Below are positions 1 to 64,000 of a stretch of DNA of 64,000 nt, one piece after another. Numbering within the stretch: the first letter of the stretch is position 1; the number at the start of each line of letters is the position of its first letter. Under the pieces are notes generated by a model. That model ran no database searches. It was not told the DNA's origin and was given only the letters and a program-made list of their open reading frames with translations. Location: the NCBI RefSeq assembly GCF_019740355.2, contig NZ_CP091819.1:3968001-4032000 (forward strand), in the 5' to 3' direction. Both the position numbers and the translations under genes were made by a program. Source of the stretch: Paracrocinitomix mangrovi. Its GTDB lineage: Bacteria; Bacteroidota; Bacteroidia; Flavobacteriales_D; Crocinitomicaceae.

Positions 1-1061
1 CGCAACAAGGGATTTCTAATATTCAAAGAGAATTAGATGTAAATAACAAGATGTATATGTTCCTTTTGGAGAAAAAGACTAATACATTGATTGCGAGAGC
101 CGGAATTATTCCTCAAGTAAGAATTTTAGAGACAACTTCAATGTTGGGTTCTATTCAGCCAAATAAGACAAAGCTTAAGAGGTTATTTATTTTAGGAGGA
201 CTTATTGTTGCAATTTTAATAGCTTTTATCAGATTACTTTTTTTCCACAAAATATCTAATGTTCATGAATTAAAAGAAGTGAGTTCTCTAAATGTAATAG
301 GAGGTATACCACTTGACAATAAACAAGGTGATGATATTGTAATTGATAAAAACCCAAAATCTCAAATAGCAGAGAGTTTTAGAAGTATCAGAACTAATCT
401 TTCATTTTTATTAGATAATCAGAAGAAAGGAAATAAAATACTGGTTTCTTCTTATTTTCCGGGTGAAGGAAAAACGTTTTGCTCTGCCAATTTGGCAACT
501 TTATATTCTAGGGCTGAGAAAAAAACGGTGATTTTAGATTTTGATTTACATAAACCTAAAATCCATAAAATGTTTGACCTTGAAAATACGAATGGAATCT
601 CTAATTACATCATAGGAAAGTCAAATATTGAGGACATTATTAGAAAAGATGTAGGCCAAAATTTGGATGTTGTTACCGCAGGCCCTGTCTCTCCTAATCC
701 ATCTGAATTAGTTGTTAAACAAAGAGTGAATGAATTAATAGATCATTTATCTGCTCAGTATGACTTTGTAATTATTGATACACCACCATTTGGGTTACTG
801 AATGATACCATGGAATTGTCAAGACACGTAGATGTTTTTATTGTTGTATTAAATTCTAAGTACACAAGAAGAAGAGGGGTGAAACTCCTTGAGAATTTAT
901 TATTGAAAAGTGAAAAAACTAATTTTGGTTTAATCTTAAATGGTATCAAAGAAAGTAAGTTAAAATACTATTATTCAAAGTACGCATACAAGTATACTTA
1001 TGGTTATTCATACGGGTATGGATACGGATACAGTAGTGAATATGGTGAAAAAAATGATTAG
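1..1061 (+). CDS. Wzc-like polysaccharide biosynthesis tyrosine autokinase, C-terminal part (5' truncated by window)
   Basis: The reading frame is open from base 3 upstream of the first ATG (51), so the gene starts outside the window. What is seen is the end of a periplasmic chain-length-determinant region, one membrane helix at about 178-245, then a cytoplasmic BY-kinase domain. Walker A (PGEGKT) is near base 462, Walker A' (DFDLHKP) near 538 and Walker B (IIDTPP) near 773. The C-terminus is a dense tyrosine cluster, the usual autophosphorylation tail of this family. Such kinases control polymerisation and export of capsule or exopolysaccharide at the inner membrane. It ends 7 bases before an ABC exporter permease, which places it in the same transcription unit. 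A Wzc kinase beside a Wzm/Wzt exporter is less usual than Wzc with a Wzy polymerase; the missing 5' part may explain the context. Confidence 0.93.
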   Translation, partial: QQGISNIQRELDVNNKMYMFLLEKKTNTLIARAGIIPQVRILETTSMLGSIQPNKTKLKRLFILGGLIVAILIAFIRLLFFHKISNVHELKEVSSLNVIGGIPLDNKQGDDIVIDKNPKSQIAESFRSIRTNLSFLLDNQKKGNKILVSSYFPGEGKTFCSANLATLYSRAEKKTVILDFDLHKPKIHKMFDLENTNGISNYIIGKSNIEDIIRKDVGQNLDVVTAGPVSPNPSELVVKQRVNELIDHLSAQYDFVIIDTPPFGLLNDTMELSRHVDVFIVVLNSKYTRRRGVKLLENLLLKSEKTNFGLILNGIKESKLKYYYSKYAYKYTYGYSYGYGYGYSSEYGEKND

Positions 1062-1068
1062 ATTTTAA

Positions 1069-1920
1069 ATGAAGGACCAAGATTGGGATATTATTATTTC
1101 ACCAGATACAAGTAAAGGAACCTTTCAATTAAAGGAATTACTTCGTTATAAAGATTTGATTTTGCTATTTGTTAAAAGGGATTTTATTTCACTTTATAAA
1201 CAAACAATTTTAGGTCCTTTATGGGTGGTGATACAACCTGTACTTACTACTATTACTTTTTATGTCGTTTTTAATAAAATTGCAAAAATAGAGACTGGTG
1301 TTGATCCACTGCTTTTTTACATGTTAGGTGTTACTACCTGGACATATTTTGCCGATTGCATTAATAAAACTTCAGAAACCTTTATTGCTAATCAAAGTAT
1401 TTTTGGAAAGGTTTATTTTCCAAGATTGGCAACTCCGATTTCATTGGTTATTACGAACCTCATTAAGTTTGCAATTCAATTTGCGCTGTTCCTGTTGATT
1501 TACTTAGTTTTCTTTTTTGTCACTGAACAAGATTTGTCTCCGAATTTGTATTTATTATTAATCCCATTTCTCATCCTTTGTATGGCTGCTCTCGGATTGG
1601 GGGTAGGTTTGATTATAGCTTCAATGACTATCAAATACCGAGATTTAAGATTTCTGATTCAATTTGGAATCCAATTAGCCATGTATATTACGCCAGTTGT
1701 ATATCCTTTGAATGCTATAAATGCAGAGTCAAGATGGGTTCTACAACTGAATCCTATGACTAACATTATTGAATCCTTTAAAGTTGGTTTTTTCGGACTT
1801 GATTATGGAGTAATGGACTTTCCTTTTTTAGCATACAGTTTTGTTTTTGCATTTTGCATTTTATGGATAGGAATGAAGGTGTTTGGTAGAGTTGAACGAA
1901 CCTTTATGGATAGTATTTAA
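1069..1920 (+). CDS. wzm: Polysaccharide ABC transporter permease (Wzm family)
   Basis: This is an ABC-2 type integral membrane protein of 283 residues, the normal size for Wzm. An N-terminal amphipathic stretch (KDLILLFVKRDF) precedes about six hydrophobic segments, with the family-typical LGPLWVVIQP motif in the first. It forms the inner-membrane channel that exports a finished, undecaprenyl-linked polysaccharide. The next gene encodes the matching ATPase and starts 4 bases after this stop, so the two subunits are probably co-translated. The family call is firm; the exported glycan (O-antigen, capsule or similar) cannot be read from the sequence. Confidence 0.93.
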   Translation: MKDQDWDIIISPDTSKGTFQLKELLRYKDLILLFVKRDFISLYKQTILGPLWVVIQPVLTTITFYVVFNKIAKIETGVDPLLFYMLGVTTWTYFADCINKTSETFIANQSIFGKVYFPRLATPISLVITNLIKFAIQFALFLLIYLVFFFVTEQDLSPNLYLLLIPFLILCMAALGLGVGLIIASMTIKYRDLRFLIQFGIQLAMYITPVVYPLNAINAESRWVLQLNPMTNIIESFKVGFFGLDYGVMDFPFLAYSFVFAFCILWIGMKVFGRVERTFMDSI

Positions 1921-1924
1921 GTCA

Positions 1925-3202
1925 ATGTCAGAGAAAGTATTGGAAGTTTCCAACATATCAAAACAATATCGTTTAGGTCAATTTGGTACAGGAACGTTGT
2001 CACATGATCTAAATAGATTTTGGCATAAAGTAAGAGGGAAGGAAGACCCTTATATAAAAGTGTCTGAAGTAAATGATAGGACAAATTCAACAGATGGAAA
2101 TTATGTTTGGGCCTTAAATGATGTTTCTTTTGAGTTGAATAATGGTGATGTTTTGGGAATAATAGGTAAGAATGGAGCTGGAAAGAGTACCTTACTTAAA
2201 CTATTATCAAAGATTACTAGCCCTACTAAAGGCACAATAAAGATGAAAGGTAGAATGAGTTCACTTTTAGAAGTGGGTACCGGTTTTCATCTTGAATTAA
2301 CAGGGAGGGAGAATATCTTTTTGAATGGGGCAATTTTAGGAATGACAAAAAAGGAAATTGCTTCCAAACTTGATGAAATTGTCGAATTCTCTGGTTGTGC
2401 CAAATACATTGATACGCCGGTTAAAAGATATTCAACCGGAATGGTTGTTAGGCTAGGATTTGCGGTTGCAGCATTTTTAGATTCTGAAATTCTTGTAGTG
2501 GATGAGGTGCTGGCGGTTGGAGATTTGGAGTTTCAAAGAAAATGCATTGGAAAGATGCAAGATATTTCAAAGAGTGGTAGAACAGTTCTTTTTGTAAGTC
2601 ATAATCTTACATCTGTAAAAGCCCTTTGTACTAAAGGATTGCTGATAGAGAACGGAGTTTCTACTTATTTTGGTGGAATAGAAGAAACAATTTCTAGATA
2701 CTTAGCTTCTGATGATGCTAAAGACGAAATCGAATATGATTTAACAAAGTTTGAAGGGAGATTAGGAACAGGACAAATGAAGTTTGAATACTTAGGACTG
2801 TTTGTTGAAAATAATCCCGGAAATAAATTATTTATTGGTCAATCTCTTAAATTAAAATTTAGAATCACTTCATTTGAATTGGTAAGATTCATTATTGCAA
2901 TTCATTTTTATCGTTCAGATGAAACTAGACTGGCCAATGTAGCTGACGTCGATTCAAATTTCAATATTTCGCCTTTTATCGGTACTAAAGAATTTGAGTT
3001 AACTTTTGATGATATAAGGCTTTATCCAGATAACTACAAATTGAGTTTATGGGTTGGAGATGCAGCAACCCACGAACATTTTGATTATTTAAAACATTGT
3101 GCAACTTTTGAGATAATAGAAGGTTCTAGTATTGTATACAGGGCTTTAACAAAGAGTACTGGTATTTTTTACTTTCAACCGACGTGGAGAGAAATTACTT
3201 AA
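1925..3202 (+). CDS. wzt: Polysaccharide ABC transporter ATP-binding protein (Wzt) with C-terminal glycan-binding domain
   Basis: The start is placed at the ATG at 1925 (MSEKVLEV), giving 425 residues; the frame is open further upstream to 1883 but that would overlap wzm by 38 bases and add no domain. The ATPase part carries Walker A (GKNGAGKST), a signature-like STGMVVRLGFAVA and Walker B with DEVLAVGD, all typical of the polysaccharide/teichoic acid exporter subfamily. Residues from about 275 to the end form the extra beta-rich domain found in Wzt proteins that recognise a terminal modification on the glycan before export. It powers the permease encoded just upstream. An FkbM methyltransferase gene follows after 6 bases, which fits a methyl cap being the recognised modification, although this is inference. 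Confidence 0.93.
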   Translation: MSEKVLEVSNISKQYRLGQFGTGTLSHDLNRFWHKVRGKEDPYIKVSEVNDRTNSTDGNYVWALNDVSFELNNGDVLGIIGKNGAGKSTLLKLLSKITSPTKGTIKMKGRMSSLLEVGTGFHLELTGRENIFLNGAILGMTKKEIASKLDEIVEFSGCAKYIDTPVKRYSTGMVVRLGFAVAAFLDSEILVVDEVLAVGDLEFQRKCIGKMQDISKSGRTVLFVSHNLTSVKALCTKGLLIENGVSTYFGGIEETISRYLASDDAKDEIEYDLTKFEGRLGTGQMKFEYLGLFVENNPGNKLFIGQSLKLKFRITSFELVRFIIAIHFYRSDETRLANVADVDSNFNISPFIGTKEFELTFDDIRLYPDNYKLSLWVGDAATHEHFDYLKHCATFEIIEGSSIVYRALTKSTGIFYFQPTWREIT

Positions 3203-3208
3203 CGAAAA

Positions 3209-3976
3209 ATGATTTTAAAAAGATTTAGACTTAAAAGAGGAATGATTCTTTCTCACCAGCAAATGATCGGGGAAGGTGCCAGAGATTTTATTAAGTTTCG
3301 TGAGGAGGTGCCGGATAATGAAGTCTTCAGTTTTAAAGTAAATGGATATCAAAACAAAATATTTTTGAGAAATGGAACATCAGATGTTGCGACATTTTAC
3401 CAGTGTATATTTAATAAAGAATATGATATTCCTATAGATTTTGAACCGAAAGTGATTGTAGATTTAGGAGCAAATATCGGGTTGACTTCTGCATTTTTTA
3501 AGGCGAAATATCCTACAGCAAAAGTAATTGCCGTTGAGCCGGAGTCCTCCAATTTTGAAATTTTAAAGAAAAATTTGGAAAACTTATCTGATGTTAATTT
3601 AATTCAGGCTGGTATTTGGAATAAAGATGGACATTTAGAAATAGTAGATAAAGGTCTGGGACATTATGGATACATGGTTCATGAAGTGCCCTCAGCAACA
3701 GAAAAATCTATTCAGGCAGTCTCATTAAATTCTATTATTGAAAAGAATAACATTGACAAAATTGATGTTTTAAAAATCGATATTGAAGGTTCTGAAAAAG
3801 CGCTTTTCTCAGAGAATACAGAATGGTTGAAATTTATAAAGGTTATTATTATTGAACTTCATGACCGAATGGAAGAGGGTTGTGCCAAAACATTTTTTAA
3901 AGCAATAGAAAACTATCCATACTCCTTGTCAATGAAAGGTGAAAATCTAATAATTAAACTCAATTCAGCTAACTAA
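3209..3976 (+). CDS. FkbM family methyltransferase
   Basis: The 255-residue protein has an S-adenosylmethionine-binding Rossmann core: VVDLGANIG (motif I), an acidic VEPE at the end of the second strand, and the FkbM hallmark KIDIEGSE. These enzymes O-methylate sugars and related small molecules. It sits directly after wzt in the exporter operon, so a likely job is methylating the exported polysaccharide, perhaps at its end. The substrate is not determined. A second FkbM gene of different sequence lies on the minus strand at 11051-11857. Confidence 0.88.
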   Translation: MILKRFRLKRGMILSHQQMIGEGARDFIKFREEVPDNEVFSFKVNGYQNKIFLRNGTSDVATFYQCIFNKEYDIPIDFEPKVIVDLGANIGLTSAFFKAKYPTAKVIAVEPESSNFEILKKNLENLSDVNLIQAGIWNKDGHLEIVDKGLGHYGYMVHEVPSATEKSIQAVSLNSIIEKNNIDKIDVLKIDIEGSEKALFSENTEWLKFIKVIIIELHDRMEEGCAKTFFKAIENYPYSLSMKGENLIIKLNSAN

Positions 3977-4005
3977 AGAAGAAATATTTTTCATAGTTGA
4001 AAGCC

Positions 4006-6117
4006 TTAATTCGCAGAGAATTTCTTGGAGACAAATTGATTGTTTATCTCATACTGGATAAGATAAATACCATTAGGCAACTTACCTAATGGGTGATTTT
4101 GACTTTGCTGAATCATATCAATTGATTGTACAACTTGTCCTGCTAGATTATAAATAACAATGTTCGAAATATTCTTGCCTGAATTATTGTAAATCACCCC
4201 TTCGTATATGTAAATGTAATCAGAGCTTTTGATATCATCTACACCCATGCAATCATCAAAAGTTACATTTACACTGTTGCTTCCTATACATCCAGATTGA
4301 TTACTTACTGTTATTGAGTAAATACCATTGGTTGTAACTGTTATTGTATTTGTGTCGCTCACACCGTTTGACCAATTATAAGTACTGTAACCTAAATCAG
4401 TAGAAAGTACAATAAAAGTAGTATCGCATATAATAGTATCATTAATCAGTTGAGGATTTGGAATGTCTCCAATGTCAAAGTTGTAATTGACTAACAATGA
4501 ATCACTAAATAATGCATTTGATGATGTCATTTTACCTGAAATATTCACATTTCCTGTACTATTTGGAATGATATATACCAGGTTTGAATCTGTCCAACTG
4601 TTGAATCCAGATAATTCTGAATATTGAAAATTTACTGGAGAAGTCAGAGCATTGAATTCAAGTATTAGGGTATCTCCTATACAAATAGCTGAGTCTAAAA
4701 TCTGGACTCCAAGTTCCGGAGACTGGATAAATTTACCTCCATATGCATCTCTGTTTTGAGGAATGTGGGTAATTACTCCAAAATCTAGATCCTGATAAAA
4801 TGCACCTGCAACAAAAATATTTTCATGTTGATCTATTTCAAGTTCACGTGCCCAATTAATAGCATTGTTACCAGTTTGATGTACCCAAACTCTTTGTCCC
4901 ATGGAGTCTAATCTTCCAACAATCATATTTGTTGAGTAAGCAGTGCTATATAAAGTTGTATCAACAATTGTAATGGTGCTGTCAAAAAAACCTGAAAAAT
5001 AAATGTGCTCTTTTTCAGAAACGGCAATTCCATAGCCTTCATCCAGACTATCGCCTCCGCCAGTTACCATCCATTTTATATCTCCATCTTGCGTATAGGC
5101 AGCAATAAAAATATCAGCAGCAGCATTAATTTCAGCAGTTGTTGTTGCATTAGAATTAAAAGTGACAGAAATTGTATCAAATGTCGCAGTACCTGTAAAC
5201 ATACCTGTCATGTAAACATTATTTTTTGAAACGGCTAAATCGTATCCAAGGTCTTTTTTTGCACTTCCACCGGTTTGATACCAATCCACAATTAGATTTG
5301 AATCGCATTTTACTAGTAGCGCATCATCCCAAGCTGCAGAGTTTGATGCAATAAATGTTGTGCCATTAAAAACTCCATTTCCATTTACACCTCCACAGAA
5401 AAAAATATTTCCAGAATCATCAGTAACAATTTGACGAACCTGTGTCCTATATTGACTATATATAACATGAATGTCTAAAAGATCGCCAGTATTTTGGTCA
5501 TACTTAGCTACATAGCCATTTTGCTGCCCCGTATATCCTACAATCGTGTCCGAAGCAATTGCCGGTCCAACTAAATAACCTCCAATCAAGACATCTCCAT
5601 TGTGATCAGTTTCTACTGCAAATCCATGATCGTTTGAAGGTCCCCCAATACTACTCGTCCATAAAAAGTTGCCATTTTGGTCTATTCGGCTTACAAATAT
5701 GTCCCGCTCTCCTTGTGAAGGAATCGTATCATTTCCAAAAATTGCATTGTTTCTGTGAATACCTGTTATGTAACATCCTCCTTGATTGTCAGCTTTTATA
5801 CATTGTGCTAAATCATAACCTATCTCCTCGCTTCCCGCAACAACAGCCCACAGTAAATCTCCTTGAAAATTGTATTTGGATACAAACACATCTCTATCAG
5901 CAATTGAAAGAGGACCAATTGGGTTCGTTTCATCTTCAAATGTGGTCAGCCATTTGCATCTTCCTGCTACAAAAACATTTCCTTCGTTATCAACATCTAT
6001 TGAATGCCCGGTATCGTTCGCAGTACCACTAATCTGTCTTACCCATTCCCACCCTTGGGCAATTGAAATCAAATTAATGTAAAGGAAGAAAGAGATTAAT
6101 GCTATTTTTTTTGACAT
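4006..6117 (-). CDS. Secreted SBBP-type beta-propeller protein with T9SS C-terminal sorting domain
   Basis: This is a 703-residue exported protein. The N-terminus is a signal peptide ending near SIAQG. Residues about 25-460 are repeated blades with the pattern VFVSxxDxxGxxLW and GNVFVAG, characteristic of SBBP seven-bladed propeller repeats. A PKD/Ig-like beta region with paired cysteines (CIGD, CDTT, GCIG) follows. The last 75 residues (GQVVQS, LPNGIYLIQY, KKF) match the type IX secretion type-A sorting tail, so the protein should cross the outer membrane by T9SS and be surface-attached or released. It is encoded against the direction of the flanking polysaccharide genes and has no catalytic motif that I recognise. 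A role in adhesion or surface structure is a guess. Confidence 0.88.
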   Translation of the reverse strand: MSKKIALISFFLYINLISIAQGWEWVRQISGTANDTGHSIDVDNEGNVFVAGRCKWLTTFEDETNPIGPLSIADRDVFVSKYNFQGDLLWAVVAGSEEIGYDLAQCIKADNQGGCYITGIHRNNAIFGNDTIPSQGERDIFVSRIDQNGNFLWTSSIGGPSNDHGFAVETDHNGDVLIGGYLVGPAIASDTIVGYTGQQNGYVAKYDQNTGDLLDIHVIYSQYRTQVRQIVTDDSGNIFFCGGVNGNGVFNGTTFIASNSAAWDDALLVKCDSNLIVDWYQTGGSAKKDLGYDLAVSKNNVYMTGMFTGTATFDTISVTFNSNATTTAEINAAADIFIAAYTQDGDIKWMVTGGGDSLDEGYGIAVSEKEHIYFSGFFDSTITIVDTTLYSTAYSTNMIVGRLDSMGQRVWVHQTGNNAINWARELEIDQHENIFVAGAFYQDLDFGVITHIPQNRDAYGGKFIQSPELGVQILDSAICIGDTLILEFNALTSPVNFQYSELSGFNSWTDSNLVYIIPNSTGNVNISGKMTSSNALFSDSLLVNYNFDIGDIPNPQLINDTIICDTTFIVLSTDLGYSTYNWSNGVSDTNTITVTTNGIYSITVSNQSGCIGSNSVNVTFDDCMGVDDIKSSDYIYIYEGVIYNNSGKNISNIVIYNLAGQVVQSIDMIQQSQNHPLGKLPNGIYLIQYEINNQFVSKKFSAN

Positions 6118-6265
6118 AGATGTTTCAATGATAACCCAACAAAATTAACGAAAAATGTCTTAAATAGGTTGGTGGCAGCTTATATTAACGGTGTTGAAAA
6201 TAAAGTTCAGAGAAGAATGAGATTTAATTAGTTGAGACTTGATTTTATATCCACAGGTATTTTAA

Positions 6266-6273
6266 TATTTTTG
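6266..6273 (+). promoter_or_regulatory. Bacteroidota-type -7 box (TATTTTTG) before the glycosyltransferase/sugar operon
   Basis: TATTTTTG is an exact match to the TAnnTTTG -7 consensus of Bacteroidota housekeeping promoters, 25 bases before the ATG at 6299. A TTG occurs at 6239-6241 but the spacing is longer than the usual 19 or so, so the -33 element is weak. It would start the unit 6299-11044. Confidence 0.45.
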
Positions 6274-6298
6274 GAGAATCAAAATAGTAGGGAGTTAA

Positions 6299-7303
6299 AT
6301 GTCCGAAACCAACAAAGCTGAACCACTTATTTCTGTAGTACTTCCATTCTACAATGCTGAGAAGTACTTGAAGGATTCTATTCAGTCAATTTTATCACAA
6401 ACTTATACTCATTTTGAATTACTTCTTTTAAATGATGGCTCCACAGATAAATCCGTTGAAATAATCAATCAATTTAATGATTCAAGAATAAAGCTTCATG
6501 ATCGAAAGGAAAACAGGAGACTTATTTATACACTAAATGAAGGACTAAATCTGTGTAATGGAGATTTTGTAGCAAGAATGGATGCAGATGATATAGCTGA
6601 CTCAACTAGATTTGAGAAACAAGTGAATTTTCTTTTAGATAATCCTGATTATGTCGCTGTGGGATCAAACTATTTGTTATTTGGAGCTAAAAAAGGTGAA
6701 TCAAATCTTAGGCTATCTGACGAGATGATAAAACTAAGTTTGTTTTTCGAGAATCCAATGGCTCATCCTACAGTGATGTTTAGAAATGACGTAATTCAAA
6801 AAGATAAAATTAGATATAGAAAGGAGTTATTGCACATTGAAGATTGGGGGTTTTGGTATGACTTGAGTAAAAAAGGGAAGTTGGCAAATCTAAAGGAACC
6901 ATTACTTAATTATAGAATGGAAGGACAAAATATTTCAGAGCAAAATTTGACAACACTTGAAGAAAGAAGTAATTTGTTTTATAATTACGTTTTAACTGAT
7001 TTGTATAAGGATCATTATTCTTTTGAATTGAACAGAGTTCATTGGGTGATTCAAAATACTTTTCTAAGAAAAGATGAGGTTTCTTCAATTTTAGATAAGA
7101 TTAAGAAAGTTAGAATAGCACTTGAAAAATATGGTTTTAACCACAAATCATTAGATCAATATTTTAAGTTTAAATACGATCGATTATTTTATAAAATTGC
7201 CGATTTGGATAAACGCCATGCCTTTCAATTTCTAATTAAAACTAAACAGTTAAATCTCGCTAAATTATATTACTTAATTAGGGCTAAAACTAATAGAGAT
7301 TAG
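6299..7303 (+). CDS. Glycosyltransferase family 2
   Basis: The first 110 residues form a GT-A nucleotide-binding fold: ISVVLPFYNAEKYL at the N-terminus, LNDGSTD, and ARMDADD as the DxD metal/nucleotide site. The remaining 220 residues are a variable acceptor-binding part with no predicted membrane span, so it is a cytosolic or peripheral enzyme adding one sugar to the growing lipid-linked repeat unit. It heads a tightly packed unit of five genes (6299-11044), with the next ATG directly following its stop. Donor and acceptor sugars are unknown. Confidence 0.9.
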   Translation: MSETNKAEPLISVVLPFYNAEKYLKDSIQSILSQTYTHFELLLLNDGSTDKSVEIINQFNDSRIKLHDRKENRRLIYTLNEGLNLCNGDFVARMDADDIADSTRFEKQVNFLLDNPDYVAVGSNYLLFGAKKGESNLRLSDEMIKLSLFFENPMAHPTVMFRNDVIQKDKIRYRKELLHIEDWGFWYDLSKKGKLANLKEPLLNYRMEGQNISEQNLTTLEERSNLFYNYVLTDLYKDHYSFELNRVHWVIQNTFLRKDEVSSILDKIKKVRIALEKYGFNHKSLDQYFKFKYDRLFYKIADLDKRHAFQFLIKTKQLNLAKLYYLIRAKTNRD

Positions 7304-8515
7304 ATGAGTGTTTTAAGGATTTATAGTGCAAATTTTCCTTATGGTTTTGGTGAGTCGTTTTTTCTTAATGAGTATCCTTACCTACATGATAAATTTCAAA
7401 AAGTTTATATCCACCCATACGCAAAACTCAAATCCCGGCAAAATAATTTTGAATTTTGGGATAATGTGGATTTTATTGAACAAGACAACCGTCAAAAATC
7501 TAGTTTTAAGTCATTTATTTTTATTTGTAGACTTTATCTTGAAGAGCTAAGACATTCTCAAAACAAACGCCATTTTTTAAAGCACGCCCTTTTACATTTG
7601 TCAACTTTAAAAAAAGCCTATAATATGGGTAACACGCTTCTAGAAAAAGGGTTGAAAAAAGATGACTTATGTTATTCTTTTTGGATGAATGATTGGGCAC
7701 TGACCTTGGCTATACTTAAGAGGAGAGGGAAAATCAATAAGTTTGTTTTTAGAGTAAATGGATTTGATATTTGGAATGATAGAAATCCGGGTAATTACAT
7801 CCCTTTTAGACATTTTATCTATGCTCAATGTAATAAAGTTTATGCTCTTTCTAATACTTCAGCAGAATACCTGAAACGCTTAGAAATTTTCCCTGATAAA
7901 ATTCAGACTGCCTATTTTGGGACCCGTGACTTTGGAATGATAGAGAAGAGTCAAGATTCAAAATTTGTAATATTTTCAAATTCATCTGCTATTCCTATTA
8001 AAAGGTTAGATAAGATAGCACAATCAATTACAGAACTGAATTTTCCTGTTCATTGGCATCATCATGGTGAAGGAGAAACATTGACTACAGTGAGAGATAT
8101 AATTTCTTCCTCTAAAAACAACAATATTATTGAGTTTACAAACTCAAATAAAGTGAGTAATTATGAGGAGGTTATTGAATTAATGAAGAAAATGTCTCCG
8201 GACTTATTTATTAATTTAAGTTCAACCGAAGGCTTGCCTGTATCGGCAATTGAAGCTTTAAGTTGTGGAATTCCTTTATTATTAAATGATGTAGGAAGTT
8301 GTAGCGAACTAATAACTCCTAATACAGGAGTTTTAGTAAAAAAAGATTCTTCAGTACTAGATATTGCCAAAGTGATTGTTAATTTTAAAGAAGAAAATTT
8401 CGCGTATAAAAATCAAAGTAAAATTAGAGAGTTTTGGAAGAATCAGTTTTCTGCCAACAAAAATTACTCGGAATTTGTAGATGAACTAAAGGAAATATAT
8501 GAATCTAAAAAATAA
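7304..8515 (+). CDS. Glycosyltransferase, GT4/GT-B type
   Basis: This 403-residue protein has the two-domain layout of GT-B glycosyltransferases. The C-terminal half shows SNSSAIPIKRLDK, the DLFINLSSTEGLPVSAIEALSCGIP stretch that corresponds to the GT4 EX7E nucleotide-sugar site, and GVLVKK. The N-terminal half is divergent, as is normal because it binds the acceptor. It begins immediately after the stop of the upstream GT2 gene and overlaps the next gene by 17 bases, so it is part of the same operon. The donor sugar is unknown. Confidence 0.88.
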   Translation: MSVLRIYSANFPYGFGESFFLNEYPYLHDKFQKVYIHPYAKLKSRQNNFEFWDNVDFIEQDNRQKSSFKSFIFICRLYLEELRHSQNKRHFLKHALLHLSTLKKAYNMGNTLLEKGLKKDDLCYSFWMNDWALTLAILKRRGKINKFVFRVNGFDIWNDRNPGNYIPFRHFIYAQCNKVYALSNTSAEYLKRLEIFPDKIQTAYFGTRDFGMIEKSQDSKFVIFSNSSAIPIKRLDKIAQSITELNFPVHWHHHGEGETLTTVRDIISSSKNNNIIEFTNSNKVSNYEEVIELMKKMSPDLFINLSSTEGLPVSAIEALSCGIPLLLNDVGSCSELITPNTGVLVKKDSSVLDIAKVIVNFKEENFAYKNQSKIREFWKNQFSANKNYSEFVDELKEIYESKK

Positions 8516-9491
8516 AACAGTCCTTGTAACTGGAGCAGATGGCTTTATAGGTTCGCACCTTACAGAAATGTTGGTAAAAGAAGGTGCAAAAGTAAAAGCA
8601 CTTTCTCAATATAATTCATTCAATAATTGGGGTTGGTTAGAGACAGTTGGTTGTCTTGATCAAATCGAGGTGCTATCAGGTGACATAAGAGATCCTCATT
8701 ATTGTAAACACATAACAAAAGGGGTAGATGTTGTTTTTCATTTAGCAGCTTTAATCGCTATTCCTTATTCATATATAGCACCTACTTCATATGTTGACAC
8801 AAATGTAACTGGTACGCTAAATGTCTGTCAAGCTGCATTAGACAACGGATGTGAAAAAGTAGTGCATACATCCACATCTGAGGTTTATGGAACTGCCCTG
8901 TATGTTCCAATAGATGAAAAACATCCTTTACAACCTCAGTCTCCATATAGTGCCAGTAAAATTGGTGCAGACAATATGGCCATGAGTTTCTATAATGCAT
9001 TTGATTTGCCGGTGGCAATTGCCAGACCTTTTAATACTTACGGTCCTAGACAGTCGGCTCGTGCTGTAATTCCTACAATTATTTCACAAATAGCGGATGG
9101 AGCTAAAGAAATTAAAGTGGGGGATCTTTCTCCAACCAGAGATTTCAATTATGTAGAGGATACTTGTAAAGGGTTTATTGATATCGCAACATCAGAAAAG
9201 ACAGTTGGAGAAGTGGTGAATATTGGTTCCAATTATGAAATATCAATTGCAGATACGTTTGAATTAATAAAGAAAATAATGGGATCCTCAGTTGATTTTG
9301 TTGTTGATCCTCAAAGAATTCGCCCGGGAAAAAGTGAGGTGCAACGTTTGTGGGGTGATAATACTAAAATAAAAGAGTTGACAGGATTTGATCCTCAATT
9401 TTCAATTGAAGAAGGATTGACAAAAACTGTTGATTGGTTCACGAATAAAGAGAATTTAAGTAAATACAAAACCCATATCTACAATGTCTAA
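8499..9491 (+). CDS. NAD-dependent nucleotide-sugar 4,6-dehydratase (SDR, LegB-like)
   Basis: This extended short-chain dehydrogenase has 330 residues. The N-terminal TGADGFIGSHL is the GxxGxxG NAD site, HLAALIAIPYSY and TSTSEVYG are the catalytic-strand motifs, YSASK is the YxxxK active site, and RPFNTYGPRQ is the substrate-specificity loop of nucleotide-sugar 4,6-dehydratases. The HLAALIAIPYSY signature resembles the UDP-GlcNAc dehydratase LegB subgroup used for amino-sugar and nonulosonate routes. Its product would be a 4-keto-6-deoxy sugar nucleotide. The next two genes, a nucleotidyltransferase and an SDR reductase/epimerase, overlap it and each other by 8 bases, so the three probably make one activated deoxysugar together. 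The exact nucleotide (UDP, GDP or CDP) is not certain. Confidence 0.86.
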   Translation: MNLKNKTVLVTGADGFIGSHLTEMLVKEGAKVKALSQYNSFNNWGWLETVGCLDQIEVLSGDIRDPHYCKHITKGVDVVFHLAALIAIPYSYIAPTSYVDTNVTGTLNVCQAALDNGCEKVVHTSTSEVYGTALYVPIDEKHPLQPQSPYSASKIGADNMAMSFYNAFDLPVAIARPFNTYGPRQSARAVIPTIISQIADGAKEIKVGDLSPTRDFNYVEDTCKGFIDIATSEKTVGEVVNIGSNYEISIADTFELIKKIMGSSVDFVVDPQRIRPGKSEVQRLWGDNTKIKELTGFDPQFSIEEGLTKTVDWFTNKENLSKYKTHIYNV

Positions 9492-10200
9492 AAGAGCAAT
9501 CATACTAGCTGGTGGTAAAGGGACAAGATTAAGACCATACACAGTTGTTTTACCTAAGCCTTTAATGCCTTTAGGAGATTATCCAATTTTAGAAATTATA
9601 GTACGACAGTTGGTTGATGCTGGTTTTGATCATATCACAATGACGGTTAATCATCAGGCTGATTTGATTAAAACATTTTTTGGGAATGGCGAAAAATGGG
9701 GAGTTAAAATAGATTACTCTTTAGAGGAAAAGCCATTGTCTACTATGGGACCTTTAAGCCTCATTAAAGATTTACCTGAGAATTTTCTGGTAATGAATGG
9801 AGACATTCTTACTGACTTGGATTTTAAAGCTTTTTACGATTTTCACATTTCAAACAATAACATTTTTACTATCTCATCATATGTTAGAGAGCATGTGAAC
9901 TTGTACGGTGTTCTTGAGGTTGATGAAAATGATAAATTGGTAGATTTCAAAGAAAAGCCTGTCACAAGGTTTGAGGTAAGTATGGGAATTTATTTATTGA
10001 ATAAAGCTTGTTTAGAATATATACCATACAATCAGCCTTACGGTTTTGATACCTTGATGTTGGATTTAATTAAAGCCAATAAAAATGCTTCTGTTAAAAA
10101 GTTCAATGGTTACTGGTTGGATATTGGAAGACCTGATGATTACATGGAAGCAATTGACAAATTTGAGGAAATGAAAAATACCTTTCTGAAGAATGTCTAA
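9484..10200 (+). CDS. Sugar-phosphate nucleotidyltransferase
   Basis: This 238-residue, single-domain enzyme has the pyrophosphorylase signature AGGKGTRLRPYT followed by PKPLMP, the nucleotide and metal site VMNGDILTDLDF, and FKEKP. It joins a sugar-1-phosphate to an NTP, giving NDP-sugar and pyrophosphate. It lacks the C-terminal beta-helix of GlmU-like proteins and is about the size of the short mannose/glucose-1-phosphate transferases. Its ATG overlaps the end of the dehydratase gene, and the dehydratase is the likely user of its product. Base specificity cannot be told by eye. Confidence 0.88.
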   Translation: MSKRAIILAGGKGTRLRPYTVVLPKPLMPLGDYPILEIIVRQLVDAGFDHITMTVNHQADLIKTFFGNGEKWGVKIDYSLEEKPLSTMGPLSLIKDLPENFLVMNGDILTDLDFKAFYDFHISNNNIFTISSYVREHVNLYGVLEVDENDKLVDFKEKPVTRFEVSMGIYLLNKACLEYIPYNQPYGFDTLMLDLIKANKNASVKKFNGYWLDIGRPDDYMEAIDKFEEMKNTFLKNV

Positions 10201-11044
10201 AGTATTTATCACTGGACATAATGGTGCAATAGGCAGTAAACTGAAGAACCAATTGTTGGCAAATGGAAATGAAGTAATCGTTCCTAAAAATGGGTTGAGA
10301 TTAAATGATGAAGATTTTTTTAATTGTGCTTTAAATACTCAAATTGATGTTTTTTATCATTTGGCAGCCAAATCTTTTGTCCCTGATAGTTGGGATGATC
10401 CAATAGGATTTTATGAAACAAATGTTTTAGGTACTGGTAAAGTTCTTGAGTTTTGTCGATCTCGAAATGTGCCTTTAGTTTTTGTGAGTTCTTATGTATA
10501 TGGGGCTCCTCAGTATTTACCTATTAATGAAGTGCATCCTATTCAAACACCTAATCCCTATTCGCTAAGTAAGGTGCATGCTGAAAATTTGATTCAGTTT
10601 TATGGTAAAAATTATGGAGTTCAATACAACATCATCAGACCTTTTAATATTTATGGTTCCTTGCAAAACAAAAAAATGCTTATTCCTGAAATCATTGAGC
10701 AATTGAACTCCAAAAATGAAATAGTTGTTAAGGATTTAAACCCAAGAAGAGACCAATTGCATATTGATGACTTGGTAAGGTTGCTTGAAATGGCTAAAGG
10801 TGAGTTCTTTAATGACTGTTTTAATGCAGGAAGTGGCGTTTCATACTCTGTAGCAGAAATTATTGAGGCTTGTCAAAAGGAGTGGGGTACAAGTTTAAAA
10901 GTTTCGGATACTTCTGAAGCCCGAAAAAATGAAATAAACGAAACTATTTGTGATTTTTCAAAAGCAAAAAAAGCTTTTGGTTGGACACCTAAAATAAGTT
11001 TAAATGAAGGAATTGGATTAATTAAATCAAACTATAAAAATTAA
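10193..11044 (+). CDS. NAD(P)-dependent nucleotide-sugar reductase/epimerase (SDR)
   Basis: This extended SDR of 283 residues has FITGHNGAIGSKL as the dinucleotide site, YHLAAKSFVPDSW, the SSYVYG strand, YSLSK as the catalytic YxxxK, and RPFNIYG. The short length and the AAKSFVPDSW-type segment resemble GDP-4-keto-6-deoxymannose reductases, but this is a family resemblance only. It would act on the 4-keto intermediate produced by the dehydratase encoded two genes upstream. It is the last gene of the rightward operon, ending 6 bases before a convergent FkbM gene. Confidence 0.84.
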   Translation: MSKVFITGHNGAIGSKLKNQLLANGNEVIVPKNGLRLNDEDFFNCALNTQIDVFYHLAAKSFVPDSWDDPIGFYETNVLGTGKVLEFCRSRNVPLVFVSSYVYGAPQYLPINEVHPIQTPNPYSLSKVHAENLIQFYGKNYGVQYNIIRPFNIYGSLQNKKMLIPEIIEQLNSKNEIVVKDLNPRRDQLHIDDLVRLLEMAKGEFFNDCFNAGSGVSYSVAEIIEACQKEWGTSLKVSDTSEARKNEINETICDFSKAKKAFGWTPKISLNEGIGLIKSNYKN

Positions 11045-11050
11045 ATTCTA

Positions 11051-11857
11051 CTAAGCTTTATACCAATCCTTTGGCAATGCAATGTGTTCTTTTTTAGTGT
11101 TGTCAAAGTCCAACTCATGTGGGAAAGTTGTTTCGAAAGTTGAGTTAGTAATTCGATCTTTTCTTAAAAAGGTAAACTCGGTAAATCGAGGAATTTCAAT
11201 CCCATTCTTTGATTCTATTCCGCAACAATTATTAGGATGGTTATGAACGCAAACATGCGTTTGTAAAATTTTGTCAAAAACGAGTTTTGCAAAATGAAAG
11301 AAATCAGGATTCCACAGTTTTTCTAAAGTATGAAACTCAATTACCATAATTCTGAATCTATTCATTAATTTATCAGAGGCATTTATTAATGTGTCATATT
11401 CACCTCCTTCAATATCCATTTGTAAAAGTAAATCAGATTCATTATCATTTGGAAGTTCTTGCTGAACCCAATTGTCAATTGTAATAAAATCTTCATTATT
11501 AGTACAACCAATAAATTTCTTTATAAAGCCATATTCATTTTCAGGAAGATTTAGATTAACCTTATCAACAGATTTGTCAGCCATATAAATTTGCATGCCT
11601 TTTTTATAGCAATCCATTTCAAAATCACTAATAGCAGAAACTCCTGGCGAAAAACAGGCCTTAATATTTTCAAGATCATCTGGAACTAAATATCCACCAT
11701 CCCCATTAGGTCCCATTCTGATCAGTTGGAATTGAGTTTTATGAGGGTATAATTTTTTTATCAATTCTTGAATTTGCTCTTTGTGAGTGTTCAATTCAAT
11801 AGACAAATTATTTTTTGCTAATTGACCTTTAATTATGTTTTTAATAGCTCTTTTCAT
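11051..11857 (-). CDS. FkbM family methyltransferase
   Basis: This 268-residue protein has GPNGDGGYLVP near residue 48, CFSPGVSAISDFE (motif-I region), MADKSVD, and the FkbM signature QMDIEGGEYDTL. It belongs to a different subgroup from the FkbM gene at 3209-3976. It is the last of three leftward genes (14078 to 11051) with two glycosyltransferase-type genes upstream, so methylation of a surface glycan is the likely role. The gap to the upstream gene is 5 bases. Confidence 0.85.
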   Translation of the reverse strand: MKRAIKNIIKGQLAKNNLSIELNTHKEQIQELIKKLYPHKTQFQLIRMGPNGDGGYLVPDDLENIKACFSPGVSAISDFEMDCYKKGMQIYMADKSVDKVNLNLPENEYGFIKKFIGCTNNEDFITIDNWVQQELPNDNESDLLLQMDIEGGEYDTLINASDKLMNRFRIMVIEFHTLEKLWNPDFFHFAKLVFDKILQTHVCVHNHPNNCCGIESKNGIEIPRFTEFTFLRKDRITNSTFETTFPHELDFDNTKKEHIALPKDWYKA

Positions 11858-11862
11858 AAGTT

Positions 11863-12885
11863 TTATAATTTAAGCCAGTCTTGATTTGTGTTTGTTGATT
11901 GTCTCATGGCACAGGATAATATTGAAAAGGAAGAGTTGCCCTGATAAAATAAAAAAGCCGTTTGCGACAGTAATACCATGTCTGCTATACTTTCTTCAAA
12001 TGAATCTTTAGCGCCCTGAAAATCTTTTGATTTAGAATATACCTGGTGAATCCCTACTTCATTGGAGGTTACAAATTCCTTATCAATGGAAACCATATCT
12101 AATCCAGCATCAAGAAAGAGTTTTTCAACAGTTGAATTGTCTGTAGCGAGAAACACTTTTTTACCCTTAAACTCCTTTTTTAGTTTATCAATAATTATTG
12201 ATATTTCGTTTGTTGGTTGCATATCGGTCGCCCTTACATGAACGCCTATACAATCTTGAATTTTATGTCCTCTTATTTTGGAGTTGATACTTTCTATAGT
12301 ACTCTCATTTAAACGAAAGGTATTTGCAAATAAATCTGTATTAAATGTAGGTCTATAATCAGCAAATAGCACCACGTCTTCTTTATAGTCATGACTAATA
12401 TGTCCACCTAAAGGCATAGAATTTTTAGACATTACACAGCTTAAATATTTAAAAAAACCAAAATTTGCTGTTTTCTTGTAATGTTTCTTTTCAACCCATA
12501 TTCCACCAAATTTTGGGCTAAATAGTTTAGGGAATTTATGGTAGAGTTTAGTAAAAAGAGGATTAAATGCCTGAACATAATGGTCATATAAATTATCCTC
12601 AATTTTATTTTTAAACAAAGGCGGATAGACCGTCAAGGTATTCAAATTCTCAATAACATTATTCAATTCTTTTGCGTGAGGTGCATAATAATCAACACCT
12701 ATTAAATTGAAATAGTCATCAAAGAAGTTATATCCTTCACGGAAATACAAACCATCATTCCAGTCTATTATAAGTGAACGATTAGTTTTCTTTGCCAATG
12801 AAATTGCAGAAGTTAGGGTTATAAGCCTGTTACCAAGGCCTGCACACCCTTTTACTATTAAATATTTTTTCTTTGTTAAAGTCAA
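11863..12885 (-). CDS. NodZ/O-fucosyltransferase-superfamily glycosyltransferase (putative fucosyltransferase)
   Basis: The 340-residue protein begins with KGCAGLGNRLITLTSA, the GxGNRL donor-site motif of the alpha-1,6/protein O-fucosyltransferase superfamily. In the middle it has IGVHVRATDM, the HxRxTD motif that binds GDP-fucose phosphates. Near the end is the serine-rich QGNSSFS stretch that is typical of NodZ-like enzymes. It probably transfers fucose or a related deoxysugar in surface-glycan assembly. Spacing to the neighbouring leftward genes is 2 and 5 bases. The donor assignment follows from the superfamily and is not proven here. Confidence 0.75.
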   Translation of the reverse strand: MTLTKKKYLIVKGCAGLGNRLITLTSAISLAKKTNRSLIIDWNDGLYFREGYNFFDDYFNLIGVDYYAPHAKELNNVIENLNTLTVYPPLFKNKIEDNLYDHYVQAFNPLFTKLYHKFPKLFSPKFGGIWVEKKHYKKTANFGFFKYLSCVMSKNSMPLGGHISHDYKEDVVLFADYRPTFNTDLFANTFRLNESTIESINSKIRGHKIQDCIGVHVRATDMQPTNEISIIIDKLKKEFKGKKVFLATDNSTVEKLFLDAGLDMVSIDKEFVTSNEVGIHQVYSKSKDFQGAKDSFEESIADMVLLSQTAFLFYQGNSSFSILSCAMRQSTNTNQDWLKL

Positions 12886-12887
12886 TT

Positions 12888-14078
12888 TTATGCGTTAATC
12901 AATCCAAGATAAAAGTCTTTAGTTACTTTCTCTCCATATTCATTGGAAATTTTAGTATACAATTTATCGGCGTAAACTTCTATTAAATCCGGGTTTGAGC
13001 AGTACTCAAAAATGGCTGAAGTTAACCCTTCTTCTGAATTATTTGGAAATTGAATGATTTCATCATTATCGAATATATAATCAATGGTAGGGGTGTGAGG
13101 TGCTATACATGCCAAGTGCATACCACCGTATTCAAATATTTTATTAGGAGCACCATACCAATTAGAGCTTGGCATTATACCAATATTCATTTGTTTTTTT
13201 AATTCGTATAATTCTTTTCCATCAAGAAAACCAGTGAAAACAATGTTGTTTTTAGATGAAGATTTATTTACTTGGTCTTCAATTTCTTTTTTTAACATAC
13301 CATCTCCAACTAAAAACAATTCCAATTTTTGATTAGGACACATTTTTACAACATTTTCAAATGCCTTAATTAAAATGTCTACACGGTGCCAAGCTAGGAA
13401 TGAACCTATAAAACATAGTTTAATTCCTGTTATAGTCTCTCTTTTAATTTTTTCTATATCAAAACGTGAAAAGTCAATGTTTTGATGTATCCTAATCTTA
13501 GCTTCATCTATCCCATAACTCAATACATGCTTTTTCATTGCGTCACTATACACAACAACAAAATCAGAACTTACTAGACTCTGTTTTATTTTTTTTTCAA
13601 TTAATGATTTATAGAAAGGTCGACTCTTGTAGAAGAACTCATATTCCTCCAATAAAGGAGCGTCATATATGATTATTTTTTTTTCTGTAATTTTAGCTGA
13701 TAAGGAATAAGTGAGATCCGAACCAATAGTTAATAGCTCTATAGAATAATCGTAGGTCTCGTTGTTTGACAACAAAAGTTCTTTTGCACTTTTTGCTGAT
13801 TTTAAAATTTGCCTTTCCCTTAAAATTGACTTAAGTTTATTAGGGATTATTTTCTTTAAAAAAGAAAAAACTTTTTTGGGAAATGAAATTGAATTTTCCT
13901 CTATTGTTGGTTCTATTATTGTATTTGTGTGAAAGTCTTTTCCATTGATAAAAACTTTATAATTTGTATCACTTTCCAATAATTTGGAAAGTGAATTCAA
14001 ATATGAACCTATGGCAGATTTCCGATTAAAAATTTCAGATGAGTTTTTACCATATAGCAGAAGAATTCTTTTTGACAT
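12888..14078 (-). CDS. Glycosyltransferase, GT4/GT-B type
   Basis: This 396-residue GT-B enzyme has KLCFIGSFLAWHRVDILIKA opening the C-terminal domain, LFLVGDGMLKKEIE, IVFTGFLDGKELYELKKQ, and IGMPSSNWYGAPNKIFEYGG with a glutamate at the usual EX7E region. It heads the leftward three-gene unit ending at 11051. It is cytosolic with no membrane segment and would elongate the same or a related glycan. The sugar specificity is unknown. Confidence 0.88.
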   Translation of the reverse strand: MSKRILLLYGKNSSEIFNRKSAIGSYLNSLSKLLESDTNYKVFINGKDFHTNTIIEPTIEENSISFPKKVFSFLKKIIPNKLKSILRERQILKSAKSAKELLLSNNETYDYSIELLTIGSDLTYSLSAKITEKKIIIYDAPLLEEYEFFYKSRPFYKSLIEKKIKQSLVSSDFVVVYSDAMKKHVLSYGIDEAKIRIHQNIDFSRFDIEKIKRETITGIKLCFIGSFLAWHRVDILIKAFENVVKMCPNQKLELFLVGDGMLKKEIEDQVNKSSSKNNIVFTGFLDGKELYELKKQMNIGIMPSSNWYGAPNKIFEYGGMHLACIAPHTPTIDYIFDNDEIIQFPNNSEEGLTSAIFEYCSNPDLIEVYADKLYTKISNEYGEKVTKDFYLGLINA

Positions 14079-14199
14079 TAAGTTTATAAATGTTTAGAAT
14101 AAAAGAAGGTGCTAAACTAATTAAAATATTATTGAATCATTTAATGATTTTTGGCATAATCGGAGATTTCTAATAACCAATAGTTCTAATAAATCTACT

Positions 14200-14207
14200 T
14201 ATCTTTG
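14200..14207 (+). promoter_or_regulatory. Bacteroidota-type -7 box (TATCTTTG)
   Basis: TATCTTTG matches TAnnTTTG exactly and lies 53 bases before the ATG at 14260, in the 181-base gap between divergent units. No convincing -33 TTTG is seen at the expected distance. I see nothing else in this gap. Confidence 0.42.
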
Positions 14208-14259
14208 ATACGCTCCATTTGATTCAACTTCGCAATTAGGAGTTTACAACAATATATTT

Positions 14260-15777
14260 ATGAAAATTTTAGGAATTTCAGCAAGTTTAAGAAACGCGAG
14301 AAGAGGAACGGGAAATGATACATTGATTCAAGATATAATGCAAGCCTCAACTGAGGAACAAATGCATCATTTTATTGAACAAGAAGCAGCTCTGCACTTG
14401 AAAAATTTTGAAGAGGCAGGGAGAAAAGAAAATCTTCCGTTTGACGAAATGTATACCAACCTTAAAAAACAAAAGGGAAACAAAGGTTTGAGTAATTCTG
14501 AGGTTGCATTAGTTTCAGCTTTGTGGAGCGTAAAGGAATTTGGCGTTGAAATCGATCATGTGTCACTTGCCGAGTACTTTACAGAATCTGGTGAGAAAAA
14601 TCTTGATGAATTGAAGAATAAATTAATGGATGCAGACGGATATATTTTGTCTACGCCGGTGTATTTTGGAGATAGAGGATCTTTGTCTCAATCATTGATA
14701 GATATGATTAGAGCAGATGAAGCATTGAAAAATTCATTTAAAGGGAAATTGTATGCAGGAATTGCTGTTGGAGCTAAAAGAAACGGAGGCCAGGAAACAA
14801 CATTGATTTATCAATTAATGGATATGTTAAATGTAGGAGCGTTAGGTGTTGGAAATGATTCTGAAACTACTTCGCAATATGGAGGAACAGGGGTTGCAGG
14901 AGATGTGGGAACTATGCCAAAAGATAAATATGGTTTAGATACTTCCATGGGAACAGGTAGGAGAATAGCAAGAGTTGTAAGATTGATGGAAATGGCTAAA
15001 GGTTATGACATGGAAGCGAAACCTAAAGTTCAGTTCTGGATTTTACAGGATAAAAATGATGTGGCGGAGAAGTATATTGAACAGTTGATACCGCACATAC
15101 CAGGAATAGATGCTACAATTGTAAATTTAGGAAGCGAATACATAATGAGATGTTTGGGGTGTGATATTTGCCCAACTCATATTGATGTTGATGAGGAGTA
15201 TCGTTGTATAATCAAGAGTAAAAAAGACGCCTTTTTAGATATTCATGAATTGTTTACGGAGGCTGACGCCATCATCCCGGTAGTGTTTAGTCCAAAGAAC
15301 AGAAATGGTCTAGTAACAAACTATCAAAAGTTTTTGGAGCGTACTAGATATTTGAGAAGAGGAGATTATGTGTTTAGTGACTTGTTAGTGGCACCATTTA
15401 TTATTGATGAATTAGGCTCTAATGAAAACCTTCATATTAGATTGGTGACGTCTATGATAAGACATCATACAATTATGTCACAACCTTTGATTTCCTTCTA
15501 TAATAAAGGAGCTTTCTTGAATACAGATGACATTGTAAAAGAATTGAAAGATGTTTCTAAATTAATTACAATGACTACAATAGGCAGAGTTAGGCTGTAT
15601 TCTGAAGATATGGGAGAAATGAATTACAATCCGGTTGGTTATGTGTTAAGTGTTATTAAAGATAATGAAGATCAGAAGCTTAATAAAAGAAAGCAAATGA
15701 TTGAAGACAGGATTGAACGAATTAAAAGTAAGCTTGTTCACATTGTTGATTCAAAGGAAAAAAATGCAGCGAATTAG
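14260..15777 (+). CDS. Tandem flavodoxin-fold NAD(P)H-dependent oxidoreductase-like protein
   Basis: This 505-residue protein appears to contain two flavodoxin-like units. The first opens with ILGISASLRNARRGTGND, the FMN-phosphate loop of NADPH-dependent FMN reductases, followed by ADGYILSTPVYFGDRG. The second, from about residue 253, has VQFWILQDKNDVAEKYIE, RCLGCDICP and ADAIIPVVFSPKNRNG, in the style of iron-sulfur flavoproteins with a reduced cysteine set (CxxC, then a later Cys). Normal members are about 180-240 residues, so this looks like an in-frame fusion or duplication. It should be a soluble redox enzyme. Its stop overlaps the start of an enolase-superfamily gene by 14 bases, which suggests that they share a pathway; the substrate is unknown. 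Confidence 0.75.
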   Translation: MKILGISASLRNARRGTGNDTLIQDIMQASTEEQMHHFIEQEAALHLKNFEEAGRKENLPFDEMYTNLKKQKGNKGLSNSEVALVSALWSVKEFGVEIDHVSLAEYFTESGEKNLDELKNKLMDADGYILSTPVYFGDRGSLSQSLIDMIRADEALKNSFKGKLYAGIAVGAKRNGGQETTLIYQLMDMLNVGALGVGNDSETTSQYGGTGVAGDVGTMPKDKYGLDTSMGTGRRIARVVRLMEMAKGYDMEAKPKVQFWILQDKNDVAEKYIEQLIPHIPGIDATIVNLGSEYIMRCLGCDICPTHIDVDEEYRCIIKSKKDAFLDIHELFTEADAIIPVVFSPKNRNGLVTNYQKFLERTRYLRRGDYVFSDLLVAPFIIDELGSNENLHIRLVTSMIRHHTIMSQPLISFYNKGAFLNTDDIVKELKDVSKLITMTTIGRVRLYSEDMGEMNYNPVGYVLSVIKDNEDQKLNKRKQMIEDRIERIKSKLVHIVDSKEKNAAN

Positions 15778-16738
15778 CAGAGTTGAACTTTGTAAAACTA
15801 ACTATCCTTTAGTTAAACCATACATTTTATCATTTGAAACTTTACACAGTTTCAATGCTTATCATTTTGAGATTTATTTGGATGAAGGGAGATCTGCAAA
15901 AGGCGAAGTTGTGCCGCTCTACGGATATTCAGATGAGAAACCGGAAGATATTTTCAATTACCTGGAAAATAAATCTACTGAACTGGTTGATTTAGATTTG
16001 TCAGATGCTAGAAATATAGTTGAAAAGGACATTGAAGCCATACCTTTTAGCACTTCGGCGATACTCACAGCTATTGATCTCTTACTAAACCCAATAGATG
16101 ATACAATTGACTTAGATACTTTCAATTATGTAACTCCTGCAAGTACTGAAAAAGTGGAAGAATTGATTGCTCTTTATAAGAAAACATGTATTGAAAATTC
16201 TTCAACCCTTAAAATCAAACTGTCCGGTAATTTTGAGATTGATAAAAAGGCACTGCTTGCTCTTGAACCTCACATAATTTCAGCAAAAGGAAATATTCGA
16301 TTGGATGCTAATCAGGCATATAATATTGAAAATGGATTGACCTTTTTTGAATTTTTAAAAAATTATAGGTTCCTGACAAATATTCAATATGTTGAACAAC
16401 CATTTCCTGTGAATAATTGGGAGTTCAATGAGCTGACAATTGAGTCTTTTCCTAACATCCCAATTATGTTAGATGAGTCTGTTGTAACAATAGAAGATAT
16501 TGATAGATGCCATCAAATGGGAATTCCCTATATAAAACTGAAATTATATAAACAAGGAGGGATTAAAGAGTTGATTAATTGTGCCAAACACGCTAATCAA
16601 CTTGGAATCAAAGTGATCTTAGGAAATGGTGTTGCTGGAGAATTAACTAATAAAATTGAAGTATTGGTTTTTGAAAATCACAAAGATCTTTTTGATCCGA
16701 TACTAGAGGCAAATGGATTCAAAAAACTAATTCAGTAA
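15764..16738 (+). CDS. Enolase-superfamily enzyme (mandelate racemase/muconate-lactonizing type, dipeptide-epimerase-like)
   Basis: I place the start at the ATG at 15764 (MQRISRVEL), giving 324 residues; an earlier in-frame start at 15701 would lie deep in the preceding gene. All catalytic elements of the muconate-lactonizing subgroup are visible in order: KIKLSG (KxK on strand 2), RLDANQAY and YVEQPF and MLDESV as the three metal ligands (D, E, D), and IKLKLYKQGG supplying the final lysine. It should therefore be active and Mg-dependent, abstracting a proton alpha to a carboxylate. Epimerisation of a dipeptide or of an o-succinylbenzoate-type substrate are family options, but neither is supported by neighbours. 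It ends convergently with the ATP-grasp gene, overlapping by 12 bases. Confidence 0.83.
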   Translation: MQRISRVELCKTNYPLVKPYILSFETLHSFNAYHFEIYLDEGRSAKGEVVPLYGYSDEKPEDIFNYLENKSTELVDLDLSDARNIVEKDIEAIPFSTSAILTAIDLLLNPIDDTIDLDTFNYVTPASTEKVEELIALYKKTCIENSSTLKIKLSGNFEIDKKALLALEPHIISAKGNIRLDANQAYNIENGLTFFEFLKNYRFLTNIQYVEQPFPVNNWEFNELTIESFPNIPIMLDESVVTIEDIDRCHQMGIPYIKLKLYKQGGIKELINCAKHANQLGIKVILGNGVAGELTNKIEVLVFENHKDLFDPILEANGFKKLIQ

Positions 16739-17782
16739 ATCTTTGTGATAGAATAACTGATCAAAGTATCTCAACATACGTCTGCCAAACTGAACTTTAC
16801 TTTGAAGTGCCTTCACATCTTCTTTACTGTATTCCCCTAAAGCTAATTTGATTGTGATGTATGGTTCAATTAAATCATCTTGATAAATGAAGGTTGAAAC
16901 TCTTGTGTTGATCTCAATTAAATAACCATCAATGAATTGAAAACATGAGTTGTAAGTAAGGGGTATTTTTTCAATAATTCGTTTACAGTACTCCATCAAT
17001 TGAGGCTCGTCTACTAATTCGCCTTTAGTTATTACACCGCCTCTGTTAGCTTCTCTGGTTTTACATGTAGTGAGTAATACTTCACCATCCATTGAGATAG
17101 TCATTACATCATGCTCAACTCCTTCAACAACCTCCATGATTAAGAAATCCGGGAATTCCTCTTCTTTTTCAAAAATGGAAATGAATTCAGCCATTGACAT
17201 GTAAGTGCTGACAGGCTTATAATTTAATAATAGGTCTTTTCTTGAAATACTATCATCAATAATTCTAAAGCCTCTACTTCCTTTTGAAAAATGAGGTTTA
17301 AAACACACTCTTTTTTCAGGATATCCCAATTCTTTGGCATAAGTAACAAACTCATCAAGGTTTTTAGGATAAAAATATTTTGGAATCTTAACGCCCTCAA
17401 CATTTTTTAAAGCTTCATACAAGGTATACTTGTTACCGGCCAATTCTGCATCTTCATGATTTCCTACAATAACAATGGTGCCCAATGCCTCAAGTTCTTC
17501 CTTATATTTTGAAACAATTGGAACTTCATATGAAGAAACACAATAAAAAATGTCAGGTTTTTCTTTTAAGATTAGATCTTTTAAAGTCTGTATGTAATTG
17601 TTGTCAGTAGCAGCCGGAACAACATAAAATTTGTCTGAAATAAATCGTCCAATAGCTTGTGGATCCATATCAATAGCTACTATTTCTACCTTTCTTTCAG
17701 TTACTTTATGTTTTAACTGATGTATAAATGTTGATGCTCCAGGAGCTCCTGCTGCAGTTACAATAACTTTAATGTCTCTCAT
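16727..17782 (-). CDS. ATP-grasp domain protein (carbamoyl-phosphate-synthase-like ligase)
   Basis: The start is set at the ATG at 17782 (MRDIKVIV), giving 351 residues. A longer frame to 17836 would begin upstream of a good -7 box at 17800-17807 and overlap the divergent gene. An N-terminal Rossmann-like domain (VTAAGAPGAS, AIDMDPQAIG) is followed by an ATP-grasp fold with CFKPHFSKGSRGF, MEVVEGVEHDV (adenine region) and LIEINTRVS (metal-binding EINxR). These enzymes activate a carboxylate with ATP and join it to an amine or similar nucleophile. With an enolase-superfamily epimerase, glycosyltransferase and deacetylase nearby, amide decoration of a sugar or peptide-like substrate is possible, but no product is known. 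Confidence 0.82.
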   Translation of the reverse strand: MRDIKVIVTAAGAPGASTFIHQLKHKVTERKVEIVAIDMDPQAIGRFISDKFYVVPAATDNNYIQTLKDLILKEKPDIFYCVSSYEVPIVSKYKEELEALGTIVIVGNHEDAELAGNKYTLYEALKNVEGVKIPKYFYPKNLDEFVTYAKELGYPEKRVCFKPHFSKGSRGFRIIDDSISRKDLLLNYKPVSTYMSMAEFISIFEKEEEFPDFLIMEVVEGVEHDVMTISMDGEVLLTTCKTREANRGGVITKGELVDEPQLMEYCKRIIEKIPLTYNSCFQFIDGYLIEINTRVSTFIYQDDLIEPYITIKLALGEYSKEDVKALQSKVQFGRRMLRYFDQLFYHKDLLN

Positions 17783-17799
17783 AAATAAAACTTGGACAA

Positions 17800-17807
17800 C
17801 AAATATA
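17800..17807 (-). promoter_or_regulatory. Minus-strand -7 box (TATATTTG) for the ATP-grasp gene
   Basis: Read on the minus strand, the site is TATATTTG, an exact TAnnTTTG match 18 bases before the ATG at 17782. It supports the shorter start for that gene and lies in the 44-base divergent gap. Confidence 0.45.
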
Positions 17808-17826
17808 ATTAATTTAGTACCTGTAA

Positions 17827-19074
17827 ATGGAAACAAAAGGAAAGTCAGTACTTATCATTTCTTATTATTTCCCTCCTAATCCTATTGTTGGAAGTAGAAG
17901 GTGGGCGAAATATGGGAAAGTCCTTCAAAAGCTAGGGATAGATGTTTTTGTATTGGCTGCTGAATCTCAGTCAGGAACACAATCTTCCTGGGATGATGAT
18001 ATAAAAGGTTTAAAAGTAAAATACATAAGCGCTTCTTATCCGGCTATATTAGATCATTGGGGTAAAAAATCTGTTGTTGAGAAAATTAAGTATAGAGTTG
18101 CTGATAAAATGGTTAAAATCAAGGTAACAGGTATGCCTTATGATAGATCCGTGTTTTGGGAGAAAGAAATGATTACTAATGCCAGTCAAATAATAGAAAA
18201 GCATAATATAAAAAATGTCATTGTAAGTACTCCTCCTCATAGAGCTTCTTACTACACTTATAAGTTAAAACAAAAGTATTCTGATATCAATTTTATGGTA
18301 GATTTCAGGGATCCATGGACTTGGGGGAGCTTTAGAGAATACCCACACTTAAATGACAAGGATAGAAAGGTGGAGGAGGAGATGGCTAAGCTTGTTGTAG
18401 ATAATGCTAACACTGTCATTGTGCCCGTTGAGAAAATGGAAAAAGCTGTTGCTGAAAAATATCCGGAAATAAAGGAAAAAATCTATTTACTTTCTTCAGC
18501 CTTTGATAAAGATGATTTCAATGATGTTAATGTAAAATATCCCAAAGATAAATCTGATAAAATAAAGTTCATCTATTTTGGGTCTTTATATGACAATTTG
18601 AACGATCACATAACTGAAATTGCATCAGCTTTTTCGAAGAATAAGGACAAGGTAGAACTACATATTTATTCAAAATTTGAAACTTACAAAGAGATATTTG
18701 AAAAGTATGGATTGACAGATATTGTATTTTATCATAAACCTCTTCCATCTAACAAAATATTTCAAAAAGTTACCGAGTCCAATTTTGTTTTTTTATTCAA
18801 ACCATATGAATATGGTAAGGATAATGTTTCTACAAAATATTTTGAAATTATCTATTCAAAAACCCCCGTCTTTTTGATTGGTGATAATGGAATGGCGAGT
18901 GAATTTATTGTATCTAATCAATTAGGATTTCATGCAAATGTGAACCAAGCTGAAAAAAAATTAAATCAACTCATTAACAATGAAATTCAATTGGATTACA
19001 ATCTTGATTTTAATGTGGATAATCTCTCATTCCAATTCCTTGGAGCTAAGTTCAATAAAGAAATTCTAATTTAG
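17827..19074 (+). CDS. Glycosyltransferase, GT4/GT-B type (WbuB-like N-terminus)
   Basis: The N-terminal domain of this 415-residue protein has ISYYFPPNPIVGSRRWAKY and FMVDFRDPW, a combination typical of WbuB-like GT4 enzymes that act on lipid-linked or soluble acceptors. The C-terminal domain contains IKFIYFGSLYDNLNDHI, VFLFKPYEYGKDNVSTKYFE and an EIIYSKTPVF segment at the usual nucleotide-sugar-binding site. It is transcribed divergently from the ATP-grasp gene and ends 4 bases into the convergent PIG-L gene. Its place in the accessory block suggests that a sugar is one partner of this pathway. Confidence 0.83.
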   Translation: METKGKSVLIISYYFPPNPIVGSRRWAKYGKVLQKLGIDVFVLAAESQSGTQSSWDDDIKGLKVKYISASYPAILDHWGKKSVVEKIKYRVADKMVKIKVTGMPYDRSVFWEKEMITNASQIIEKHNIKNVIVSTPPHRASYYTYKLKQKYSDINFMVDFRDPWTWGSFREYPHLNDKDRKVEEEMAKLVVDNANTVIVPVEKMEKAVAEKYPEIKEKIYLLSSAFDKDDFNDVNVKYPKDKSDKIKFIYFGSLYDNLNDHITEIASAFSKNKDKVELHIYSKFETYKEIFEKYGLTDIVFYHKPLPSNKIFQKVTESNFVFLFKPYEYGKDNVSTKYFEIIYSKTPVFLIGDNGMASEFIVSNQLGFHANVNQAEKKLNQLINNEIQLDYNLDFNVDNLSFQFLGAKFNKEILI

Positions 19075-19712
19075 GTTATAATCCATCTAAGAATATCAAA
19101 ACATTCTGCATATTCTGTGTTGATTTGAACCCCTCTTGTAGTTGCCAATGAACGAATAAAGTTTTCGTTAGCATAATTTCTATGTGCTTGAGATTCATAT
19201 TCAGCCAATGCCTCCACTTTAGCTTTCACATTCTCCTCATCCAACATTACAAAAGTTGATGTTGTAAAAGTTAGGTTGTTCCAAGGCATTTCGTATTGCA
19301 GGACAGTAGAAAATTTAAAAGCTCTTAAGCCTTCTTCAGCTACTGTTTTGTGATCTTGATGAATATCTGTTAAAGAAGGTATAAATACAATATTGGGATT
19401 GATTTCTTTTCTAAATTTGATAAGGTCATCAAGAATCTCTTGTCTATGATAATTCATGGTTCGTACCATGTAATCCAACAGAATTAAGTTTTCAGGTTTA
19501 ATTCCTAATCTTTTAGTAGCACGTTTAACTTCTGTTCTTAAAATATCACCAGGAAATTTATCCAGTACTGATCTTTCGCAGGCTGAAAAAGCAACGCAGT
19601 AAACTTCGTGCCCTTCATTCACAAATTTGTTAATAGTACCTCCGCATCCGAACTCTGCATCATCAGTGTGAGGTGCAAGGACAAGAATCCTCTGTTTTTC
19701 AGAAATCTTCAA
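19071..19712 (-). CDS. PIG-L family deacetylase
   Basis: This 213-residue protein is of the usual size for LmbE/PIG-L enzymes. It begins VLAPHTDDAEFGCGGT, the zinc-binding PHxDD motif, and has IHQDHKTV as the second histidine site. Family members remove acetyl groups from N-acetylglucosamine-type sugars, including GlcNAc-PI, GlcNAc-inositol, GlcNAc-malate and chitobiose. The usual PHPDDE is replaced by PHTDDAE, but the metal ligands H, D and D are kept. Its convergent overlap with the glycosyltransferase gene suggests that they may act on the same glycoside, as in bacillithiol- or mycothiol-type routes. That parallel is only a pattern match. Confidence 0.86.
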   Translation of the reverse strand: MKISEKQRILVLAPHTDDAEFGCGGTINKFVNEGHEVYCVAFSACERSVLDKFPGDILRTEVKRATKRLGIKPENLILLDYMVRTMNYHRQEILDDLIKFRKEINPNIVFIPSLTDIHQDHKTVAEEGLRAFKFSTVLQYEMPWNNLTFTTSTFVMLDEENVKAKVEALAEYESQAHRNYANENFIRSLATTRGVQINTEYAECFDILRWIIT

Positions 19713-19752
19713 AACTCAATAAAATTTAAATGTAATTTGAAAAGATATACGA

Positions 19753-20664
19753 TTAGAACTTAGCTTTTGTTCCACCAAATCTTCTTCTTCTTCCGTACAT
19801 CCATGAATAGTTTCTTCTGTAGAAACCATTTCTGGTTCTAATCAAGTAACTATAAGATACAGTCATCAACATGTAGTTATCTCTATCAGTAGGGTCTCCT
19901 CTAGGTGAACCTGGTCCATACTGAGCCGCCGCAGGTACACCAACTTGATTGATGTATTGATTAGCCATCATAGCTGCAACTGGATCTCCTGACATTTGGC
20001 TAGGATCTACATATACAGTTGAAATGTCATCTAAATAATCAGTGAATGTCCAGCTCCATTGGAATTCAAAACCAATTCTGTGTTGTCTCTTGTGTGTGAA
20101 GAAAAATCCACCTCCGAATGGCATTTGAAATGCTACGGGTGAGTATTTAACTCCTTCGGTCATCAATGGACGTAATCTGATTTTATCACCAGTACCCATG
20201 TATTGACCTTTTGGTCCGTGTATCACAGTTCCTAAACCTGCAAAGAAATAAGTTTGATAATCTGTTTGATACATTCCTCTAAATCCAACATCACTTACAG
20301 ATAAAATTTGAGGGTAATATTCAAACTTTGCTGAGATGTCAAAAATGTCGTTAGTGAAATTTAAATTTCTTCCTCTTCTTGCCCTGTTTTCAGAATTTGA
20401 ATCCATCCCTTGTAAGCGGGCATACGTAATACTACCATTTATAGCAAATAATGGGTGAAATCTGTAATTGATGAAAGGTCCAACAGCCCAACGAGTGTCA
20501 GCCAATTCCATATTGTATACGAAGTTTCTCGCTTCATCTCCTCCTCCAATGTCACCTAAAAAATTAGTAACACCTGCACGCATACCAAACCCTAAATTGT
20601 AACGTTGAGCGCTTGCAACAGTACTCAAACCAAGGGCGATAAATAGAATTAATAATTTTTTCAT
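19753..20664 (-). CDS. DUF6089-like outer-membrane beta-barrel protein
   Basis: The 303-residue protein has a cleavable signal peptide ending at ASAQ, then alternating aromatic strands starting YNLGFGMRAGVTNFLGDIGG, the typical opening of DUF6089 proteins of Bacteroidota. Alternating beta strands continue to a basic, Gly/Arg/Tyr-rich C-terminus (MYGRRRRFGG). It should be an 8- to 12-stranded outer-membrane barrel. The function of this family is not known to me. It is a single-gene unit, transcribed away from the FabK-like gene. Confidence 0.78.
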   Translation of the reverse strand: MKKLLILFIALGLSTVASAQRYNLGFGMRAGVTNFLGDIGGGDEARNFVYNMELADTRWAVGPFINYRFHPLFAINGSITYARLQGMDSNSENRARRGRNLNFTNDIFDISAKFEYYPQILSVSDVGFRGMYQTDYQTYFFAGLGTVIHGPKGQYMGTGDKIRLRPLMTEGVKYSPVAFQMPFGGGFFFTHKRQHRIGFEFQWSWTFTDYLDDISTVYVDPSQMSGDPVAAMMANQYINQVGVPAAAQYGPGSPRGDPTDRDNYMLMTVSYSYLIRTRNGFYRRNYSWMYGRRRRFGGTKAKF

Positions 20665-20792
20665 TTCACAGTTTCTGATGTAAAAGTAAGTTTTATCTAC
20701 TTAAATACAGAGTTTCAAAGCACTAAAGTACTAAAAAAATCTATTTAAGTAAAATACGAATATTATGCCACAGGGGTTGTTTTAAAATCTAT

Positions 20793-20800
20793 TATCTTTA
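20793..20800 (+). promoter_or_regulatory. Probable -7 box (TATCTTTA) with upstream TTG
   Basis: TATCTTTA differs from TAnnTTTG at the last base. A TTGTTTT begins at 20778, somewhat close for a -33 element. It sits 9 bases before the ATG at 20809, so the leader would be nearly absent. Confidence 0.3.
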
Positions 20801-20808
20801 AAAACCTT

Positions 20809-21768
20809 ATGGAGCGTAATAGAATAACAGAATTATTAGGGATTAAATATCCCATTATTCAAGCCGGAATGATTTGGTGTTCTGGTTGGGAATTGGCAGC
20901 AGCAGTGAGTAATGCAGGTGGACTTGGGATTATTGGATCCGGTTCAATGTACCCTGAAGTTTTAGATGAGCATATTACAAAATGTAAAGCCGCGACAGAT
21001 AAACCTTTTGCCGTTAATTTACCAATGATTTATCCTGCCATTGATCAGCATATTGAAACCATTATTAAACACGGCGTTAAAGTTGTTTTTACTTCAGCAG
21101 GTAATCCTAAAACCTGGACAAAACATTTAAAGGATCACGGTATTACAGTTGTTCACGTTGTATCTTCATTAAAGTTTGCTTTGAAATCAGAAGAAGCCGG
21201 AGTTGATGCTGTTGTGGCAGAAGGATTTGAAGCCGGTGGACATAATGGTATTGATGAAACAACCACTTTAGCACTTATTCCTACAGTTAGAAAACAACTT
21301 AAAATTCCTTTGATTGCAGCAGGAGGAATCGCTACAGGTAGAGGAATGTTAGCTGCAATGATTTTAGGTGCTGATGGAGTTCAAATAGGTTCAAGATTTG
21401 TTGCTTCAGAAGAGTCGTCTGCACACATTAATTTTAAAAAGCAAGTAGTTGAAACCGGTGACGGAGGAACTAAACTTACCTTGAAAGAATTAACGCCTGT
21501 ACGTCTTATTAAAAACGAATTTTTTAATAGGGTAGAAGAGGCCTATCAAAAAGATGCTTCAATAGAAGAATTAAAAGAATTATTGGGTAGAGGAAGGGCT
21601 AAAAAAGGAATGTTTGAAGGTGATCTTGAGGAGGGTGAACTAGAAATTGGACAAGTTGCAAGTATTATTGATGAAATAAAACCTGCTGCTCAAATAATTG
21701 AAGAAATATTAGCAGAATATAAAAATGCATTAGCTGAAACTGCAGATGGTAAATTTAATTTCGCATGA
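20809..21768 (+). CDS. Nitronate monooxygenase / FabK-like flavin enzyme
   Basis: This TIM-barrel FMN protein has 319 residues. IIQAGMIW opens the barrel, AEGFEAGGHNG carries the conserved histidine region, and the FMN-phosphate loop is IAAGGIATGRGM, then GADGVQIGSRF. The same fold serves nitronate monooxygenases and the enoyl-ACP reductase FabK, and short bacterial members are hard to separate by sequence alone. The GGHNG plus TLALIPTVRKQL segment leans towards FabK. Its stop overlaps the next ATG (ATGA), coupling it to two M16 peptidase genes, an arrangement that gives no direct hint to the substrate. Confidence 0.8.
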   Translation: MERNRITELLGIKYPIIQAGMIWCSGWELAAAVSNAGGLGIIGSGSMYPEVLDEHITKCKAATDKPFAVNLPMIYPAIDQHIETIIKHGVKVVFTSAGNPKTWTKHLKDHGITVVHVVSSLKFALKSEEAGVDAVVAEGFEAGGHNGIDETTTLALIPTVRKQLKIPLIAAGGIATGRGMLAAMILGADGVQIGSRFVASEESSAHINFKKQVVETGDGGTKLTLKELTPVRLIKNEFFNRVEEAYQKDASIEELKELLGRGRAKKGMFEGDLEEGELEIGQVASIIDEIKPAAQIIEEILAEYKNALAETADGKFNFA

Positions 21769-23000
21769 TTGAATTTGAAAAATTTGAATTAGACAACGGA
21801 CTTAAGGTGATTTTTCATCAAGATTTAACTACTCCAATGGCGGTAGTTGATATTGTCTATAATGTAGGAGCTAGAGATGAAAACGAAAATCGCACAGGCT
21901 TTGCTCATCTATTTGAACACTTGATGTTCGGAGGGTCTAAGAATATTGAAAATTTTGATGCTCCATTGCAAATGGCAGGAGGTGAGTGCAATGCATTTAC
22001 TAATAATGACATCACAAATTATTATGATATTCTTCCAGCTCAAAATTTGGAAACTGCATTGTGGCTGGAAAGTGATCGAATGCTAGAATTGGCTTTTACT
22101 CCCAAGAGTTTAGAAGTACAAAGAAACGTTGTGATTGAAGAGTTTAAACAACGATATCTGAATCAACCTTATGGTGATGTTTGGTTGGAATTGCGTCCGT
22201 TGATATATCAGCAGCATCCCTATAAATGGGCAACTATTGGTAAAAATATAGATCACATAGCTGACGCTACAATGGAAGATGTTAAATCATTTTTCTTTAA
22301 GCACTATTCTCCTTCAAATGCAACAATGGTTATTGGAGGGAATCTAGATTTTGACGAGGTAAAAGAATTGGTTATTAAGTGGTTTGGGGATATTCCGGCA
22401 AGAGAAAAGTACGAAAGAAAGTTATCAGCTGAACCTGCTCAAAATGAAAAAAGAGAAAAGACCATTGTTAGAGATGTACCTTCAGATGCTATTTATATGG
22501 CATTTAGAATGGCAGAAAGAACTTCGCCAGATTTTTATGTAGGTGATTTGGTATCGGACTTATTGGGAAGAGGAAAATCTTCAAGATTTTTTCAGGAGTT
22601 GATTACCGAAAAAAAATTATTTACGCAAGCTTCTGCTTATGTTTCAGGAGGCTGGGAAGATGGTTTGTTTATCGTTTCAGGACAACTCACTTCCGGGGTC
22701 AGCTTTAGTGAAGCAGAAGAAGCTATATGGTTGGAATTGAATAAACTTCATTTAAACCCTATAGATGAAAGGGAACTAACTAAAGTCAAAAACAAATTCA
22801 AAACATCTAAGGTTTTTTCAGAACAACCATTAATGAACCGAGTAATGAATATTGCATTGTTTGATATGATGGGAAAACTGGATGAGGTAAATAATGAACT
22901 GCAAAAATATGATGCAGTTACATCAGAGAACATTAAGAATTTTGCTAAGTATTTACTTATACCTGAAAATTCATCAACACTAAAGATTAAAGCTAAGTAA
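21765..23000 (+). CDS. M16 family zinc metallopeptidase, catalytic subunit
   Basis: This 411-residue protein has the inverted zinc motif HLFEH (H48, E51, H52) and the downstream glutamate in VVIEEFKQRY, so it should be catalytically competent. There is no obvious signal peptide, so it is probably cytosolic. It pairs with the next gene, which lacks the zinc site. Such two-gene M16 pairs form clamshell heterodimers that degrade or process peptides. The two reading frames share one base (TAATG). Confidence 0.9.
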   Translation: MIEFEKFELDNGLKVIFHQDLTTPMAVVDIVYNVGARDENENRTGFAHLFEHLMFGGSKNIENFDAPLQMAGGECNAFTNNDITNYYDILPAQNLETALWLESDRMLELAFTPKSLEVQRNVVIEEFKQRYLNQPYGDVWLELRPLIYQQHPYKWATIGKNIDHIADATMEDVKSFFFKHYSPSNATMVIGGNLDFDEVKELVIKWFGDIPAREKYERKLSAEPAQNEKREKTIVRDVPSDAIYMAFRMAERTSPDFYVGDLVSDLLGRGKSSRFFQELITEKKLFTQASAYVSGGWEDGLFIVSGQLTSGVSFSEAEEAIWLELNKLHLNPIDERELTKVKNKFKTSKVFSEQPLMNRVMNIALFDMMGKLDEVNNELQKYDAVTSENIKNFAKYLLIPENSSTLKIKAK

Positions 23001-24256
23001 TGGACAGAACATTATCACCAAAATTTGTAATTGCAGATCAGTTAGATTTAATCTTCCCTGAGCGCATAGAATTGAAAAATGGCTGTGTCCTCTATTGGAT
23101 GAAGGATGTCAAGGATGAAGCTGTTAAATTAGATATTGACTGGGAAGCAGGAACTAAGTATCAAGATCAAAAATTGATTTCCAGCTTTACTAATAAATTG
23201 CTCTTGTCTGGATCAGAAGAATTATCATCTAAACAAATAGATGAAGAGATGGATTTCTACGGTGGGTTTTATCAGATGCAACTTGATAAAGATCATGCTG
23301 GAATTACTTTATATGGGTTGACAGAAAATATGAATGATATTTTTTCTGTTTTTTCAAAGGCATTTAGTGTGGCTAATTTTCCTCAAAACGAGTTGGATAA
23401 GGAAAGAACAATCGCCATTGAAAAATTTAAGATTGAACAGCAAAAAGTAAAGGTCATTTGTAGACAGTTATTTACACCTAACCTTTTTGGTGCAGATACG
23501 GCTTATGGTCAGGTTGCTGAATTATCAGATTTTGATGCACTTAACAGTGATGAGCTGAGAAGGTTTTTTAATACGCACTACAAAACAGCTCCAACATTAT
23601 TCCTTACTGGTAATGTGAATAAAGATTTTATTGAAGTTTTAAGAGATTGGTCTGCTAATTTTCAGACACCTATTAAAACAAATTTAATTCAGGAATTTAC
23701 TCAAACCAATGGAAGAGTGCATCATGAAAAAGTTGATGCAATTCAAACGGCTATTCGAATTGGAAGGTTAATGTTTGATAAAAAACATCCTGACTATTTT
23801 GGTTTTCAGCTTTTGAACACCATTTATGGCGGATATTTCGGGTCGCGCTTAATGGCCAATATTAGAGAAGATAAAGGCTACACATATGGAATTGGTTCAG
23901 GCATGGCTGTTATGCAAGATGCAGGATACTTTTTTATAGCTACTGAAGTTGGAAAAGATGTGAAGGATGACGCAGTGAAAGAGATCTTCAATGAAATGAA
24001 TAAATTAAAAGAAGCTCCGGTTTCTGAAGAAGAGTTAACCAAGGTGAAGAACTATATGTTGGGAGAATTTTTGCGACAAGCTGATGGTCCTATGGCCTTG
24101 ATTGAAGTGTTCAAAAATATCTATTACAATAAATTACCTAAAAGCTATTATGCAGATTTTATTCAAGCTATTCATGATGCAACTCCTCAAAGTTTGCAGG
24201 ATCTAGCGAATAAATATTTTGTAGAAGAAGAGATGCTGGTTGTAACAGCAGGATAA
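23000..24256 (+). CDS. M16 family peptidase, non-catalytic partner subunit
   Basis: The 418-residue protein is homologous to the M16 fold but shows no HxxEH; at that position it has SFTNKLLLSGSEEL. It retains the R...GYTYG segment (REDKGYTYGIGSG) that completes the active site of the partner in M16 heterodimers. It is translationally coupled to the catalytic gene upstream, so a two-subunit enzyme is likely. The unit ends at a strong hairpin terminator. Confidence 0.88.
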   Translation: MDRTLSPKFVIADQLDLIFPERIELKNGCVLYWMKDVKDEAVKLDIDWEAGTKYQDQKLISSFTNKLLLSGSEELSSKQIDEEMDFYGGFYQMQLDKDHAGITLYGLTENMNDIFSVFSKAFSVANFPQNELDKERTIAIEKFKIEQQKVKVICRQLFTPNLFGADTAYGQVAELSDFDALNSDELRRFFNTHYKTAPTLFLTGNVNKDFIEVLRDWSANFQTPIKTNLIQEFTQTNGRVHHEKVDAIQTAIRIGRLMFDKKHPDYFGFQLLNTIYGGYFGSRLMANIREDKGYTYGIGSGMAVMQDAGYFFIATEVGKDVKDDAVKEIFNEMNKLKEAPVSEEELTKVKNYMLGEFLRQADGPMALIEVFKNIYYNKLPKSYYADFIQAIHDATPQSLQDLANKYFVEEEMLVVTAG

Positions 24257-24260
24257 ATAA

Positions 24261-24288
24261 AAAGCGGAACATTTGCTCCGCTTTTTTT
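24261..24288. terminator. Rho-independent terminator, probably bidirectional
   Basis: AAGCGGA pairs with TCCGCTT around a short loop, followed by a T run on the plus strand and preceded by an A run that serves the minus strand. It lies between the convergent stops of the M16 gene and the VDYGED-repeat gene. Confidence 0.85.
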
Positions 24289-24292
24289 ATTT

Positions 24293-24631
24293 CTAACATC
24301 CTTCTCCGTAGTCTACGATTTTGATTTTAAAATCTTCACCGTAATCTACCCATTTAATTTTGTGATCTTCTCCGTAGTCTACTTCTTTCCATTTTCCTTT
24401 ATTATCCTCTCCGTAGTCAACCCATTTAATTTTAACATCTTCTCCGTAGTCTACCTTTTTTACTTTATAGTCTTCTCCGTAATCTACAATTTTAATTTTC
24501 CCGTAAACTTCACAAGCCGGATTTCCTTTTGATTCCATTTCGTTATCAGATGAAATAAAACTGCTAAGTCCAATGCTGCCAAGCGTCAAAGCCCCGGCAA
24601 CAACTAGCGTTTTTGTATTGAGTAATTTCAT
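24293..24631 (-). CDS. Small exported VDYGED-repeat protein of unknown function
   Basis: The 112-residue product has a signal-like N-terminus (VVAGALTLGSIGLSSF) followed by a repeat domain from about residue 44 to the end. The unit is about 11 residues, xKIKxVDYGED, occurring six or seven times with small variations (one unit is 13 residues). Each unit alternates basic/hydrophobic and acidic/aromatic residues, which would suit a short beta-solenoid or a surface with repeated acidic metal sites; both are inference. Two Cys residues, one near the start of the mature part (NPACEV) and one last (GEGC), could close a disulfide around the repeat. No enzymatic motif is present and I do not recognise the family. 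Confidence 0.75.
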   Translation of the reverse strand: MKLLNTKTLVVAGALTLGSIGLSSFISSDNEMESKGNPACEVYGKIKIVDYGEDYKVKKVDYGEDVKIKWVDYGEDNKGKWKEVDYGEDHKIKWVDYGEDFKIKIVDYGEGC

Positions 24632-24712
24632 GATTTAATTTTTAGTTTCTTAAATATATCAAATTACTAACCATCAAATCAATGATTTATCAACTTTTTA
24701 ACCAAACATGAA

Positions 24713-24812
24713 GAAAAAATCTAATTGAAAATAGCTAATTGCCCATTGCTAATTGCTAATTGAAAATTGCTAATTGCTAATTGCACATTGTTAATTGAAA
24801 ACTGCTAATTGT
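24713..24812. repeat. Intergenic short tandem repeat, (GCTAATTG)-type
   Basis: Between the repeat-protein gene and recQ lies about 100 bases of near-perfect short repeats built from GCTAATTG, with variants AAAATTG, CCATTG and ACATTG. The units contain the palindrome CAATTG/AATT, so the tract can fold in several ways. It abuts the recQ stop codon. No ORF or RNA gene is seen in it. Confidence 0.8.
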
Positions 24813-27005
24813 TTAATTTGCCATTTCACTCATGAACTTAATTCGCATTAATCTGAGTTGATCCTCATCATAATCACCTTCAAATTCTTCATGAGCTTCT
24901 TTTAAGCTATCAGTTTCAGCTTCCAAAAAGTACTCGTAAATATCCTCTTGATCATCTTCGTCAAGTACATCATTGATGTAATAGTCAATATTGATTTTAG
25001 TACCAGAACTTACAATAGCTTCAATTTCTGCAATAACATCTGCCAATTCTTTGCCCTGTGAAGAAGCAATTACGTCTAATGGCATTTTTCTATCTACATT
25101 CTGAATGATATGAACCTTTAATCCTGATTTATTGACTACAGATTTTACTACAAAATCTTGTGGTCTGTCAATTTCATTTTCATCAACATATCTTTTGATA
25201 AGATCGATAAAAGGTCTGCCGTATCTTGTTGCTTTTCCTTGCCCAACACCTTGTATATTAGTCAATTCTTCTTCTGATATTGGGTATTGAATAGCCATAT
25301 CATTTAAAGAAGGTTCCTGGAATATTACAAATGGCGGGATGTTTTTGTCTTTAGAAATCTTTTTTCTTAAATCCACTAACATTTGAAAGAGATTATCATC
25401 AACAGAAGCACCACCACCTTTTTGATTTATAATGATTGGTTCGTCAATTTCAGCAGAATAATCGTGCTCTTTTAATAACTTAAATGAACTTGGATTACTC
25501 ATGAAATCTCTACCTTCTTTAGTAATCTTTAAAGTTCCGTAGCTCTCAATTTCTTTTGTCAATAAACCTCTAACCAATATTTGTCTTGCAACCGCATTCC
25601 AGTGATTGTAGTCTTGCGATTTGCCCTTTCCAAATAGTGGAGCTTGATTATGCTTGTATGATTTAATTTCAGAAGTCTCCTTACCCGCTAAGAAATTACA
25701 TACGTATTTTGCTTTTTGAGTTTCTTTTAAAAAGTCTACAGCTTCCAGGAACAAAGCAACATCATCTTTTCCCTCAAATTCTTCTCTAGGATTCTTGCAA
25801 TTGTCGCACATACAGTTGCACTTTGAATCATCATAAACTTCTCCAAAATAATGTAATATGTACTTTCTTCTGCATACTGAAGTTTCTGCGTATGAAACTA
25901 TCTCATGTAACAATTGTCTTCCTACTTCTTGCTCTGAAATAGGTTTTCCGTGAAGAAACTTCTCTAGTTTTTCTATGTCTTTATAGCTGTAAAATGTTAA
26001 ACAAACACCTTCACCGCCATCACGTCCTGCTCTACCGGTTTCTTGATAATAACTTTCTAAGCTTTTAGGAATATCATGATGTATTACAAATCTCACATCA
26101 GGTTTGTCAATTCCCATCCCAAATGCAATAGTGGCAACAATTACTTCCACTTCCTCCATCAAAAACATGTCTTGATGTTTTGCTCTTACATTAGATTCTA
26201 ATCCTGCGTGGTATGGAAGTGCATTAATGTCATTGACTTGCAACAATTCTGCAATTTCCTCTACCTTTTTTCTACTCAAGCAGTAAATTATACCGGATTT
26301 ACCTGGGCGTTCTTTTATAAATCGAATGATGTCTTTTTCAACATCTCTTTTAGGTCGAACTTCGTAAAATAGATTCTCGCGATTAAATGACATTTTAAAA
26401 ACCGTTGCATCTAGCATGTTAAGGTTTTTTTGAATGTCATGCTGCACTTTGGGAGTGGCAGTTGCTGTTAAGGCAATAATCGGAACGTTGGATATTTTTT
26501 CAAAAATCTCTCTTAATCTTCTGTATTCAGGTCTGAAATCATGTCCCCACTCTGAAATACAATGTGCCTCATCTATAGCAAAGAATGAAATCTCAACTCC
26601 AGTTAAAAAATCAATATTTTCCTGCTTAGTAAGCGATTCAGGAGCTACGTATAGTAATTTGGTCTTTCCGTCCTGAATATCTTCTTTCACCTTTTTTATC
26701 TCCGTCTTTGTTAAAGATGAATTTAAAAAATGGGCTATGTCGTCAGAATCACTGACATGTCTAATTGCGTCAACTTGATTTTTCATCAAGGCGATCAAAG
26801 GCGATACTATGATCGCAGTACCTTCAGATAAAAGCGCGGGTAATTGATAACACAAAGATTTACCTCCCCCAGTTGGCATGATTACAAAAGTATTCTTGCC
26901 TTCTAGAACATTTTGGATGATTGATTCTTGTTCCCCCTTGAATCCGTCAAATCCAAAATACTTTTTTAAAGATCCATTTAATTCGTTTCTGGTCGTTGAA
27001 ATCAT
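24813..27005 (-). CDS. recQ: ATP-dependent DNA helicase RecQ
   Basis: This 730-residue superfamily-2 helicase has motif I MPTGGGKSLCYQLP, motif II DEAHCISEWGHDFRP including the RecQ aromatic-rich loop, motif III ALTATA, motif V VATIAFGMGIDKPDVR and motif VI QETGRAGRDG. A zinc domain follows (CRRKYILHYFGE, then CNCMCDNC), then a winged helix and an HRDC domain (YPISEEELTNIQGVGQGKATRYG). The tail of about 110 residues after HRDC is acidic, as in Bacteroidota RecQ proteins. It unwinds 3'-5' during recombination and fork repair. It is transcribed alone. Confidence 0.96.
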   Translation of the reverse strand: MISTTRNELNGSLKKYFGFDGFKGEQESIIQNVLEGKNTFVIMPTGGGKSLCYQLPALLSEGTAIIVSPLIALMKNQVDAIRHVSDSDDIAHFLNSSLTKTEIKKVKEDIQDGKTKLLYVAPESLTKQENIDFLTGVEISFFAIDEAHCISEWGHDFRPEYRRLREIFEKISNVPIIALTATATPKVQHDIQKNLNMLDATVFKMSFNRENLFYEVRPKRDVEKDIIRFIKERPGKSGIIYCLSRKKVEEIAELLQVNDINALPYHAGLESNVRAKHQDMFLMEEVEVIVATIAFGMGIDKPDVRFVIHHDIPKSLESYYQETGRAGRDGGEGVCLTFYSYKDIEKLEKFLHGKPISEQEVGRQLLHEIVSYAETSVCRRKYILHYFGEVYDDSKCNCMCDNCKNPREEFEGKDDVALFLEAVDFLKETQKAKYVCNFLAGKETSEIKSYKHNQAPLFGKGKSQDYNHWNAVARQILVRGLLTKEIESYGTLKITKEGRDFMSNPSSFKLLKEHDYSAEIDEPIIINQKGGGASVDDNLFQMLVDLRKKISKDKNIPPFVIFQEPSLNDMAIQYPISEEELTNIQGVGQGKATRYGRPFIDLIKRYVDENEIDRPQDFVVKSVVNKSGLKVHIIQNVDRKMPLDVIASSQGKELADVIAEIEAIVSSGTKINIDYYINDVLDEDDQEDIYEYFLEAETDSLKEAHEEFEGDYDEDQLRLMRIKFMSEMAN

Positions 27006-27223
27006 TTATTTAATTCACTTTTTTGTCACTGATGTTCCTAAACTTTTAGATTGAGATATACAGTGGAAAAAACACCTTACAACTGCCTTAAAATCATTAA
27101 AACAACTAATTAAAGTTAAGTAATTACATTTATATAAAACAGTATTAACCGAAAAAAAGTTGGGAAAAAATATCGGGCTTGTTAATGAATTGTTAAAGTT
27201 ACCTTCTAAATAGCAACCTTTTG

Positions 27224-27231
27224 TATATTTG
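27224..27231 (+). promoter_or_regulatory. Bacteroidota-type -7 box (TATATTTG) before the DUF1573 genes
   Basis: TATATTTG is an exact TAnnTTTG match 45 bases upstream of the ATG at 27276. No -33 TTTG is seen at standard spacing. The rest of the 270-base gap after recQ shows nothing else that I can support. Confidence 0.42.
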
Positions 27232-27275
27232 GTATCGTTATTGTGTATGATTTCGTACATCAAACAAAATGTAAG

Positions 27276-27743
27276 ATGAGAAAATTTTTAATGACATTCA
27301 GCCTAATTTGTGCATCTGCAATAGTAACTAACTTCACATTTGCTCAAAACAATGGTACTCCTGATCCGGTAGAACCTACTAGCGGGGCAGTTCTTAAAAT
27401 GAATAAGGATGTTCATGATTATGGTACCATTACGCAAGGTGATGATGGTAATTGTACTTTTACAATTACAAATACAGGTACAGAAGCCTTGATTATTTCA
27501 TTGTGTAAAGGGTCATGTGGATGTACAGTGCCGGTTTGCCCACAGGAACCAATTCCTCCAGGTGAGTCTGTTGATATTACAGTAAAATACAATACGAGTA
27601 AAGTAGGTCCTATCCAGCGTTCAGTGACAATTAGCTCTAACGCCTCAAATGAACCTAAAAAAGTGATTCGTATTAAAGGAAACGTAAAAGCAAAACCAAC
27701 TGGTTCAGCCCCATTTAATACAGGCGGACCGACAGTAAATTAA
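27276..27743 (+). CDS. DUF1573 domain exported protein (first of three)
   Basis: I place the start at the ATG at 27276 (MRKFLMTFSL), giving 155 residues with a signal peptide that ends at FAQ; an in-frame GTG at 27243 would only add a polar stub before the signal. The mature protein is one DUF1573 domain, an Ig/ASPM-like beta sandwich with HDYGTITQGD, FTITNTGTEALII, KGSCGCTVPVCP and SSNASNEPKKVIRIKG. It is periplasmic or surface-exposed. The three-cysteine motif and fold are conserved in Bacteroidota but no function is established. The downstream paralog shares long identical stretches, so they arose by duplication. Confidence 0.85.
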   Translation: MRKFLMTFSLICASAIVTNFTFAQNNGTPDPVEPTSGAVLKMNKDVHDYGTITQGDDGNCTFTITNTGTEALIISLCKGSCGCTVPVCPQEPIPPGESVDITVKYNTSKVGPIQRSVTISSNASNEPKKVIRIKGNVKAKPTGSAPFNTGGPTVN

Positions 27744-27757
27744 ATAAATTAATAACC

Positions 27758-27771
27758 TCCGTTATAACGGA
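27758..27771. other. Perfect 14-bp palindrome between DUF1573 genes
   Basis: TCCGTTATAACGGA is its own reverse complement and is followed by ATTTTAAA. It may act as a weak intercistronic hairpin or an operator; it has too short a T run and loop for a confident terminator. Confidence 0.4.
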
Positions 27772-27790
27772 ATTTTAAACCAAATAAGTA

Positions 27791-28222
27791 ATGAGAAAAG
27801 CAATTTTTACACTTAGTCTTTTAGTTGCAGCATTTGTTGGATTCAACGCAAATGCACAAGAAGTACAAACTCAGCCTACTAGTAAAGCTGTTATCACAAT
27901 CGATAAAGAAACACACGATTATGGTACAATTACACAAGGAGATAATGGTGAGTGCGAATTCGTAGTAACTAATACAGGTTCTGAACCTTTGATTATTTCA
28001 AGATGTAAAGGATCTTGTGGATGTACAGTTCCAACTTGTCCTCAAGAGCCAATCGCTCCTGGTAAATCAGCAGTTATTAAAGTAAAATATGATACTAACA
28101 GAGTTGGGCCTATCGCTAAATCTGTTACAATTACTTCAAATGCTGGTAACGAGCCAAATAAAGTTATTAGAATTAAAGGACAGATTAAAGCTAAACCAGC
28201 TGATACTGCTCCTACAAATTAA
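27791..28222 (+). CDS. DUF1573 domain exported protein (second of three)
   Basis: The 143-residue product has a signal peptide ending at NANAQ and a single DUF1573 domain with the same landmarks as the gene 48 bases upstream (HDYGTITQGD, RCKGSCGCTVP, NEPNKVIRIKGQ). Pairwise similarity over the domain is very high, so this is a recent tandem duplicate. It is followed after 3 bases by a third, more diverged member, so the set is likely co-transcribed. Confidence 0.85.
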   Translation: MRKAIFTLSLLVAAFVGFNANAQEVQTQPTSKAVITIDKETHDYGTITQGDNGECEFVVTNTGSEPLIISRCKGSCGCTVPTCPQEPIAPGKSAVIKVKYDTNRVGPIAKSVTITSNAGNEPNKVIRIKGQIKAKPADTAPTN

Positions 28223-28225
28223 TTA

Positions 28226-28603
28226 ATGAGGCTATTTTTTGCGATCATAATAGCAATGAATTCCGCGTTCACTTTAACTAGTGGCGCGGAATTCTCATTT
28301 AAAGAGCGCACTTTTAAGTTTCCGGATACCCAACAAGGAGAACTTTTAAAACATGATTTTCATTTTACAAATACCGGAGACGAACCTTTAATCATTAGCA
28401 ATTATAAAGTAGCCTGTACTTGTACCAAGATTACCTTTCCAACTGAACCCATCTTACCTGGAAAATCAGGTGTGATTCATTTGACATTTGATACCACCTC
28501 GGCCTACGACTACCAACACAGAAAAATTCAGATTTTTTCAAACGCTAAAAAAAATCCAACGGTAATTAGTTTTAAAGTGATTGTGATTCCTCACAATGAA
28601 TAA
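28226..28603 (+). CDS. DUF1573 domain exported protein (third, diverged)
   Basis: This 125-residue protein keeps the DUF1573 pattern: signal-like MRLFFAIIIAMNSAFTLTSG, then FKFPDTQQGE, FTNTGDEPLII, ACTCTKITFP and PGKSGVIHLTFDT. The cysteine motif is CTCT where the two paralogs have CGCT. The gene contains a 10-bp inverted repeat in the signal-peptide region (28258-28294). Its 3' end overlaps the convergent folP gene by 32 bases. Confidence 0.78.
   Translation: MRLFFAIIIAMNSAFTLTSGAEFSFKERTFKFPDTQQGELLKHDFHFTNTGDEPLIISNYKVACTCTKITFPTEPILPGKSGVIHLTFDTTSAYDYQHRKIQIFSNAKKNPTVISFKVIVIPHNE
28258..28294. repeat. 10-bp inverted repeat inside the third DUF1573 gene
   Basis: GAATTCCGCG at 28258-28267 is the exact reverse complement of CGCGGAATTC at 28285-28294, with a 17-base loop. 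It would make a stable mRNA hairpin 32 bases after the start codon. Confidence 0.6.
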
Positions 28604-29441
28604 GCTTTCCAAGCTTAACTGATTCAACAGCTTCCTTAACATCATGAACTCTTAAGATAGCAGCTCCTTTGCTCAAAGCAATGGTATTTAAAACAGTTGT
28701 TCCATTTAAACTCTCATCTGAAGTGATATTGAGAGATTTATAGATCATTGATTTTCTAGAAATCCCTACCAATATTGGACAATCATGTAAATGCAATAAC
28801 TCAAGCTGCTTCATTAATTGAAAATTTTGCCCAACATCCTTGCTAAAACCAAATCCGGGATCGATAATTATGTCCTTAATTCCCGCTTTTCTGGCCTTAC
28901 TTATCTGTTGAGAAAAGTATAGTTGAATGTCCTGAATTAAATCTTTATACTGATTGAGTGATTTCATATTTTGAGGAGTTCCTTTCATATGCATCATGAT
29001 GTAGGGAACATTCAATTGAGCAACCGTTTCAAACATCTTTTCATCTAGTTGACCACCTGAAATATCATTGACTATATCTGCTCCATTTTTAACTGCTTCA
29101 ATGGCTACTTTTGATCTAAAAGTATCAATTGAAATAAGTATATTCGGAAAAGAATTTTTTAAGGATTTTATAGCGGTTGCAGTTCTTTCAACTTCCTCTT
29201 CAACAGAAATATCTTTGGCACCCGGACGAGAAGAGTATCCGCCAATATCAAGAATGTGAGCGCCTTCTTCCACCATTTTTGCTGCTTTTTGCAAAAGTTG
29301 ATCTTCAGAAGAAATTCTACTTTCGGCAAAGAAACTGTCTGGCGTTACGTTGAGAATTCCCATTACAATAGGACCATCAAAATTCATCAAGCTTCCTGCA
29401 CAATTCATCTGAAACTTCGAACAAAAAAATGTATCTTTCAC
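28572..29441 (-). CDS. folP: Dihydropteroate synthase
   Basis: This TIM-barrel enzyme of folate synthesis joins p-aminobenzoate to dihydropterin pyrophosphate. The hallmarks are MGILNVTPDSFF (pterin/pyrophosphate loop), DIGGYSSRPGA, ISIDTFRSKVA, NDISGG, MHMKGTPQNM, IIDPGFGFSKD, ILVGISRKSMI and LRVHDV. The length of 289 residues assumes the ATG at 29441; an ATG at 29408 (MNCAGSLM) is an equally good start. The usual DGG loop reads AES here, a common variation. It is convergent with the DUF1573 gene and divergent from the DUF1599 gene. Confidence 0.95.
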   Translation of the reverse strand: MKDTFFCSKFQMNCAGSLMNFDGPIVMGILNVTPDSFFAESRISSEDQLLQKAAKMVEEGAHILDIGGYSSRPGAKDISVEEEVERTATAIKSLKNSFPNILISIDTFRSKVAIEAVKNGADIVNDISGGQLDEKMFETVAQLNVPYIMMHMKGTPQNMKSLNQYKDLIQDIQLYFSQQISKARKAGIKDIIIDPGFGFSKDVGQNFQLMKQLELLHLHDCPILVGISRKSMIYKSLNITSDESLNGTTVLNTIALSKGAAILRVHDVKEAVESVKLGKLIHCEESQSL

Positions 29442-29452
29442 GGCTAAAATTA

Positions 29453-29485
29453 TTTGTTATCCGGATGCGATCTCATTACTTTTAA
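29453..29485 (+). promoter_or_regulatory. Putative promoter: TTTG, spacer, TACTTTTA
   Basis: TTTG at 29453-29456 and TACTTTTA at 29478-29485 are spaced about 21 bases, close to the Bacteroidota -33/-7 layout, one base off in the -7 box. It is 34 bases before the DUF1599 ATG. Confidence 0.4.
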
Positions 29486-29518
29486 TAGGAGATTTGCACC
29501 ACAAAGCTGATTTTATCA

Positions 29519-30061
29519 ATGTCAAAAACTGCTGATCAATATAAAAAAGTAATCGCCAAATGTAGGTCAATCTTTGAGAAAAAAGGTAAGGATTATGGTA
29601 CTGCTTGGCGTATTTTAAGAATTAGTTCATTGACAGATCAAATTTTTATCAAAGCTCAACGCATTAGAACAATACAAGAAACCGGAGTCAATAAAGTGGG
29701 AGAGGATATTGAAGGAGAATTCATTGCTATTGTTAATTACTGCGTAATGGGATTGATTCAATTGGAATTAGGAGCTGATGCAGAAGTAGAGATGCCAATG
29801 GATAAGGTAGTGGCCTTATATGATGAAAAGACCAATCAGGCATTTGATTTAATGGAGAAAAAGAATCATGATTATGGCGAAGCATGGAGGGACATGAGAG
29901 TATCTTCACATACAGATTTAATCATGATGAAAATATTGCGCACCAAACAAATTGAGGATAACGACGGAAAAACTTTAATTTCTGAGGGTATTGATGCCAA
30001 TTATTTGGACATGTTAAACTATGCAGTTTTCGCCCTTATCCTTTTGGATGAACAATCATAA
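29519..30061 (+). CDS. DUF1599 domain protein with two internal repeats
   Basis: The 180-residue protein is made of two similar halves. Each has KKGKDYGTAW/KKNHDYGEAW, then RISSLTDQIFIKAQR/RVSSHTDLIMMKILR, an acidic segment (GEDIEGEF/SEGIDANY), and a hydrophobic NYCVMGLIQLE/NYAVFALILLD helix. This is the DUF1599 family (nucleotide-modification-associated domain 1). It is all-alpha by pattern and cytosolic. In Bacteroidota it is commonly found between folP and a BT_3928-type gene, the same order as here, but its biochemical role is not established. Confidence 0.85.
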   Translation: MSKTADQYKKVIAKCRSIFEKKGKDYGTAWRILRISSLTDQIFIKAQRIRTIQETGVNKVGEDIEGEFIAIVNYCVMGLIQLELGADAEVEMPMDKVVALYDEKTNQAFDLMEKKNHDYGEAWRDMRVSSHTDLIMMKILRTKQIEDNDGKTLISEGIDANYLDMLNYAVFALILLDEQS

Positions 30062-30105
30062 TGTTAGAATTCTGTTAAGAACCAATATGATCTGTAAAGA
30101 ACCAT

Positions 30106-30113
30106 TACTTTTG
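30106..30113 (+). promoter_or_regulatory. Bacteroidota-type -7 box (TACTTTTG)
   Basis: TACTTTTG is an exact TAnnTTTG match 33 bases before the ATG at 30146, in the 84-base gap after the DUF1599 gene. It could start the BT_3928-tpiA-prmA unit. Confidence 0.45.
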
Positions 30114-30145
30114 TCAAAAGTCAATTCAAACTAAAATACCAAGCC

Positions 30146-31933
30146 ATGGATGATATGCGATTGAGAAATCAAAAACCTGATGTTGCAGGTAGATCTTTAT
30201 TGCTAAATGTGATTTTCGTTTTGTTGAATGTCACAGGTGTTGTTTTAACAGTAATAGGATTTCACGAATCAACCTCAGATTCTAATTCTCTTGTGTTAAG
30301 CATAATGGGAATGTCCCTAATAGCAATTAGTTTGTTTGTCTTGTTTATGCTCAAAGGTCTTTTCCTTTTTTCATATGTCGCCAGAGCTTTTGTGGGAGGT
30401 TTGTTTATTGTGTCGGGTCTAGTAAAAGCTAATGATCCATGGGGTTTTGCTTTTAAATTAGAAGAATATTTTTCACCGCAAGGTTTAACAGCAGATTATG
30501 GCTTTTTTGGTTGGTTTGCAGATTATACATTGGAACTTTCAATCCTGATTTGTGTTGCTGAAATCGTATTGGGGGCAGCTGTAATTTTAGGAGGTAAAAT
30601 CAAATTGGCATCATGGTCACTTTTATTGATGATGATATTCTTTACCTGGCTTACCTGGTATACTGCAAGTTGTAATGCTAATCAAATGTTGGCAATGGAA
30701 ACAGGTCAGGAGTTTACTAGAGATTGTGTAACAGATTGTGGTTGTTTTGGTGATGCATTGAGAGGTTCGGTCGGTAGGTCCTTAACTCCCTATGAGTCAT
30801 TCTGGAAAGATATTGTATTGTTCTATTTTGTGATTATCATTTTTGTTAATCAATGGAAGATTAACTTAAACTCTATTAAAGAAAATTGGATAATGGTACC
30901 GGCTTCAATGGTGGTAATTATCTTCTTTTCTTATGTTTTTGATATGTGGTGGTTCCCAATCTTCTTCGGTTTAATTGCCTTGTTGGGAAGCTTTGTGATA
31001 GGAAATATAAATATTGGAAAAATGGCCAAGCCATGGAAAATGGCTGCTTATGTTTCCTTATTGGCATTGATTTTCAGCCTTTATACTTCTCATTATTTAC
31101 CAATTAAAGATTACAGAGCATACGCCATTGGAAATAATATCAAAGAACAAATGTCCAATGGTATTCCAAGAATTTCAGAATGGAAATTCAAGTATAAAAA
31201 TCTTCAAACTGGTAAAGAAGAGTTGTTTGATGCCAGTGAATATGAAGTTTATGGGGATACTACTATGTACGAATACGTAGGAAGGGAAGAAATTGTAATT
31301 GATCCGGGTAAAGATCCATCTATAACGGATTTTGTGGCAACGCTTGAATATGAGAAGTTGACTGATGCAGAAAAGAAAATTCCTTATGTAGATTCGTTGT
31401 TTGAATGGGATTATGAGAATTATTATGAAGAGAAAATGATTTTAACGCATGATTACGGTGCGGATACAATTGCTGCATTGGAATATGATACGCTTTTCTA
31501 TCCTGATTCTCTATATAAGGCTGGTGACGTATATTGGGATTTAATTGATCCTTCTGCGCCATGGGTGATTGATATGACTCAATATTTATTGAATTCAGAG
31601 AATTTGTTGTTAATGACAATTAGAGATATTGAGAATATCAATGAAGGTTCAATAGATGATTTTTCTGAATTATTGACAAAGTCTAAGGAAGCAAACATCC
31701 CTTTTTATGTACTTTCTCCTGCAACAGCTGAACAAATTTCAACTTTTAAATCAAAGTATAATTTTGACGCTACTTTCATGCAATTTGATGGAACTGAGAT
31801 TAAAATTATAGTGCGTTCTAATCCAGGTTTAGTTTGGTTGCAAAACGGAACTGTGAAAGATAAATGGCCAAGTAGGTCAATTCCGGATTTTGATTCTATC
31901 TTTGAAGACGAGATAGAAAATCAACATGAGTAA
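30146..31933 (+). CDS. BT_3928 family membrane protein (DoxX/MauE-like plus thioredoxin-like domain)
   Basis: The first 330 residues of this 595-residue protein hold about eight hydrophobic segments, including the DoxX/MauE-like RAFVGGLFIVSGLVKANDP. The cysteine-containing loop DCVTDCGCFGDAL between segments is characteristic of MauE-type redox membrane proteins. The C-terminal 230 residues are outside the membrane and end in a thioredoxin-like fold (NLLLMTIRDIE, FYVLSPAT, PGLVWLQNGTV) without a CxxC motif. A role in envelope thiol chemistry is plausible from the family, not shown. The stop overlaps the tpiA start by 8 bases. Confidence 0.83.
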   Translation: MDDMRLRNQKPDVAGRSLLLNVIFVLLNVTGVVLTVIGFHESTSDSNSLVLSIMGMSLIAISLFVLFMLKGLFLFSYVARAFVGGLFIVSGLVKANDPWGFAFKLEEYFSPQGLTADYGFFGWFADYTLELSILICVAEIVLGAAVILGGKIKLASWSLLLMMIFFTWLTWYTASCNANQMLAMETGQEFTRDCVTDCGCFGDALRGSVGRSLTPYESFWKDIVLFYFVIIIFVNQWKINLNSIKENWIMVPASMVVIIFFSYVFDMWWFPIFFGLIALLGSFVIGNINIGKMAKPWKMAAYVSLLALIFSLYTSHYLPIKDYRAYAIGNNIKEQMSNGIPRISEWKFKYKNLQTGKEELFDASEYEVYGDTTMYEYVGREEIVIDPGKDPSITDFVATLEYEKLTDAEKKIPYVDSLFEWDYENYYEEKMILTHDYGADTIAALEYDTLFYPDSLYKAGDVYWDLIDPSAPWVIDMTQYLLNSENLLLMTIRDIENINEGSIDDFSELLTKSKEANIPFYVLSPATAEQISTFKSKYNFDATFMQFDGTEIKIIVRSNPGLVWLQNGTVKDKWPSRSIPDFDSIFEDEIENQHE

Positions 31934-32684
31934 ACAAATATTAGCCGGAAACTGGAAAATGAATCTGGACTATGCAGAAGCTAAAAAGCTAGTTCAGGAT
32001 CTCTTAAAACTTAAAGACAAATTCAATAAAGATGCAGAAGTGGTAATTTGCCCTTCTCCTGTATATATTGCAGTTTTTGCAGAGATTCTAGCCAAAGAAA
32101 AATGGATTAAATTAGGTGCTCAAAACTGTTACTTTGCAGATAATGGGGCCTATACTGGGGAAGTTTCACCAGTTCAATTAAAATCTTTAGAAGTAGATTA
32201 CTGTATAGTTGGTCACTCTGAAAGACGAGATTTTTTTAATGAAGATTATGCTTTATTGGCAAAAAAAACCAAGGCTTTATTGAATCATGGAATTACACCA
32301 ATCTTTTGTTGTGGTGAGCAATTACAAGTGAGAGAAAGTAATGTCTATCGAGAATTTGTGATGAAACAAATCGAAGAAGCTTTATTCTCCTTGAGTGCAG
32401 AGGAAATTTCAAAAGTGGTTATCGCTTATGAACCGGTTTGGGCAATTGGAACTGGAAAAACTGCAACTGCTGAACAAGCACAAGAAATACATGCCTTAAT
32501 TCGCGCTAGAGTAACCGCGAAATTCGGAGAAAAAGTGGGCAAAGAAATTTCCATTATCTACGGTGGAAGTTGCAAACCGGAAAATGCCAAAGAACTTTTT
32601 GCTCAAAACGATATCAATGGAGGGTTGATCGGAGGAGCGTCTTTAGTAGCTAAAGATTTTTGTGAAATAAGCAACTCATTTTAA
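31926..32684 (+). CDS. tpiA: Triosephosphate isomerase
   Basis: This 252-residue TIM barrel interconverts dihydroxyacetone phosphate and glyceraldehyde-3-phosphate. It has the substrate lysine in AGNWKMN, the catalytic histidine in VGHSERR, the catalytic glutamate in AYEPVWAIGTGKTA (start of the mobile loop), and YGGSCKPENA plus GGLIGGASL for phosphate binding. All active-site residues are present. It is translationally coupled to the genes on both sides. Confidence 0.97.
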   Translation: MSKQILAGNWKMNLDYAEAKKLVQDLLKLKDKFNKDAEVVICPSPVYIAVFAEILAKEKWIKLGAQNCYFADNGAYTGEVSPVQLKSLEVDYCIVGHSERRDFFNEDYALLAKKTKALLNHGITPIFCCGEQLQVRESNVYREFVMKQIEEALFSLSAEEISKVVIAYEPVWAIGTGKTATAEQAQEIHALIRARVTAKFGEKVGKEISIIYGGSCKPENAKELFAQNDINGGLIGGASLVAKDFCEISNSF

Positions 32685-33508
32685 TGGATTACATTGAAGT
32701 AGAAATGGATTTCAATCCTGTTGAACCATGGAGAGATATTGCCATATCAGAAATGGGAGAGGAAGGTTTTGACAGTTTTGTTGAAACCAAAACAGGAGTG
32801 AAAGGTTATATTCCCGAAAAACACTTTTCTCAAGAATGGGCAGAGTCCTATGGACAAAGAGAATATGTGAAAAATATTGAGTGGAAGAAGATTGAGGATC
32901 AGAATTGGAATGCCAAATGGGAGTCAAATTTTGAACCTGTTATTATAGAGGATCAAATTGTTATTAAAGCACCATTTCATAATCAATCTTTTGATGCTCC
33001 TATAGTTGTTACCATTCAACCTCAAATGTCTTTTGGAACAGGCCATCACCAAACAACATGGATGATGTCTAAAAGATTGAACGAGATTGATCTGGATGGG
33101 AAAGAAGTGCTGGATATGGGCACTGGTACAGGTGTTTTGGCTATCCTGGCTGAAATAAAAGGTGCCAAATACGTGTATGCTCCGGATATTGATGAATGGT
33201 CTTTCAATAATGCCATTGAAAATATTGCATTAAATGATTGTTCTAACATTGAAGTGGCTTTGGGTGATCATCAGTTGTTAGCTGGAAAGATATTTGATGT
33301 GATCGCAGCTAATATCAACAAGAATGTACTGATTGAACAATTTTCAGTATATTCAAGATGTTTAAAACCTGAAGGCAAATTGCTGATAAGTGGATTTTTT
33401 GCTACTGATCAGGAAGATTTGAAGAAAGTAGCCAATGAAAATGGCTTTATTTTTGAAGATACCTTAACTAAAGATGGTTGGGCAATGATGCAGTTTAAAA
33501 AAGCCTAA
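32684..33508 (+). CDS. prmA: Ribosomal protein L11 methyltransferase
   Basis: The 274-residue protein has an N-terminal substrate-recognition domain and a C-terminal SAM-dependent methyltransferase fold. The signature MSFGTGHHQTTWMM links the two, followed by DMGTGTGVLAILA (motif I) and IAANINKNVL (the NPPY-equivalent motif of PrmA). It trimethylates ribosomal protein L11. The start shares one base with the tpiA stop, an order seen in many Bacteroidota. Confidence 0.94.
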   Translation: MDYIEVEMDFNPVEPWRDIAISEMGEEGFDSFVETKTGVKGYIPEKHFSQEWAESYGQREYVKNIEWKKIEDQNWNAKWESNFEPVIIEDQIVIKAPFHNQSFDAPIVVTIQPQMSFGTGHHQTTWMMSKRLNEIDLDGKEVLDMGTGTGVLAILAEIKGAKYVYAPDIDEWSFNNAIENIALNDCSNIEVALGDHQLLAGKIFDVIAANINKNVLIEQFSVYSRCLKPEGKLLISGFFATDQEDLKKVANENGFIFEDTLTKDGWAMMQFKKA

Positions 33509-33533
33509 TCCATATTAAATTAAAAACCGTTGT

Positions 33534-36500
33534 ATGAAAGCTCTTTTGATCTTACTTTTTTTAAGTATTACTACATTCTCTTTTTCACAATATTCACCAG
33601 ACCCGGCTACCTTTCTTAAAGAAATAGATAAAACATTGTCCAAATCAGATAATGCTAAAACTAAAGTTTTCATGGAAGAGTTTGAACCCAATTGGCTAAC
33701 AAACTTTTCTTCTGAGTATCAAAATAGAGTTGTAAGCACATGTAACTTACTGGAAGCTAAAGGAAGACCTGCCTTTCCTGATATTTACGGATATTTGATT
33801 TCAGTTCACTCTTTCGTTAAATCTAATCAGCCTAAGACTAGCTTTGAAACATGGCACAAAACAATTGATGATCTTTTAAATAGTAAAAAGAGTACCAATT
33901 TTCAGACGTTTATTGAGTTTTGCGCCGACTTTTTTACAGATGGTACCATTCACAAGGAATTAAAGTATAAGTGGACATTCACAGGAGGACAATATCTTTT
34001 TGAGTTTGAAAATAATAGACCAAAAATCACTTTTTCTAATGGTGACTTAGGTTGTTATATGTTTGATTTAGGAGCAGGAAAAAAAGATAATCCATTTGCC
34101 GATAGTATGGTGGTATACAAAACTACTGGTGTGTTTGAACCTTTTGTTCATAGATTTACCGGTAGAGGAGGTGATATTACATGGTCCAGAACAGGCTTGG
34201 ATCCTGCCAAGAATTATGCTGAAATTACAGACTACAAACTTTCCTTAAAACAAACAAAATTAGAGTGTGATTCGGTTTTAATGCATACTGAATATTACGA
34301 GAAACCATTGTGGGGCGATTTAAAAGATTACTGTAAAATTTATAACCGAGAAATTGATAAAATTTATCCTTCATTTACCTCATTTAGTAAAGAAGTAGTT
34401 AGAAAAGACATTATTCCTGATGTAGATTATTTGGGAGGATTTGCGTTAGAAGCAGGTGATTTTGCCGGAATTGGGTTTGATAAAAATCCTGCCAAATTGG
34501 TTTTTAAGCAAAATGGAAAACCTTTTGTTACGGCTAGAGCATTAAGCTTTAAAATCAATGAAAAATCCATTAAGGCTAATGATTGTGAAGTGGTAATGTA
34601 CCTTAATGATAAAGATACTTTATATCATCCGGGATTACAGTTGATTTATGACGCAACAAGTACACCTAAGATAGAGTTTGTTAGAGCTAATTCAGGTTTA
34701 GGAATGGCTCCTTTCAAAAATTCATATCATGATTTGGATATGTATGTGGATGAGATCATCTGGACCAAGGGTGATCCAAATTTGAACTTTACCTGGAATC
34801 AAAGAGATAGACCCAACAAGGAAGCTAGATTTGAATCAAAAGATTTCTTCTCTGCAAGAGATTATCAAAGAATTCAAGGGATGAATAAGACGCATCCTTT
34901 GGCGGCTATTTATAATTATACCTACAAGTATGATATGCCAACTATTGCAGTGAATAAAATTGCTGGACCAATGGGATATACTACTGATCAGGCATTGCCA
35001 ATTTTATTGGATTTGGCTCAACAAGGATTTATAACCTATAATTCAAGCAGAAAAGAGATCACAGTTCAACCAAAAACAAAGAAGTATATAGATGCCAGGG
35101 CTGGAAAAGTTGATTATGATAACATTGTCTTTGTAGCCAATTTGGAGCAGATACCAATGAGGGACACGCTAACACCTGATGGTAGAAGAATAAAAGAAAA
35201 TGTAGAGTTTAACGACAGAGCAATCAAAATCAATGAGAGAAAGAAATTATCTACCAATTTTGGTTATCTGAATTTAACATCATTGGATTTGTCTTTGAAT
35301 GAAGTAGACCCTATTCCAATTTCACCTCTTCAAAATGTTGTTATTTTCCCGGGATCCGGAGAACTTTTGATTAAAGAAGAAATGGACTTTGTGTTTGAGG
35401 GTGCTATTATGGCCGGTAAATTAGAAGTTTACTTGAATGAAGCCTCTTTTGATAACGAGCAATTTAGAATCAATCTTATTGATGTAAAACAAGCAATGTT
35501 TAGAGTTAGGCCAATATATGGAGGAGAAGGTCTTATTGCAATGTATTCGCACTTTGAAGACATTTCAGGATACATTGAGGTTGATGATCCAAATAACAGA
35601 TCGGGTAAAAACAACAGGGATTTTCCTCAGTACCCAATTTTAAATTCAACTAAAGACTCTTACGTATTCTATGATCATTCGTATGTATATGATGGCGTTT
35701 ATGATAGTGTAGATTTCTATTTCAAAGCAGAGCCTTTTAAGTTTGATAGTTTGGACAATTTTGATGAGTACTCAATGTCTTTTGATGGAGAATTCAGATC
35801 AGCAGGAATTTTTCCAACATTCAAGGAGAAATTGACAATTCAGGAAGATTATTCATTCGGCTTTAAAACAAAAGCACCAGCTGGAGGTTTTGATTTTTAT
35901 GGCGATTATGCGAAGTTTGACAACGAAATTCGTTTGAGCAATGAGGGATTAAGAGGTGCCGGTCAAATAGATTTTGAAACTTCATCTTCTAAATCTGAAA
36001 ATTTTGTCTTTTTCCCGGATTCAACAATGGGATTATCAGAGTATGTGAACAGAGGGGAACCTACAAGTGCAGGGAAGCAAGTGCCGGATGTTACTTGTGG
36101 AGGTGCCATGGTAACATTTGTTCCTAAAGAAGAAATCTTGAAAGCACGTGCTTATTCTGAACCTTTAATGTTCTTCAATAAAGAAGCAGAAATGAAAGGT
36201 GTTACTTTCTTGACTAAAGGCGGAATGACTGGAAGAGGGTTGATGTACTTCAAAGAAGCCGAGCTTGGTTCATATAATTTTAATTACGGAAGATGGACCA
36301 TTGATGCCGATACCGCCGATTTTAACTTATTGGCAAAGGGGCAAGAAACAACAAATCCGAATGAAGAAAATCCATTGTCATTTGATTCTAGGAACTTGAA
36401 TGCGCATGTAGATTTTCAAGAAAGAAAAGGGGAATTTAAATCTAACGACGGAACTTCAATTGTTGAGTTTCCTAAAAACCAGTACATCTGTTTCATGGAC

Positions 36501-38162
36501 ATGTTTACGTGGTTAATGGATAATGATGAAATTGAACTATCTAAAAATGAAGATGCTGCTGATGTTAGCATAAACACTGAATTAGATTTAGCAGGCTCCA
36601 ATTTCTTCTCAATACATCCAGAGCAGGATTCATTGAATTTTAGTTCACCTAAAGCTAAGTTTGTGCTAAAAGAAAATGTCCTTTATTGCGATAAAGTGGA
36701 GTACATTGATGTTGCAGATGCTAGAATTTCTCCGCCTGATGGAAAAGTTACCATTAGGAAAAAAGCCAAAATGGATGAGTTTGAAGGAGCAGAAATATTG
36801 GCTAACTCAATTACTAAATTCCATAAAATTGTTGAAGCAAAAGTTAGGATAGATTCAAGGTTATTCTATCAAGCAAGTGGTAAGTATCCATATACAACAG
36901 ACAAAGGCTTTGAACAAATTATATTCTTTGCAGATATTAAACCTGATACGGTTTATACTACTACAGCAAAAGGAAGTGTAAAACAAGAAGAGAACTTTCA
37001 GTTAAGTGATCGATTTGGATTTTATGGGAATGTTGAACTAAACGCCTCTAACCAATTTTTAACTTTTGACGGAGCTACAAGAATTGTACATGATTGTGAT
37101 AAGTTTGCCAAAAACTGGCTTAAGTTTAGAACTGAGGTAGATCCGGCAAGCATACAAATTCCTGTAACAGGTGAAATGAAAGATTTAGAAGGGAATTCAA
37201 TTGCTGTTGGTATGGTAAGACGTAATGGTTCAGGAGATGACAGTTTAGACTTCTATCCAGCCTTTTTATCGGCAATGGAAAGACCAAATGACTTCCTTTT
37301 CTTTACTTCTTCGGGAGTATTGACATTTGTTGAGGATGCACAAGAATTCAGAATTGCTTCTCCAGAGAAACTAGAAAATAGGGCTGAAGCAGGTAATTAC
37401 CTGGCTCTTCATGTACAATCATGTTCAATGGAAGGTGAAGGATTGGTTGATTTCAACATGAATTTACCTGGAGTAGAATTTAAAACCTACGGAACAGTAG
37501 ATTACAATGCAAGTAAGGATATTGCTTCTTTCCATGTTTCCGGTGGTTTAGATGGTTGGCTAGATCCTAAAATGATTGAATTTATATCTGACGAAGTGGC
37601 TAGTACAGAAGGTTTAGGAACAGTTGATTTCAAACGTACAACTTTGAAAATGGCTATTACTGAAACTGCCGGTAAAGAAAAAGCAGAGTCAATTGAAGGG
37701 GATTACGCAATTGGGGGACCTGAAAAAGTCGGAAAACTTCCGAAGGAGATTGCAGATTACCCATTCTATTTCACAAATCTGAGATTTACTTGGAATAATC
37801 GAGCTTTAGGTTTAGTTTCTCAACCTATTACCGGGGTTGTTGCTATGAATGGAAAATCGCTTTTCAAAGACTTTACAGTTCAGTTAATGATACAGTATCA
37901 AGTTGAAGGAGGAGATTTTGGTACTAAACTAGGATTGATGATTCAATTACCTGGTGCAGAAGGTATGCCAGGTAACATTTACTTTATGAGTTTAGAAAAA
38001 ACCAAGAATATAACGAGAGCCTATATCTATTCTACGAATAAAGAAATGATGGCTTACTTGGGTGAATTAAAAGATGACAAACTCAAGAACAAAAAAGTGG
38101 AAATGATTCCTACTAAAAAAGCGAATCGTATGAGTATGTTCCAGTCTTTGGTTCCTAATTAA
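33534..38162 (+). CDS. Large exported protein of unknown function (1542 residues)
   Basis: This protein of 1542 residues has a clear signal peptide (MKALLILLFLSITTFSFS) and no other membrane helix. After about 250 residues of mixed helix, it is a long run of beta-rich segments with repeated patterns such as VFEGAIMAGKLEVYL, GRGLMYFKEAEL and FYGNVELNASNQF, which suggest stacked beta units in the style of a solenoid or bridge-like envelope protein. Around residues 1060-1120 a segment (ISPPDGKVTIRKKAKM) is reminiscent of LptA/OstA-type strands, but I cannot assign it. It is 25 bases after prmA and 11 before the small TPR gene, so it belongs with the TPR/giant protein locus. I do not recognise the family. 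Confidence 0.8.
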   Translation: MKALLILLFLSITTFSFSQYSPDPATFLKEIDKTLSKSDNAKTKVFMEEFEPNWLTNFSSEYQNRVVSTCNLLEAKGRPAFPDIYGYLISVHSFVKSNQPKTSFETWHKTIDDLLNSKKSTNFQTFIEFCADFFTDGTIHKELKYKWTFTGGQYLFEFENNRPKITFSNGDLGCYMFDLGAGKKDNPFADSMVVYKTTGVFEPFVHRFTGRGGDITWSRTGLDPAKNYAEITDYKLSLKQTKLECDSVLMHTEYYEKPLWGDLKDYCKIYNREIDKIYPSFTSFSKEVVRKDIIPDVDYLGGFALEAGDFAGIGFDKNPAKLVFKQNGKPFVTARALSFKINEKSIKANDCEVVMYLNDKDTLYHPGLQLIYDATSTPKIEFVRANSGLGMAPFKNSYHDLDMYVDEIIWTKGDPNLNFTWNQRDRPNKEARFESKDFFSARDYQRIQGMNKTHPLAAIYNYTYKYDMPTIAVNKIAGPMGYTTDQALPILLDLAQQGFITYNSSRKEITVQPKTKKYIDARAGKVDYDNIVFVANLEQIPMRDTLTPDGRRIKENVEFNDRAIKINERKKLSTNFGYLNLTSLDLSLNEVDPIPISPLQNVVIFPGSGELLIKEEMDFVFEGAIMAGKLEVYLNEASFDNEQFRINLIDVKQAMFRVRPIYGGEGLIAMYSHFEDISGYIEVDDPNNRSGKNNRDFPQYPILNSTKDSYVFYDHSYVYDGVYDSVDFYFKAEPFKFDSLDNFDEYSMSFDGEFRSAGIFPTFKEKLTIQEDYSFGFKTKAPAGGFDFYGDYAKFDNEIRLSNEGLRGAGQIDFETSSSKSENFVFFPDSTMGLSEYVNRGEPTSAGKQVPDVTCGGAMVTFVPKEEILKARAYSEPLMFFNKEAEMKGVTFLTKGGMTGRGLMYFKEAELGSYNFNYGRWTIDADTADFNLLAKGQETTNPNEENPLSFDSRNLNAHVDFQERKGEFKSNDGTSIVEFPKNQYICFMDMFTWLMDNDEIELSKNEDAADVSINTELDLAGSNFFSIHPEQDSLNFSSPKAKFVLKENVLYCDKVEYIDVADARISPPDGKVTIRKKAKMDEFEGAEILANSITKFHKIVEAKVRIDSRLFYQASGKYPYTTDKGFEQIIFFADIKPDTVYTTTAKGSVKQEENFQLSDRFGFYGNVELNASNQFLTFDGATRIVHDCDKFAKNWLKFRTEVDPASIQIPVTGEMKDLEGNSIAVGMVRRNGSGDDSLDFYPAFLSAMERPNDFLFFTSSGVLTFVEDAQEFRIASPEKLENRAEAGNYLALHVQSCSMEGEGLVDFNMNLPGVEFKTYGTVDYNASKDIASFHVSGGLDGWLDPKMIEFISDEVASTEGLGTVDFKRTTLKMAITETAGKEKAESIEGDYAIGGPEKVGKLPKEIADYPFYFTNLRFTWNNRALGLVSQPITGVVAMNGKSLFKDFTVQLMIQYQVEGGDFGTKLGLMIQLPGAEGMPGNIYFMSLEKTKNITRAYIYSTNKEMMAYLGELKDDKLKNKKVEMIPTKKANRMSMFQSLVPN

Positions 38163-38173
38163 CATTGTTAAAA

Positions 38174-38623
38174 ATGAGATTTTTATTATTAATTGTATTG
38201 ACAATCAGTTCTTTTACCGTTGTTGCTCAAAATAAAAAAGATGTCAGAGAGGCTGACAGGCTTTTTAAAAAAGAACAATATGCAGAAGCAATGCCTATGT
38301 ATAGAAAGTTCATTGATATTGACCCTTCAAATATGGATTATGTCTACAAGTTTGGAGGATGTATGTTAATGGTGACTGATAAAACTGATGAAGCATTGAA
38401 ACTGTTGTTAAAGGCTGAAAAAATGGGAAAAAAGGATGAAGAAATTTCCTATTTCATTGGACGTGCATATGAGAAAAAAGAACAGTTTAATGATGCTATT
38501 ATGTACTATGAGAAATTCTCAGATTCTGCAACAAAAGAAGATCTCAAGGCATTGAAAATTAAAAAGAGAATTAAAGATTGTCAAAAAGCCCAAAAAGCAC
38601 TTGATAAAGCGAAGAAAGAATAG
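38174..38623 (+). CDS. Small exported TPR protein
   Basis: The start is taken at the ATG at 38174 (MRFLLLIVL), giving 149 residues with a signal peptide ending at VVAQ; an in-frame TTG at 38165 adds only three residues. The mature part is three TPR-like helical hairpins: EADRLFKKEQYAEAMPMY, YKFGGCMLMVTDKTDEALKLL, and SYFIGRAYEKKEQFNDAIMYYEKF. The same order of motifs (GxCL, YFxGRAY, YYxKF) opens the giant protein encoded next, so this looks like a stand-alone copy of that N-terminal TPR domain. It would be periplasmic. Confidence 0.85.
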   Translation: MRFLLLIVLTISSFTVVAQNKKDVREADRLFKKEQYAEAMPMYRKFIDIDPSNMDYVYKFGGCMLMVTDKTDEALKLLLKAEKMGKKDEEISYFIGRAYEKKEQFNDAIMYYEKFSDSATKEDLKALKIKKRIKDCQKAQKALDKAKKE

Positions 38624-38683
38624 GCTTTTTATCCTAATCTTCAAGTATTTATTAGTTTCTACTAAATCGATTAGTTAAATTCG

Positions 38684-38717
38684 CCCTTCGGATCCTAAAA
38701 ATATGAGGATTGAAGGG
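38684..38717 (+). promoter_or_regulatory. Leader hairpin upstream of the giant gene
   Basis: CCCTTC (38684-38689) pairs with GAAGGG (38712-38717), and ATCCT (38692-38696) with AGGAT (38706-38710), making an 11-bp interrupted stem with a 9-base loop. The T run that follows is too distant for a standard terminator. Confidence 0.5.
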
Positions 38718-38803
38718 AATTTGGGTAAGGCTTTTTTCCTATTTTGTATAGTTTTTCGGAAAAAAATGAACTTTTTGGCCGAAAACCCGTATTAAATTAT
38801 GGT

Positions 38804-38827
38804 TAGGTGCGCGTTCGCGCGAGCCTA
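38804..38827 (+). promoter_or_regulatory. GC-rich hairpin just before the giant gene's GTG start
   Basis: TAGG (38804-38807) pairs with CCTA (38824-38827), and GCGC with GCGC around a GTTC loop, in an otherwise A+T-rich leader. It ends 12 bases before the GTG at 38840, where it could affect ribosome access. Confidence 0.45.
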
Positions 38828-38839
38828 GACATTGTTGTT

Positions 38840-41800
38840 GTGAGAATATTTTTGAAATCAATACCGGTTTTCATACTGCTATTTTTGTGCAGTAATAACG
38901 TCTTTGCTCAAACAGATGCTGAAAAGCGCGAGCGAGCAAATGAGTTATTTGATCAGGGATTATATCTCGACGCAACAAAGCTTTATGCAGGTTTACTAGC
39001 CAATAATCAAAAGGATCACGATCTCAGATTCAGGTATGGTGCATGTCTTATCTACTCTTCTCACAACAAGTCAGATGCAATCAATCACCTACTTTATTCT
39101 GTTTCCAGTCCTAGTATTGACAAAAGGGCTTATTACTTTCTTGGTAGGGCCTATCATCTCAATTACCAGTTCAAAGAAGCTGAAACTTATTACAAAAAGT
39201 TTCAAGAACAGGCTTCAACCAAGCAGAAGAAGGACTATAACGTAGATGCCCAGCTCACGGCTTGTAAGTTTGGTAGAAACCTCTTGAGCAAGGTTACCGA
39301 CATGATCGTCATGGAAAAAAGGGAAATTCCTGAGGAATCGTTCTATGACATTTACAACCATGAAGGAGTGGATGGGGATATATATAGGATTTCAACTGAT
39401 GATTTTCGTACAAAGGTTGATGAAAAAGCAAATCACAGACCGGTTATCTTCTTCCCTAAAAACACCAATGTTATTTATTATTCTAGTTATGGTGATAGTG
39501 AAGCAAATGGTTTAGATATCTATAGAGTTAAAAGATTACCGGATGGAACATTTTCAAAACCTTTACCGGTTGCAGGTCAGGTAAACTCACCTTTGGATGA
39601 AGACTATCCATATATGGATCCTAATGGACAATATCTCTATTTCTGTTCTAAAGGTCACAATTCAATGGGAGGATATGATGTTTTCAGATCTAAGTATGAT
39701 CCAAACTCTGATTCATTTGGTCCACCTGAGAATATGGATTTTGCTATTTCTTCTCCAGCAGATGATATCCTTTATATTGTTGATGCAGATGGTAAAGTTG
39801 CCAACTTTGCTTCTAATAGAGAAAGTAAAGATGGTAAAATTCATGTGTATGAAGTGAGGGTAGAAAGAATACCAATTCAGATTGCTGCGATTAAAGGAAA
39901 CTTTGTGAATGAAATAGTGCCTTCCAACAAAAATGTATCAATTGAAATCGAAGATTTTTCGTCCGGTAGAAGCATTGGAACTTTTAATTCAAGATCATCA
40001 GATGGAGATTACTTCATGACTTTTCCAAAAGGTGGAAAGTATAATTTTTACATCACCGTAAACGGGCAGGAAGAAACACATTATGTAACAGTTGATATTC
40101 CTATGTTAAAAGAGTTAAGACCTCTAAAACAAAGAATGTCGTTGGTGCGAGACGAAAATGGGGAGCAGGTAATTCACATAGATAACATGTTTGATGAATT
40201 GTTTGATGATCCTGTTACTGTAATGGCAGAGATATATCAAAACTTGTCTTTGCTTGAACCAAATTCAGAAGAGTTTGATATTGATTCTATTGAGCAGCAG
40301 TCTAATGTTAATCAGGTGTTTGTTGAAAATGGTCTGGATGAGTTTACAACCAAAGAAGAGTTGATCTTTGTAATGACTGAAGAAACCAAGAACATTGAGG
40401 AAGAAATTGAACAAGACAAAAAACTCTCTAATATCTCTTACAATCTGGCAGAAGAAAAGAGCAATGAAGCCAATCAAAAAATGCTGGAGGTTAATACCTT
40501 GATCGAGAAAGCAGAAAAATCTACCGATCCTAAAGAACAAAAAGCTTTATATGAAGAGGCTCATGAGTTAAACAAGAAAGTACAACAACTGAATGAAGAT
40601 GCTCAAAACCTTGTTGAACTTGGTAAGCAAATTGATTTAGCCATTGAAAATAAGAAAGGTAAGATCAAAAAATCAGAAGAGATTTTAACGGCTATAAAAT
40701 CTACACCTGAAGATGACAGAAATGCATTAGCGGCTGTAGTGATAGAAAATACAGACTTCTTTGTAGAAAACATTAAAGACCGTAAAAACAAACCTAATGT
40801 TGTAGAGCAAATATTGGTTGATGGTAATGAAGAAGTTAGGAAGGCCAATCAGATTAACTCTGAAATTGTTGATCTTTCAAACAAAAAACATCAGTTAGAA
40901 AAAGACAAACAAGTTCAAGAGTCGAAACTTGCGAATACTACTAAAAAGAAAGACAGAGAGCTAATAGAGAGTAAAATTCTGGATTTACAAAGTGAGATTA
41001 ACCTCCTGGATAATCAATTAAATCTTAAGCAGCAGGATTATGCAAAAGTTATTTCTAAAGATCAAAACAATTTAAACGGAGTTGCTGAGCAAGTTGTTAA
41101 TGATGATAGAAGTGGAGCGTCTCACAACATTGCATTATCATCTGAACAAAAATCTGATATTTCAAACAGGGTGCACCAAAATGATTTGTCTGAAAATGTT
41201 GCCTTGATTGATGAGCAATTAAAAGATAAAGGAGCAGGAGATAAGGCAGCATTATTTGCAAAAGACGAACAAAGACAAGCATATTCTCTAGAGCAATGGA
41301 CAGATGATATTGACAAGGAAATAGTGGATTTGAGATCTCAATTAAACACTGTTGCTCCTGAAAGAAAGCAAGAAATCATGCAGTTAATTGAGGATTTTGA
41401 GGATTTGAAAAAACAAAAAATCAAGGAGTTTGAGGTTGTTGAAGAAAATGAACTAACGGCAGATCAAAAGAATGATGTATTAAACATTATTGATGGAGAG
41501 TATCAGAATAAAGTCAATGACATTTATAAGATTGTTGATGAAGATGAGCGCAATAAAAAATTAAGAGACCTTAATGGAGTGATTTTGGCCAATACCAATG
41601 AGCAAATCCAAAACTATGACGCCATTCTTGAAAATGATCCAAACAACAGCAATGCAAAGAAAAAGCGTGATGAATTAATTGCATTTAGAGATGACCTTGA
41701 AAGAAATCAAGGTCAACCTATTGTTGAACCTGTGTTGATGGATGCTGCAAACATCTCAACTAAAGTAGAAGAAGATCAATTGGTTGATGATTATGCTAAT

Positions 41801-44800
41801 AAATTGAAAGCAATTGAGGCAATTGATGACGAGTATGATAGAAGAAAGCAGAAAAATGAATTGAACGGTCAGTTAATTTCTAGTGTTAGAAGTGAAATCA
41901 AACAATTGCAGCAAATTATTAAAGATGATCCTGACAATAAAAATGCTGAAAAGAGATTGGAAAATCTTAAAAAATTGGATGACAAAATCAACAGTGAAAT
42001 TGTTGCAGATGAAGATTGGTTAGCGGCTAACAAGTCAAACAATAATCAGCAAGTAGTTGTAGATGTTAACAATGTAAATCCTGATTACAATAATAAGGTC
42101 AACGAAATCAATCAAATAACGGATGATAAGGATCGTGAAAAAGCACTTCAGGACTTAAATAACAAGACATTGAATAATGTGAATGAAAGACTTATAGAAG
42201 TAAATAATTCACTTTCAAATGATCCTAATAACAAAGATCTTTTAGCTGAAAAACAAGGGTTAGAAAATCTTAGAAAGAACATTGAGGAGAATCCGGATGT
42301 TGCTGTCAAATCAAGTCAATCAGGGAATCAAATCAATACTAATCCAACGATTGAAGACATAATGCCTGGATATCAAGCTAAGCTGAATGGCATTGAAATG
42401 AACAATACTGATCCTGTCAAGATTGAAAGAGATAAAATTAAATTGAATGAAAATTTAATTTCAGCAATAGATCAAGAGTTGAGCAAATTAGATCAGCAAA
42501 AAGCAGAACAACCTGGATTGAGCTCGGATATTGAATTGCGCAAGAACAGCCTTTTCAATATGAAGGATGATGTGCAGAATCAAATTCGTGCTAGTAAGGA
42601 CATTATTGACGCTTCAAGTGGAAATATAAGTGTGAACACTAATCCTACCATTGATGAAATAATGCCTGATTACAACAGCAGGTTATCAAATATTAGATCC
42701 ACTAGTGCAGATCAGGTAGATGAAGAAGAAAAGAAAATATTACTGAATCAAAACCTAATCGGCAATATTGAGAAAGAGCAAAGTAGATTGGACAACCTTA
42801 AAGGTGATCATCCTGAATTGATAGCAGATATTGATAGCAGAAATAGTAAGCTAAATGATCTTAAGAAGGCTAAAATGGCCGAAATCAATGAGAGTAGAAA
42901 TGTTATTGACAGATCAAACAACGGTGGTGCAATCAGTATCAATACAAATCCTTCAGTTGAAGATATAATGCCGGGATACAATGCCAAAATTCAAGGTATT
43001 GATAAATCTGCTAAAGATCAGCCTACAAAAGAGAAAGAGCGCATTGCAGTTAACACTAATTTGATCGATAACATTGAGAATGAAATTGATAGATTACAAG
43101 GATTAAAAGCTGATAATCCTGAATTATCTAATGACATCTCACAAAGAGAAAGCAAGCTGAATGATTTAAAAGCGCAAGCCGAACAACAAATTGAAAATAG
43201 TAATCAATTGTTGGCTGGTAACAGAAACAATCAAGACATTGTAAGTAATCCACCTACAATTGACGAAGTAATGCCTGATTACCACAGTAGATTGAAGGAC
43301 ATTGAAGCTGCTAATAATACGCCTACAGATATTGAAAAAAATAGAATTGATTTGAATAACGAATTGATTCAAGCTATTGATAATGAGATAAAAGATCTGA
43401 ACAATTTATCTGACGAAAGACCTGAACTTAACGCAGATATTGAATTGAGAAAAAATGGCTTATATGATATCAAAGACAAGAAAATTCAAGAAAACCTAAG
43501 AAGTAAAGACATTGTTGACGCAGCTTCTAGCAAAATTGAGATTGATACAAATCCAAGTATTGATGATATTATGCCAGATTATAGCAGCAGATTAAAAGAC
43601 ATTAAGGCAAACACAACGGATAAAGTTGAACAAGAAGAAGACAAAATTGCTTTAAACCAAAGTTTGATAGGAAACATTGAAAATGAGCTTGATAGATTGC
43701 AGAACATAGAAGATAATAATGCAGATTTATCTAAGGATATTGAAAAAAGACGCAATAAGCTAAATGATATCAAACAGGATAAAATTGAAGAAATCAATGA
43801 GAGTCGCACTTACCTGGATGAGGCAAAAAATAACGGAAACTTAGCGGTAAATGCAAATCCTTCAATTGAAGAAATAATGCCTGAGTATGCAGACAAAATG
43901 TCTACTATAAAAGCGTCTGCAGATGATCCTATCACAAAAGAAAAAGATAAGTTAAATGTCAATAAAAGTTTGATCACCAATATTGATGCAGAACAAACAC
44001 GTTTAGATGAGTTGAAGAAAGATCATCCTAAGCTTTCATCTGACATTGATACCAGAAAGTTCAACCTTTCAAGCATGAGAGATGAAACGCAACAAAAAAT
44101 TCAACTTTCACAAGATATTATTGATGGCAATGTAGATGTCAACTCTTTAGTAGTAAATACTAATCCAACTATTGACGAGTTAATGCCTACATACAACAGT
44201 AGAAAAAACACCATTTCTAACAGTTCAAATTCCGGAGCTGATAAAGCAAAAGATCATATCAATTTAAATAATGAGTTGATTGGAATTATAGATACTGAAG
44301 TAGGCCGCTTAAATGATCTTAAGAAAACTAATCTGGATTTATCAGTAGATATTGAAGCAAGAAAAACTGCTTTGAGCAATATCAAGAATCAAAAAATAAG
44401 AGAAAATGAAGATAATGAATCTCTTGCTGATGGTGGAAATGTAAGAAATGCTGGAATCAATACTAATCCAACTATTGATGAAATAATGCCGGATTACAAT
44501 AGTAAGAATAATGCCATTAATAACAACTCTTCAAGTGAAGCAGAGAAAGCAAATGAACATATTAAGCTTAATAACCAGTTAATTGGAGCTATTGATGCAG
44601 AAATGACGCAGTTGGATCAATTAAAATCTTCCGACCCATCAAAAGCGGATGATATTGATAAAAGACAAGATGGTTTAAGAGATATTAAAAATCAAAAAGT
44701 TCAAGAAAACGAAAATTACCAAGAGCTTGCATTTGCCAATAATAACAACCTTACAATCAATACAAATCCTACCATTGATGAGGTAATGCCTGATTACAAT

Positions 44801-47800
44801 GAAAAAAGAAACAGCATTGATAATAGTTCTTCAACTTCATCTGAAAAAGCGCAGAAAAATATTCAGTTAAATAATCAATTAATCGGAACCATTGATACTG
44901 AAATAGGGCAACTTAATCAGTTGAAATCATTTAACCCTGATAAGGCATCAGACATTGAAAAAAGACAGGAGAGATTGACCGATATCAAAAATCAAAAGCA
45001 AAGTGAAAATGCATCATTAGAGGATATTGCAGGAACAAATAATATAGCTTCAATAAACACTAATCCAACTATTGAAGAATTAATGCCTGATTACAATGAT
45101 CGCATTTCATCATTGAATCAATTAAATGTTGATAAGGCAGATAAAGAAAAAGAACGCATCAATATCAATAAAACATTGATTGGTAAAATTGACAATGAAA
45201 TAAGTCAGTTGAATAGTCTTAAAGATGAACAACCGGGATTATCTGCAGATATCAATACCAGATTACAGAAGTTAAAAGATATCAAATCAAGTAAACAAAA
45301 TGAGATAGATGCAAGTCAAGATATTGTAGATGCTGCCGGAAATAATACTTCAGATGGAGGAAATAATCAAAACGGAACAGATGGCGCTAATAACCAAAAT
45401 GGAACGGATGGAGGAAATAATCAAAATGGAAGCAGTAATCCAAATGAGGCAGAAATTATTGCAATGAGTGAAATTCCTTCAATTGATGAGTTAGATCCTA
45501 ATTACAATGCTGACATGAATGCAATTAATGCTTCATCAGATGATAATGCAACTAAAGAGCGAAACAAAATAGAATTAAACAAAAGGTTAGTTCGCAGTAT
45601 TGATCAAGAAATCAAAAAGATGAATGGTCTGAAAGCTGATAACAAGGATTTCGTGTCTAAACTGGATAGAAGAATTGAAGGTCTCAATAATATGCGTTCG
45701 GCCAAGATGAATGAAATTAATGCATCTGAAGCCTTGGCAGGTACCTCAAACACAGATAACAATAGTGCTCAAAACAAGCGTCCTGATATTTCAATTGGAG
45801 CTTTAATGCCTACTTATGAAAATGAATTGAATGACATCAGAAGTAGTACAAATCTTCCGGAAAATGAAAAGATTGAAGAAGAGAATGGGTTACACAAAGA
45901 TCTGATTGATAAAATAGATAGTAAAATTCGTGACCTTCAAGATGAAAAATCTGCTAACCCAAGCTTGGCAACAACCATTGAATCTGAATTAAATCAGTTA
46001 GAAACGATTAAGGATCAAAAGCAATCTGAAATCAATAATAACAATGATCGTTTAGCTGCACTTGAAAATGAAATTGCTGAGAACAATACTAAAAACGCAG
46101 TAATCAATTTAACAGAAGATAATTACACTTCAGATGAAGGTAAAAATGTAGTAAAGAATCATCAAGATGACATTGATGATATCAAGTCATATCAAGATCA
46201 AATTGATGATTTGGATCAACAAATCGCCAACACAGATGATGAAGGAGAAAAGAATAAGTTGGTTAAGCAACGAAATAAGTTAGATGCCAAAAAAGCAGGA
46301 ATTGAAAATGAAGTATTAGAAGATTTAGAGACTGCCAATACTGCTGAGTTTAATCAAACAAGTCAAAATAGTGAAGTTGATGCAATAGTTGCTGAAGCCG
46401 GTAATCCAAATGATGAGGAGATTATTAAAGCAAATCAGGATATCGATCAGGCTAATAGATTGATGAGTGAGGCTAAAGATCTCAGAAATCAGGCAGCCAA
46501 TGAAAGTGATAAAATAGAGAAAAATAAGTTGCTTAAAGATGCTGTAGCTAAGGAAGAAGAAGCTAAAGATTTATTGACAAAAGCAGGACGTGTTTTAAAG
46601 GCAGCAAGAGTTGCTTATCACACAGGGAAACCTGAAGAAACAGTTGTTACAGAGGTGGCTGAAAATCCGGATAATAGAATGTCAACTCAGTTAATGGATC
46701 AGGCAAATGCATTAGAAGCACAAGCCAATGCTTATGAACAAAGAGCAACTGAATTGACAGATAGTGCAGCAACTGTTAAAAAGAAATATAAGCAAGCCGT
46801 ACTCAATGATGCAAGTTCAAATTCCCAAAAAGCAGCAGATTTAAGAGAAGAAGCAGCTAATCTTAGAAATCAGGCAAACAATATTAAGGCCCAGGAAGAT
46901 GATTTATTGGCAAATCAAATTGAACAATCTAACAAGAATCCTGATCAAGAAACGATCAATGATTTAGTAGGAACTGATGAGTATAAAGATTTCCATGCTG
47001 CCAACAAATCAGCCCAAGAAAACCTTGATAAAGCACAAGAATTAGAGGAGCAAATCAATGATCTTGAAAAAAGCAAACGAAGAAAAATCAAGAAAGGAAT
47101 TGTGAATTATATTGGCAATGATCCTAATTCTGTTGCAACTGATGATCCTGAAATTAAGGCAGATCAAGATAAAATTGATGAATTAAGAGCACAACAACAG
47201 CAATACATGGATCAGGCTAAAAATGATCTTAAAGCCGCAAATGATGCCTTAAATAATTCAGGTGAAAATGTTAAGGAAGACATGATTGCTATGTCTAACA
47301 ACAATATTGAGCCAAGAACAGTAATTAAAGTTCAACCTACTGATACTTTGGCGGCTGATTTTGAAGTTCCTGAAGTTGTAACTACAGATATTTTTAGAAC
47401 AACTGATAAACCGGTTTACAATGAGCAGAACAAAATTCCTGTTGACCAATCAACCAAAGGTTTAGTATACAAAGTTCAGGTTGGGGCATTTAGAAATCCT
47501 TTGCCACAAGATCACTTTAGACAATTTGCGCCAATTTCGGGTCAAAAGCTTACCAATGGAATTACGCGTTACATGGTTGGATATTTCTTAAAAGAGAATT
47601 CAGCTAATGGTGCTCGTTCTCAAATTAGAGGAATGGGTTATGGTGATGCATTTGTGGTGGCTTACTGTAACGGAGAACGTATTTCTATTGCGGAAGCAAG
47701 AGCCATTGAAGCAGGTGAATTAGAGTGTCCTGGAACAACATTAGATCAGCAGTTTGTAGTTGATAACAACACAACTGATAACAATGGAGGAAATCAAGGT

Positions 47801-49462
47801 AACAATACAGATAACAACGGAGGTACAGATAACAATGGTGGAAACCAAAATAACACAGCAGACAACAATCAAGGAAATAATCAAAATCAAGGAGGTAACA
47901 ATACTTACAATGATACTGATGGAGGAACAGTAAGACCAAATAATGAACAGGAAGCACAATTGACAAGCTATTACAACGATCCTAATGCGGCTAAAGCAAA
48001 TCAGGTAGAGATAGTAAAAGGTCTTTTCTTTACAGTTCAAATAGGTGTTTACTCTAAACCGGTAAAACCTGAAGTGTTGTACAATATTCAACCGTTAAAT
48101 AGTCAAAAACTTGATAATGGAACCATTAGATACTCTACGGGAATGTATTCAACTATTCCATCAGCAAATGTTAGAAAAGATCAAATCAGAACAATTGGTA
48201 TAGCAGATGCATTTGTAACGGCATATTACAATGGTAAGCGTATTTCTATTGCCGAAGCAAATCAATTATTAAGTGAAAAAGGAGAAGCTGTTTTATTTAA
48301 CTCGCCTGAAAATATTAGTGAGAATTTTGGAGGAAATGCAGTTTCTAACAACACAAATAACGATACTAATAATCAATCAAATAATCAAAACACCGATAAT
48401 CAAGGAAATAATGATGCGGTAAACAATAATCAGCAAACAAATAACCAGAATCAAAATCAAAACCAGAATCAGAATTATGATAACTCAGATGGTGGTGATG
48501 CGCAGGATAAAACGGTTGCTGCTATGAATATGCAAAATGATGAGCAATTCATCTTGAATGCAGAAGACAAAGGAGTTCCTTATAGAGTAAATCTTGGGTA
48601 CTTTGAAAATGGAATTACCGTCAACTTCCTTGACCTTTTATTAAATAATCAAGATGAAGGAATCATATCGGTGAGTGATATGGATGACCGTATTCTTTAT
48701 TATGTTGGTAATTATGATAATAAACCGGATGCTGAAGACAAGCGAGTTGAAATGGTGCAAAAAGGGTTTAAGGATGCCTACATTGTTACAGTTCCGCAAC
48801 CAAAAGAAGATATTGAAGAGGAGTTTTCATACTATAAAGAAGGAGTTTATTATCGAGTTAAACTTGGTAAGTTTAAAGGAGAAATGCCAGGTGAGTATGC
48901 AATGTTGTTGCTTCAAACTGATGGATTATTAGAGACGGAAGAAGACATTGAAGGAAGCACTTATTTATTGTCAAAGAAAGTGAATTCAATAGGAGAGGTT
49001 AAAGATTTATTGGTTGAATTTTCAGAAATGGGATTTGAAGAAATGCAGGTAATTTCATATTACCAATATGATGCTATTCCAATGGAAGAAGCTGATGCAA
49101 TTTTGAATGATACTAAAACAGGACCACTAAAAAGGTTTGAAGGTCATCAAGGAGTAAATGCAGATAAGTATTTATATGATAAAGAAGCCATTTACTTTAA
49201 AGTAGAAGTAGGAAGGTTTGATGACAAAATTCCATCAGAATTTACTAAATTGTTGTTGGAACATCCTGAAGACAATATTTACAACGAAGAAAACATTCAA
49301 GGTGAAACTATTTATTATTCAGATGATGTTAAATCATATGCAGAAGCTGAGCAATTAAAAGCTGAACTAATAGCACATGGTTTCAAGGATGCACAGATTA
49401 AGGCATTCCATAAATACACTGAGATTTCAGTGGAAAAGGCAAAGGAATTATTAAATAATTAA
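38840..49462 (+). CDS. Giant exported TPR-PD40-repeat-SPOR protein (about 3540 residues)
   Basis: I choose the GTG at 38840 (MRIFLKSIPVFILL) because it begins a clean signal peptide ending at VFAQ; no ATG is available, and the ATG at 38799 runs into a stop. Residues 25-150 are TPR-like; 195-340 are PD40 propeller motifs (YYSSYGDSEANGLDIYR, YLYFCSKGHNSMGGYDVF); 350-425 resemble a carboxypeptidase-regulatory domain. A charged coiled-coil region runs to about 880, then come about 15 helical repeats of roughly 100 residues (880-2420), more coiled coil, and five SPOR-like domains at about 2874-2955, 3055-3140, 3240-3317, 3330-3407 and 3447-3525. Three are separated by Asn/Gly/Gln-rich linkers. The front matches PorE-type T9SS accessory proteins, whose OmpA-type wall-binding end seems replaced here by SPOR domains. 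A peptidoglycan-anchored, long filamentous envelope protein is inferred. Confidence 0.85.
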   Translation: MRIFLKSIPVFILLFLCSNNVFAQTDAEKRERANELFDQGLYLDATKLYAGLLANNQKDHDLRFRYGACLIYSSHNKSDAINHLLYSVSSPSIDKRAYYFLGRAYHLNYQFKEAETYYKKFQEQASTKQKKDYNVDAQLTACKFGRNLLSKVTDMIVMEKREIPEESFYDIYNHEGVDGDIYRISTDDFRTKVDEKANHRPVIFFPKNTNVIYYSSYGDSEANGLDIYRVKRLPDGTFSKPLPVAGQVNSPLDEDYPYMDPNGQYLYFCSKGHNSMGGYDVFRSKYDPNSDSFGPPENMDFAISSPADDILYIVDADGKVANFASNRESKDGKIHVYEVRVERIPIQIAAIKGNFVNEIVPSNKNVSIEIEDFSSGRSIGTFNSRSSDGDYFMTFPKGGKYNFYITVNGQEETHYVTVDIPMLKELRPLKQRMSLVRDENGEQVIHIDNMFDELFDDPVTVMAEIYQNLSLLEPNSEEFDIDSIEQQSNVNQVFVENGLDEFTTKEELIFVMTEETKNIEEEIEQDKKLSNISYNLAEEKSNEANQKMLEVNTLIEKAEKSTDPKEQKALYEEAHELNKKVQQLNEDAQNLVELGKQIDLAIENKKGKIKKSEEILTAIKSTPEDDRNALAAVVIENTDFFVENIKDRKNKPNVVEQILVDGNEEVRKANQINSEIVDLSNKKHQLEKDKQVQESKLANTTKKKDRELIESKILDLQSEINLLDNQLNLKQQDYAKVISKDQNNLNGVAEQVVNDDRSGASHNIALSSEQKSDISNRVHQNDLSENVALIDEQLKDKGAGDKAALFAKDEQRQAYSLEQWTDDIDKEIVDLRSQLNTVAPERKQEIMQLIEDFEDLKKQKIKEFEVVEENELTADQKNDVLNIIDGEYQNKVNDIYKIVDEDERNKKLRDLNGVILANTNEQIQNYDAILENDPNNSNAKKKRDELIAFRDDLERNQGQPIVEPVLMDAANISTKVEEDQLVDDYANKLKAIEAIDDEYDRRKQKNELNGQLISSVRSEIKQLQQIIKDDPDNKNAEKRLENLKKLDDKINSEIVADEDWLAANKSNNNQQVVVDVNNVNPDYNNKVNEINQITDDKDREKALQDLNNKTLNNVNERLIEVNNSLSNDPNNKDLLAEKQGLENLRKNIEENPDVAVKSSQSGNQINTNPTIEDIMPGYQAKLNGIEMNNTDPVKIERDKIKLNENLISAIDQELSKLDQQKAEQPGLSSDIELRKNSLFNMKDDVQNQIRASKDIIDASSGNISVNTNPTIDEIMPDYNSRLSNIRSTSADQVDEEEKKILLNQNLIGNIEKEQSRLDNLKGDHPELIADIDSRNSKLNDLKKAKMAEINESRNVIDRSNNGGAISINTNPSVEDIMPGYNAKIQGIDKSAKDQPTKEKERIAVNTNLIDNIENEIDRLQGLKADNPELSNDISQRESKLNDLKAQAEQQIENSNQLLAGNRNNQDIVSNPPTIDEVMPDYHSRLKDIEAANNTPTDIEKNRIDLNNELIQAIDNEIKDLNNLSDERPELNADIELRKNGLYDIKDKKIQENLRSKDIVDAASSKIEIDTNPSIDDIMPDYSSRLKDIKANTTDKVEQEEDKIALNQSLIGNIENELDRLQNIEDNNADLSKDIEKRRNKLNDIKQDKIEEINESRTYLDEAKNNGNLAVNANPSIEEIMPEYADKMSTIKASADDPITKEKDKLNVNKSLITNIDAEQTRLDELKKDHPKLSSDIDTRKFNLSSMRDETQQKIQLSQDIIDGNVDVNSLVVNTNPTIDELMPTYNSRKNTISNSSNSGADKAKDHINLNNELIGIIDTEVGRLNDLKKTNLDLSVDIEARKTALSNIKNQKIRENEDNESLADGGNVRNAGINTNPTIDEIMPDYNSKNNAINNNSSSEAEKANEHIKLNNQLIGAIDAEMTQLDQLKSSDPSKADDIDKRQDGLRDIKNQKVQENENYQELAFANNNNLTINTNPTIDEVMPDYNEKRNSIDNSSSTSSEKAQKNIQLNNQLIGTIDTEIGQLNQLKSFNPDKASDIEKRQERLTDIKNQKQSENASLEDIAGTNNIASINTNPTIEELMPDYNDRISSLNQLNVDKADKEKERININKTLIGKIDNEISQLNSLKDEQPGLSADINTRLQKLKDIKSSKQNEIDASQDIVDAAGNNTSDGGNNQNGTDGANNQNGTDGGNNQNGSSNPNEAEIIAMSEIPSIDELDPNYNADMNAINASSDDNATKERNKIELNKRLVRSIDQEIKKMNGLKADNKDFVSKLDRRIEGLNNMRSAKMNEINASEALAGTSNTDNNSAQNKRPDISIGALMPTYENELNDIRSSTNLPENEKIEEENGLHKDLIDKIDSKIRDLQDEKSANPSLATTIESELNQLETIKDQKQSEINNNNDRLAALENEIAENNTKNAVINLTEDNYTSDEGKNVVKNHQDDIDDIKSYQDQIDDLDQQIANTDDEGEKNKLVKQRNKLDAKKAGIENEVLEDLETANTAEFNQTSQNSEVDAIVAEAGNPNDEEIIKANQDIDQANRLMSEAKDLRNQAANESDKIEKNKLLKDAVAKEEEAKDLLTKAGRVLKAARVAYHTGKPEETVVTEVAENPDNRMSTQLMDQANALEAQANAYEQRATELTDSAATVKKKYKQAVLNDASSNSQKAADLREEAANLRNQANNIKAQEDDLLANQIEQSNKNPDQETINDLVGTDEYKDFHAANKSAQENLDKAQELEEQINDLEKSKRRKIKKGIVNYIGNDPNSVATDDPEIKADQDKIDELRAQQQQYMDQAKNDLKAANDALNNSGENVKEDMIAMSNNNIEPRTVIKVQPTDTLAADFEVPEVVTTDIFRTTDKPVYNEQNKIPVDQSTKGLVYKVQVGAFRNPLPQDHFRQFAPISGQKLTNGITRYMVGYFLKENSANGARSQIRGMGYGDAFVVAYCNGERISIAEARAIEAGELECPGTTLDQQFVVDNNTTDNNGGNQGNNTDNNGGTDNNGGNQNNTADNNQGNNQNQGGNNTYNDTDGGTVRPNNEQEAQLTSYYNDPNAAKANQVEIVKGLFFTVQIGVYSKPVKPEVLYNIQPLNSQKLDNGTIRYSTGMYSTIPSANVRKDQIRTIGIADAFVTAYYNGKRISIAEANQLLSEKGEAVLFNSPENISENFGGNAVSNNTNNDTNNQSNNQNTDNQGNNDAVNNNQQTNNQNQNQNQNQNYDNSDGGDAQDKTVAAMNMQNDEQFILNAEDKGVPYRVNLGYFENGITVNFLDLLLNNQDEGIISVSDMDDRILYYVGNYDNKPDAEDKRVEMVQKGFKDAYIVTVPQPKEDIEEEFSYYKEGVYYRVKLGKFKGEMPGEYAMLLLQTDGLLETEEDIEGSTYLLSKKVNSIGEVKDLLVEFSEMGFEEMQVISYYQYDAIPMEEADAILNDTKTGPLKRFEGHQGVNADKYLYDKEAIYFKVEVGRFDDKIPSEFTKLLLEHPEDNIYNEENIQGETIYYSDDVKSYAEAEQLKAELIAHGFKDAQIKAFHKYTEISVEKAKELLNN
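41480..46090 (+). repeat. Tandem ~300-bp coding repeats in the giant gene
   Basis: Ten well-conserved units start at 42332, 42632, 42938, 43241, 43541, 43847, 44153, 44456, 44756 and 45053. Each begins with a NTNPTIDEIMPDYN-like block and ends in a charged helix. Three degenerate, shorter units precede them (about 41480-42330), and two diverged ones follow (about 45470-46090). Confidence 0.85.
45353..45433 (+). repeat. Three tandem 27-bp repeats encoding DGGNNQNGT linkers
   Basis: Units at 45353, 45380 and 45407 encode DGGNNQNGT, DGANNQNGT and DGGNNQNGS. They form a flexible linker between repeats 10 and 11 of the giant protein and are a likely site of length variation by slippage. Confidence 0.85.
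47761..48490 (+). repeat. Asn/Gly/Gln-rich low-complexity linkers between SPOR domains
   Basis: Two stretches, about 47761-47935 and 48340-48490, encode runs of N, G, Q, D and T (TDNNGGNQ, NQNQNQNQN). They flank the second SPOR-like domain and would be flexible spacers. They also create long false antisense frames. Confidence 0.8.
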
Positions 49463-49472
49463 GATATCACTT

Positions 49473-49745
49473 ATGGCAGAGGTGAAAGAACTCGAATTAG
49501 TAGAAAATGAAACTAAGGTTGACAAAAACAGAACTTTAGTATTGTACAATGATGACGTTAACACTTTTGAGTTTGTAATAGATTCTTTGGTAAAGATCTG
49601 CAAGCACGAATTAATGCAAGCCGAACAATGTACCTGGATAGTTCATTACAATGGGAAATGTAGTGTGAAAGAAGGGAATTTTAGAGATCTTAGACCAATG
49701 AGACAAGCCTTAAGTGAAAAGGGTTTGACTGCAAAGATTCATTGA
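49473..49745 (+). CDS. clpS: ATP-dependent Clp protease adaptor ClpS
   Basis: This 90-residue protein has the ClpS core LVLYNDDVNTFEFVIDSL, where NDD binds the N-degron alpha-amino group, and a helix containing the partner surface. It delivers N-end-rule substrates to ClpAP (or ClpCP). The N-terminal tail is short and acidic, as expected. It follows the giant gene by 10 bases but is functionally unrelated to it as far as I can tell. Confidence 0.93.
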   Translation: MAEVKELELVENETKVDKNRTLVLYNDDVNTFEFVIDSLVKICKHELMQAEQCTWIVHYNGKCSVKEGNFRDLRPMRQALSEKGLTAKIH

Positions 49746-49769
49746 TCAAATTTTATTAAACTATTTGTT

Positions 49770-50558
49770 ATGCAATTGAAAACTAAATCGGTATTATTTG
49801 TTTGTTCAGCAATAATTTTGCTGGCATCTTGTAAAAAAGTAGATGCGGGTGAAGGGATTCAAACAGAGAAAAGGTTTGAAATTGCAGACTTTGACAAAAT
49901 CGTTTATTCCACCGTTGGAAAATTGACCTACACACAATCAGATTCTGACCGCTATGTTACGGTGAAAACGAATCAGGACATGTTTGAAATATTAGATGTT
50001 TATGTAGAGAATGGCATCTTATACATTGAAACAGAAGACAATTATAGCATTAAAAATGGAGATCAAATGATCATTACAGTTTTTGATGATGATGTAAATG
50101 ATATCGTAGCTTCAGGAAGTGGAAATGTAACAGCTAATTTTGATGAAACATACAATTTTGATGGCCATAGCTTAAGTTGTAGTGGATCCGGGAACATTAA
50201 TGCTAATGAAGTACATAGTCAATCTCAAAATTTGTCAACCTCAGGTTCAGGAAGCATCAATTTATCTGCTTTGTATACTGAAGTTACCACTGTCAAAATA
50301 AGTGGCTCAGGAGGGATTACTACAAGTGGAAATACCAATGAATCTAACGTAACCATGACAGGAAGTGGAAGTTTTAAAGCCTTTAGTTTTTTCACTTATC
50401 ACACTAATATTACCAATTCATCTTCAGGAAATGCTGAAATTTCAGTTGACAGCTGGTTAGATTGTCAAATTTCAGGTTCAGGAAATGTTTATTATAAAGG
50501 ATCGCCGATAATAGTTTCCTCATCTACAGGTTCAGGAAAGTTGATTGATGCAAATTAA
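49770..50558 (+). CDS. Head-GIN domain (DUF2807) lipoprotein
   Basis: The 262-residue product has a lipoprotein signal with the lipobox LLASC (Cys near residue 21). The rest is the head-GIN/DUF2807 beta-helix: FEIADFDKIVYSTVGKLTY opening, then repeated ASGSGN, SGSGNI, SGSGSI, SGSGGI, TGSGSF turns at about 20-residue intervals. It should be anchored to a membrane, facing the periplasm or surface. The family is common in Bacteroidota and has no established function. Confidence 0.88.
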   Translation: MQLKTKSVLFVCSAIILLASCKKVDAGEGIQTEKRFEIADFDKIVYSTVGKLTYTQSDSDRYVTVKTNQDMFEILDVYVENGILYIETEDNYSIKNGDQMIITVFDDDVNDIVASGSGNVTANFDETYNFDGHSLSCSGSGNINANEVHSQSQNLSTSGSGSINLSALYTEVTTVKISGSGGITTSGNTNESNVTMTGSGSFKAFSFFTYHTNITNSSSGNAEISVDSWLDCQISGSGNVYYKGSPIIVSSSTGSGKLIDAN

Positions 50559-50623
50559 ATGCTGTTGATTAATTGATGACTAAATTTTAAGTCAGTGTCT
50601 TTAAAGTTGATTAATTTCAACTT

Positions 50624-52003
50624 ATCGCAACACCAAAAAAAATATACTCCTTAACGCAGCTCACTAAATCTTTTGAGAATTTTATTCTTGAAAAATTTGG
50701 AAGTACATCTTATTGGGTTGTAGCTGAAATTGCCAAAATCAATGAAAAAGGAGGGCATTATTATCTTGAGTTGGTTGACAGTGAGGATAACCGAACTTCT
50801 GCTTTGTTTTCTGCTAATATTTGGTCTTCAACTTATGGTCAGATCTTTAATAAAATTGGTCCTGACTTACTGCAAATACTCAAGCCGGGGAACAAGGTAC
50901 TTTTCTCGGTTCGTATAGATTACCATAGAATTTATGGACTTAAATTGAATGTGCTTGGCATTGATCCTTCATATTCATACGGTGAAGTAGAGAAACGGAA
51001 ACAAGAGACTATACTCAAGTTAAAAGAAGAAGGTCTGTATGATCTTCAATCTCAATTGTATTTACCTGTTATTGCTAAGCGAATTGCATTAATTGGATCA
51101 TCCGGAACTGCGGGATATAGAGATTTTTTGAACAAGCTAACTTCAAATGAGGTATACAGAAACTTTAAAATTAAAGAGTTTCAGGCAAGTGTTCAGGGAG
51201 ATAAGGCTGCTGCTGAGCTGATAACTGCATTGAAAGAGGCAAGATTATATGATGTTGAGGTGATTGTAATAGTGAGAGGGGGAGGAAGTAAGATGGATCT
51301 AAATGTGTTCAATGACTATGATCTTAACCGTGAAATCTGTTTGACAAAAATTCCTGTTATAACTGGGGTAGGGCATGAATATGATGAGGTAGTAGCAGAT
51401 TTGATATGCAATAAAATGTGCATTACCCCAACAGCTGCGGCTGAGTTTTTGTACAATCAAATAGGAATTTTTTCAGCTCAAATGAGAAGTGCTTATGATG
51501 CTATTATTAATAGATCCCGTGAGCAACTGAGTGGATTAAAGGATGAATTCTACCATCTGCATAAGTATTTAATTCATAACAGTAAGCAGTTCCTAATTGA
51601 GTACCAATGGCAGTTAAAAGAGGATTCGCACCGCATGCAAAAGTTGTTTTTACATGTGTTAAATGCAGAATCAGGTAGGATTGATCTTCTCAAAGACAAA
51701 GTGAAATCCCAAAGTTTAAACCGTTTGCATTTAGCTCAAACGGCAGAATTACCTGCTAAATTGGATAAGCTTGAAATGTTGCTGACATCCTTTATTGATC
51801 AGAAAAAAGTGGAGTTAAATGGAGTAGAGGAAATGTTGAATATGTTAAATCCTGTCAGGTTGTTAAAAAGTGGATATACCATTTCAACCATTGATGATAT
51901 AGATGTAAATAAAATTAATGATGATTTGGAAGGGAAAACAATGAAAACCCTGACCTCAAATGCATTGATTAGTAGCGAAATAAAGTCGGTAAAAAAGAAT
52001 TGA
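50624..52003 (+). CDS. xseA: Exodeoxyribonuclease VII large subunit, apparent non-canonical ATC start
   Basis: This is the catalytic subunit of exonuclease VII, a single-strand nuclease. The OB-fold begins with KKIYSLTQLTKSFENF and SYWVVAEIAKINEKGGHYYLELVD, both required in this family. These codons are open from the stop at 50612 onward, yet no in-frame ATG, GTG or TTG exists before the TTG at 50771, which would delete half of the OB-fold. The ATC at 50624 would give MATPKKIYSL, a normal start one base from ATG, so I use it (459 residues). The catalytic domain has IALIGSSGTAGYRDF, VIVRGGGSKMDL and TGVGHEYDEVVAD. It is followed after 1 base by xseB. Confidence 0.85.
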   Translation: MATPKKIYSLTQLTKSFENFILEKFGSTSYWVVAEIAKINEKGGHYYLELVDSEDNRTSALFSANIWSSTYGQIFNKIGPDLLQILKPGNKVLFSVRIDYHRIYGLKLNVLGIDPSYSYGEVEKRKQETILKLKEEGLYDLQSQLYLPVIAKRIALIGSSGTAGYRDFLNKLTSNEVYRNFKIKEFQASVQGDKAAAELITALKEARLYDVEVIVIVRGGGSKMDLNVFNDYDLNREICLTKIPVITGVGHEYDEVVADLICNKMCITPTAAAEFLYNQIGIFSAQMRSAYDAIINRSREQLSGLKDEFYHLHKYLIHNSKQFLIEYQWQLKEDSHRMQKLFLHVLNAESGRIDLLKDKVKSQSLNRLHLAQTAELPAKLDKLEMLLTSFIDQKKVELNGVEEMLNMLNPVRLLKSGYTISTIDDIDVNKINDDLEGKTMKTLTSNALISSEIKSVKKN

Positions 52004-52004
52004 T

Positions 52005-52214
52005 ATGGAATTAAAGAAAGATTTGAAATACGAGGAGGCATTAGAGCAATTGCAAGAGATCGTAAGTCTTTTAGAGCGCAAAGAAATCAAAATAGACGAT
52101 TTGGCAGATAAAGTAAAAGAGGCCAAAGCTTTGGTGGAGTTTTGTCGTAAAAAGTTAGAGAAAACCGAAGAAGAAATCAATAAAATTATTGAACCGGAAA
52201 ATAACCAAGAGTAA
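52005..52214 (+). CDS. xseB: Exodeoxyribonuclease VII small subunit
   Basis: This 69-residue helical-hairpin protein has the typical LKYEEALEQLQEIVSLLERKEIKID segment and LADKVKEAKALVEFCRKKL. It assembles with XseA along the long coiled-coil arm. It starts one base after the xseA stop, in the usual order. Confidence 0.92.
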   Translation: MELKKDLKYEEALEQLQEIVSLLERKEIKIDDLADKVKEAKALVEFCRKKLEKTEEEINKIIEPENNQE

Positions 52215-52339
52215 AAAAATCTGATTGGCCGAATTATTATTAACACTCTGTCAAAACATTATCAATATGAGTATTAATACCTATGTTATTTAGTACTAAA
52301 AAAGTGAGTTATGTCACTTTTCTATCATCTCAATTGGCT

Positions 52340-52347
52340 TATTTTTG
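52340..52347 (+). promoter_or_regulatory. Bacteroidota-type -7 box (TATTTTTG) before the kinase operon
   Basis: TATTTTTG is an exact TAnnTTTG match 16 bases before the ATG at 52363; the implied leader is about 10 bases. It lies in the 148-base gap after xseB. Confidence 0.48.
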
Positions 52348-52362
52348 GGGTAGGAAGGATGA

Positions 52363-55300
52363 ATGGAAAAGACGCTCTACATACTTAAAGACGATAAAGT
52401 CTCTGGGAAAGAATTGTCCAAGTTTTTGAAAAACAGGGGATTTAAAGTTGTAACTAATTCTTTTGATTCACAGGGTTTAACGGATCATATCACCCAGGAA
52501 AAACCAGATTTATTATTAATTGAAATCAATCTCGAAAATAGAGATCAAAGTATTGCTTTAATTGAACGATTGAATAAGAAAATTGAGCTTTCTATTCTGA
52601 TTCAAACTGCTGATTTCAATCTACTCGATACCTCTAAATTATTTAAAAATAATGTTTACGGAGTAGTTTCAAATGATGCTTCAGAAGAGGAATTGTGCGT
52701 TAATATTTCCATAGCTATTGAAAGACATGAAGAAGTTTGGCATAATAAATTTGATAAGTATTTTCTAAATGAAGCACAACGACTGGCAAATATTGGTCAT
52801 TGGAAGTTAGAAATACAATCTAATAGGTTAACATGGTCAGATGAAACGTATAGAATTTTTGGAAAAGAAATTGGAAATGAGATTGCAACTTATGAAGCTT
52901 TTTTAGACATAATTCATCCTGATGATAGAGAAAAAGTGAATGAGGCCTACTCAAATTCTTTAGTAACTAAACTACCTTATGAAATTGAGCACCGAATAGT
53001 AGTCAATGGTGAAATAAAGTATGTGGTAGAGAAATGTGAAACTTTTTATAATGATGATCAAGCGGTACTGTCAATTGGAACTGTTCAAGATATAACCCAG
53101 CGAAAAAATGTTGAATTAGAACTTATAAGAGGGAAAAATAGTTTTAGTGAGATATTTCAAAATTCCTCTGATGAAATCTATTTAGTTGATTCTAAAACGC
53201 TAGAGATTTTAGAAGCAAATTACGCCGCGGCTGAAAAATTAGGATACTCTCCCAATGAATTAATTGGGAAAAAAGTGTTTGAAATTGCAAATCCTGAAAT
53301 TGAATTTGACTTACTTGTCAAGCAACTTAGGGATTTACAATTAGGAGAATTGTATGAAGGTGAAGGAAGTCATGAAAACAAGACAGGATTGAAGTATCCT
53401 GTAAAAGTGAAAATTAAAAAAATCTGGATTGAAAGTGTTGAAGTACTTCTTGTGACTGCGGAAGATATTTCTGTAGAAAAAGCACTTAAAAAAAGGAAAC
53501 AGATTGAGTTTAAAACGCATGAAATAATCAATAGATTGCTTTCAATTACTGTTGTTTCAAAATCTATCGATCAATTTTTGGCACATGCTTTAGATGTGCT
53601 CTTAGAGTTACCATTTTTAGGTGATTTGGAAAAAGGAATTATTTTTTTAAAAGATGAAAATGGAAATTTGAAGCAAAGAGTTTCAAGGAATGTAGAAGAA
53701 GAAAAGATCAAAACTTGTGGTATAATTGGTAAGGGATCATGCGTTTGTCATAAAGTTTTAGAAACACAAAAATCTCAATTTGTTTGCTGTGATGTTAACG
53801 AACATGAATTCCCTGATTATACTGATCTTGACATTGTAAACTATAATGTGGCAATTACTCACCATGAAGAATTGTTGGGTTCTCTCTGTTTGTATTCTAA
53901 CATAAAAACTGATGGTAGAGAAAATATGGAATTGCTCAATACTATTGGTAAATCAGTAGGATTGATTTTGGTCCGATTTAGGGATCATAATAAAGTTCAG
54001 CAAAGTGAAAGTCGTTTTAGAGAATTGACAGAAACTTTGGATGAAGTTTTCTGGTTGGCAGATTGGGAGACAAAAAAAGAAATTTACATCAGTCCTTCAC
54101 ACAAAAAATTGTACGAGCAGGATATTGAACTGTTAATGGAGGATAACAACGCCTGGGAAAAAAGAATTCATCCTGATGATCTGGAAAGAGTAAGGAAAGA
54201 ATATTGGAACAATGTGATTTCCGGAAAGTATGATGTAGAGTTTAGGATTGTTATGGATGATGGGCGAATTAAATGGGTGCACGAAAGAGCTTATCCAATT
54301 TATGAAAATGGTGAAGTGGTTAGGATTGCGGGTTATGTGAGCAACATAACTGACAAAAAAGCAATGGAATTTGATCTTAAAGAAAGTGAAGAAAAGTACA
54401 GAACATATGTTGAAAATTCTGCTGACGTAATTAGTATTTCTGATGAACAGTTCAATTTGATTTTTAATTCACCGAATAATGAATATGTTTTTGGGTATGG
54501 TGCAGAAGAACATATTGGTGGAAATGTATCTAGTTTGGTGAATGTTGACGATAAGGAAACTTTAACGGAGGCTTTTAAGTGGCTTAAGAACAACAAAGGC
54601 GAACTTATTACTGTTGAGTATAGGTTTAAACATAAAAATGGAGAATGGATTTGGATTGAATCTACTATTAAGTATGTAGAAAAAAATTATACTGGTACTC
54701 CTTATTTTATTGTTAGTTCAAGAGATATAACTACTAGAAAAACAATTGCAGAAGATCTTATAAAAAGTGAGAAAAGATATAGAACCCTATATAATAATAA
54801 TGCAGCTGGATTGTATAGAATTGATGTGAATGGTAAAGTATTAGAATGCAATAATACTTTCGTGCAACAAATGGGTTTTGAAAAAAAATCACAATTGATT
54901 AATAAGAACATTTTTGATATAGTTGACTGTGATATTGACATCATTGCTGAGTTAGAAGCAAATAAGGGTGAGCTAAATTCCAAAGAAACAATGATGAGAT
55001 TGTTGGATGGTCGTGAAATTAGACTACTTCAAAATATTAAGCTAATCAAAGATGAAAATGGTAATAATATCTGCTTTGAGGGATCAACAATAGATACTAC
55101 AACATTGATGGAAGCGGAGAAGGCCAAGAAGTTAATTGAGGTAATTCCGGCTGAAAATCCAAATCCTGTTCTGAGAGTAGATTATAATATGAAGATCCTT
55201 TTTACCAATGAGTCTGCTGATGTTTTAGGGAGAAGAATTGTAGAAGACGGACACTTGAATTCTAGACGTTTGGTAAAGTTCTTGAAAGAATTTATTCCTT

Positions 55301-56190
55301 CTAAAAAAGCAAAAGAAGAGATTGAAGTTAAGATGGGGGCTGATTATTATTTGTTTTATGCAGTGAACATTATAGACCATCAATATGTTAACCTCTACGG
55401 TACAAACATTACGAGCTTAGAAGAATCAAAAGCTGCTCATTTACAGTTGAGTATGAATCTTGAGAAATTGGTGGAAGAAAGGACAAGAGAATTGGAATCA
55501 ACTGTTCAAGAATTGAACAGCGAAATTGCCTCAAAAATGGAGGTTCAAACAAAACTTCAAAAATCAGTTAATGAAAAAGAGGTTCTGTTGAACGAAATAA
55601 CCCATAGGGTTAAAAATAACTTACAAGTTATTGCCAGTTTATTAAGCCTTCAGAAAAATAACATTGATAATGTGGAGTCACTTGAATTATTGTCAGAAAC
55701 AGGACATAGAATTAAATCAATGGCATTAATTCATGAAACGCTTTATCGTTCAAGTGATTTTAGTAAAATTAATTTCCAGGCTTATCTGGATTCTTTGATC
55801 AGGTATGTCATGAATTCATTTGATACTAGGCATATCAAAATTGATGCAGATGTTGATGCTGTTGATTTGACAATTGATACGGCTACTAGTTGTGGGATGA
55901 TTGTAATGGAAGTAATAACCAACTCCATTAAATATGCTTTTCCGGAAAAGGAAATGGGGTATATCAGAATTTCATTGAGAGATGAAGGAGATAATTACTT
56001 CCTTATGAAAATTGCGGATAATGGTAGAGGAATAAAAAGTGATTTCAACTATGAAGAATCTGACACCTTGGGGATGCAATTAATTTTTGGTTTGGCCGAA
56101 CAATTAAATGGAAAAGCTAAGTTGACAAACGATAATGGACTAATTACAGAAATTCAATTCCAGGATACTAAACGTCACAAGTATGAGTGA
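52363..56190 (+). CDS. Multi-PAS/GAF sensor histidine kinase with degenerate N-terminal receiver
   Basis: The 1275-residue protein has no membrane helix and is presumably cytosolic. Its order is: a receiver-like domain (1-125) in which the phospho-acceptor is E54 in place of Asp; PAS (about 140-250); PAS (255-375); GAF (390-545) containing a cysteine-rich CGIIGKGSCVCHK and VCC; PAS (555-665); PAS (670-790); PAS (795-920); a short PAS-like segment (925-1020); coiled coil; then a HisKA_2-type dimerisation domain with H1081 in EITHRVKNNLQ and a HATPase domain (VITNSIKYAF, IADNGRGI, LGMQLIFGL). It heads a three-gene signalling unit, overlapping the next gene by 8 bases. Ligands are unknown; the Cys cluster may bind metal or an Fe-S centre. 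Confidence 0.88.
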   Translation: MEKTLYILKDDKVSGKELSKFLKNRGFKVVTNSFDSQGLTDHITQEKPDLLLIEINLENRDQSIALIERLNKKIELSILIQTADFNLLDTSKLFKNNVYGVVSNDASEEELCVNISIAIERHEEVWHNKFDKYFLNEAQRLANIGHWKLEIQSNRLTWSDETYRIFGKEIGNEIATYEAFLDIIHPDDREKVNEAYSNSLVTKLPYEIEHRIVVNGEIKYVVEKCETFYNDDQAVLSIGTVQDITQRKNVELELIRGKNSFSEIFQNSSDEIYLVDSKTLEILEANYAAAEKLGYSPNELIGKKVFEIANPEIEFDLLVKQLRDLQLGELYEGEGSHENKTGLKYPVKVKIKKIWIESVEVLLVTAEDISVEKALKKRKQIEFKTHEIINRLLSITVVSKSIDQFLAHALDVLLELPFLGDLEKGIIFLKDENGNLKQRVSRNVEEEKIKTCGIIGKGSCVCHKVLETQKSQFVCCDVNEHEFPDYTDLDIVNYNVAITHHEELLGSLCLYSNIKTDGRENMELLNTIGKSVGLILVRFRDHNKVQQSESRFRELTETLDEVFWLADWETKKEIYISPSHKKLYEQDIELLMEDNNAWEKRIHPDDLERVRKEYWNNVISGKYDVEFRIVMDDGRIKWVHERAYPIYENGEVVRIAGYVSNITDKKAMEFDLKESEEKYRTYVENSADVISISDEQFNLIFNSPNNEYVFGYGAEEHIGGNVSSLVNVDDKETLTEAFKWLKNNKGELITVEYRFKHKNGEWIWIESTIKYVEKNYTGTPYFIVSSRDITTRKTIAEDLIKSEKRYRTLYNNNAAGLYRIDVNGKVLECNNTFVQQMGFEKKSQLINKNIFDIVDCDIDIIAELEANKGELNSKETMMRLLDGREIRLLQNIKLIKDENGNNICFEGSTIDTTTLMEAEKAKKLIEVIPAENPNPVLRVDYNMKILFTNESADVLGRRIVEDGHLNSRRLVKFLKEFIPSKKAKEEIEVKMGADYYLFYAVNIIDHQYVNLYGTNITSLEESKAAHLQLSMNLEKLVEERTRELESTVQELNSEIASKMEVQTKLQKSVNEKEVLLNEITHRVKNNLQVIASLLSLQKNNIDNVESLELLSETGHRIKSMALIHETLYRSSDFSKINFQAYLDSLIRYVMNSFDTRHIKIDADVDAVDLTIDTATSCGMIVMEVITNSIKYAFPEKEMGYIRISLRDEGDNYFLMKIADNGRGIKSDFNYEESDTLGMQLIFGLAEQLNGKAKLTNDNGLITEIQFQDTKRHKYE

Positions 56191-57661
56191 GGTAAAGAAG
56201 ATATTTATAACAGAGGATGAATTTATTGTATCTAAGAATTTGGAATCTAAACTTAAAACTTTAGGTTACGAAGTAACTGGTACCTCTCCATCCGGAGAAG
56301 AAGCTATTCAAAAAATCCGTAAAAATCCACCTGACATTGTTTTGATGGATATAATGTTGGCCGGAGAAATGGATGGGATTGAAACAGCCAAAATGATTAG
56401 AAGCGAATTTGATATTCCGGTTATTTTCTTAACAGCTTACAGCTCAGAAGAAATTTATCGCAGGGCAGCTTTGGCAGAACCCTATGCTTATATAATCAAA
56501 CCTTACGAAGAACGTGAACTTGAAATAAACATTGCAATTGCTTTATACAAAAGTAATATTGAAAGAGAATATGCTAGAAAGCAAATTGAGCTGGAAGAGC
56601 TGAATGACAATTTAGATCGTTTAGTTGAAGAAAGAACACAAAAACTATTAAAAGAAATAAGAGAAAGAAAAGAGGCACAAGAACTTCAACAAAGATTTTT
56701 CAACGTAATAGAACAGTCAAGTGATCATGTGATGATTACTAATGAAAATGGAGTAATTGAGTATGCTAATCCTGCCATGTGCGCTTACACTTTGTATGAT
56801 AAAAATGAAGTAATTGGTCAAAAACCAAGCATTTTTAAATCTAATATGTATGATGATTCATACTATACACAGCTGTGGTCAACTATTACTAAAGGAAGAG
56901 CATTTTCTGATGAGTTTGTCAATAAAAAGAAAAATGGTGACCTATACACCGTTGCTCAAGTGATATTACCCCTGAAAAATCTTGAAGGAAGAATTACTCA
57001 TTTTGCTTCCGTTTCTAGAGATTTCACGGAGAAAAAGAAGTTTGAAAAAAAATTGATGGATGTCCAGGAAGATGAAAGAGCAAGAATCTCCAGAGAATTA
57101 CATGACGGTATTGGGCAATCGGTAGCAGCTATTAAATTGGGTATAAATAGAATTGTAGAGAAGTATAAAATTCCTGAAAACGAATTTTCTGAAACAATGA
57201 ATTTGATAGAATCTCTAACTGCATCAGTTAGGGAGATTTCTTATGATTTAATGCCAAGTGTTTTAAGAGATTATGGCTTGATTGCTGCCACAAGTAAGGT
57301 GATTCAGCAAATTGAGAAAAATACACATATAGACATATTTTTTAGACATGATGAAGAGAAAAGACTTCCGCAAGACATGGAACTTTCACTCTTTAGAATT
57401 ATTCAAGAAGCGCTTAATAATTCAATAAAATATTCGGGAGCTTCAAAAATACAACTGTCTTTAGCGTGTATGGATGAAAAGGTTTTACTGGATGTAATTG
57501 ATAATGGACACGGCTTTGATTACAAGAATGTAATGGAAGTAAGTGGGCAAGGTATCAGAAATATGAAACACAGAGCTCATTTGATGAATGGTGTTTTTCA
57601 ATTGCAATCGAGTGAAGACGGTACGGAAATAAATGTTAGAATTCCTTTTAAGAAATGTTAG
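56183..57661 (+). CDS. Hybrid receiver-PAS-histidine kinase (HisKA_3/NarX type)
   Basis: A complete N-terminal receiver domain (ITEDEF, D56 in VLMDIML, FLTAYS, IIKPYEE) is followed by a coiled coil, one PAS domain (about 170-285, with VITNENGVIEYANPAMC), and a HisKA_3 domain with H307 in RISRELHDGIGQS. The HATPase part has IIQEALNNSIKYSGA and VIDNGHGFD. This kinase class pairs with NarL/LuxR regulators, and the next gene encodes exactly that. The receiver could take phosphate from the upstream HisKA_2 kinase, giving a relay. It is soluble and 492 residues long. Confidence 0.9.
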   Translation: MSEVKKIFITEDEFIVSKNLESKLKTLGYEVTGTSPSGEEAIQKIRKNPPDIVLMDIMLAGEMDGIETAKMIRSEFDIPVIFLTAYSSEEIYRRAALAEPYAYIIKPYEERELEINIAIALYKSNIEREYARKQIELEELNDNLDRLVEERTQKLLKEIRERKEAQELQQRFFNVIEQSSDHVMITNENGVIEYANPAMCAYTLYDKNEVIGQKPSIFKSNMYDDSYYTQLWSTITKGRAFSDEFVNKKKNGDLYTVAQVILPLKNLEGRITHFASVSRDFTEKKKFEKKLMDVQEDERARISRELHDGIGQSVAAIKLGINRIVEKYKIPENEFSETMNLIESLTASVREISYDLMPSVLRDYGLIAATSKVIQQIEKNTHIDIFFRHDEEKRLPQDMELSLFRIIQEALNNSIKYSGASKIQLSLACMDEKVLLDVIDNGHGFDYKNVMEVSGQGIRNMKHRAHLMNGVFQLQSSEDGTEINVRIPFKKC

Positions 57662-57662
57662 T

Positions 57663-58319
57663 ATGATAAAAGTTATGTTGGTGGATGATCACCAGGTGGT
57701 GAGAAATGGACTTAAGGCCCTTATTGAGAAGGATAATGAAATAATTGTCTCAAGTGAAGCAGAAAGTGGTGAGGAAGCCTTGGAGAAAGTGAAATTTTCT
57801 GAAGAGTTGGATTTGATTATTACTGATATGTCTATGCCAGGGATGTCAGGGATAGAGCTTACAAAGCGACTCAAGGAATCTTATGCAAATTTAGGCGTTT
57901 TAATATTGTCAATGCATGAAGATGAAGAGTACATTATGGATGCGCTCAATGCAGGTGCAATGGGATATCTAACTAAAGATGCTCCTACTGATGAAATTTA
58001 CAGTGCCATTACAAGTATTTCCAAAGGGAAAATGCATTATTCAAGTTCATTGACAGATATACTGGCACGCCAAATTATTCGTAAAAACAAACGTGAAGAT
58101 GTATTAGAATCTAAGAATATTACGGAGAGAGAAATGGAAGTGTTGCAGCTCATCATAAAAGGATTGAGTAATAAAGAGATTGCAGAAGAGCTTATTGTGA
58201 GTAAAAGAACAGTAGATAATCATAGATTTAACTTGATGAGAAAAATGGGAGCCAAAAATACAGCAGATATTGTTAGGATTGCCTACGAAAATCAACTTGT
58301 TCTAAATGATAAGGATTAA
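57663..58319 (+). CDS. LuxR/NarL-family response regulator
   Basis: The start is the ATG at 57663 (MIKVMLVDDHQ), one base after the upstream stop, giving 218 residues. The receiver domain has D55 in IITDMSMPGM and YLTKDA with the conserved lysine. The C-terminal LuxR-type helix-turn-helix (ITEREMEVLQLIIKG, SNKEIAEEL, SKRTVDNHRFNLMRKMG) binds DNA. It is the likely output of the two kinases upstream; its targets are not visible here. Confidence 0.94.
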   Translation: MIKVMLVDDHQVVRNGLKALIEKDNEIIVSSEAESGEEALEKVKFSEELDLIITDMSMPGMSGIELTKRLKESYANLGVLILSMHEDEEYIMDALNAGAMGYLTKDAPTDEIYSAITSISKGKMHYSSSLTDILARQIIRKNKREDVLESKNITEREMEVLQLIIKGLSNKEIAEELIVSKRTVDNHRFNLMRKMGAKNTADIVRIAYENQLVLNDKD

Positions 58320-58344
58320 CAATTTGATAGTATTTCTTAAGTAG

Positions 58345-58376
58345 AAAAGTGCGTCATTATGGCGCACTTTTTTTGT
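58345..58376 (+). terminator. Rho-independent terminator after the kinase operon
   Basis: AAAGTGCG pairs with CGCACTTT around a 9-base loop and is followed by a run of T. It separates the signalling operon from the ParA/chemotaxis cluster. Confidence 0.85.
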
Positions 58377-58489
58377 ATGTAGGTATTTGTACTTATATGT
58401 GTGCCATTCAGTACTCATGTAAATTGAGATTTTAAGCCAGTATTTAATTCAGTTACAACTTACTAGGTTTACAATTCACATTGGGAAGC

Positions 58490-59242
58490 GTGATAATATC
58501 TGTAGGTAATAGAAAAGGTGGTACCGGAAAAACTACCACTGTTGTGAATCTTGGTAGGGCATTGTCCTTAAAAGGCAAAAATGTGCTATTAGTTGATCTT
58601 GATCCTCAAGCAAATCTTAGTTATAGCTATGGAATTAGTACTGAGGGCTGTGTGCTAGGTGAAGTTCTTCTGGATAAACATATAGATTCAGGCTCTATAT
58701 TTTATAAGGATGGACTCGATCTGATACCTAGTAACACAGACCTCCAGGAGTATGAAGCTGAATTGATCAGGTCTAATGCACCTAAAACTGCATTGAAAGA
58801 GGCTTTAGAAGATGTAAAAGATCAATACGATTTTATCCTTATAGATTGCCCTCCAACTGCCTCACATTTAACTGTGAATGCACTTATGGCATCTGATGCA
58901 GTATTAATACCAATGTTGATGGAAAACCTTAGCCTGGTAGGTTTTGAACAAATGATTGATTTAGTCTTTGACATTAAAACTAAATATCATTCTGAGCTAT
59001 TTATTCTTGGTGTGGTAGGCGTTTTGGTTGATGAAAGAAGACACTTAACTACACAAATTTTAGAAGCCTTAAGAAGTAATTATGGAGTAGATGTATTCAA
59101 CAATTATGTCAGACAAAATGTAAAGGCAGCAGAAGCTCCGGCTAGTGGACAATCAGTAATTGATTATGCACCAACATCTAATAGTGCTAAAGATTACATA
59201 GCAATTGCAAATGAATTACTAAAAATATTGAATCAGAGCTGA
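58490..59242 (+). CDS. ParA/MinD-family ATPase of the chemotaxis cluster
   Basis: I take the GTG at 58490 (MIISVGNRKGG), giving 250 residues; a TTG at 58481 in the same frame is the alternative and there is no ATG. It has the deviant Walker A KGGTGKTT, VDLDPQANLS (A') and FILIDCPPTA (Walker B), so it is a ParA-type ATPase that can dimerise on nucleotide and bind DNA non-specifically. No parB follows. It sits at the head of a chemotaxis gene set, which recalls ParC-like ATPases that position chemotaxis arrays. That role is inference from location. Confidence 0.85.
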   Translation: MIISVGNRKGGTGKTTTVVNLGRALSLKGKNVLLVDLDPQANLSYSYGISTEGCVLGEVLLDKHIDSGSIFYKDGLDLIPSNTDLQEYEAELIRSNAPKTALKEALEDVKDQYDFILIDCPPTASHLTVNALMASDAVLIPMLMENLSLVGFEQMIDLVFDIKTKYHSELFILGVVGVLVDERRHLTTQILEALRSNYGVDVFNNYVRQNVKAAEAPASGQSVIDYAPTSNSAKDYIAIANELLKILNQS

Positions 59243-59267
59243 TTGAACGCTTATAAAAATAGCAACT

Positions 59268-59420
59268 ATGGAAACACAAGTTAAGCAAAGTACAGACATA
59301 AAATCTCTATCCAAACTAAAGGTGTGGATTAAGAGAATTGGAGTAGTAGGATTCATTTTTTTCTTAGTTAAAGGATTGGTCTGGCTGGCCATTTTTCTAG
59401 GAGTTGGAAGGTTGTTCTAA
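59268..59420 (+). CDS. Small single-pass membrane protein (50 residues)
   Basis: This short ORF lies between the ParA gene and the globin receptor, 25 and 18 bases from its neighbours. It translates as a charged N-terminal 28 residues (METQVKQSTDIKSLSK and a basic VWIKRI), then one hydrophobic helix (VVGFIFFLVKGLVWLAIFLGVG) broken by a lysine, and ends LF. It could be a membrane anchor or accessory for the cluster. I recognise no family, and expression is inferred only from spacing and composition. Confidence 0.6.
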   Translation: METQVKQSTDIKSLSKLKVWIKRIGVVGFIFFLVKGLVWLAIFLGVGRLF

Positions 59421-59438
59421 AAACAAAAAAAAATTAAG

Positions 59439-62174
59439 ATGGCACCAAAAACAAAAAAATCACTTTTTGAAAGAATTGGCGGAAAAGAAGCTTTAAACGC
59501 AGCTGTAGATATTTTCTACGACAAAATTATGGCTGATGAAAGCATCAATCATTTTTTTGAAGGGGTAGATATACAAAAACAAAAAAATAAACAAAGGGCC
59601 TTTTTAGCTTTTGCGTTCGGAGGCCCAGTAAAATACACAGGAAAAGACATGAATTCCGCTCATCATAGACCTCAGTCTATGGGAATGAATGAAGACCATT
59701 TTAATGCAGTAGCAGGACATCTGGTTGAAACGCTAAAAGAACTTGATGTTGATCAAAAATTGATTGATGAGGTAGTGGAAGTAGCGCTAAGTGTAAAAGA
59801 TGATGTTTTAGGAAGTAATAAAAATAATGAAGAAAAAGAAAGACCAATGGGAACTAATGATAATCAACCTAAAGTAATAAAAACAGGTAACGGAACTAAT
59901 GCAGACTCTGGAAACCTTTATAAAAACTTGCTTCAATACGCAGCAGATGCAGTTGTTACAATTGATGAAACACGAAGTGTGATATTTTGGAATCAAGCAG
60001 CTGAAAAAATCTGGGGATATACTGCTTCAGAAACAATTGGAAAAAACATCAAGAATTTTGTTCCAACAGAACATCAAGCAAATCATGACAATTATGTGGA
60101 TGATAACATTAGAACAGGTGTTGACAAAATAGTAGGTACGGGTAGAGAAGTTGAAGTTGAAAGAAAAGACGGTTCTCGTGTACCGGTAATGTTGACCATG
60201 ACAAAGTTTGCCGAAGGAGATAAAACTTACTTCATGGCCACTGTAAAAGATATTTCTGATCAAAAGAAAATGCGTGAAGAAGCAGCTCAGGCAGCTGAGG
60301 AATTACAGGCACAAGAAGAAGAATTGAGACAGAATATGGAAGAGCTTGAGGCTACGCAAGAAGCCATTGAAGCAGAGAAGAAGATTATGGAGAGTACTCT
60401 GGCTCAAGCTTTAGATTCAATCATTACAATAGATAACGATCACAATATTATTTTCTTCAATGATGCTGCTGTCAGAATGTTTGGCTATAACAAGGAAGAA
60501 GTAATGGGCCAAAATGTGAAGATGATTGTTCCAATGGAACATAGAGGCCCGCATGACGATTATATCAATAGAAATAAAACTACGGGAGAAGATAGAGTGG
60601 TTGGTAAATCAAGAGATTTAGAAGCTACTAAAAAGGACGGATCTAAGTTCTGGATCAATCTTTCTTTAAGTAAAGTTAAAACAGATGATGGTACACAGTA
60701 CACTGCATTTATTAAGGATATAACTGAAGAAAGAGCATCTAAGGTTAAGGCAAACAGCTTACAAGCTGCAGTGGATACCGGTTGGGCATGTATTGAATTT
60801 CATCCTGATGGAACTATTATTGAAGCCAATCAAAATTTTGTAAATGCGCTTGGTTATAATTCGCCAAAAGATTTGGCCGGGAATCATCACAGAATGTTTT
60901 GTGAAGCTGAGTATAGTGGAAGCTCAGATTATGTTACTTTCTGGAATGAATTAGCAAATGGAGTGGTTCAGTCTGGTGAATTTAAGCGTATCCGTAAGGA
61001 CGGTTCAGAAATTTGGATTAATGCATCATACACACCTGTTAAAGATGAAAATGGAAATGTATTCAAGGTTATAAAAATTGCAAATGATATTACCAATGTA
61101 AAACAACCTATTCTTGAAGTAAGTAAGTTGTTGGAATCATTGGCACAAGGGGATCTTTCTCAGGAATATAAAGCTCAAAATGCAGAGCAATATGTTGAAG
61201 AAATGGGACAATCTTTAAACGTTGCTATTAGAAGCTTTAATGATATTCTTTCTTCAATTAATGAGATCACAAATTTACTTGGTTCTTCTTCAGAGGAGTT
61301 GTTAACCAAAGCTGATCAAATGCAAAGTACTACACAGGAAGTTGCGTCTGCAATTCAGCAAATGGCTGAAGGAGCACATCAACAAGCATCTCAAACTGAT
61401 GAAGCTTCTAAACTAGTTGAAGGAGTAATGAGAACTTCAACAGACATGGGTGTGAAAGCCGATATGATTAATAAAGCAGCTGAAAATGGTCAGAAATCAT
61501 CAAAAGACGGACTTGCAACAGTACAAAAAGTTGTTGAAAATATGCTTGAAATACAAGGTTCGGCAGACACAACTTCAGAATCTATCAATGTTTTAAATCA
61601 GAGATCAGAAGAGATTGCTTTAACACTGAATGTAATTACTGACATTGCTGCTCAAACTAACTTGTTGGCTTTGAACGCAGCTATCGAGGCGGCAAGAGCC
61701 GGTGAAGCTGGAAGAGGTTTTGCTGTAGTTGCTGAAGAAATTAGAAAATTGGCTGAGGATTCAAGAAATTCAGCTGTAGAAATTCAAAAAGTTATTTCAG
61801 CCGTTCAAAAAGACATTACTCAGGCTAGCAAAGCTATTGATACAATGGGTAACAGTGTTAAAAATGGAAACCAAGCTTCACGTGAGGCTGAAGAAGTTTT
61901 TAGCATCATTGAAAAATCTACGGCAGAAACATTAGCGCTTTCTGAAGAAATTCAGCAAGCTACAGTTACTCAAAAAGAGTCAATAAATAGCACAGTAAAG
62001 AATATTGAACAGATTGTAGTGGTGAGTGAAGAAACTGCAGCTGGTTCTGAACAAGTAGCTACCTCTTCAAGAGAACTTTCTCAAGGAATGGAAGAAGTTA
62101 CTGCAACAAGTCAGCAACTATCTGAAGTGGCAAATCAACTTCAAGATGGCGTTTCGAAATTTAACTTAAAATAA
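59439..62174 (+). CDS. Truncated-haemoglobin/PAS methyl-accepting chemotaxis protein
   Basis: This 911-residue soluble receptor has no membrane helix. Residues 8-125 are a group I truncated haemoglobin: FERIGG, FY at 26-27 (B9/B10), [18 protein letters not shown] with Q52, AHH at 74-76 (proximal histidine region) and [13 protein letters not shown]. Three PAS domains follow at about 165-275, 325-430 and 440-555, the first two separated by a Glu/Ala coiled coil. The C-terminus is an MCP signalling domain with the highly conserved hairpin tip [20 protein letters not shown] near 737-756 and [16 protein letters not shown]. Haem would let it sense O2, NO or CO; PAS domains may add flavin or other sensing. 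CheW, CheY and CheB follow directly, so it probably feeds that pathway. Confidence 0.9.
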
Positions 62175-62195
62175 TAACCTAAAACTCACTCGATT

Positions 62196-62735
62196 ATGAC
62201 ATCAGAAAAAAAAGAGTTAACGGTTGAAGAAGTTAGAAAACAAGCTGCTCTTGAAAAAAAGCAAGAGGAGGTTGGTACCCTTGTGCAATTGATCATTTTC
62301 AAATTGGGAGAAGAAGAATATGCCCTGAATATTGATCAAATCAAAGAGGTGGTATTGACACCTGGGATAGCTAAAATTCCGCAAACACCTGATTACATCA
62401 AAGGTGTTGCTAATATCAGAGGTAACGTAATTGCCATTGTGGATCTTGAAAGAAAATTCAATTTAAGTGATACTGCAAAATTAGAGGAAAAAGGAAACTA
62501 TACCCTAGTTGTAGAATCCGATTCATTTAAGATTGGAATTCTGGTAAAGGAGGTGCCTAACACTTTAACAGTTGCTGAAAAGGATATCGATAATTCTACC
62601 ACAGTTTTACAGTATTCAAACCTAGATCAAGATTGTATTAGAGGTATTGTGAAATCTGGAGAAAGAATGATCATCATGGTTGATATGATCAAAATGATGG
62701 AAGCTGAAGATTTAAATAAACTAACTAAGAAATAG
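62196..62735 (+). CDS. cheW: Chemotaxis coupling protein CheW
   Basis: This 179-residue protein has a charged helical N-terminus (about 30 residues beyond the standard start) and the CheW SH3-like fold: LIIFKLGEEEYALNIDQIKEVV, YIKGVANIRGNVIAIVDLERKF and GRMIIMVDM-like SGERMIIMVDM. It links receptors to the CheA kinase in arrays. It starts 21 bases after the receptor gene. Confidence 0.93.
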   Translation: MTSEKKELTVEEVRKQAALEKKQEEVGTLVQLIIFKLGEEEYALNIDQIKEVVLTPGIAKIPQTPDYIKGVANIRGNVIAIVDLERKFNLSDTAKLEEKGNYTLVVESDSFKIGILVKEVPNTLTVAEKDIDNSTTVLQYSNLDQDCIRGIVKSGERMIIMVDMIKMMEAEDLNKLTKK

Positions 62736-62742
62736 AACCTAT

Positions 62743-63108
62743 ATGAAAAAGACAGTTTTAATAGTTGATGATTCAATGTACATGCGAACATTGATTAAAG
62801 ATGCTTTAGAAGAAGCAGGTTATGAAGTGCTTGGAGAAGCTGCTAATGGTGAGTCGGCAATTGACCAAGCTATGGAGCTTAACCCTGATCTAATTACATT
62901 GGATAATATCCTTCCGGATATGATTGGGATTGATATCCTAAAAGTAATCAAAGGAGAAGAGGCGTTAAAGTCTAAAGTTATAATGATATCTGCTGTAGGA
63001 CAAGAATCTGTAGTGCAGGAAGGAATGTCAATTGGAGCGGAAGATTATATCGTTAAGCCTTTTACATCCGAGCAATTAATAGAGTCAGTTAGTAAAATTT
63101 TTGGATAG
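62743..63108 (+). CDS. cheY: Single-domain response regulator (CheY-like)
   Basis: The 121-residue receiver has the acidic pair VDDS, the phospho-acceptor D54 in LITLDNILPDM, a Ser switch in MISAVG and K in YIVKPF. There is no output domain, so it works by protein-protein contact as CheY does. It is 7 bases after cheW. The target is not known, as no flagellar or gliding gene is in view. Confidence 0.92.
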   Translation: MKKTVLIVDDSMYMRTLIKDALEEAGYEVLGEAANGESAIDQAMELNPDLITLDNILPDMIGIDILKVIKGEEALKSKVIMISAVGQESVVQEGMSIGAEDYIVKPFTSEQLIESVSKIFG

Positions 63109-63121
63109 ACGGAACTAATAC

Positions 63122-64000
63122 ATGTTGAGCAAGGAAATTAGGGTCGTTATAGTTGAAGATTCCGGTCTGATGAGATTAATCATATCAGACATTATTAACT
63201 CAGAACCAGGGCTAAATGTGGTAGGAACAGCCTTAGATGGCAAAGAAGCAGTTGAAGTTGTGGTAAGAACAAAGCCGGATGTTGTTTTGATGGACATGAA
63301 TATGGGTGAGTATGACGGCCTTTATGGTGTTAAGCATATTCTTGAAAAATACAAAGTTCCAATTATCATACTTAGTGCTGTTGGAAACACAAATTTAGAA
63401 CCCGTATTAGAAGCGTTGAGATTAGGAGCTTTTGATTATTTAAACAAACCAGTTGATAACAAAGCAAAGGTAAGAGCCATTGATCATCAAATTATTGAAA
63501 AGATTAAAACGGCAGCCTTAACTAATAACAAACATTTTTCAACTGAAAATGCTACCATTAAAAGAAACACTTTTACTCACACTTTTGATTCAAATCTGAA
63601 TTATCATGTGATTGTGATTGGCGCTTCCACAGGTGGTCCTACAGCTTTAGAAAGAGTTATAACCAAATTGCCCGAAAACTTACCAATTCCGGTAATAATT
63701 GCGCAACATATGCCCGCAAATTTTATACCGTCGTTTGCAAAACGATTGGATGGATTAACACCCCTGAGAGTGAAAATAGGATACGAAAACGAAGAGATTT
63801 TGCCCGGAAATATTTATCTGGCACCTGGGGATAGAAATATGATAGTGAAAAGGAATTTAAATAATAAGGTTGTTATCGGTTTTACTCAAGTGAAATACCC
63901 AGAATATAACAATCCTTCAATTAATGCTTTGATGTTATCTGCAAATGAGGTGTACAAGAATAAAACAATAGGGGTTGTGCTTACAGGAATGGGGAAAGAT
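63122..64000 (+). CDS. cheB: Protein-glutamate methylesterase CheB (3' end outside window)
   Basis: The reading frame is open from the ATG at 63122 to the window edge (293 codons). An N-terminal receiver domain (VIVEDSG, VLMDMNMGEYDG, YLNKPV) is joined to a methylesterase domain with catalytic serine S169 in GASTGGP, histidine H196 in AQHMP and aspartate D293 in VLTGMGKD, the last complete codon of the window. It removes methyl groups from MCP glutamates and provides adaptation. The receiver's usual MPxMDG is MGEYDG here. CheR and CheA are not in view. Confidence 0.95.
   Translation, partial: MLSKEIRVVIVEDSGLMRLIISDIINSEPGLNVVGTALDGKEAVEVVVRTKPDVVLMDMNMGEYDGLYGVKHILEKYKVPIIILSAVGNTNLEPVLEALRLGAFDYLNKPVDNKAKVRAIDHQIIEKIKTAALTNNKHFSTENATIKRNTFTHTFDSNLNYHVIVIGASTGGPTALERVITKLPENLPIPVIIAQHMPANFIPSFAKRLDGLTPLRVKIGYENEEILPGNIYLAPGDRNMIVKRNLNNKVVIGFTQVKYPEYNNPSINALMLSANEVYKNKTIGVVLTGMGKD

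Follow-up and report, generated by a model that had tools for sequence, protein, structure and literature searches.

What kind of protein is encoded by the giant reading frame of Paracrocinitomix mangrovi, and where in the cell envelope might it act? In the window (here, the whole stretch of 64,000 nucleotides that was analysed) it appears as a single open reading frame on the forward strand, 38807/38840-49462 (+), free of internal stops. Counted from the GTG start at 38840 it comprises 3,540 aa, and an alternative GTG is located at 38807. The earlier note had read this frame as a front resembling the T9SS protein PorE, joined to 15 repeats and five SPOR-like domains, and had proposed a long, wall-bound envelope spacer or filament. 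The coordinates of the parts that were delimited are collected in Table 1.

Table 1. Parts of the giant protein and two genes upstream of it, with their positions in the window.
Feature	Position	Strand	Basis
Predicted signal peptide, aa 1-23, followed by Gln24	38840..38908	+	sequence; GTG start; no lipobox
TPR domain, aa 26-150	38915..39289	+	model A helices; TPR chains; Pfam TPR_14
PD40-type beta region, aa 157-357	39308..39910	+	Pfam PD40; DSSP of model A
Seven-strand all-beta domain at the CRD position of PorE, aa 366-450	39935..40189	+	model A, pLDDT >90
Helical segment I, aa 458-870	40211..41449	+	model A
15 helical repeats of ~100 aa each, aa 875-2413	41462..46078	+	iterated HMM; model A for repeats 1-3
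Helical segment II, aa 2415-2820	46082..47299	+	model B
SPOR unit 1, canonical, VQVGAF ... TRYMVG	47453..47698	+	Pfam SPOR; FtsN alignment
SPOR unit 2, canonical, VQIGVY ... IRYSTG	48014..48259	+	own HMM; structure match
SPOR-like unit 3, degenerate and without the Gln and Arg, VNLGYF	48572..48799	+	HMM, profile comparison; low-confidence model
SPOR-like unit 4, degenerate and without the Gln and Arg, VKLGKF	48842..49099	+	HMM, profile comparison
SPOR-like unit 5, degenerate and without the Gln and Arg, VEVGRF	49184..49441	+	HMM, profile comparison
Probable partner: gene for an exported protein of 1,542 aa, of no known family	33534..38162	+	synteny
Short exported protein of 152 aa with TPR, paralogous to the TPR head of the giant	38165..38623	+	27% identity to head aa 10-152

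A frame of this length raises the question of whether it is one gene at all. The source genome is assembled in one contig of 4.37 Mb with a completeness of 99.97%. An assembly or reading-frame error that fused separate genes could be suspected from the great size of the frame and from four complete head-bearing frames that end early, at 250-1,083 aa (L086, L088, L122 and L125). Against this, other assemblies contain 89 distinct complete homologues, each of them encoded in one frame of 1,640-3,129 aa with the parts in identical order, and 116 of the 134 best matches listed for the class sit in frames of at least 1,400 aa. Since other assemblies also yield single giant frames, the frame is not an assembly join; the artefact that the earlier note had foreseen as an objection has a negligible probability and is already refuted by the comparison of homologues. 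The set of 89 consists of complete proteins of at least 1,500 aa that are distinct by exact sequence, with the protein of the window excluded; the four early-ending frames (<1,500 aa) and 21 of 119 frames that are open at a contig end were omitted from the counts.

At the N-terminus, the residue that follows the predicted signal peptide, Gln24, is invariant across the 62 rows of alignment A2, and two of the 30 rows of alignment A1 begin past it. These alignments hold 61 of the 65 relatives offered (A2) and 29 of 39 loci (A1), and a further one, A8, holds 24 of 47. A glutamine directly after the signal peptide is the prediction of the Bacteroidetes Q-rule, according to which cleavage by signal peptidase I (SPI) exposes a Gln, as stated in two reports (PMC5837995, PMC10653852). 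No lipoprotein signal was recognised in the giant: the signal peptide has an SPI-type end, and the Cys at aa 17 lies outside any lipobox and is not kept across A1. The giant would be exported by Sec and cleaved by signal peptidase I, and its location is probably periplasmic.

The head that follows was modelled together with the first repeats (model A, aa 1-1163, mean pLDDT 87). Its TPR domain matches TPR chains in VIA-align with Z up to 17.1 (rmsd 2.5 A over 119 residues) and, as an isolated segment, scores 23.8 bits with Pfam TPR_14 against a cut-off of 23.5. The VIA-align rows for model A are all occupied by this domain, so that their lack of propeller matches carries no weight, and they confirm the TPR rows that stand lower in its Foldseek list. 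The sole Foldseek match of model A at E<0.001, a Bacteroides adhesin with a TM of 0.08 of the query, was set aside as a multi-domain artefact. In the next segment, one PD40 repeat is recognised by Pfam (36.3 bits, cut-off 20.9), a match shared by 28 of the 30 heads, and DSSP of model A assigns strand triplets three times, at aa 202-232, 254-287 and 309-340. A comparison of the segment with PDB sequences gave no match at E<=0.1. The PD40 propeller of the earlier note thus corresponds to a PD40-type region with three predicted strand triplets, but the Pfam evidence is weak, with only one repeat, and a closed propeller, which in PorE has five blades, would be putative here. In the same manner, the carboxypeptidase-regulatory domain proposed there corresponds to a predicted seven-strand all-beta domain, but Pfam CarboxypepD_reg is matched by just 2 of the 30 heads.

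The succession of these domain types invites a comparison with PorE. PorE has been described as a lipoprotein in which TPR is followed by a propeller of 269 residues (167-435), CRD and OmpA_C, the span from TPR to OmpA_C being 25-668 (PMC7192894). The giant resembles PorE (PG1058 of Porphyromonas gingivalis, NF052230), as described there, in the order of TPR, PD40/WD40-type beta region and all-beta domain at the CRD position. It differs from PorE in a beta region of about 200 aa, in the lack of a lipobox and of OmpA, and in the addition of a 2,400-aa rod and of SPOR units. No OmpA domain was matched at E<=0.01 in the whole giant, and with the T9SS_PorE model NF052230 it reaches 69.1 bits, far from the cut-off of 600. 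The likeness to PorE that had been proposed for the front therefore holds for the order of domain types and not for lipobox, OmpA domain or PorE score. Judged by its sequence, the giant is not PorE; a PorE-like function of its head is conceivable.

A related possibility is that the giant is a paralogue of PorE working in T9SS or gliding, in which the OmpA end was exchanged for the rod and the SPOR units so as to anchor the secretion machine to the wall. The shared order of TPR, PD40 and CRD-position domain agrees with it, and so do matches of 21-40% identity between parts of the head and frames of the own genome, PorE-like ones among them. This reading is nevertheless quite unlikely. Apart from the score of the giant with the PorE model and its missing lipobox, which sets it against the lipoprotein PorE (PMC7192894), the genome contains at least ten other PorE-like frames; none of these passes the PorE cut-off, the best reaching 437 and 436 bits, and the two best, which are 628 and 707 aa long, end in OmpA domains. 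Moreover, the T9SS marker SprA is found in 289 of 296 class genomes and the head of the giant in 136, so T9SS presence does not predict the giant, although SprA is nearly universal in the sample and this co-occurrence test alone cannot exclude a T9SS link. Finally, 34 of the 43 neighbouring frames were scanned with Pfam, NCBIfam or both, and none of them matched a T9SS or gliding model above its cut-off. The earlier view that the giant is not a standard T9SS part is upheld by the PorE score, the separate PorE-like frames and the distribution of SprA.

Between head and tail, aa 458-2820 are mostly helical in the modelled parts (aa 458-1150 and 2432-2820), and the middle consists of the same repeats by HMM. 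Helical segment I contains successive helices of 56 and 57 residues (aa 505-560 and 564-620 in model A), and each of the modelled repeats 1-3 is formed by one short and two longer helices. The 15 repeats that had been counted before were recovered by an iterated HMM with E-values from 1e-20 to 1e-37, the next candidate having 0.03; the roughly 3000 residues of helical repeats claimed with them have to be reduced to a helical part of about 2,400 aa (aa 458 to ~2820), 1,540 aa of which are repeats. Tandem Repeats Finder detected no DNA array with that repeat period, and therefore the copies have diverged. Two kinds of database matches in this region were rejected. With NCBIfam, the whole protein matches SMC-related and Rad50 models in its helical region, but far under their cut-offs, which was taken as coiled-coil noise, and the repeat profile gave just two weak matches in the PDB, to a coiled-coil domain and a lamin (E 0.034 and 0.84).

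The way in which the repeats evolve was addressed with one congener, L048/L087, whose frame is cut by a contig end. Like the protein of the window it was counted with 15 repeats, and with the settings of the comparison L087 has 16, the extra one being at its start. Repeats 1-3 and 13-15 of the window protein are matched best by the L087 repeat in the equivalent position in six of six cases, with 42-54% identity. For the inner repeats 4-12 this happens in one of nine (repeat 9): the tenth and fourteenth repeats of L087 are the best match for seven of these nine, and seven of nine have a closer copy within their own protein, with up to 61% identity. Synonymous distance between the two genes is saturated, which leaves no estimate of dN/dS. 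The pattern is the one expected of a tandem array whose ends are fixed and whose core expands or shrinks; seen in this one species pair, it supports a spacer role without proving it. The spacer or filament reading of the rod is plausible: a predicted helical structure in which the terminal repeats are kept and the inner ones replaced would suit a spacer. In the mechanism envisaged, this helical rod would space the head from the wall anchor, and inner repeats, as they are gained or lost, would adjust its length. A helix of 30 residues measures about 4.5 nm, and by simple arithmetic 15 repeats packed end to end would exceed the normal periplasm; such a rod would accordingly lie along the wall or fold back.

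At the C-terminus, five SPOR-like units are detected by one HMM seeded with units 1 and 2. With Pfam SPOR (PF05036) only unit 1 passes (25.6 bits, threshold 21); unit 3 remains sub-threshold at 14.1 bits, and units 2, 4 and 5 give no match at E<=1. Among unit-1 and unit-2 sequences of the family, 24 of 41 match Pfam SPOR at E<=0.01. The profile of units 1-2 and that of units 3-5 are linked at 99.7% probability, and each of the two alignments finds the SPOR structure of CwlC, 1x60, by sequence (E 1.5e-4 and 1.7e-4). Pentatricopeptide designs outrank CwlC for units 3-5; their single stretches are weak, and they were dismissed as repeated helical matches. The structural model of this end (model B) is weak overall, with a pLDDT of 72 and a pTM of 0.36, and Foldseek returned no significant match for it; unit 1 is modelled at a pLDDT of about 90 or more but does not appear among the VIA-align rows listed. 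In VIA-align, unit 2 of model B matches CwlC 1x60 with Z 6.7 (rmsd 2.2 A, 69 residues) and the RlpA SPOR domain soaked with denuded glycan, 6i09, with Z 6.0 (6i05, Z 5.8), values that are to be read with the caution that a Z below 8 may reflect a mere common arrangement, the non-SPOR exported protein 6ozd scoring 6.8 on the stretch of unit 2.

The capacity of these units to hold glycan can be approached through FtsN. According to PMC6895207, denuded glycan is enriched at the septum and, among the surface residues of FtsN that had been changed earlier, only five mattered for septal localisation, including Q251 and R285, which are explained as glycan contacts. When aligned to FtsN of E. coli K-12, units 1 and 2 of the giant retain the equivalents of both residues; in units 3-5 the Gln is replaced by Asn, Lys or Glu and the Arg is absent. 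The same division is seen across the 89 homologues. QxGA stands in 87 of 88 first SPOR units and the Q in 88 of 88 second ones, L163 being the sole case with no recognised SPOR unit, and among third and later units a Gln occurs in a minority (16 QxGA, 4 QxGV and 1 QxGP). What had been described as five SPOR-like domains is consequently better described as two canonical and three derived units. The claim that the protein is wall-bound keeps its support in units 1-2, with both contact residues and, for unit 2, an RNP-like SPOR fold of modest Z, but not in units 3-5, which lost both residues. Units 1-2 would hold the giant to the wall via peptide-stripped glycan, as made at the division site, where some enrichment of the protein may be expected. 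Units 3-5 would be derived SPOR folds without canonical glycan binding, and they may bind protein instead.

Size, repeats and the Asn/Gln-rich linkers between the SPOR units also recall, by general resemblance, a surface fibre or adhesin that is exported through the outer membrane. Such a function is very improbable, given that the protein ends in SPOR-like units, which need wall glycan, and that neither Pfam nor NCBIfam matched a T9SS C-terminal domain in it at E<=0.01.

The giant belongs to a family that is widespread among relatives. The closest named relatives of the head are from Crocinitomicaceae, a metagenome-assembled genome, MAG Bin_13, with 68% identity and then Crocinitomix and Fluviicola entries with 46-51%, and the cultured Crocinitomix catalasitica and Fluviicola chungangensis are both carriers of the giant; the loci named in detail are the best 80 of at least 586, so this set is skewed to near relatives. 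A head search at E<=1e-30 found a match in 49 of 59 genomes, with the own genome included, one of them (G033) having a 785-aa frame only. With the head profile at E<=1e-60, and again with the own genome counted, matches were obtained in 122 of 145 genomes of the order at a completeness of at least 97% and in the above-mentioned 136 of 296 of the class at a completeness of at least 95%; the class search scored five candidates per genome, and the 160 absences are therefore provisional. Four records gave distant partial matches in a plasmid search. Among the 134 best class matches listed, 104 lie in frames of 1,700-2,600 aa, the median is 2,040, and the frame of the window is the longest. The number of SPOR units in the 89 homologues is two in 35, three in 41, four in seven, five in five and none in one. 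Relatives of varied repeat number, whose existence the earlier note had put forward as a check, were indeed found: from 0 to 10 repeats are recognised at E<1e-3 among the complete homologues, with none in 59 of the 89, although distant rods may hold repeats that are invisible to the HMM used. In the literature outside subscription journals and preprints, a search for this giant family found no description of it among the papers listed.

A second element that accompanies the giant is the gene for a protein of about 1,500 aa. For the 1,542-aa protein of the window, Pfam and NCBIfam gave nothing at E<=0.01 and the PDB nothing at E<=0.1, yet an alignment of 25 sequences of its family has a mean column identity of 46%. 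A homologue lies directly upstream of the giant in 73 of 94 distinct loci that could be tested because 5.5 kb or more of the sequence before the giant was available, and is missing there in 21; 17 further loci were too short. The protein is present in 239 of the 296 class genomes and in 134 of the 136 with a head of the giant, a co-occurrence with a Fisher p of 8e-15 in which related genomes are not independent. The link between the two is confounded by phylogeny, and the ~1,500-aa protein is the more widespread of them. The small TPR gene that stands between both in the window is also present in two congeners. Among 78 distinct loci with the adjacent pair, the space between them is taken by an acyltransferase-like gene in 51, by a gap of less than 200 bases in 23, by a TPR gene in two and by neither in two. 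The acyltransferase-like genes were counted by sequence motif and the copy of L093 was checked by Pfam, which assigns it to PF02660, glycerol-3-phosphate acyltransferase; this copy shares 4 bases with the first gene, and 31 bases separate its end from the giant. Downstream of the giant, the DUF2807 and exonuclease VII genes of the window are not conserved: in the tabulated loci, DUF2807 follows the giant in L049 only and exonuclease VII in none.

The conserved glycan-contact residues of units 1 and 2 are also what would be expected of a division regulator like FtsN or DamX. In such a protein the SPOR units would bring the head to the septum, where it would activate wall synthesis, hydrolysis or outer-membrane constriction, and the rod would be a mere long linker. 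We regard this as unlikely, since the N-terminus resembles a cleaved signal peptide and not a membrane anchor, the head was not found in 160 of the 296 class genomes (provisionally), a simple recruiter would not be expected to vary in size and repeats, and no division gene was recognised beside the giant.

The explanation that we prefer, to which we give about an even chance, is that of a periplasmic, wall-anchored envelope scaffold or spacer that acts where glycan is denuded, probably at division. Its TPR-PD40-CRD-like head would bind at least one protein partner, possibly the co-encoded protein of about 1,500 aa or a component of the outer membrane. This scaffold is supported by the signal peptide with Gln24, the glycan residues of units 1-2, the TPR match at Z 17, the helical rod, the repeats with fixed ends and the 73/94 synteny; against it count the missing Pfam SPOR match of unit 2, a SPOR fold at Z 6-7, the weak model B and the provisional lack of the head in 160/296. 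If it is true, a wall-bound scaffold of 5-11 times the length of E. coli FtsN exists alongside OmpA-type tethers in many members of the class, and its gene often has that of a conserved exported protein of no known family as its neighbour. That would offer a concrete approach to the connection of wall, outer membrane and division in Bacteroidota, and the number of repeats would provide a natural series to test whether length matters.

Two groups of known proteins can be compared with this putative scaffold. Very large repeat proteins of the envelope, such as Staphylococcus Ebh, and spacers of the spectrin or titin type seem similar in their tandem helical repeats of about 100 residues in variable copy number, although the giant has no sequence relation to them that was found, the two weak PDB matches being the only ones of its repeat profile. 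By analogy with titin and spectrin, a rather speculative extension, for which we would claim only a low probability, is a class-wide family of periplasmic "rulers" with a tail that grips the wall, a head that docks on the outer membrane or on the ~1,500-aa partner and a repeat number that sets distance or slack, for example during outer-membrane constriction. The other group comprises FtsN, DedD, RlpA and CwlC, with which units 1-2 share the SPOR pattern and the Gln and Arg for denuded glycan. To our knowledge, SPOR proteins as a rule carry one SPOR domain, whereas the giant ends in two canonical and three degenerate units and, with its 3,540 aa, is 11 times as long as E. coli FtsN (319 aa).

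The 1,542-aa exported protein, the likely partner of the giant 3,540-aa protein, is present in 239 of the 296 class genomes and is strongly conserved, with a mean column identity of 46% in an alignment of 25 sequences; searches of Pfam and NCBIfam (E<=0.01) and of the PDB (E<=0.1) returned no match to it. At 51 of the 78 distinct related loci where a gene of about 1,500 aa adjoins the giant, the place of the small TPR gene is taken by an acyltransferase-like gene, recognized by sequence motif.

The head of the giant, its N-terminal part, also occurs in other frames. Some class genomes carry, besides the giant, a second head-bearing frame of ~970-1,010 aa (G083, G086, G199, G244, G259, G277, G308 and G339, among others). 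At one homologous locus, L086 (G048:C1:254818-256157), part of the head lies in a frame of 278 aa and part at the beginning of another of 2,094 aa. These two frames share a few bases, and the split is either a frameshift or a sequencing error. Head-bearing frames ending at 655-1,083 aa, short of any contig end, at L088, L122 and L125 are broken genes, errors or short forms.

Features of the window and their coordinates
Feature	Position	Remark
Three consecutive DUF1573 genes	27243-28603	
Exported protein, 1,542 aa	33534-38162	
Exported TPR protein, 152 aa	38165-38623	Kin to the giant's own head
PAS histidine kinases	52363-57661	Beside the 911-aa PAS protein gene
ParA-like ATPase	58481-59242	Adjoins the 911-aa PAS protein gene
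911-aa protein, three PAS stretches	59439-62174	

As a separate observation, the C-terminus of the 911-aa PAS protein has a sub-cut-off match to methyl-accepting chemotaxis proteins. Receptors of the chemotaxis type appear to be uncommon in the group of Paracrocinitomix mangrovi.
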